Origin: Lysobacterales bacterium
GTDB lineage: Bacteria > Pseudomonadota > Gammaproteobacteria > Xanthomonadales > SZUA-36
NCBI GenBank assembly: GCA_011524975.1
Contig: WTJD01000007.1
Span: 1 to 32,303, forward strand
Direction: 5' to 3'
Length of the DNA stretch: 32,303 nucleotides
The first letter of the stretch is position 1. Each line of letters starts with the position of its first letter. Shown here piece after piece: positions 1 through 32,303 of this stretch. The notes beneath the pieces are model-generated. The model had not been told where the DNA came from, did not search any database, and worked only from the letters and a program-made list of their open reading frames with translations. Position numbers and translations under genes: made by a program.

Positions 1-5
1 TTCTT

Positions 6-73
6 ATACAATGTATATACTTTGTATCGCTTTGATTGAATTTTACCTGTACAAATAGAGCAATTTTTGTACA
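6..73. promoter_or_regulatory. Two operator-like inverted repeats upstream of the fasciclin gene
   Basis: atacaa (6-11) ... ttgtat (22-27), and tgtacaaa (48-55) ... tttgtaca (66-73). Both have perfect arms and 10-nt spacers, in an AT-rich leader 30-100 nt upstream of the ATG at 104. Confidence 0.45.
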
Positions 74-103
74 CTTGTGATGGAAACCAGAGGAGTCTTA
101 ACC

Positions 104-625
104 ATGAAACTTGTCCACGCACTTGCTGCTATCGCGATGACCGCTACTACCCTGATGCCACAAGAAAGCGCCGCAACGCCTTTCGAAATCTGCAACACCA
201 CGGAGATCGTATTCTTCGAGGGAACGATCGTTGACGCGGCCATCGCCACTCCGGAACTGAGCACGCTTGTCACGGCCGTCGTGGCAGCAGGCTTAGCCGA
301 TGCTTTGGCGGAGGCTGAGGACATCACCGTGTATGCACCGACAGATGAAGCCTTCGGCAAGTTGTCACCGGATGTTCTGAATGCCGCTTTGGCCGACGTG
401 GACCTTCTCACGGCGATACTCCTGTACCACGTAAACCCGGGCCTGCTGGATCCCAGAAAGTGGATCAACGTGGTCAAGATTCCGACCCTGCTTGGACAGG
501 ATCTTTACATTCACCGTAAAGAAGGACAGCAGCGCGTCAACAACTCTGCGATCAATTGCATGGGCGTACGAACCGACAACGGTATGGTGTGGCTCATCGA
601 CAGCGTTTTGATGCCGCAGAGCTAA
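104..625 (+). CDS. Secreted fasciclin (FAS1)-domain protein
   Basis: ORF 77..625. The likely start is the ATG at 104, giving a signal peptide (MKLVHALAAIAMTATTLMPQESAA). FAS1 features are IVDAAIATPELSTLVTAVVAAGLADAL...ITVYAPTDEAFGKL...LLTAILLYHV and a final NG-V-IDSVLMPQ. Confidence 0.85.
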   Translation: MKLVHALAAIAMTATTLMPQESAATPFEICNTTEIVFFEGTIVDAAIATPELSTLVTAVVAAGLADALAEAEDITVYAPTDEAFGKLSPDVLNAALADVDLLTAILLYHVNPGLLDPRKWINVVKIPTLLGQDLYIHRKEGQQRVNNSAINCMGVRTDNGMVWLIDSVLMPQS

Positions 626-646
626 TCTCGCTCAAAGTTTGTACAG

Positions 647-677
647 AAACCGCCCGGCCCGCCGGGCGGTTTTTTTT
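647..677 (+). terminator. Rho-independent terminator of the fasciclin gene
   Basis: Perfect GC-rich hairpin accgcccggc/gccgggcggt followed immediately by a run of T (ggtttttttt), about 20 nt after the stop codon. Confidence 0.9.
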
Positions 678-700
678 GTGGCGGGGCAATAGTCCGCTTT

Positions 701-794
701 CGCGGACCGATTCGGAGCCACCTGTTACCTGCCGGTGCGGACCCACCATTGCCGATAAAACCGGGTCCAGGTACACGCTGGCCGGCACACGCTT
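701..794 (-). pseudogene. Remnant of an acyl-CoA dehydrogenase 3' end, paralogous to 2441..2534
   Basis: Ungapped hand alignment of 701..794 with 2441..2534 gives about 72/94 identical bases. The minus-strand translation WEKRVPASVYLDPVLSAMVGPHRQVTGGSESV matches REKRALARVYLDQVLPETLSLHQQVINGAEAV of the intact gene. There is no equivalent stop codon and no intact upstream portion. Confidence 0.75.
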
Positions 795-944
795 TTCCCA
801 GGCGGGGTCTTGACCCTTTCGACGGTGCTGCAGTGAGCAACACGCTTGGGCGTTCAAAAGACGGCGGTGTGCCGCTGGCCCGGGTCACGGCCGAGAAGAT
901 GCTTCCGAAACTTTGCTAGGTCCAGCGCCGGTACCGCTTCCTGT

Positions 945-2414
945 TCAGGGTTCCAGCGAGGACCCGGTCAGCCGTTCCAGCATGAAGTCGACCAACCCGC
1001 GCAATTGCTCATCACTGCAAATATGGCACAGCCCACGCTCCGGCATTGAACCCTTACCCTCGAAGGTGTTGCGGTAAATTTCACTTTTCGATCGAGTCAG
1101 CACTTCCTGCCACTGCGTCGGTTCAGACAGCAAAGGGGCGCCACCCGCGCCCGTGTCATGACACCCGGCGCAGATGAATGAATAGGCAAGCTCAGCGTCG
1201 AATTCAGGGCTCAAGGGCAACCCTTCCGGTACTCGAGAGAGACGGAACAGGCCCTTATTCTGGGTCAATATCAAGATCGAGCCGTCTGAGGCGACCTTGA
1301 CGTCCCGTACCCGATCGCCCATTTCACCCAACATGGCCTGCTCCGACCGCACCACCTTGCCATCCAAATCCAGTTTACTGACATGCTGTCCCTTTAGGGC
1401 GCCAACCAGCAGGTGCCCTTCCCATTCGGGAAACATGACCCCCCGGTAAACGGTCATCGGCGACACGGCAATCGACGGCAGGTAGTACCACAAGGGCTGC
1501 TCCAGCCCAGGCGCGTGTGTGCCCTCACCGATCGGCTCAGTCGTATAGTTCAGTCCATAGGTAATGAGCGGCCAGCCATAGTTGCGTCCCGGCCAGATGA
1601 CGTTGACCTCATCGCCGCCCATCGGGCCGTGCTCGGATTCCAGCAGCAAGCCGGACGGCGGGTCGAACTGCAGCCCCTGCGCATTGCGCACGCCCAACGC
1701 ATAAATGCGGTCATCGACCGCGGGGTCGTCAACAAAAGGATTGTCGGCGGGCGTAGTGCCATCATCATTGAGCCGCAGAATCTTGCCTTCCAGGCGTGAC
1801 CCGTCCTGGGCCAGGACGTGCTGTGAACGGTCGCCAATGCTGACGTAAAGAAAACCCGCGTCATCGAACTCCAGGGCGCCGCCGAAATTGGCTGGCGACC
1901 AGCCGAACGGTTCAGCCCGCAGGATTTCGCGTACCTCGCGCAATACTTCGCCATCGAGAAGGGCAGTGGCCACGGCCGTCATGTAAAACCGGCCCGTTTC
2001 CGGATCTGCAATGACGTAACTGAAGTAAATTCTTTTGTTTCGGGCGTACTGTGGATGAACTTCCACATCCAACAGCCCGGTCTGCTCCTTGTCCGTGGCG
2101 ATCGCGGGCAGCCCGCCGATCTCCCGCCGCACCCGGTCGCGCAAGTGGAAGCGAAAAATGCCACCCCGAATTTGGGTGACAATAACCTCGTCCTCACTGA
2201 TGAACTCCATCGCCCAAGGCTCGGAGATGTCATCCAGCAAGCGTTCCAACCGGGCATCGCGAACATTCAAGGCAGCCAGGCTGGGGAGATCACCGGTGTA
2301 TGCGGGCGGCTGCGCCACGGAAGCAGGCGCGCCTGGGGCTTCCCCAGCGGCCGTCATTGAAGACCACGCTAAGGCCGTCGAAAGGGCTGCGCGGCAAATA
2401 AGATGCGGACTCAC
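945..2414 (-). CDS. PQQ-dependent sugar dehydrogenase (glucose/sorbosone dehydrogenase family) with C-terminal cytochrome c5-like domain
   Basis: 489 aa, signal peptide, beta-propeller motifs (EPWAMEFISEDEVIVTQIRGGIFRF, GLLDVEVHPQYARNKRIYFSYV, LRLNDDGTTPADNPF, ESEHGPMGGDEVNVIWPGRNYGWP). C-terminal heme motif CAGCH and cytochrome c5-like GSMPERGLCHICSDEQLRGLVDFM. GTG start overlapping the stop of the upstream gene. Confidence 0.88.
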   Translation of the reverse strand: MSPHLICRAALSTALAWSSMTAAGEAPGAPASVAQPPAYTGDLPSLAALNVRDARLERLLDDISEPWAMEFISEDEVIVTQIRGGIFRFHLRDRVRREIGGLPAIATDKEQTGLLDVEVHPQYARNKRIYFSYVIADPETGRFYMTAVATALLDGEVLREVREILRAEPFGWSPANFGGALEFDDAGFLYVSIGDRSQHVLAQDGSRLEGKILRLNDDGTTPADNPFVDDPAVDDRIYALGVRNAQGLQFDPPSGLLLESEHGPMGGDEVNVIWPGRNYGWPLITYGLNYTTEPIGEGTHAPGLEQPLWYYLPSIAVSPMTVYRGVMFPEWEGHLLVGALKGQHVSKLDLDGKVVRSEQAMLGEMGDRVRDVKVASDGSILILTQNKGLFRLSRVPEGLPLSPEFDAELAYSFICAGCHDTGAGGAPLLSEPTQWQEVLTRSKSEIYRNTFEGKGSMPERGLCHICSDEQLRGLVDFMLERLTGSSLEP

Positions 2415-4177
2415 ACCAGCAAATCCGCTCCGGTTACGGCTTCGGCTCCGTTGATCACCTGCTGGTGCAGACTCAGCGTTTCCGGCAACACCTGGTCCAG
2501 GTACACCCTGGCCAGCGCACGCTTTTCCCGGGCGAATTCATCGTCACGGTCCCTAATGACCGCGCAGATCTCCAACCAGAAACACGCCACCGAAGTCAGC
2601 GCGAATTGCCGCTGATAGTCGGTCGCGGATGCCAGTACCAGCGCGTCGGATTCAGCCGACTTTTCAACCAACCACTGGGTGGCCGCCTGCAACCGCTCGA
2701 GCGCCTGCCTGGTCGGCGACAAGACCCATTGCATGCGGTCGTCTTCTTCAAGTGAAGCGAACAGCTGCGCCCAGCGATCAAACAGCCGCCGGACGAGGCG
2801 CCCATCCGCCTGGACCAGTTTTCGGCGGACGAGATCCACCGCCTGCACCTCATTGGTGCCCTCGTAAATCTGGGTGATCCTGCAGTCCCGCACCAGCTGT
2901 TCCATGCCGTACTCGCGCACGTAGCCGTGTCCGCCGAAAACCTGCTGGGCATCAATGGCGCTGTGCAATCCAAGATCGGACAGGTAGGACTTGATAACAG
3001 GCGTCAGGATGGCGACATAGTCCTGGGCCGCCTCGACAGCCGCGGCGTCCTCGCTGCGTGCTTCCACGTCGGCCTGGAAGCCCGCAAAAGTGAACATCGC
3101 CCGGGCGCCCTCAACCTGCGCGCGGATTTTCAGGAGCTTGCGCTGAATATCGGGCTGATAAATGATCGGATCAGCCATTTTGGTGGGATCAGGCCGGTCA
3201 CCCGGCGCTTTGCTCTGGGCGCGGTCCCGCGCGTATGCCACGGCATTCTGGTAGGCGACCTCGGCCACACCGAGACCCTGTATACCCACTGCGATTCGCT
3301 CCAGATTCATCATTCGGAACATGGCCACCAGGCCCCGATGCTCCTCGCCCACCAGGTAACCGGTGGCTCCGTCAAAGTTCAGCACGCAGGTTGCGGAGGC
3401 CTTGATGCCCATCTTGTGCTCGATGGATGCCGTATTCACTGCGTTGCGCTCACCCAGCGTGCCGTCTTCGCGGACCAGGGTGCGCGGAACGAGGAACAGG
3501 CTGATTCCCTTCACCCCGGGCGGGGCGCCATCCAGGCGCGCGAGCACCATGTGAATGATATTTTCCGTCAGGTCATGATCACCGGAGGTGATGAAAATCT
3601 TGGTCCCGGTGATCTTAAAGCTGCCGTCACCATCGGGCACTGCCTTGGTGTTCAACAGCCCCAGGTCGGTGCCACAGTGGGGCTCGGTGAGGCACATGGT
3701 GCCGGACCATGTGCCTGCCACCATGTTGGGCAGGTACCGGTCTTTCAAAGCGTCTGATGCCTCCGCTGCGAGCAGATGGTACGCGCCGTGCGTCAATTCC
3801 GCATACAGCTTGAAGGCGATATTGCAGGACCCCAGCATTTCGTCGATCAGGAACTGAAGCAAACGCGGCAGACCCTGTCCACCATGCTCAGGGTCGGCAT
3901 CCAGGCCTGGCCAGCCGTTCTCGCAGAACGTCTGGTAGGCCTCCCGAAACCCGGGCGGAGTGGTCACCGCGCCATCGGCATACACCGCGCCATGCTCGTC
4001 GCCACTTCGGTTGAGCGGCAACAGCTCACGGGTACAGAACTTGCCGGCTTCTTCCAGCACGAATTCACAGGTATCCCGGTCGACATGCTCATATCCGGGC
4101 AGGGCCGACAGCCGGTCAATACCGATCCATTCTTCCAGCAGGAACATCATGTCCCTAACGGGTGCTTCGTAAATCAT
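2411..4177 (-). CDS. Acyl-CoA dehydrogenase, long form with C-terminal extension (DmdC/FadE-like)
   Basis: 588 aa. MCLTEPHCGTDLGLLNTKA, GTKIFITSGDHDLTENIIHMVLAR, MGIKASATCVLNFDGATGYLVGEEHRGLVAMFRMMN, GGHGYVREYGMEQLVRDCRITQIYEGTNEVQAVDL. The N-terminal MIYEAPVRDMMFLLEE is typical of this subfamily. Confidence 0.92.
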   Translation of the reverse strand: MIYEAPVRDMMFLLEEWIGIDRLSALPGYEHVDRDTCEFVLEEAGKFCTRELLPLNRSGDEHGAVYADGAVTTPPGFREAYQTFCENGWPGLDADPEHGGQGLPRLLQFLIDEMLGSCNIAFKLYAELTHGAYHLLAAEASDALKDRYLPNMVAGTWSGTMCLTEPHCGTDLGLLNTKAVPDGDGSFKITGTKIFITSGDHDLTENIIHMVLARLDGAPPGVKGISLFLVPRTLVREDGTLGERNAVNTASIEHKMGIKASATCVLNFDGATGYLVGEEHRGLVAMFRMMNLERIAVGIQGLGVAEVAYQNAVAYARDRAQSKAPGDRPDPTKMADPIIYQPDIQRKLLKIRAQVEGARAMFTFAGFQADVEARSEDAAAVEAAQDYVAILTPVIKSYLSDLGLHSAIDAQQVFGGHGYVREYGMEQLVRDCRITQIYEGTNEVQAVDLVRRKLVQADGRLVRRLFDRWAQLFASLEEDDRMQWVLSPTRQALERLQAATQWLVEKSAESDALVLASATDYQRQFALTSVACFWLEICAVIRDRDDEFAREKRALARVYLDQVLPETLSLHQQVINGAEAVTGADLLV

Positions 4178-4210
4178 CGAATCTCCTTTCTGACTTCAGC
4201 GCCCTGCGGC

Positions 4211-6523
4211 CTAGTTACGCAAGGGCCGTCCAAATTCGAGCATGTGGGCAATTCGGGCGCGCGTCTGCTCCGTGGCCGCCAGCGTGAGAAAAGCCTCGCG
4301 TTCAAGGTCCAGCAAACCCTGCTCGGATATCTCGCTTCCGGCTTCGACATCGCCGCCGGTCACGATCATCGCGATCTGCCCGCCGGTGGTGACATCATGC
4401 GGCGTCAGGTGCCCGCGGTCCCGGTAATCCATCAGCCAGTCCTGCATCTCCGAGCGCACCGACCGTCCCGCGGCGGACAAAGCGACGCGCGATCCCGGTT
4501 GATAGCCCTCAACCATACCGCGCGCTACTTCAACCGCGCGATTCAGCATGCGGTCGCGGTTCATCAGGTACTCATCCGACCCGCCCCGGAACATCGCCAT
4601 CTTCTCCGCCAACAGCGGGCTCGAGGCCGTCATGCCATAGCCAACCTGCTTGAAAGCCTTCCAGGCGGCCGCGGCTGAATCTCCCGTCCGCTCATGCCAG
4701 CGATGCAGCATTTCCTTGACCCCGCCGCCGCCTGGCACCACGCCGACCAGCGATTCAACCAGCCCGGTGACGGAATTGGCGTGATAGACGACACGATCGG
4801 TATGCAGCACCACTTCCAAGCCGCCGCCCAGTGCCAGGCCGACGGGTGCGGCCACCACCGGTATCGGCGCGTTACGCATGGCGATCACCGTATCCTGGAA
4901 ATCCGCCAGGAAACGGTCGAGACCGGAAAAATCTCCGCGATCGATGAAATCCAGCACGGCGGAGAGATTGACGCCGCAGGAGAAATGAGCCGCGTCATTA
5001 TGAACCACGAGCCCCTTCATATGACCGCTCGCATGCTCCACGGCCGCGGCCAGCAGGCTCATTGACTGGCCGTCGAGCGTATTGGCCTTGGAGTGAAACT
5101 CGACCAGCCCGATGTCATCGCCCAGGTCAAAATAACTCGCGTTGGCATTTTCCCGGATGACGCCCCGGTATTGTCGCTCCTCGCTGAAGCGCCGAATGCC
5201 TGGCGCCCGGCGTATCGCGTGGTATGCGTCATCGGCATGCAGGGTCTGCAATTCATCGTCCTGCACACGGTAAAAACGGCGCTTTCGACCCGTTGCAAGG
5301 AAAGCGGGAACCGGCCGGCCCTCGCGCTCCAGTCGCTCAACGAAGGCATCGGCGCCAATGGCGTCGAGCATTTCAAACGGACCCCGCAACCAGTTGTATC
5401 CGAGCTTCATGGCGTCATCGATCGCCGCGGGCGACTCGTTCACATCAGGAACCAGCTCAGCGGCATAGCTCAGTGTCGCGGCCAGTATCTCCCAGGCATA
5501 ATCCGCCGCCCAGCCATCGGAATCGAGCAGAGCCGCCAGGTCGCCGGTCCGCTCGGCCTCGGCCGCCGCGGCATCCGCCTCCAGCCGATGAGGACGGTAG
5601 GAAAAGGTCTCAAAATCCAGCGTCTCACGGTCACCCTGAGGCGAACGATAAAACCCGCCCGCCTCGCTTTTGTTACCGATCAGCCCCGCGTCGATCATCC
5701 GCTTCATGACAGGGATCTCCCCGGCCACGTCATGAAAAGCGTCTTCCTCGGGCAGAATGGCGACCAGGCTGCGGACCACGTCCGCCATCAGGTCGATACC
5801 GATCAGGTCATACAGACCAAACACGCCCGTTTTGGGCACGCCCAATGGTCGGCCGAACACGGCGTCCGCCTGCTCCGGGCTCAGCCCCATGCGAACCGCC
5901 TGGTGCAGGGCGGTTTGAATGGCGAAGACGCCGACCCGGTTACCCAGGAATCCGGGCGTGTCCCGGCAAACCACGATCCCCTTGCCCAGGCGTTCCTCGC
6001 AAAACGCATCCAGCGAATCAATGACCTCGGGCAGGGTGTCCTCGCCACGCACCAACTCCAGCAAACGCATGAAGCGGACCGGATTGAAAAAGTGGGTAAT
6101 GGCGAATTCCTGGCGGAAAGACCTCGGCATCCCCTCAACCAGCAGTGATATCGGGATGGTCGATGTATTGGATGTCACCATGGACCCCGGCTTCCGGATG
6201 GCGTCGATTTGCCGGTACAGTGAGCGTTTGATGTCCAGCTGCTCCACCACGGCCTCGGCGATCCAATCCACCTCCGAGAGGCGATCAAGGTCATCCTCGA
6301 TGTTTCCAATGGTGATGCGCTGAATAAAATCGGGATGCAGCAGGCCGGGCTGATTTTCATCCAGCAACCGCTCCAGCGCCCGCTGCGCGATGGCATTGCG
6401 CTCCTCACCCTCGGACGCCCGGTCCAACAGCAACACCGGCACGCCCGCGTTGGCCAACTGACCCGCGATCCCAAGCCCCATGGTGCCGGCGCCAACCACC
6501 GCCGCTTTGCTGATTTCGTACAT
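4211..6523 (-). CDS. 3-hydroxyacyl-CoA dehydrogenase / enoyl-CoA hydratase fusion (FadN-like order)
   Basis: 770 aa. N-terminal NAD-binding AAVVGAGTMGLGIAGQLANAGVPVLLLD, SNTSTIPIS, THFFNPVRFMRLLELV, DTPGFLGNRVG. C-terminal crotonase-like VVAAPVGLALGGGLEVVLHTDRVV. Confidence 0.93.
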   Translation of the reverse strand: MYEISKAAVVGAGTMGLGIAGQLANAGVPVLLLDRASEGEERNAIAQRALERLLDENQPGLLHPDFIQRITIGNIEDDLDRLSEVDWIAEAVVEQLDIKRSLYRQIDAIRKPGSMVTSNTSTIPISLLVEGMPRSFRQEFAITHFFNPVRFMRLLELVRGEDTLPEVIDSLDAFCEERLGKGIVVCRDTPGFLGNRVGVFAIQTALHQAVRMGLSPEQADAVFGRPLGVPKTGVFGLYDLIGIDLMADVVRSLVAILPEEDAFHDVAGEIPVMKRMIDAGLIGNKSEAGGFYRSPQGDRETLDFETFSYRPHRLEADAAAAEAERTGDLAALLDSDGWAADYAWEILAATLSYAAELVPDVNESPAAIDDAMKLGYNWLRGPFEMLDAIGADAFVERLEREGRPVPAFLATGRKRRFYRVQDDELQTLHADDAYHAIRRAPGIRRFSEERQYRGVIRENANASYFDLGDDIGLVEFHSKANTLDGQSMSLLAAAVEHASGHMKGLVVHNDAAHFSCGVNLSAVLDFIDRGDFSGLDRFLADFQDTVIAMRNAPIPVVAAPVGLALGGGLEVVLHTDRVVYHANSVTGLVESLVGVVPGGGGVKEMLHRWHERTGDSAAAAWKAFKQVGYGMTASSPLLAEKMAMFRGGSDEYLMNRDRMLNRAVEVARGMVEGYQPGSRVALSAAGRSVRSEMQDWLMDYRDRGHLTPHDVTTGGQIAMIVTGGDVEAGSEISEQGLLDLEREAFLTLAATEQTRARIAHMLEFGRPLRN

Positions 6524-6545
6524 GAATCTACCTCACAAGCGGCCT

Positions 6546-7355
6546 TCAGCCGGCCGGGTTGTGCTTGAACACGAATGTGCCGAGCGCATGGCGGCAGGCG
6601 TCGGGTGTTTCCACGGGGACCATGTGCCCGGTTCCAGGTATGCGTGTCACTTCCGGAGCGGGCAGCGCTGCGATCAAGGCCTCTGTGGCCTTACGGGGCG
6701 CCATGCGATCCAGCGCACCCACGATCACCTGCACCGGAGAGGCAATCCCGGCAGCGGCCTGCGCCCCGCCCTGGTACGCGTCGCAGGCGTTCAGATCAGC
6801 GGCCAGCCCAGCCGGCGCGTTGTGCCGCATCACTTTCCAGCCGTTAACCAGCATGGCGTTCCCGGGCACCGGCCCCAAATGCTTCTGGCCCGCCGGGCCA
6901 AAACCCCAGCCGGTCATCAGGTTCACCGCTTTGTCCGGCGCGTGCTCTGCCGCCTCGATCAGCGCGGGGTTAACCGGCGTCGCCAGGCCGCTGGCGATCA
7001 AGCTGAGACTTCGCAGCTGCGCCTGATAGCGCGCCGCATACTCCAGGGCCACCAGGCAGCCCTGAGAATGGCCGACCAGGGATACCCGCTCGGCGCCCAG
7101 GCTATCAAGGACCACGTGCAGCCATTCCGCCATGTCTTCGATGCTCCTCAGCGGCTCGCCGCCAGAAAGGCTGTGGCCCGGAAAATCCGGCGCCACCACG
7201 GAGTAGCCGCGAAAAGCAAAGAATCTCGTATGCAGAGACCAAAACGTGTGATCCAGCCCGCTGCCATGCAGAAAAACCACCGCCGGCCGCTCACGGTCAT
7301 AGGCCCGGCCGCCCGTGCCCGCGAACACCTGCTCTCCATTGATTTCCACGATCAT
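6546..7355 (-). CDS. Alpha/beta hydrolase
   Basis: The ORF opens at 7427 but the likely start is the ATG at 7355 (MIVEINGEQVFAGTGG), next to the stop of the upstream gene. HGSGLDHTFWSLHTRFFAFRGYSVVAPDFPGHSLS, nucleophile elbow GHSQG, terminal GTGHMVPVE. Confidence 0.88.
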   Translation of the reverse strand: MIVEINGEQVFAGTGGRAYDRERPAVVFLHGSGLDHTFWSLHTRFFAFRGYSVVAPDFPGHSLSGGEPLRSIEDMAEWLHVVLDSLGAERVSLVGHSQGCLVALEYAARYQAQLRSLSLIASGLATPVNPALIEAAEHAPDKAVNLMTGWGFGPAGQKHLGPVPGNAMLVNGWKVMRHNAPAGLAADLNACDAYQGGAQAAAGIASPVQVIVGALDRMAPRKATEALIAALPAPEVTRIPGTGHMVPVETPDACRHALGTFVFKHNPAG

Positions 7356-7359
7356 GACT

Positions 7360-8658
7360 TCAGGCCTGCCGCACCCGGGCGGCGGCCTTGAACCCCAGCT
7401 CAAAGTCGCCCTGGATATCTTCAACATTCTCCAGCCCCACCGAGAGCCGAATCATGTCCTCGGTGATACCCGCGGCCTCCAGCGCCTCGGCATCAATCCG
7501 GGAATGGGTGGTGCTTGCCGGATGAATGATGAGCGTGCGTGCGTCTCCCACGTTGGCCAGGTGCGATGAGAACTGCAGGCTCTCAATAAAGGCCCGGCCG
7601 GCCTCACGGCCGCCTTTGACGCCGAAGGTAATGATGGAGCCCGCACCTTTGGGCAAGTACTTTTTCGCCTGCTGGTGGCTACCATGATCAGGCAGATCAG
7701 GGTGACTCACCCACGCCACCTGTTCATGTGCCTGCAGAAATCCCAGCAGCGCGCGGGTGTTTTCGATGTGCCGGTCCATGCGCAGTGACAGCGTCTCAAT
7801 ACCCTGCAGCAGCAGAAACGCGTTCATCGGGCTCATCGACGCGCCAATATCCCGCATGGCCTCCGCCCGGATGCGGGTGGCGTATGCGCTGGGGCCGAAC
7901 TCTTCCCAGAAATTGATACCCTGAAACGGCGCATAGGGCTCCGTAATGGTGGGAAACTTGCCGGACGCTCCCCAGTCAAAATTTCCGCCATCGACGATGG
8001 CGCCACCAATGGAATTGCCATGCCCGCCCATCCACTTGGTCAAGGAATGGATCACGATGTTGGCTCCGTGATCAAAACAGCGGCACAGATAGGGGGTGTT
8101 GAACGTGGCGTCTATCATCAGGGGCACGGCGTGCCGGCCCGCGATGTCGGCAACGGCTTCGAGGTCCATGATGTCCAGACCCGGGTTTCCGATCAGTTCG
8201 CCGAAAATGAGCCGCGTGTTGTCCGTGACGGCGGCCTCGATCGCTTCGAGGTCGGTCGGATCCACGAAGGTGGCGGTGATGCCGAAACGCGGCAGCGTGT
8301 TCTTCAGCAGGCTGACATTGCCGCCATACATCTGGGAGGAAGCGACAATATGATCGCCCTGCCCGAGGATGGCCGTGATGGCGCAAAAGACGGACGCCAT
8401 ACCGGATGACGTGCACACGGCGGCGGAGCCGCCCTCCAATGCCGCCACGCGCTGTTCAAGCACACCCACCGTCGGGTTGGTGATTCGGGAATAGGCATGA
8501 CCACCGCGTTCCAGGTTGAATATCGAAGAGGCCGTATCGCTGTCCGGAAACACATAGGAGGTGGTCTGATACACGGGCACGGCGCGAGCGCCGTATTCCG
8601 GGTCCAGCGTCTGTCCCGCGTGCAGCGAGAGCGTGTCGAATTTCAGAAAATCAGACAT
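7360..8658 (-). CDS. O-acetylhomoserine/O-succinylhomoserine sulfhydrylase (MetY-like)
   Basis: 432 aa PLP enzyme. FDTLSLHAGQTLDPEYGARAVPVYQTTSYVFPDSDTA, YSRITNPTVGVLEQRVAALEGG, PLP-lysine region IVIHSLTKWMGGHGNSIGGAIVDGG, ARTLIIHPASTTHSR. Confidence 0.93.
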   Translation of the reverse strand: MSDFLKFDTLSLHAGQTLDPEYGARAVPVYQTTSYVFPDSDTASSIFNLERGGHAYSRITNPTVGVLEQRVAALEGGSAAVCTSSGMASVFCAITAILGQGDHIVASSQMYGGNVSLLKNTLPRFGITATFVDPTDLEAIEAAVTDNTRLIFGELIGNPGLDIMDLEAVADIAGRHAVPLMIDATFNTPYLCRCFDHGANIVIHSLTKWMGGHGNSIGGAIVDGGNFDWGASGKFPTITEPYAPFQGINFWEEFGPSAYATRIRAEAMRDIGASMSPMNAFLLLQGIETLSLRMDRHIENTRALLGFLQAHEQVAWVSHPDLPDHGSHQQAKKYLPKGAGSIITFGVKGGREAGRAFIESLQFSSHLANVGDARTLIIHPASTTHSRIDAEALEAAGITEDMIRLSVGLENVEDIQGDFELGFKAAARVRQA

Positions 8659-8668
8659 GTGACTCGGT

Positions 8669-9826
8669 TCAGGCGGCCGCCAGCGCGGTATCCAGCGCGG
8701 CTATCAGGTCCTCGGCGTCCTCCAGCCCCACCGACAGGCGCACCAGCCCGTCGATGATGCCGACGCGGGCGCGCTCTTCCGGTTCAACATCGGCGTGGGT
8801 CATGGTCACAGGGTGGGTGATCAATGATTCAACCGAACCGAGATTTTCCGCCAGTGTCCAGAGCTCTACATTGTCCATCAGGCGCTTGCCCGCGGCCACG
8901 CCGCCTTTGACCTCAAACCACATCATGGCACCGAAACCCGTGGCCTGGCGACAGGCCAGTTCATACTGGGAAAACGAAGGCAGCCCCGGGTAAGCCACCT
9001 GGGCCACCTTGGGATGCGCCTCCAGGTATTCCGCGATGGCCTGGGCGTTGGCCGACTGGCGTTCCATGCGAATTGACAAGGTCTTGCAGCCCTGCAGCGT
9101 GATCCAGGCCACCTGCGGCGACATGATGATGCCGGCGGTTTTCAGCATGAAACGCAAGGCCTCGGCATGCTCTTCGGTGGCCGCGGTGACCGAACCACCC
9201 ACGGTGGCATTGTGGCCGTCCATGTACTTGGTCGTGCTGTGCAACGAGAGATCCGCCCCGAGTTCCAGCGGCCTCTGGTAGTACGGCGTCAGGAACGTGT
9301 TGTCCACGCAATGCACGGCGTTCGCGGCGCGGGCAATGTCCGACAGAGCGGCAATATCAGACAGCTTCATGGTCGGGTTGGCAGGCGTTTCACTGAACAA
9401 CATGCGTGTGTTCTCGCGCATCGCCGCTTTGACGGCATCGGGATTGGAGGTGTCTGCAAAACTGATGTCCACGCCGAATCGGCTCAGCACCTGTGTGCAG
9501 AACCGGTAGGTGCCTCCGTAAGCCACGTCCGAGATCACCAGGTGGTCGCCGGCGTTCAGGAAACTCATCAGCACGGCCTGCACGGCGGCCATGCCGGTCG
9601 AGTAGCAGGTGGTATCCAACCCTCCCTCGAGATCCGTAATCTTCCTCTCCAGCGCCGCCACGGTGGGATTTCCCGCACGTGAGTAGGAGAAGCCCTTGCG
9701 CATGTACTCATCCACGGAGGGCTGTACGTAGGTGGTGGACTGGTAAATGGGCGTCAGGATGGCCCCGGTGACCGGATCCGGTGTGACGCCTGCGTGAACT
9801 TGCCTGGTATTGAATCCCATCTTCAT
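8669..9826 (-). CDS. Cys/Met metabolism PLP enzyme (cystathionine gamma-synthase or gamma-lyase)
   Basis: 385 aa. NTRQVHAGVTPDPVTGAILTPIYQSTTYVQPS, YSRAGNPTVAALERKITDLEGG, LHSTTKYMDGHNATVGGSV, ESLITHPVTMTHADVEPEERARVGI. Synthase versus lyase cannot be settled by eye. Confidence 0.88.
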   Translation of the reverse strand: MKMGFNTRQVHAGVTPDPVTGAILTPIYQSTTYVQPSVDEYMRKGFSYSRAGNPTVAALERKITDLEGGLDTTCYSTGMAAVQAVLMSFLNAGDHLVISDVAYGGTYRFCTQVLSRFGVDISFADTSNPDAVKAAMRENTRMLFSETPANPTMKLSDIAALSDIARAANAVHCVDNTFLTPYYQRPLELGADLSLHSTTKYMDGHNATVGGSVTAATEEHAEALRFMLKTAGIIMSPQVAWITLQGCKTLSIRMERQSANAQAIAEYLEAHPKVAQVAYPGLPSFSQYELACRQATGFGAMMWFEVKGGVAAGKRLMDNVELWTLAENLGSVESLITHPVTMTHADVEPEERARVGIIDGLVRLSVGLEDAEDLIAALDTALAAA

Positions 9827-10041
9827 GCCTCGATCGCTGGGGGAAACAGGAACAACGCGCCCTGTTCGAACTGCTGGTCATGATACACCGAGACCGGCCT
9901 GTCCACCGCCCGCAGGCGACATAAAAGCCACCTGTTGACCGCAATGGGGCGATGACCGGTGCGAACGGCGCGGTGGCCGGCCCGCATCACAGGGGTCAAG
10001 GGGGTATCATGCTTCCCGCCCATCAATGATCAGGTGCCCGC

Positions 10042-13000
10042 ATGAAAGAAAGAAAAACCCGCAAGCTTACCGCTTCTCCGCATCGCTTCGTCTCCTGCGC
10101 CATGTCTCTGCTGGCCCTGGTGTGCATCTCATCGGCCGCCGACCAGGCGGCCGGAGAGGCCGCAGGTGGTTTACCGCTGAGAGGCATCGGACCCGCCTTC
10201 ATGGGTGGCCGCATCGCGGACATCGACGTTCACCCGCATGAGAAAAACACGTGGTATGTGGCCGTGGGTTCCGGCGGGGTCTGGAAAACCACCAATGCGG
10301 GAACCACATGGCAACCGGTGTTCGACGCTGAGGGTTCATATTCGATCGGGGATGTCACCATCGACCCGCTGAATCCGGACGTGGTTTGGGTGGGCACCGG
10401 TGAGAATGTCAGCGGCCGACACGTTGGCTGGGGCGACGGCGTTTACAAAAGCGTGAACGGCGGCCAAACCTGGACCAACATGGGCCTTCAGGCATCTGAG
10501 CACATCGGCAACATTCTCGTCGACCCGCGGGACAGTGACCGTGTCTTTGTCGCTGCTGAGGGCCCGCTGTGGTCGGCCGGCGGAGACCGCGGTTTGTACC
10601 GCACGACAGACGGCGGCCAGACCTGGGAGCCCGTGCTCCAGATCGATGAGGACACCGGGATCACGGACGTCGAATTCCACCCGGGGAATCCGGACGTGAT
10701 TTACGCGGCCGCCTATCAGCGCCGCCGGCACGTTTGGGGGCTGATGGCCGGCGGGCCGGGAGGCGGCATCTATAAATCCACCAACGGCGGTGACAGCTGG
10801 GAGAAGCTGAGTCGTGGCCTGCCCGCGGGGGACGTCGGCAAGATCGGCCTGGCGGTCACGGCGGCGAATCCGCGACTCGTTTACGCCACGATCGAGGCGG
10901 ATGACGAGAACAAGGGCTTCTACCGCTCAGAAGACCAGGGTGAAAGCTGGAAAAAGACAAACGCCTACATTTCCAATGGCACAGGCCCGCATTACTACCA
11001 GGAAATTGCCGCTTCTCCGCTGAATCCTGACCTCGTGATCCAGATGGACGTGTTCTTTCACGTGACGCTAGATGGTGGCAAGAACTTCAATGTCCTGGGC
11101 ACGGGACGCGAGAAACACAGTGACAATCACGCGCTGTGGATCGATCCCCGGAATGATCGTCACCTGATCGCGGGCAGTGACGCCGGACTGTATGAATCGT
11201 TCGACCAGGGGGCATCCTGGCGCCACTTCCCCAATCTGCCGGTTTCACAGTTTTACAAGGTCGCGGTGGATAACGCGGAGCCGTTTTACAACGTTCTCGG
11301 CGGCACACAGGATCTGGGCACCCTGTTTGGCCCGTCACGGACCATGACCGTTGAAGGCGTCAGGAACCAGGACTGGTACGTGCCCCTGGGCGCAGACGGT
11401 TACGGCGTGGCCTTCGATCCCGAGGACGGGTTGATCAGCTACATGGAATATCAACAGGGTTACCTGTTTCGTCATCGTCGAGACACCAACGAACTGGTGC
11501 ATATCCAGCCGCAACCAGCGCCGGGCGAGCCGCCGGAGCGCTGGAACTGGGACACGCCCATCCTGATCAGCCCGCATGACGCCGGCAGGATTTACACCGC
11601 TTCACAGCGGGTATGGCGCAGCGACGACCGGGGCAACGCCTGGACGGCCATCAGCGGCGACCTGACCACGGACCAGAACCGCTACGAACTGGAGTTCGCC
11701 GGGCGCGTCTGGAGCGTGGACGACCTGCATGACAACGGCGCCATGTCCAAGTACGCGACGCTGACCGCCATCACCGAATCCCCGCTGAGCGAAGGTGTGT
11801 TGTACGTGGCCTCGGATGACGGCCTGATCCACGCCACTACCGACGGAGGCGAAAACTGGAGCCAGGCCCGGCCCCTGCCCGGCTTACCCGAGCGCTCCTT
11901 CATCAACGACCTGGAAGCTTCGCTGTTCAATGACGAAACCGTCTTCGCGGTCGCCGACGCGCACAAAGTGGGTGATTTCGCACCCTACGTATTCGTGAGC
12001 AGCAATAGCGGACGTAACTGGCGCTCCATCGCCGGCGACCTGCCGGATGGAACCATCGCCTGGGCCATTCAGCAGGATCACGAAAATGAGGACCTGCTGT
12101 TCCTGGGCACCGAATTCGGGCTTTATTTCACCCTTAATGGCGGTGAAAACTGGCACAGGCTCTCCGGCGCGCCGACCATCGCGTTTCGCGACGTCAAAAT
12201 ACAGCGGCGCGACAACGATGTGATCGGCGCCACTTTTGGGCGCGGTATTTATATCCTCGACGATTATTCCGCCTTGCGCGTCATGGCGCGGGCGGAATTC
12301 GGCGAGAACACGACCCTGTTCCCCATTCGGGACGCCTGGTGGTACGTTCCCTCCGTTCCCATGCAAGCCGCCGGGATGCCTACCCTAGGCAGCGACAGCT
12401 TCAGGGCCCCCAATCCGGATTTCGGCGCGCTCATCACTTACTACCTCGATCAGCCCTATCGCAGCCTGAAGGAAGAGAGGCTCGAGGCCGAACAAAGCGC
12501 ACGAGCCGACCGGCTGGATATCCCCTTCCCTGGCTGGGACCGCCTGCGGGCTGAATCCAGGGAGCCCGACCCACGCCTCATGATGCTGATCCGCGATGAA
12601 ACCGGCGCTCCGGTTCGATGGCTCAAGGCCAACAACGAAAAAGGAACGCACCGATTATCCTGGGACCTGCGCTATCCGGCGCCCAACCCGATCAACCTGA
12701 ACCCGCCAGCGTTCACGCCCCCCTGGGCGGGCACACCTCAAGGCCCACTGGTGGCCCCCGGCGTCTACTCGGCGCAACTCATCGCGATCACCCGCGAAGA
12801 GGCCACAGCCCTGGGTGAACCGCAGGACTTCAAGGTGAAGCCAGTCCGCGAGGCGTCTCCCGGCAGCGACTACCAGGCGATTGCCGACTTCCAGCTTCAG
12901 GTCTCGGAACTGATGCGTGACATCATGCGAACCGGCTCGGAGTTGAGTCAGGCACAGGAACGGCTGAAAAAAATGAAAGCGGCCGCCCTGGCCGCCCCGC

Positions 13001-13314
13001 GCGCCGAAACCACCCTGTTTCAGCGGCTGGACGCGCTGGAGGTTGAACTGTTGAAGCTGCAGGCGCAACTCTCAGGTGACCCCGTCAGGCGAGGACTCAA
13101 CGAGTCAACGGCGCCGTCGATTACCGGCAGAGCCTACAACGCCGCGAATGCCTGGTATAACACGCAAGCCGCCACCCAAACCCAGCGCTCTGATTTCGAG
13201 CGGGCCCGGTCAGACTACGCCGGTCTGTCGGCGAACCTGGATAAGCTGTTGGAGACGGAATGGACGAGGCTGAAAGGTGACCTGGAACGTGCAGGCGCCC
13301 CAGGCTGGAGATGA
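10042..13314 (+). CDS. Exported BNR/Asp-box repeat protein (sortilin/VPS10-like beta-propeller, often annotated glycosyl hydrolase)
   Basis: 1090 aa with a hydrophobic N-terminal segment (MSLLALVCISSAADQAAG). About ten Asp-box-like motifs, e.g. GGVWKTTNAGTTW, DGVYKSVNGGQTW, RGLYRTTDGGQTW, GGIYKSTNGGDSW, KGFYRSEDQGESW, QRVWRSDDRGNAW, FGLYFTLNGGENW. FGRGIYILDDYSALR junction and a coiled, Gln/Leu-rich C-terminus. Confidence 0.9.
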   Translation: MKERKTRKLTASPHRFVSCAMSLLALVCISSAADQAAGEAAGGLPLRGIGPAFMGGRIADIDVHPHEKNTWYVAVGSGGVWKTTNAGTTWQPVFDAEGSYSIGDVTIDPLNPDVVWVGTGENVSGRHVGWGDGVYKSVNGGQTWTNMGLQASEHIGNILVDPRDSDRVFVAAEGPLWSAGGDRGLYRTTDGGQTWEPVLQIDEDTGITDVEFHPGNPDVIYAAAYQRRRHVWGLMAGGPGGGIYKSTNGGDSWEKLSRGLPAGDVGKIGLAVTAANPRLVYATIEADDENKGFYRSEDQGESWKKTNAYISNGTGPHYYQEIAASPLNPDLVIQMDVFFHVTLDGGKNFNVLGTGREKHSDNHALWIDPRNDRHLIAGSDAGLYESFDQGASWRHFPNLPVSQFYKVAVDNAEPFYNVLGGTQDLGTLFGPSRTMTVEGVRNQDWYVPLGADGYGVAFDPEDGLISYMEYQQGYLFRHRRDTNELVHIQPQPAPGEPPERWNWDTPILISPHDAGRIYTASQRVWRSDDRGNAWTAISGDLTTDQNRYELEFAGRVWSVDDLHDNGAMSKYATLTAITESPLSEGVLYVASDDGLIHATTDGGENWSQARPLPGLPERSFINDLEASLFNDETVFAVADAHKVGDFAPYVFVSSNSGRNWRSIAGDLPDGTIAWAIQQDHENEDLLFLGTEFGLYFTLNGGENWHRLSGAPTIAFRDVKIQRRDNDVIGATFGRGIYILDDYSALRVMARAEFGENTTLFPIRDAWWYVPSVPMQAAGMPTLGSDSFRAPNPDFGALITYYLDQPYRSLKEERLEAEQSARADRLDIPFPGWDRLRAESREPDPRLMMLIRDETGAPVRWLKANNEKGTHRLSWDLRYPAPNPINLNPPAFTPPWAGTPQGPLVAPGVYSAQLIAITREEATALGEPQDFKVKPVREASPGSDYQAIADFQLQVSELMRDIMRTGSELSQAQERLKKMKAAALAAPRAETTLFQRLDALEVELLKLQAQLSGDPVRRGLNESTAPSITGRAYNAANAWYNTQAATQTQRSDFERARSDYAGLSANLDKLLETEWTRLKGDLERAGAPGWR

Positions 13315-13323
13315 TATCCGGCG

Positions 13324-14391
13324 CTAAAGCAGGCCGAGTGGATTGTTCGGGTCAAGGCCGTCCATGAACGGCTGCTTGCGGTCCAGGTTGGTCAGGCGGT
13401 AAACCAGACCCAGCCAGTTATTGACGATGGCCTTCCCCGTATCCCGCCAGGTGTTGTCGACCAGCGAGAGCAATGCTTCCTCCGGAAAATCCGCCACGTG
13501 AGCCGCCGGATTCCTGCTCCCACGGACCGAACGCAGGAATTCCAGGGCAAGAATTTTCGCGTTGTGCGAAAAATAATGCTGGGGAAAGGGCGGCGGCTCA
13601 ACCAGCGCGCCATCCAGATACCGGATGACTTCCCGCTTGTATTCTTTCAACAGGCTGAAGGCGTCGTATTCGGGATGCCCCTGGAAATAGACGATCCTGA
13701 ACAGATCGGGGCTGACCGCCAGGTGTACGCCGGCCTGTTCACTGTCGGCCAGCACGACCAGGCCCGCATCCTCCAGGTCATCTCTGGCAACGTCGTTCCA
13801 GCGTGAGTGCGGCGCGTCAAACCGCGTGTTGATATCACGGACCAGCGGATGATTGGGCCACGTGACACGGTGGCTGTACACCCCCCAACGCTTGTCCTCC
13901 AGCGGCTGCCGCTCGATGCCGTGGTGATGCTTGACCAGCGCGTGCGTCGCCAGGCATGAGCAGAGTATGGAAGTCACGTTGTTTTCGGCCCATTCAACGA
14001 CCTCGATCAACGGTTCCCAAAAAGGCTCCTGGTCCAGCGACGGGTTCACCACGTTTGCGCCGGTAATGATCAGCGCGTCCAGGCCCTGATCGCGGAGCAT
14101 TTCGAAATCCGCATAGTGTCTATCGATATGCGCCCGGGCCTGCTCACCGCGATCCAGTTCGGGCAGCGAGAAAGGGTACACGTAGAATTGGGCGATCTTG
14201 TTGCAGTTTCCGATCAGATTGATGAACTGCATCTCCGTCGCGGTCAGCGCGGCGTCCGGCATCATGTTGAGCAGACCGATGTGCAGCTCCCGGATGTCCT
14301 GCTGCAGGGCCGCGTCCTGCCCCATGATCTCCAGCCCGAAGTGTTCCAGGCGGCGGAAGGTCGGTAAGGCGTTGTGGGCGACCAGTGGCAT
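13324..14391 (-). CDS. metA: Homoserine O-acyltransferase, MetA family (probable homoserine O-succinyltransferase)
   Basis: 355 aa. LHIGLLNMMPDAALTATEMQFINLIGN, DALIITGANVVNPSLDQEPFWEPLIEVVEWAENNVTSILCSCLATHALVKHHHG, KRWGVYSHRV, APHSRWNDV, YFQGHPEYDAFSLLKEYKREV. Confidence 0.88.
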   Translation of the reverse strand: MPLVAHNALPTFRRLEHFGLEIMGQDAALQQDIRELHIGLLNMMPDAALTATEMQFINLIGNCNKIAQFYVYPFSLPELDRGEQARAHIDRHYADFEMLRDQGLDALIITGANVVNPSLDQEPFWEPLIEVVEWAENNVTSILCSCLATHALVKHHHGIERQPLEDKRWGVYSHRVTWPNHPLVRDINTRFDAPHSRWNDVARDDLEDAGLVVLADSEQAGVHLAVSPDLFRIVYFQGHPEYDAFSLLKEYKREVIRYLDGALVEPPPFPQHYFSHNAKILALEFLRSVRGSRNPAAHVADFPEEALLSLVDNTWRDTGKAIVNNWLGLVYRLTNLDRKQPFMDGLDPNNPLGLL

Positions 14392-14477
14392 CGTTAAGTC
14401 TGTACCGGCAGAGTGAACCTGTTACAGGGCATAATAGCCTGAACACCACCGTCCGGCATATCGTGAGGAGATAACCG

Positions 14478-14882
14478 ATGTCAAACAATCCACTCATCGG
14501 CACCGCCACGCGCTGTTTTGCCTGCGGCCCGGACAACCCCATCGGCCTCAAAATCGAATTCACCCTGGAAAACGGCGTCTGCAGCGGGCACTTCACGCCG
14601 GGGGAGTTTCATGTCGGTTTCAACGACACCGTGCATGGCGGCATTATTTTTTCCGCCCTGGACGATGTCATGGCCAATCATCTTTACCTGCAGGGCATCA
14701 AGGCCTATACGGCTCGCTGCGAAATTCGCTACCGGCGTGCCCTCCGCGTGGGCGAGGCCATCTCACTCAGCAGCCAGGTGGAATCGGAACGCCGGCGGCT
14801 GGTGACTTTGAAAGGCGAAGCCCGGCTGACCGAATCCGGCGAACTGATCGCCGAGACCAGCGCCGCGTTTATGCTGGAATAG
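14478..14882 (+). CDS. PaaI-family hotdog thioesterase
   Basis: 134 aa. CFACGPDNPIGLKIEF, HVGFNDTVHGGIIFSALDDVMANHL, TARCEIRYRRALRVGEAISLSSQVESERRRLVTLKGEARLT. Upstream gaggag is a plausible RBS. Confidence 0.9.
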   Translation: MSNNPLIGTATRCFACGPDNPIGLKIEFTLENGVCSGHFTPGEFHVGFNDTVHGGIIFSALDDVMANHLYLQGIKAYTARCEIRYRRALRVGEAISLSSQVESERRRLVTLKGEARLTESGELIAETSAAFMLE

Positions 14883-14919
14883 ACCCCGCTTCCATCCACG
14901 CGCCCCGCCCCTAACGAAA

Positions 14920-14941
14920 ACGGGGGCCGCTGGGCCCCCGT
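14920..14941 (-). terminator. Hairpin terminator, probably serving the TonB receptor gene (possibly bidirectional)
   Basis: Stem acgggggcc/ggcccccgt. Read on the minus strand it is followed by ttttcg; the plus strand has only a weak T tract. Confidence 0.6.
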
Positions 14942-14967
14942 CTCCTGCATCTTCCATCCCTTGGCAA

Positions 14968-17352
14968 TCAGAACCGCTGACGGTACAGCAGGCCCGTGGT
15001 CCGGGGCGGGTTGGTGAAAAAGGCCAGCCTTGCCCGGCCGCCACGTTCCCGGTTGAATGCCAGGTCAGCGTTCTCATCCGTGACATTGTTCACGTACAGA
15101 ACCACCTCCCAGCTATCGCGAACGTAGCCGGTGCGAAGGTTCAATGTCGTGTAGGCATCCAGCACCAGGTCGAGGCTGGTCACTTCCGAACCGGTGGCCC
15201 CACCGAAAGTGAAGCCATGGCCAAAGTTGCCGGCACCCGGCATCTGGTCGCTGGGCTGGGTGATTCGGTCACCGATGTACTGTAGTGAGCCCGTCACATA
15301 TCCCTCGGCTGAACCCATCGGGAAGTGATAGGCGGCCGTGGCGGCGAACTGCGTCTCGGCAACAGACGCCAGTCGATTGCCCTTCTGCACGCCACCCAGC
15401 ACGTTGCCATTGGCATCGATCACCGTGGAATCGAACTCAGCCTCCAGCAGGCTGCCGGCCAGGCTCAGGTCAAGCCCATTCAGCACTTCGGCTGCGAGTT
15501 CGAACTCCACACCGGTGGTGTGAGCGCTGGGTACGTTGAACGAGATGCGCGAGGAGCAACTGCCGGCGTCCAGCGTGACCTGCAGGTCATCGATTTCATT
15601 GTGGAAGACGGCCGCGTTGAAGCTGATACCGCTGTCTGAGCGCATTTTCAGGCCCAGTTCGTAGTTCCACATGGTCTCGTCATCATAGCTCTGGAAGCCG
15701 CCGAAGATTTTCTCATCGTCGCCCTCGCACAAGCTGCTGTTGAGTGGATCATTGACGCCGCCCAGCCGGAATCCCTGGGACACCTGCGCGTTGATGCTGG
15801 TGTTGTCCGAGAGGTCGTAAGCCAGTATGAAGCGCGGAATGAAGCCATCCGAGGACGTCTCATCTTTGACATTGGTAAATCCGGACGAGAACCATCCGCC
15901 CTGGTCAATGGTGCGAACTTCCTCATAATCATACCAGCGCCCCCCTGCCGTCAGGTGCAGCCGATCGGTGATATCAAAAGTCAGTTCACCAAAAAGCGCC
16001 GTTTGCTCCAGGCTGTAGGGAAGGTCCGCGTTGTAGGGTGAATCCGGACCATAGCCGTTGATGGTCGCGTCATAGAAGCCATCGCCGAAAATGAGGTCGC
16101 TCACGCGCGCGTACCCGGGTGTCGGCAGACGCTGAGCATAGGTGCGATCGGTATCCGACAGGAAGATACCCGCGACCCACTGCAATCGGCCATCCGTGTT
16201 GGAGGCAAACCTCAACTCCATGGTCGTCTGCTCAACCGTCGTCGTATCGAGCAGGTTTGAGGGCAGAAGGATATCGACGTCAGGCATACCCACATCGGAA
16301 GACACACTGCCGGTCAAGGCGCTCGCATCGCGACTGACCAGGATATCCCGGTCGGTGTAGCTGGCGATGAACGTCATATCGACGTTGTTGAAGCCCGCCT
16401 CAACAGTCAGGTCAGCGATCATTGTCTCGTCTTTGAAGCGTTCCTGTAGCCTAAGGTACTGCTGCCGCTCACCCATTTGGATGGCGGGCCAGGTCGTGGT
16501 GTAGGGATTCGCATAGAGGCTGTATACCTCCTGGCGATTGAACCCATCCATGTCGATTTCCTGGAACACCACGCGGGGGGTAATGGTCAATGTATCGCCG
16601 ACCTCCCATCGCAGAGCCGCGCGGCCACCGGTGCGATTGCCGCTGTTGATGTCCTCCCAGACCGCGCCGTCGATACCCAGGGCATCGATGTAGCCGCCAT
16701 AGTTGGTGTTATACGCCACTACGCGCAATGCGGCAGTGTCACCCAGGGGCAGGTTCACCATGCCCTTGATCTGAGAACCGGTGCCGCCGTCTGTGACCGT
16801 ATCGGCGCCCACCTCGACCACGCCCTCGAAGGCCTCGGGGTCAGGCTGGTTGGTGATGTAGCGGATGGTGCCGCCGACTGAACCCGAACCAAAGAGCGTG
16901 CCCTGCGGGCCGCGCAGTGTTTCCACGCGATTGAGGTCGAACAAATCCAGATCGGGGGTGAACAGCGAAAGCGAGATCACGGACTCGTCGAGATACACCC
17001 CCACCTGCTCTTTGACGCCGGGCTGATCGCGAACGATCTGCCCCGCTGAAACACCGCGAAGTGCTACCTGGCTCTGGCCTGGTCCAAGGTTCTGAATATT
17101 GAGGCCCGCCACATTGCGCGCCAGCTCCTCGAGATTGGTCGAACCCGTCTCGCGGATATCCTCTTCGGTCATGGCGTTAATCGAAAACGGCACGTCCTGG
17201 ATGGACTGCGTCCTCTTGGTCGCGGTGACCAGGATCTCCTCGACCTCACCGTCAAGCTCCATCGGCTCTTCCTGGGCGCCGGCCGTTGCCGAGACCCCCA
17301 AACAGGCCATTATGGCGGCCGCCAGGGCCAATCTTTCTACCTTTCTTTTCAT
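14968..17352 (-). CDS. TonB-dependent receptor
   Basis: The ORF opens at 17496 but the likely start is the ATG at 17352 (MKRKVERLALAAAIMACLGVSATAGAQ signal peptide). TonB box-like EEILVTATKRTQSIQDVPFSINAMTEEDI, LRGPQGTLFGSGSVGGTIRYITNQP, terminal aromatic LLYRQRF. Confidence 0.92.
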   Translation of the reverse strand: MKRKVERLALAAAIMACLGVSATAGAQEEPMELDGEVEEILVTATKRTQSIQDVPFSINAMTEEDIRETGSTNLEELARNVAGLNIQNLGPGQSQVALRGVSAGQIVRDQPGVKEQVGVYLDESVISLSLFTPDLDLFDLNRVETLRGPQGTLFGSGSVGGTIRYITNQPDPEAFEGVVEVGADTVTDGGTGSQIKGMVNLPLGDTAALRVVAYNTNYGGYIDALGIDGAVWEDINSGNRTGGRAALRWEVGDTLTITPRVVFQEIDMDGFNRQEVYSLYANPYTTTWPAIQMGERQQYLRLQERFKDETMIADLTVEAGFNNVDMTFIASYTDRDILVSRDASALTGSVSSDVGMPDVDILLPSNLLDTTTVEQTTMELRFASNTDGRLQWVAGIFLSDTDRTYAQRLPTPGYARVSDLIFGDGFYDATINGYGPDSPYNADLPYSLEQTALFGELTFDITDRLHLTAGGRWYDYEEVRTIDQGGWFSSGFTNVKDETSSDGFIPRFILAYDLSDNTSINAQVSQGFRLGGVNDPLNSSLCEGDDEKIFGGFQSYDDETMWNYELGLKMRSDSGISFNAAVFHNEIDDLQVTLDAGSCSSRISFNVPSAHTTGVEFELAAEVLNGLDLSLAGSLLEAEFDSTVIDANGNVLGGVQKGNRLASVAETQFAATAAYHFPMGSAEGYVTGSLQYIGDRITQPSDQMPGAGNFGHGFTFGGATGSEVTSLDLVLDAYTTLNLRTGYVRDSWEVVLYVNNVTDENADLAFNRERGGRARLAFFTNPPRTTGLLYRQRF

Positions 17353-17516
17353 CACTCTCTCCCGAGTTATTCGGCTATCCCTGGTGAGGGACACCAACTT
17401 TTGGCTAACACTCCAGTCCGGATCATCCGGAAACGATCCGAGCCTGTCAAACCATGCCAGGCGCGGTGCCGCGCCCAATGCCCCGTCACGGGCCAATAAC
17501 GCCGCACCATCACGCT

Positions 17517-19193
17517 TCAGGCAACGCCCTCAACGGAACCATCTTCATTGAGTTTGACCTTGAGGGCCTGCGGATTCCGTGGCAGACCAGGCATGCGCAG
17601 GATGGCTCCGGTGAGCACCACCAAAAAACCCGCGCCTGCGCTCACCTGCACGTTGCGAACGGTAATCTCGAAATCCCTCGGACGCCCCAGCAGAGCCGGA
17701 TCGTCGGACAGCGAAGCCGGGGTCTTGGCAATGCAAATGGGCAATCCGTCCAGGCCTGCGCTGCGGATGGCGGCGAGATCCTTTTCCGCTTCCTTGGCAA
17801 ACACCACGCCGGAGGCGCCGTACTGATTTTTTGCCACCTTGCGCACCTTGTCATGGAAGCTGTCATCCGCCTCGTACAGGAACTTCAGCGGCTCGTTGTC
17901 TTCCACCGACGCCATGACCTGGCGCGCGAGGTCGGCCGAACCGGGTCCACCCTCGGCGAAATGGCGAGACTCGGCAAACCGCATGCCGTGCCGGTCCACG
18001 CGCTCGCGAACAAAAGCGATTTCCTCGTCGGTGTCCGCCGCGAAACGGTTAAGCGCCACTACCGGCTTTTTGCCGAATGCGGCAGCACTCTCGATGTGTT
18101 TGTCCAGGTTTTCCAGCCCGCGCCGCACCGCTTCGGTGTCCGGGGTTTCGAGCTCGTTCTTGTCCTTGCCGCCGTGCAGTTTGAGCGCCCGAAGCGTGGT
18201 GACCAACACCAGCGCGTCCGGATCGAGCCCGGCTGACCGGCACTTGATATCCATGAATTTCTCCGCGCCCAGGTCGAACCCGAAGCCGGCCTCCGTGATG
18301 GTCCAGTCCGCATGGTGCATGGCCATGCGGGTCGCCACCACGGTATTGCAACCGTGCGCGATGTTGGCGAATGGCCCGCCGTGAACGAAGACCGGCACGC
18401 CCTCCAGCGTCTGCACGAGGTTGGGATGCATGGCGTCTTTCAGCAAGGCCAACATGGCGCCGGTGACTTTCAGGGCGCCGGCACGGACCGGCTTGCCGTC
18501 GTAAGTGAAGCCAAGCAGGATGTTGTCGAGGCGGCGTTCGAGGTCCTTCATATCCTTTGCCAGGCAAAGTATGGCCATGATCTCAGAAGCCGCGGTGATA
18601 TCGAATCCGCCCTCTCTGGGCACGCCCTGCACCTTACCGCCCAGTCCCAGCACGATATTGCGCAACGCGCGGTCGTTCATATCCATGACCCGTCGCCACA
18701 ACACCTGCCGTGGATCGAGATTCAGTTCGTTGCCCTGGAAAATGACATTGTCCATGACCGCCGCGATCAGGTTATTGACCGCGGTGATGGCATGAAAATC
18801 TCCGGTAAAGTGGAGATTGATGCGATCAGCCGGGATCATCTGGGCATAGCCACCTCCGGTCGCGCCGCCCTTGACGCCAAAACAGGGCCCGAGTGATGGC
18901 TCTCGCAAGGCGACCGCCACCGATTCCCCGATGTGTTTGAAACCCTGCGAAAGGCCGATAGAGGTGGTGGTCTTGCCTTCGCCGGCCGCCGTCGGCGTGG
19001 TCGCCGACACCAGCACGAGCCGGGGTTTTCCAGGGCGCTCTCTCGGTTCAGCCAGGGCGTCGAGGCTGACCTTGGTGATCTCCGTGCCGAAAGGAATGAG
19101 GTGCCGGTCCTTGACGCCCAGTTCATGAGCCACATCAACAATGGGCGCCGGGTTGGCCTGTCTCGCAATTTCGTGATCTGAAAGCATGTTCAA
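17517..19193 (-). CDS. fhs: Formate-tetrahydrofolate ligase
   Basis: 558 aa. ATTPTAAGEGKTTTSIGLSQGF, REPSLGPCFGVKGGATGGGYAQMIPADRINLHFTGDFHAITAVNNLIAA, FVHGGPFANIAHGCNTVVAT, EAGFGFDLGAEKFMDIKC. Confidence 0.96.
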   Translation of the reverse strand: MNMLSDHEIARQANPAPIVDVAHELGVKDRHLIPFGTEITKVSLDALAEPRERPGKPRLVLVSATTPTAAGEGKTTTSIGLSQGFKHIGESVAVALREPSLGPCFGVKGGATGGGYAQMIPADRINLHFTGDFHAITAVNNLIAAVMDNVIFQGNELNLDPRQVLWRRVMDMNDRALRNIVLGLGGKVQGVPREGGFDITAASEIMAILCLAKDMKDLERRLDNILLGFTYDGKPVRAGALKVTGAMLALLKDAMHPNLVQTLEGVPVFVHGGPFANIAHGCNTVVATRMAMHHADWTITEAGFGFDLGAEKFMDIKCRSAGLDPDALVLVTTLRALKLHGGKDKNELETPDTEAVRRGLENLDKHIESAAAFGKKPVVALNRFAADTDEEIAFVRERVDRHGMRFAESRHFAEGGPGSADLARQVMASVEDNEPLKFLYEADDSFHDKVRKVAKNQYGASGVVFAKEAEKDLAAIRSAGLDGLPICIAKTPASLSDDPALLGRPRDFEITVRNVQVSAGAGFLVVLTGAILRMPGLPRNPQALKVKLNEDGSVEGVA

Positions 19194-19265
19194 TGTCCTC
19201 TGGTACGGGCGGCCGCGTGGGGCGCCGGTTTCATGAGTGAGGAAAGACGCCTGGCTGCCTGATAA

Positions 19266-20450
19266 TCAAGCCAGGAACGCGTATGGCAGGAAGTCGATTT
19301 CTTCACCCTTTTCGATATCCTGGCCGGGCGCCTGCACAACCAGGCCGTCACCCCACACAGCAGACATCAATACGCCGCTGCTTTGTCTCGGATGGCACTC
19401 TACACCATCGGGCGTGGATTTCGCACGCAAATAGGTCTGTCGAGGACTGCCCGCCAGGGCGAATTTCGCCACCTTTTTTACGGGAATCACCCGTCCATCG
19501 TCTCTCCCCTGGCAGGCGAACAGGTAGGGACGCGCCATGATCAGCGCGGTCACGAGGACAGAAGACGGGTTGCCGGGAAGGCCGATAAACGGCGTTTCCG
19601 ACACGCGCCCGAAGGCAAAAGGCTTACCCGGCTTGATCGCCACCTTCCACAAATCGATGGCGCCCAGGTCGGCCACCACGTTTTTAATGTGGTCCTCCTC
19701 TCCCACTGAAACCCCGCCCGAGGAGACGATGACATCGGCAGCTGATGCCGCTGACTGCAGCAATTCGCCGATGGCCGCCGGTTCATCCGGCGCGATACCC
19801 ATGTCCTGAACCTCAAAGCCCCAGTCCCCCAACAGCCCGGCCAGCATGTAGCGGTTGGAGTTGTATATCTGGCCGGCCGCGGCGATCTCTCCCGGTTCGA
19901 TCAGTTCGCTGCCGTTGGAAATCACGGCGACGCGCAAGCGGCGATAGGCGGGTACTTCCGCCAGCCCCAGGGAGGCGAGCAGGCCGAGCCCCTGAGCGTC
20001 GAACCGCCGGCCGGCGCGCATGACACGATCTCCGGCGGTGATGTCCTGGCCACGGGGGCGAATATTGGCTCCGCGATCGGGGCAACGGCCAATCACGACA
20101 TCCCGCGCGCTCGCCGTGCAATGCTCCTGCATCACAACGGTGTCCGCGCCCGGTGGAATATGCGCGCCGGTAAATATACGGGCGGCTGTGCCGGCCGGAA
20201 GCGGCTCAGGGTCGATGCCCGCAGGAATGCGAAGGCTCAGGGGCAGCGCGGCCGCCTCGCCCGGCCAGTCATCGTGCTGAAACGCATAGCCATCCATGGC
20301 GCTGTTGTCAGCGGGCGGAACATCGATCGCCGCAACGATATCCTCCGCGAGAATGCGCCCCAGGGCGCCGGTCAGGGGCACGGCCTCGGCCTGAACCAAT
20401 GGCCTGGCCTGCTCCAGCAGGGCCGAGACAGCCTGGTCAACCCCGAGCAT
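19266..20450 (-). CDS. moeA: Molybdopterin molybdenumtransferase MoeA
   Basis: The likely start is the ATG at 20450 (MLGVDQAVSALLEQARPL), overlapping the moaB stop. DVPPADNSAMDGYAF, RIFTGAHIPPGADTVVMQE, VAVISNGSELIEPGE, VIVSSGGVSVGEEDHIK, KPGKPFAFG, FIGLPGNPSSVLVT. Confidence 0.94.
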   Translation of the reverse strand: MLGVDQAVSALLEQARPLVQAEAVPLTGALGRILAEDIVAAIDVPPADNSAMDGYAFQHDDWPGEAAALPLSLRIPAGIDPEPLPAGTAARIFTGAHIPPGADTVVMQEHCTASARDVVIGRCPDRGANIRPRGQDITAGDRVMRAGRRFDAQGLGLLASLGLAEVPAYRRLRVAVISNGSELIEPGEIAAAGQIYNSNRYMLAGLLGDWGFEVQDMGIAPDEPAAIGELLQSAASAADVIVSSGGVSVGEEDHIKNVVADLGAIDLWKVAIKPGKPFAFGRVSETPFIGLPGNPSSVLVTALIMARPYLFACQGRDDGRVIPVKKVAKFALAGSPRQTYLRAKSTPDGVECHPRQSSGVLMSAVWGDGLVVQAPGQDIEKGEEIDFLPYAFLA

Positions 20451-20971
20451 TATTCCGCGCCGGCGCCGGTTTGCCCCACAAAGTTGCAGGGACGATGACG
20501 CGAATCCAGCTGCTCCGCGAGGATGCCGGACCAACCGGTCTTGCAGGCATTGGGCGAACCGGGCAGGCAGAAAATCAGGGTGCGGTTCGCGAAGCCGGCG
20601 CAACACCGCGACTGCACGGTGGAAGACCCCACTTCGCTGTAAGACAACTGCCTGAACAGCTCACCAAAGCCTTCGATCACGCGGTCAAACAAGGGCAGCA
20701 GTGCTTCAGGCGTTGAATCCCGGTCGGTGAGGCCCGTGCCGCCCGTGGTGATGACCGCGTGGATATCCGGGTCTACAATCCAGTCGGAAACCGTGGCGCG
20801 CATGCGGTAAATGTCATCCTTGACGATGGCGCGCGCATGAATCTGGTGCCCCGCTTCCCGGGCCAGGGAAGCCAGGGTGTCTCCCGAGCGGTCATTGTCG
20901 GCAGTGCGCGTGTCGGACACGGTCAGCACGGCGATATTCAGGGGGATGAAGTCGGTTGGGTGTTGATGCAT
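20450..20971 (-). CDS. moaB: Molybdenum cofactor biosynthesis protein MoaB
   Basis: 173 aa. LNIAVLTVSDTRTADNDRSGDTLASLAREAGH, AVITTGGTGLTDRDSTPEALLPLFD, FCLPGSPNACKTGWSGILAEQLD. Confidence 0.93.
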   Translation of the reverse strand: MHQHPTDFIPLNIAVLTVSDTRTADNDRSGDTLASLAREAGHQIHARAIVKDDIYRMRATVSDWIVDPDIHAVITTGGTGLTDRDSTPEALLPLFDRVIEGFGELFRQLSYSEVGSSTVQSRCCAGFANRTLIFCLPGSPNACKTGWSGILAEQLDSRHRPCNFVGQTGAGAE

Positions 20972-21040
20972 GTGATTCTCTCGAGCGTTTTCAGCAGGCG
21001 AATCCGCAGGTATCCCGGCGAAGCGCCATGACCGACCATT

Positions 21041-21676
21041 TCAACCGTCTTCACCCACGAGGTCAACCAGGCCGGCGGCCTCGGCCAGGTCCTGAGGCGT
21101 ATTGACATTCACAAAAGGTGAAACGCGAGATGCGGGCCAATCCACGATCGCGCACTCCATCTGATCGAGCACCCGCATCAAACCGGCGCCATCCGCGTCC
21201 AGAACAGCCGGTTTGACGCGCGGCAGCGCGTCGAGGTGCCACAGCGAAAATACCGGCTGCACCACGCCCTCGTAGCGCGCAACGGCCACGGACTTTTGCT
21301 CATCGAGCGCCGCGCGCATCAATTGCGATGAAAGATCCGCTGGCAGGAGCGGCGCGTCGCATGGAACGAGCAGCAGCCAGGGTTCACCACCCCGGCATTC
21401 GAGTCGCAGCAATCCGGAGACCAGCCCGGTCAGGGGGCCGCGACGGCGCTCGACCACATCGACCACCTGTTCCAGCCCGAACGCAGCAAGATCGGGGTTG
21501 CTGCGGTGCACACTGAGCAGAATCGGGCTGGCTTGCCCCCGCAATCTCTCCAGCACATGTTGCAGCATGGGCCGCCCGTTCAGTTCCGCCAGCGCCTTGT
21601 CCGGAACGCCCAACCTGCTGGATTGCCCCCCGGCCAACACCAGGCCCGTGGGCCGGCACCCCTCGCTCCGGGTCAT
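21041..21676 (-). CDS. mobA: Molybdenum cofactor guanylyltransferase MobA
   Basis: 211 aa. GLVLAGGQSSRLGVPDKALAELNGRPMLQHVLERL, RRGPLTGLVSGLL, LLVPCDAPLLPADL, FVNVNTPQDL. Confidence 0.92.
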   Translation of the reverse strand: MTRSEGCRPTGLVLAGGQSSRLGVPDKALAELNGRPMLQHVLERLRGQASPILLSVHRSNPDLAAFGLEQVVDVVERRRGPLTGLVSGLLRLECRGGEPWLLLVPCDAPLLPADLSSQLMRAALDEQKSVAVARYEGVVQPVFSLWHLDALPRVKPAVLDADGAGLMRVLDQMECAIVDWPASRVSPFVNVNTPQDLAEAAGLVDLVGEDG

Positions 21677-21888
21677 TCAGAGGCCAGTCGGCTGGCTGCC
21701 GCGACCACGACGGCATCCAGTTCCGCGCCCCCTTCCCGCACATAATCGAGCAGGGATTGCCGCATGGAGGGCGCCCAGAATCGTGTCAGGTGATCCAGGA
21801 CCCGGTCCTCCGCGTCGGCATGAAAACTGAAATTGACCGCAATCTGGTTGGCCATCTGAATCAGATGCTCAAGCTCGGTATCAGACAT
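21673..21888 (-). CDS. fdsD: Formate dehydrogenase delta subunit (FdsD)
   Basis: The likely start is the ATG at 21888, about 72 aa: MSDTELEHLIQMANQIAVNFSFHADAEDRVLDHLTRFWAPSMRQSLLDYV. Overlaps fdhD and mobA, typical of operon packing. Confidence 0.9.
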   Translation of the reverse strand: MSDTELEHLIQMANQIAVNFSFHADAEDRVLDHLTRFWAPSMRQSLLDYVREGGAELDAVVVAAASRLASE

Positions 21889-22693
21889 CGTGAGTCGTCT
21901 CCCCGGAATCCATGATCCGCTCTGGAAAGGTATAGACATTGTGCCGCCCCGGCCGGGCGAAGCCAACCAGGGTCATGCCCGCCTGGCCCGCAAACGTTAT
22001 CGCCAGGGCCGTGGGCGCGGATACGGCAACCAGCAGCTCCGAGCCCACCGCCGAGGCTTTGTACACCATCTCGTAACTGGCCCTGCTCGATACCACGACA
22101 AAACCCGTGGTTTTTTCAAACCCGGCGCGAGCGAGGCAGCCGATCAGCTTGTCCAGGGCGTTGTGCCGGCCCACATCCTCTCTCGCGTGCACCAGCCCCC
22201 GACGCAGGTCAAACCAGCCCGCGCAGTGCACCGCGCCGGTTCGGGACTGCAGAGGATGCCCTGCATCCAGTGCCTCGACGGCTTGCTGTATGGCGGATGG
22301 GGGCAATCGAAGCGCATTGGACACGGGCTCCGGGCGGCGCATGGCCTGTTCGATGGACTCCGCGCCGCACAAGCCGCAACCGGTTCGCCCCGCGAGATTG
22401 CGGCGCTGCCGGGAAAGAGTTTCCTGGGCTTGGCTGGAGACCGTCATGGCCACCTCCAGCCCCTGGTCCCGCTCAAGAACGCGCACTGCCAGCAGTTCGG
22501 AAGGATCCCGGACAATACCTTCGGACAGGCTGAAGCCCAGCGCAAAGTCCTCCAGGTCAGACGGCGTGGCCATCATGACCACGTGGGCATGGCGGTTGTA
22601 GGTCAAGGCGACCGGCACCTCCTCGGCGACGAAATCCACCCTGTCGTCTCGGGCGCCTGCATGCCAGCGGTCAACGGAAACTTTCCTGTGCAT
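21881..22693 (-). CDS. fdhD: Formate dehydrogenase accessory sulfurtransferase FdhD (FdsC)
   Basis: 270 aa. EEVPVALTYNRHAHVVMMATPSDLEDFALGFSLSEGIV, RTGCGLCGAESIEQAM, VHCAGWFDLRRGLVHAREDVGRHNALDKLIG, VSSRASYEMVYKA. Confidence 0.94.
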   Translation of the reverse strand: MHRKVSVDRWHAGARDDRVDFVAEEVPVALTYNRHAHVVMMATPSDLEDFALGFSLSEGIVRDPSELLAVRVLERDQGLEVAMTVSSQAQETLSRQRRNLAGRTGCGLCGAESIEQAMRRPEPVSNALRLPPSAIQQAVEALDAGHPLQSRTGAVHCAGWFDLRRGLVHAREDVGRHNALDKLIGCLARAGFEKTTGFVVVSSRASYEMVYKASAVGSELLVAVSAPTALAITFAGQAGMTLVGFARPGRHNVYTFPERIMDSGETTHDV

Positions 22694-22879
22694 CGGTCAA
22701 TTCTATGGGAAATTGGCCGGCCGGCGCGTAAAAAAGCGTGCCCAAGGCCGCCTCTGGCTGCGGATTCTGGCGCATGAGCGGTCCCGATGGCCCCTTTCAC
22801 CAGGACAATGACCTTTGGGATGTGGGCGATGCCATCAAAATACGCTATCCTCTGCGGCCCCGTTTCTGAGCCGCTTGCA

Positions 22880-24211
22880 ATGCGAAACTTTCTTCCCGCT
22901 TCCGGCATTGCGCTGTCCATGCTTGCCGCGCCCGCTGTCCACGCGGAAGCGCCGCCGGGCTACTATGCGAGCGTCAACCGCAACAACGCAGAGGACCTTC
23001 GACGGACTTTGCACGAGATCATCGACGACCACACCATTTTCCCCCTGGAAAGCGACGAAGTGGACATCTGGGATATTCTTCTGCTGGCCGATGAAAATAT
23101 CGACAACCCGAATCACGTTGTCACCATTTTTCGCAATGCCAGCCTGCCAAAACAGGACGGACCAGACCTCAACCTCAGCTATGACTATGGCTGGCCAAAA
23201 GAATACGGCTTCCCGGTCATTACTGAGGGAAACATACCCAGAACCGACGGCCACAATATGTTCGTCGCCGATGACAGCTACGTGACCAAGCGCAATGGCT
23301 GGCTCGCCTCGGGCTGCACCTCGAGTTGCGAGGAGCTGCCGACGGTATCGACCAATGGGCGGGGCGGCGGCAGCGGCGAGTTTCCTGGCAATTCCAACTG
23401 GCTGCTCACCCAGGGCAACGACGGCCTGTGGCAGGTATGGAAGGGGCGCATGGGTGACATCGCGCGGGCGGTTTTCTACATGGACATCCGCTACGAGGGC
23501 GGCATTCATACCCCGTCAGGGCGCCCCGAGCCGCAGTTTGCTTTCCCGGGTGGTTTTCGGCCCGATGCGCTCATCGACAGAACGCGCAGCGGGGAAAATG
23601 AAGACGAAGCTTTTTACGGCAATAAATCCACCCTGCTTGGCTGGCATCGCGACGACGAGCCAGATGACATCGAGCAAAGACACCACGAGACAATCTACGC
23701 GTTCCAGGGCAACCGGAATCCCTTCATAGACCATCCCGAATGGGTAGCCTGTATCTGGCAGGATCTGTGTACCCCTTTTCAAATCAACGGGGCCGTCTCG
23801 GACGCCTGGTATGACCCGGAGATACCCGGACAGGGTTTTCTGGTGACGGTCCTGCCCTCGCTGGAATTGATGTTTGTCGCCATGTTCACTTACGACGTGC
23901 AGCGCCCACCCGAGAACGTGAGCGCGATCATCGGCGAACCGGGGCATCGCTGGTTCACCGCGCTGGGGTCCTATGAGGGCAGCACCGCAAACCTCGTTAT
24001 AGAACAAACGACCGGCGGCGTTTTCGACACCGAGGCCCCGGTCGACCAACTTGAAGACGGATCGATGGTCGTGGAGTTCGGTGGCTGCGACAACGCCACA
24101 CTGGAATACGACATTCCATCCATCGGCCGGCAAGGCACCATATCGCTGGAGCGCGTGGTCAAAGACAATGTCGCGTTGTGCGAGGCGCTGGAGGCCAACG
24201 GCGAAAACTGA
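22880..24211 (+). CDS. Secreted endonuclease I-like nuclease with uncharacterised C-terminal domain
   Basis: The likely start is the ATG at 22880 (MRNFLPASGIALSMLAAPAVHAEA signal peptide). Endonuclease_1-like features are DGHNMFVADDSYVTKRNGW, ARAVFYMDIRYEGG, and LLGWHRDDEPDDIEQRHHETIYAFQGNRNPFIDHPEWVACIW. A separate C-terminal domain begins around SDAWYDPEIPGQGFLVTVLPSLELMFVAMFTYD. Confidence 0.82.
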   Translation: MRNFLPASGIALSMLAAPAVHAEAPPGYYASVNRNNAEDLRRTLHEIIDDHTIFPLESDEVDIWDILLLADENIDNPNHVVTIFRNASLPKQDGPDLNLSYDYGWPKEYGFPVITEGNIPRTDGHNMFVADDSYVTKRNGWLASGCTSSCEELPTVSTNGRGGGSGEFPGNSNWLLTQGNDGLWQVWKGRMGDIARAVFYMDIRYEGGIHTPSGRPEPQFAFPGGFRPDALIDRTRSGENEDEAFYGNKSTLLGWHRDDEPDDIEQRHHETIYAFQGNRNPFIDHPEWVACIWQDLCTPFQINGAVSDAWYDPEIPGQGFLVTVLPSLELMFVAMFTYDVQRPPENVSAIIGEPGHRWFTALGSYEGSTANLVIEQTTGGVFDTEAPVDQLEDGSMVVEFGGCDNATLEYDIPSIGRQGTISLERVVKDNVALCEALEANGEN

Positions 24212-24259
24212 ACGCCAACGCCAACGCCAAGGTGGACGTTTCACCGTCCCCGGTTTCGC

Positions 24260-27112
24260 TCAGTCGCGTGTGCGGCTTTCCAGCAATTCTTCCTGCCTGT
24301 CCGTGAACGCCCGGTAATGTCGCTGCCATTCAGAAGGCTGGCTAACCCGGGTCACCTGGACCGCAGTAACCTTGTACTCGGGACAGTTCGTGGCCCAGTC
24401 CGAATTTTCGGTCGTAACCACGTTGGCGCCGGTCAGCGGAAAATGAAACGTGGTGTAAACCACGCCCGGCTGCACCCGCGGGGTCACCACCGCGTGCAGC
24501 ACGGTGTCGCCGGCCCGGCTCTCGATACCCACCCAGTCGCCGTCTTTGATGCCGCGCTGCTCAGCGTCATGCGGATGAATTTCCAGCACGTCTTCCTCGG
24601 CCCAGCGTGAATTCGGCGTTCTGCGGGTCTGGGCGCCCACGTTGTACTGACTCAGGATGCGCCCCGTGGTCAGCAAAAGCGGGTACTTGCGCGTGCTGCG
24701 CTCCGTGGTGGGCACAAAGCCGGTGATCGCAAAATAACCCTTCCCGCGAACGAATTCGCGCGTGTGCATCGTAGGGGTGCCTTCCGGCGCCTCGTCATTA
24801 CACGGCCACTGGATGGATCCCAGCCGGTCCAGCTTTTCGTAGGTTACACCCTTGAACGTCGGTGTCAGGCGCGCGATTTCAGCCATGATTTCGGACGGGT
24901 GTTGGTAGTCCATGGGAAAACCCAATGCGTTGGAAAGCGCCACCGTCGCCTCCCAGTCGGCCTTGCCCGCCAGTGGTTCGATGACCTTGCGCACCCGCGA
25001 TATCCGTCGCTCCGCGTTGGTGAAGGTCCCGTCTTTTTCCAGGAATGAGGATCCCGGCAAAAACACGTGCGCGAAACGCGCCGTTTCATTCAGGAAAATA
25101 TCCTGCACGATCAGGCACTCCATGGCCTTGAGCGCCGCCTCCACATGCTGTGTATTGGGGTCGGACTGCGCCACATCCTCTCCCTGCACGTACAGGGCCT
25201 TGAAGTGACCGGCCACCGCGCCGTCAAACATGTTCGGGATACGCAATCCGGGCTCGGACTGGAGCTCCACGCCCCACTCCGATTCAAACATCGACCGCAC
25301 GGCCGGGTCTGAAACGTGCCGATAGCCCGGAAACTCATGCGGGAAAGACCCCATGTCACAGGAGCCCTGCACGTTGTTCTGCCCGCGCAGAGGGTTGACG
25401 CCGACACCCTCGCGTCCAAGATTGCCGGTCAGCATGGCCAGGTTGGCAATACCCATCACCATCGTGGAACCCTGGGTGTGCTCACTCACGCCCAGGCCAT
25501 AGTAGATGGCGCCGTTGGGCGCGCCCGCGTACAGGCGAGCGGCCGCGCGCAAATCCTGTGGGTCAATGCCTGTGAAAGCCTCCATGGCTTCCGGGGAGTT
25601 CTCCTCGCGCAGAATGAATTCGCGCCAGGTTTCGAAGGCCGGCATCTCACACCGCTCGGCGATGAAATCGAGATCGTCCAGACCTTCACTGACGATCACA
25701 TGCGCCATGGCGTTGATAAAGGCAACATTGGCGCCCGGTTTCAGCTGCAAATGATGATCGGCGCTGACATGCGGCCCGCTGACCAGCTCAATGGCGCGCG
25801 GATCGACCACGATCAGCTGGGCGCCCTCCCGCAGCCGTCGTTTGAGCCGGGAGGCAAATACGGGGTGCGCATCCGTGGGGTTTGCCCCCACAACCATGAT
25901 GACGTCCGCATGGGCAACCGAGTTAAACGCCTGGGTGCCCGCCGATTCACCCAGGGTGGTCTTCAGCCCGTAGCCGGTGGGTGAATGGCACACCCGCGCG
26001 CAGGTGTCCACGTTGTTGTTACCGAACGCCGCCCGCACCAGCTTTTGCACCAGGTAGGTCTCTTCGTTGGTGCAACGCGATGACGTGATTCCGCCAACGC
26101 TGTCCGGGCCGTATTTCTGCTGAATATCCTTCAATCTCGCGGCGGTGTGGGCCAGCGCCTCATCCCAACTGACTTCCCGCCAGTGTTCATCAATGGAGTC
26201 CCGGATCATCGGTGAGGTGATGCGGTCCTCGTGGGTCGCGTAGCCCCAGGCAAAACGCCCCTTGACGCAGGCATGGCCTTCGTTGGCCTTGCCGTCTTTC
26301 CACGGTGTCATTCGCACCACTTCCCCCTGGCGGGTTTCTGCGCGGAAACCGCAGCCGACGCCGCAGTAGGCGCAGGTGGTGTGGGTGACCCCGTCCGGCA
26401 CCCCTTTCTCCAGCACCGACCGGTCTTCCAACGCGGTGGTCGGGCAGGCCTCAACACAGGCGCCGCAGGACACGCAGTCGGAATCCATGAACTGTTCCGA
26501 CTGGCCCGCGACGATCTTCGAGGAAAAACCCCTGCCATCCACACTCAGGGCGAAAGTGCCCTGAATGTCTTCGCAGGCGCGTACGCAGCGGTAGCAGACG
26601 ATACAGGCCGCAGGGTCGAAGCGAAAATAAGGGTTGGAAAAATCAGGCGCGGCGTCGAGATGATTGCTGCCGTCGGTCCCGTACCGGCTCTCACCGATAC
26701 CCATGTCCGCGGCCAGGTCGTGCAGCGAACATTCGGTCTCACAATGTTTGGGATGATCCGAAAGGTAAAGCTCCACCACATTTTTACGCAGACGCTGCAG
26801 CTTTTCGCTCTGCGTGCGCACCTCCATGCCTTCCTCGGCCAACGTGGTGCAGGATGCCGGCGTACCCCGGCGACCCTCAATCTCGACCAGGCAGACCCGG
26901 CAGGAGCCGAAGGCATCCAACTGGTCGGTCGCGCACAGCTTGGGCACCGAAATGCCCGCAAGTTCCGCGGCGCGCATCACGGAGGTGCCGGCGGGTACTT
27001 CCACCGAGCGCCCATCCACCAACAGACGAATGGCCTCGGAACCGATGCCCGGGGGCGGCGTGCCCAGGTCCGGCTGTGGCGCATAGGGGGTTAAGTGAAT
27101 CAGGTCGGTCAT
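24260..27112 (-). CDS. fdsA: NAD-dependent formate dehydrogenase alpha subunit (molybdopterin, Cys-type)
   Basis: The likely start is the ATG at 27112. N-terminal 2Fe-2S domain (GISVPKLCATDQLDAFGSCRVCLVEIEGRRGTPASC), ferredoxin clusters (CIVCYRCVRACEDIQG, CVSCGACVEACPTTAL), CAYCGVGCGF, active-site region NNVDTCARVCHSPTGYGLKTTLGESAGTQAFNSV, NPLRGQNNVQGSCDMG. Confidence 0.96.
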   Translation of the reverse strand: MTDLIHLTPYAPQPDLGTPPPGIGSEAIRLLVDGRSVEVPAGTSVMRAAELAGISVPKLCATDQLDAFGSCRVCLVEIEGRRGTPASCTTLAEEGMEVRTQSEKLQRLRKNVVELYLSDHPKHCETECSLHDLAADMGIGESRYGTDGSNHLDAAPDFSNPYFRFDPAACIVCYRCVRACEDIQGTFALSVDGRGFSSKIVAGQSEQFMDSDCVSCGACVEACPTTALEDRSVLEKGVPDGVTHTTCAYCGVGCGFRAETRQGEVVRMTPWKDGKANEGHACVKGRFAWGYATHEDRITSPMIRDSIDEHWREVSWDEALAHTAARLKDIQQKYGPDSVGGITSSRCTNEETYLVQKLVRAAFGNNNVDTCARVCHSPTGYGLKTTLGESAGTQAFNSVAHADVIMVVGANPTDAHPVFASRLKRRLREGAQLIVVDPRAIELVSGPHVSADHHLQLKPGANVAFINAMAHVIVSEGLDDLDFIAERCEMPAFETWREFILREENSPEAMEAFTGIDPQDLRAAARLYAGAPNGAIYYGLGVSEHTQGSTMVMGIANLAMLTGNLGREGVGVNPLRGQNNVQGSCDMGSFPHEFPGYRHVSDPAVRSMFESEWGVELQSEPGLRIPNMFDGAVAGHFKALYVQGEDVAQSDPNTQHVEAALKAMECLIVQDIFLNETARFAHVFLPGSSFLEKDGTFTNAERRISRVRKVIEPLAGKADWEATVALSNALGFPMDYQHPSEIMAEIARLTPTFKGVTYEKLDRLGSIQWPCNDEAPEGTPTMHTREFVRGKGYFAITGFVPTTERSTRKYPLLLTTGRILSQYNVGAQTRRTPNSRWAEEDVLEIHPHDAEQRGIKDGDWVGIESRAGDTVLHAVVTPRVQPGVVYTTFHFPLTGANVVTTENSDWATNCPEYKVTAVQVTRVSQPSEWQRHYRAFTDRQEELLESRTRD

Positions 27113-27125
27113 GTCTTGACTCCGC

Positions 27126-28670
27126 TCAGCGCTCGTCGGCGATCCCGAAATCCTCGGGAAAATGTTCAATCGCGCTGCGCACCGGTATGGGGGTCAGACC
27201 GCCCATGGCGCACAGTGATCCGTCAATCATGGTCTCGCAGAGCTCATCCAGCAGTCCGAGATTCGATTGCCTGGCTTCATTATCTTTAATCTTATCAATC
27301 AGTTCCATTCCGCGCACGGAGCCCACCCGACAGGGCGTGCACTTTCCGCAGGATTCCACCGCGCAGAACTCCATGGCAAACCGGGCCTGATCGGCCATGT
27401 CAACGGTGTCGTCAAATACCACCACACCGCCATGGCCCAACATGCCGCCCGCCTCCGCCATGGCTTCATAATCCAGGGGCGTATCCCACAGCGACGCCGG
27501 CAGATAGGCGCCCAGCGGCCCTCCCACCATGATCGCGCGTGGCGGCCTTCCATTGGCCGTGCCACCACCGAAATCTTCCAGGACCTCCCGCAGCGAGGCA
27601 CCAAATGGCAGTTCGACCAGCCCACCCCGCCGGACATTGCCGGCCAACTGTACTGTCAATGTTCCTCGTGAACGGCCGGTACCGAAATCCTCATAGTATT
27701 TCGCCCCGCGCGCCAGGATGGTGCTGACGGCGCCCAGTGTGAGCACGTTGTTGACAACGGTCGGCTGTCCGAAAAGGCCCTCGATGGCCGGCAGCGGCGG
27801 CTTGAATCGAACCAGCCCCCGCTTGCCTTCCAGGCTCTCCAGCATGGAGGTCTCCTCGCCGCAGATATACGCTCCAGCGCCCAGCCTGACTTCGATATCG
27901 AAGGATTGGCCGCTGCCACGGATATCACGGCCCAGAAAGCCCTCTTCACGCGCCGTGGCCAGGGTGGATTCCAGTACGCGCAGAGCGCGGGGGTACTCCG
28001 AGCGCAGGTAAATGTAGCCCTGCCCCGCGCCCACCGCGAGGCCGGCAATGGTCATGCCCTCGATCAGCTGAAAGGGGTCGGCCTCCATCAGCAGCCGGTC
28101 AGCAAACGTGCCTGAATCACCCTCATCGGCATTGCAGCAGATGAATTTTTCATCCGCGGGCGTGTCCAGTACCGTTTGCCACTTGATGCCCGTGGGAAAC
28201 GCCGCGCCCCCCCGGCCCCGCAGGCCGGATTGTTTGATCTCATCGACGATGTCCTGCCCGCTCATCGTCAGCGCCCGCTCCAGGCCCCGATATCCGCCCT
28301 GTGCCCGGTAATCGTCCAGGGAAAGAGGATCAATCACCCCGGCGCGTTCGAAGGTCAGGCGCTCTTGGCGCGACAGCCAGGTCACTTCATCGACCGGACC
28401 CAGCGCGGTGCTGTGCCGGCAGCTGCCGGGAAATCCTGCGTCGAACATGCCCGCGACATCGTCCGGTGTCACCGAGCCAAAGGCCTGGCGGCCTTCATGG
28501 GTCTCCACTTCCACCAGGGGCTCCAGCCAGAACGCGCCCCTGGAGCCGTTGCGCACCAGCTCGATATCGATGCCGCGCACCCGGGCCTGGGCGGTAATCT
28601 CCACCGCCACCTCGTCCGCGCCCAGCGCGCAGGCCGTGGTGTCGGAAGGCACATAAACGGTCACTGCCAT
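27126..28670 (-). CDS. fdsB: NAD-dependent formate dehydrogenase beta subunit (NuoF-like, FMN/NADH)
   Basis: The likely start is the ATG at 28670 (MAVTVYVPSDTTACALGADEV). SGLRGRGGAAFPTGIKW, CNADEGDSGTFADRLLMEADPFQLIEGM, GAGAYICGEETSMLESLEGKRG, ESCGKCTPCRVG. Confidence 0.96.
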   Translation of the reverse strand: MAVTVYVPSDTTACALGADEVAVEITAQARVRGIDIELVRNGSRGAFWLEPLVEVETHEGRQAFGSVTPDDVAGMFDAGFPGSCRHSTALGPVDEVTWLSRQERLTFERAGVIDPLSLDDYRAQGGYRGLERALTMSGQDIVDEIKQSGLRGRGGAAFPTGIKWQTVLDTPADEKFICCNADEGDSGTFADRLLMEADPFQLIEGMTIAGLAVGAGQGYIYLRSEYPRALRVLESTLATAREEGFLGRDIRGSGQSFDIEVRLGAGAYICGEETSMLESLEGKRGLVRFKPPLPAIEGLFGQPTVVNNVLTLGAVSTILARGAKYYEDFGTGRSRGTLTVQLAGNVRRGGLVELPFGASLREVLEDFGGGTANGRPPRAIMVGGPLGAYLPASLWDTPLDYEAMAEAGGMLGHGGVVVFDDTVDMADQARFAMEFCAVESCGKCTPCRVGSVRGMELIDKIKDNEARQSNLGLLDELCETMIDGSLCAMGGLTPIPVRSAIEHFPEDFGIADER

Positions 28671-28671
28671 C

Positions 28672-29127
28672 TCAAACCTCCACCAGCCGGTCGAAGGTGT
28701 CCGGCGACACCCCTGCGTGAACGTCATCATCGATCCGCACGGACGGCGCGCAACTGCAATTGCCCAGGCAATAGACCGGCTCCAGGCGGTACTTGCCGTC
28801 TGCTGTCGTCTCGCCGTAGTCAATGCCCAGCCGCGCTTTCACATGGGCTTCCAGCGCCCTGGAACCCATGGCCTGGCAGGCCTCGGCCCGGCACAGATGA
28901 ATCGTGGTTTCCCCACCCGGGCTGACATGAAAATCGTGATAAAAACCGATGACGCCATGGACTTCCGCACGCGAAAGCCCCATGCCATCGGCCAGTTCAG
29001 GAATCACCTCGGGAGGGACATACCCCAACGCCTCCTGAACGGCGTGCAGCAACGGCAGCAGACCGCCCGGCACATCGGCAAATTGCCGAACCAGATCCCT
29101 GATCAGAGCTTCTCTGTCCACCGCCAT
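28672..29127 (-). CDS. fdsG: NAD-dependent formate dehydrogenase gamma subunit (NuoE-like, 2Fe-2S)
   Basis: The likely start is the ATG at 29127. LLPLLHAVQEALGYVPPEVIPELA, VHGVIGFYHDFHVSPGG, CRAEACQAMGS, EPVYCLGNCSCAPSVRIDD. Confidence 0.95.
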   Translation of the reverse strand: MAVDREALIRDLVRQFADVPGGLLPLLHAVQEALGYVPPEVIPELADGMGLSRAEVHGVIGFYHDFHVSPGGETTIHLCRAEACQAMGSRALEAHVKARLGIDYGETTADGKYRLEPVYCLGNCSCAPSVRIDDDVHAGVSPDTFDRLVEV

Positions 29128-29188
29128 TGTCTCACCCGCTGAAGCACCCTTTAATGGAGCCCCTATAGTATTCCTGCGGCGGGGTACA

Positions 29189-29204
29189 CGCAAAGCCCAT
29201 GCCC
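29189..29204 (-). promoter_or_regulatory. Candidate sigma-54 (-24/-12) promoter element upstream of fdsG
   Basis: Minus-strand GGGCATGGGCTTTGCG matches TGGCACG-N4-TTGC at 9 of 11 defined positions by hand, including the GG and GC dinucleotides with correct spacing, about 60 nt upstream of the fdsG ATG. Confidence 0.35.
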
Positions 29205-29376
29205 GGGCACCGGGGCGCCACGCCTTTGCCCAGACCCGCCTGTGCGTGAACGACACACAGCGGATCACCCGCCGAAAAGCGCGCGTGGCAAGCCAGCACA
29301 GCTTGACGCTCAGCGTTGCAGGCCCGGTTGAATGTGCATCATGGCCCCGGGCAAGCGGCCCCATTAAAATGTACCG

Positions 29377-30492
29377 ATGGAGCGTATGCGTGCCGACCGG
29401 GTTGTCATCGGCGCCGGTGTCATTGGCCTGGCGATCGCGCGCGCCCTGGCGATGTCAGGGCGCGAGGTGCTGGTGCTGGAGGCCCATTCGGCCATCGGCA
29501 TGGAGGTGTCCAGCCGCAGCTCGGAGGTGATTCATGCCGGGCTTTATTACCCGCCCCAATCGGTAAAAGCCGAGACCTGCCTCGAGGGTAACCGGCTGCT
29601 GTATGACTATTGCACGCTCAAGGGCGTGCCCCATGGCCGCATTGGCAAACTCATCGTCGCCAGCGGATCGAACCAGGTCGCGTCGCTGGAGCACATCAGG
29701 CTCAACGCGGAGCGCTGCGGCCTGAGTGATTTGCAGTGGCTGGATCAGGGTCAGATGCTGCGGAAGGAACCCGCGGTCAGAGCCGAGGCCGCGCTCTGGT
29801 CACCATCCACGGGCATCGTTGACAGCCATGCACTGATGTCGGCGTTGCAGGCGGATCTCGAGGCGGCAGGCGGCATCATCGCATTCAATACCCCGGTGAC
29901 ATCCGGCCGGCCCGGCAAACATGGCCCGCTGCTGAATACGGGCGGCCAGGACAATTGCGTCATCGAAACCAACATGGTCATTAACGCCGCGGGGCTCCAT
30001 GCCACGCGGCTGGCCTCGCGCATCGAGGGCATGAGCAGCGATTCGATCCCGGGCCTCAATCCGACTCGCGGGCATTACTTCTACTGCGCGGGCAAATCCC
30101 CGCTGAACCACCTGGTCTACCCCCTGCCTGAGCGCGGTGGGTTGGGTATCCACGGAACGCTGGACCTGTCCGGCCGGTTGCGGTTTGGTCCGGACAGTGA
30201 ACCGGTCGACACCATCGACTATGCCTTCGATGAATCTCGCCGAGCGCGTTTCCTCGCCTCTATCCGGCGCTGGCTTCCAGGGTTGGGCCCGGATGACCTG
30301 CTCCCCGGCTACACGGGTATCCGGCCCCGACTGGCGAAGCCCGGCGAAGCGTTCAGGGATTTCCTGATCTCCGGCCCGGAACAACACGGCGTGCGGGGCC
30401 TGATCAACCTCTTCGGCATCGAATCGCCCGGGCTCACCGCCTGCCTGGCGCTTGCGGACCGCGTTACGGCCACAGCCAACAGCCTGTCCTGA
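29377..30492 (+). CDS. FAD-dependent oxidoreductase of the L-2-hydroxyglutarate oxidase (LhgO) type
   Basis: 371 aa. ADRVVIGAGVIGLAIARALAMSGREVLVLEAHSAIGMEVSSRSSEVIHAGLYYPPQSVKAETCLEGNRLLYDYC, SPSTGIVDSHALMSALQADLEAAGG, VINAAGLHATRLA, LVYPLPERGGLGIHGTLDLSGRLRFGPD. Confidence 0.9.
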   Translation: MERMRADRVVIGAGVIGLAIARALAMSGREVLVLEAHSAIGMEVSSRSSEVIHAGLYYPPQSVKAETCLEGNRLLYDYCTLKGVPHGRIGKLIVASGSNQVASLEHIRLNAERCGLSDLQWLDQGQMLRKEPAVRAEAALWSPSTGIVDSHALMSALQADLEAAGGIIAFNTPVTSGRPGKHGPLLNTGGQDNCVIETNMVINAAGLHATRLASRIEGMSSDSIPGLNPTRGHYFYCAGKSPLNHLVYPLPERGGLGIHGTLDLSGRLRFGPDSEPVDTIDYAFDESRRARFLASIRRWLPGLGPDDLLPGYTGIRPRLAKPGEAFRDFLISGPEQHGVRGLINLFGIESPGLTACLALADRVTATANSLS

Positions 30493-30501
30493 CGGGCAAG
30501 C

Positions 30502-32303
30502 TCAATTTTCCGGCAGGTAGCGAAATTCCAGAAACCACTCCCTTCCCCGGCCTGGGAAGTAGCGATAACGCCCAAACGCGAAATCGGCGCGATCCGCGTA
30601 GCGGCGGTCAGCCAGGTTGTTCAGGCGAAGGGTCAGCCGCGTCTGGTCACCCAACCACCAGCCCGCGCGCAGGTTGAGCAGTTGATGGCCGCTGTACCGG
30701 TGCAGATTTTGAGCGTCCATGAAGTAATCACCCTGGTGAATCCACTGCAATTCCAGGTCCAGGTCCTCGTTCGGCGTGAAGCGCAGCCGCATGCTGCCAA
30801 GCCAGCGCGGAGCGGTATCCACGTCGTTGCCGGCAATGAACTGCTCGCCGCGAACAGGTGTGAAGGTAAAATCATAGCGGTGCCTGGCCCAACTGCCGTC
30901 CAGCGTGGCCAGCCATCTCTCACCCAACGCCCAGGCCAGTGAGGCCTCGATGCCCTGATGCCGGGTTCTTGCGCCGCTGACGTTGAAGCCCTGGGCGTCA
31001 CGAAACACGGAGTCGCGCTTGCGCATGACATAGGCGGCGATATCGGCCCGCCAGGAAGGCTGTTCGGTGCGCCAGCCCAACTCCAGGCTGTCGAGCTGTT
31101 CCGAGTCGAGATCGGACACCAGCTGCCCGTTCTGCAATCGATACAGTTCCGTCATCTGCGGGGCGCGAAAACCGCGCGTCAAACCGCCATAGATGATGGC
31201 ATCGTCGTCGAGACGATATTGGACCTGCAGTTTGGGCGCTACGTTGTTGAAGTGATCACTGCGGTCTGCCGGGCGCGTATACAGGCAGCCCCCCATGCCG
31301 CACGGCGTTCCGTCATCACGCGTGTTGCCGTCAAGCATCAGGTTGTTGTAGTCGTAGCGGATATGTTCAAACCGCAGGCCGGCCGTGAGGGCCCAACGTG
31401 CGCCCAGGGACCAGTCGACCTGAAGATAGGGCGCCAGGGCATACTGGGCCACTTCGTAGTCATAGTGCTGGCCCTGCGGGCGCGTCTCTGCCAGCCGGGG
31501 CGGCCCCTCGGTAGGGTCAGACTGAAACTGGTCAAGGAAAGCCTCGGCCCATTCAATATCCAGCCCGGCCGTCCACGACCTGTCACCCCGCCCGAAAGAT
31601 GCCGAAATGAGCGCTCCGGCGCTGACCTGCCCATTTTTTTCCAGTGGCGTCCCGGGCGCGAAATGATGCAGAAAAGACATGTCAGAGTGTCGCAGGAAAG
31701 GCCGTATATCCAGCGCTATTTCCCCCACCGCCCGGGTCCAAATGGCATACAGACGCTGGCTCGCCGCGTCCCGAAACGCGTCCGGAATGGGGTTCGTCTT
31801 GGAGAGCGCTTCGTCACGGTACGCTTCGAAGCCGAATATGAACCCGGCCGTGTCCTGATCCAGCGTGGTGGCCGTGAGTGCCAGCGTCAGGTCACCACCG
31901 GCCAACCGGCCCTGATGCTTCAGGTGCAGCTTGCCCTGCCGGTGCGCCGAGTCTTCTCGAAATCCGCCGTCATAGCCAAACATGGCGGCAGCATGCCAGC
32001 GGTCGTCTTCTCCACCGGGTAGAGAAACCCGTGCCCGCGCAAAGTCATTGGCGCCGTACTCCAGGCCCAGGTAAGGCAAGTCGCCCGGCAGCGGCATCAG
32101 CGTGTTGACAATGCCGTGCAGCGCGTTGGAACCGTACAGCGCGTTGCCCGGCCCACGCACCACTTCCACCGCACGGGCCATTTCCGTGAACAACTCAAAC
32201 ATCTGGTTCACGTTACAGAACCCGGAAGGGCGAATGGGAATCCCATCTTCCAGAAACAGAAAACCACCGCAGGAGCCGGCGCCTGAGAGCACCGGTGAAC
32301 GAA
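30502..32303 (-). CDS. TonB-dependent receptor, 5' end truncated by the window edge
   Basis: Plug-to-barrel features: FLFLEDGIPIRPSGFCNVNQMFELFTEMARAVEVVRGPGNALYGSNALHGIVNTL, YGGLTRGFRAPQMTELYRLQNG, terminal LRLNNLADRRYADRADFAFGRYRYFPGRGREWFLEFRYLPEN. The signal peptide and TonB box lie outside the window. Confidence 0.92.
   Translation of the reverse strand, partial: RSPVLSGAGSCGGFLFLEDGIPIRPSGFCNVNQMFELFTEMARAVEVVRGPGNALYGSNALHGIVNTLMPLPGDLPYLGLEYGANDFARARVSLPGGEDDRWHAAAMFGYDGGFREDSAHRQGKLHLKHQGRLAGGDLTLALTATTLDQDTAGFIFGFEAYRDEALSKTNPIPDAFRDAASQRLYAIWTRAVGEIALDIRPFLRHSDMSFLHHFAPGTPLEKNGQVSAGALISASFGRGDRSWTAGLDIEWAEAFLDQFQSDPTEGPPRLAETRPQGQHYDYEVAQYALAPYLQVDWSLGARWALTAGLRFEHIRYDYNNLMLDGNTRDDGTPCGMGGCLYTRPADRSDHFNNVAPKLQVQYRLDDDAIIYGGLTRGFRAPQMTELYRLQNGQLVSDLDSEQLDSLELGWRTEQPSWRADIAAYVMRKRDSVFRDAQGFNVSGARTRHQGIEASLAWALGERWLATLDGSWARHRYDFTFTPVRGEQFIAGNDVDTAPRWLGSMRLRFTPNEDLDLELQWIHQGDYFMDAQNLHRYSGHQLLNLRAGWWLGDQTRLTLRLNNLADRRYADRADFAFGRYRYFPGRGREWFLEFRYLPEN

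Follow-up and report, generated by a model that had tools for sequence, protein, structure and literature searches.

The 32,303-nucleotide window, i.e. the whole stretch of DNA that was analysed, carries a decayed duplicate of the final ~111 bp of an acyl-CoA dehydrogenase (ACAD) coding sequence at positions 693..804 on the minus strand. We regard this fragment as a non-functional scar, probably left by a local rearrangement of two steps, a tandem duplication and then a deletion, in a single lineage. Its parent is intact and close by, the gene at 2411..4177 on the minus strand, which encodes a protein of 588 aa with matches to PF00441, PF12806, PF02770 and PF02771. By Pfam content and length this enzyme is an ordinary member of the PF12806-containing long acyl-CoA dehydrogenases, and the solved structures nearest to it are 8png, 8pns and 6ijc; compared with an intact enzyme of this type the remnant is non-functional and corresponds to no more than the final ~37 codons.

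Local alignment pairs 693-804 with 2424-2534, with one gapped base, at a score of 52, whereas 300 dinucleotide shuffles gave a mean of 12.7 (sd 1.7) and a maximum of 19. The core of the match, 727-804 against 2457-2534, is identical at 64 of 78 positions (82%, E about 2e-15). The segment is a pseudogene fragment of the adjacent ACAD gene, and its similarity to this parent is far above chance. The initial annotation had read the segment as a copy of the ACAD 3′ end in decay, and as a visible scar of assembly, and in this it was right; its own proviso, that the similarity might be no better than that of shuffled sequence, is ruled out by the shuffle maximum. The register that it gave needs amending, as it had matched 701..794 without gaps to 2441..2534 at ~72/94 identical bases; the similarity is real, but that pairing is off by 10 and yields 33/94. 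Correctly placed, 701-794 aligns without gaps to 2431-2524 with 68/94 identical bases, and the runner-up ungapped match of this segment, in the whole window and on either strand, reaches 45/94. A search of the genome for further copies of the ACAD tail found none besides this copy and the parent gene, and a DNA search with 605-960 in 39 family genomes returned only the parent locus and noise.

The conserved reading frame ascribed to the copy is a half-truth: an in-frame protein match to ACAD is present (20/46, tblastn E 3e-8), but the copy shows no coding constraint. In the 75 bases that were compared by codon, 15 substitutions alter 12 of 25 codons, against 9.4 ± 1.6 expected from a neutral simulation, which is a small sample. 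Over a longer stretch the 27 differences between copy and gene, likewise few, fall 8, 10 and 9 on the three codon positions, with no excess at the third. When the changes were polarised with three outgroup genes, 14 proved to be derived on the copy and 5 on the gene, with 6 ambiguous. The tail copy, short as it is, has drifted as non-coding DNA, with no coding constraint since it was copied.

Between parent and copy lies sdh (945..2414, minus strand), an ORF for a glucose/sorbosone dehydrogenase family protein (PF07995, E 1e-105) with a C-terminal cytochrome c domain (PF13442, E 4e-9). Its GTG start overlaps the ACAD stop as GTGA at 2411-2414, which suggests that translation of the two genes may be coupled; the same four-base overlap is absent in G001, the other of the two genomes that make up our sample of the genus, the first being the window genome (G000). 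The copy and the ACAD 3′ end have the same orientation with sdh intervening, as the initial annotation had stated. Sdh does not sit exactly between them, however, because the dead 3′ end of a second gene, in 805-944, lies there as well.

This second remnant was sought by aligning 805-944 to the 3′ ends of DmdA-like aminomethyltransferase genes (dmdA), because dmdA is expected beside sdh. In G010, which belongs to a related genus of the same family, and in the MAG contig L040, ACAD is directly convergent with a DmdA-like gene and no sdh stands between them. In G001 the order is ACAD > sdh > 22 bp < dmdA; the ACAD tail scar is absent between sdh and dmdA in this genome, and the 22 bp leave no room for it. 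The comparison of synteny that had been proposed at the outset delivers sdh-less relatives, but also a genome with sdh and without the tail copy. The DmdA-like gene that the window has lost is ancestral to the ACAD neighbourhood. In the relatives it belongs to the GcvT family, and its best matches are the DMSP demethylase model NF009133 and PDB 3tfh; at 341.9 bits the G001 protein falls below the NF009133 cut-off of 410 and is not classed as a DMSP demethylase. The G001 sdh (L037:10397-11924) is broken near codon 264, its parts reading in two frames, either through an error of assembly or because the gene is dying.

Compared with the DmdA-like gene of these relatives, the window retains a 3′ end only, at about 867-919 on the plus strand, with a TAG stop at 917-919 and similarity that may extend left to about 840. 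With strict gap costs, 867-908 aligns with the dmdA 3′ ends of G001 (score 18) and G010 (score 17) at P about 0.001 each, and the dmdA of G019 aligns through to the stop. The score summed over four dmdA genes was reached by 0/2000 shuffles, 0/2000 control segments attained a score of 17, and among 3218 blocks on both strands of the window this block ranked first, with 35 against 29 for the runner-up. Lenient gap costs weaken the signal (P 0.01-0.4), and a tblastn search of the window with the DmdA protein of G001 gave nothing at 805-945. Position agrees with the alignments, in that 25 bp separate the sdh stop from the stop of the remnant, compared with the sdh-dmdA gap of 22 bp in G001. Taken together, the scores at strict gap costs, the scan of the whole window and the position make this stretch of ~42-53 bp very probably a decayed dmdA 3′ end. 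It lies between sdh and the ACAD tail copy. No intact ortholog of the neighbourhood dmdA was found in the window genome; another of its contigs (L172:1537-2811) retains a further DmdA-like gene, which shares 42% identity with the G001 protein.

The age of the copy can be placed relative to the linkage of ACAD and sdh. Over the bases of the tail, identity is 80% between the copy and its own parent but 59% between this parent and its G001 ortholog, and 99% of bootstraps place the copy closest to its own parent. Four-fold sites of ACAD are 43% identical between the window genome and G001, i.e. near saturation, so an unconstrained copy that is still 80% identical to its parent could predate the split of these genomes only if gene conversion had intervened. 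On these comparisons, duplication of the ACAD tail postdates the G000/G001 split. Since sdh was already in place at that split, the tail duplication came later than the insertion of sdh. The genomes present three states, viz. no sdh; sdh with intact dmdA; and sdh with broken dmdA and a tail copy, and they put sdh first and the scar later. The scar is not a trace of how the sdh gene arrived.

The other side of the scar is occupied by a fasciclin-domain gene (104..625, plus strand; PF02469, E 1e-25) and its intrinsic terminator (647..677, plus strand), a G+C-rich stem of ~11 bp followed by a U tract. Folding gives this hairpin -23.6 kcal/mol and a z of -3.5; a simple consensus terminator scan did not list it. 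The end of the tail copy adjoins this terminator. The best relative of the fasciclin gene is 42% identical within the family and 51% within the order, and a search for the gene in G001 gave no match.

Our preferred account starts from the order ACAD > sdh > < dmdA, as in G001. A segment running from within the ACAD 3′ end, or from further upstream in ACAD, to within the dmdA 3′ end would have been duplicated in tandem, creating a junction of dmdA 3′ end and ACAD tail near 805. The second sdh and what remained of dmdA, up to the present fasciclin gene with its terminator, would then have been lost in a later deletion, with which the fasciclin gene may have arrived, and the leftover dmdA and ACAD 3′ ends would have drifted without selection. 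The observed junction, sdh > < dmdA 3′ end, ACAD tail >, is head-to-tail and in the same orientation, as a tandem duplication gives. The initial annotation had suggested that a second ACAD once lay downstream and was deleted; with a dead dmdA 3′ end separating sdh from the remnant, this can hold only within such a later tandem duplication. Tandem duplication followed by deletion is known to leave duplication-and-loss remnants in bacterial chromosomes. The present scar shares with them a partial gene copy in the same orientation beside a truncated neighbour, drifting without constraint; unlike them, it has no detectable second copy, here of sdh. Nothing in 626-700, beyond the tail copy, resembles the sdh 5′ end above the level of shuffles, and the model has the second sdh deleted whole, so that the lack of a remnant there speaks neither for nor against it. 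A literature search on this kind of scar found nothing directly on point.

Several points count against duplication and deletion. The duplication of sdh itself is not visible, and the extent of the duplicated segment is reconstructed rather than seen. The dmdA remnant is short and loses strength with lenient gaps, the scar is near a MAG contig end, and the genus is represented by two genomes. The copy also ends close to the stop codon of its parent and lies beside the fasciclin terminator, as one would expect of a tail whose original end was at this place. This last point favours an unlikely alternative, in which the ACAD tail, terminator and fasciclin gene were imported together from a sister strain with ACAD convergent to fasciclin, and illegitimate recombination attached them to the broken 3′ end of dmdA; tail and terminator would then keep a natural convergent layout, and the fasciclin gene is indeed lineage-specific. 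Against such an import, ACAD stands beside this fasciclin gene in none of the genomes compared, and the differences, in a small sample, lack the third-position excess that a functional donor tail would give and are mostly derived on the copy.

We think it rather more doubtful still that the tail was copied ectopically, by template switching in the repair of a break that removed dmdA, with no larger tandem duplication at all. That only about 110 bp of ACAD are present, with nothing of a second sdh found, would suit such an event, but a tandem duplication explains the same-orientation, head-to-tail junction without an extra mechanism. A misjoin at the contig end, with DNA from a related strain, is very improbable: the window is the whole contig of a draft genome (MAG) and the tail copy lies less than 1 kb from its end, as an assembly artefact would have it, but the sdh-dmdA spacing agrees with that of G001 (25 vs 22 bp), and the copy shows the drift of non-coding sequence. 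The least credible reading is the other one offered initially, an insertion of sdh that duplicated the ACAD tail. Copy and parent tail do flank sdh in the same orientation, but not directly, since the dmdA 3′ end separates sdh from the copy. In G001 sdh occupies the same place and the tail copy is absent, the copy arose long after the two genomes split, and the reading would require both that G001 had lost the scar and that the copy had undergone gene conversion in the window genome.

The scar is ordinary, and none of these mechanisms implies a function for it; it is a small example of a partial gene copy dating a rearrangement, and general understanding is unchanged by it. Next to ACAD, 4211-14391 holds a FadB-like gene and, with names taken from ORF reading, an alpha/beta hydrolase, two PLP-dependent sulfhydrylase-type enzymes and a homoserine acyltransferase-like protein; this neighbourhood is largely conserved in G010 and G019. 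Together with the ancestral DmdA-like gene, these genes resemble a putative methylated-sulfur or methionine-linked neighbourhood. A tentative further reading, which we put forward as a possibility of the weaker sort, is that a DmdA-like methyl-transferring gene was lost from this neighbourhood of ACAD, hydratase and sulfhydrylase genes, through a tandem duplication and deletion that also brought in the fasciclin gene, and that the scar is the record of this loss. If so, the scar would mark a change, with a relative date, in how one lineage metabolises methylated compounds. Elsewhere in the window, 17517-29364 brings formyl-THF ligase-like, molybdenum cofactor, FdhD-like and NAD-dependent formate dehydrogenase genes, as named from their ORFs, into one stretch, which by ORF reading alone would be a candidate one-carbon oxidation cluster.
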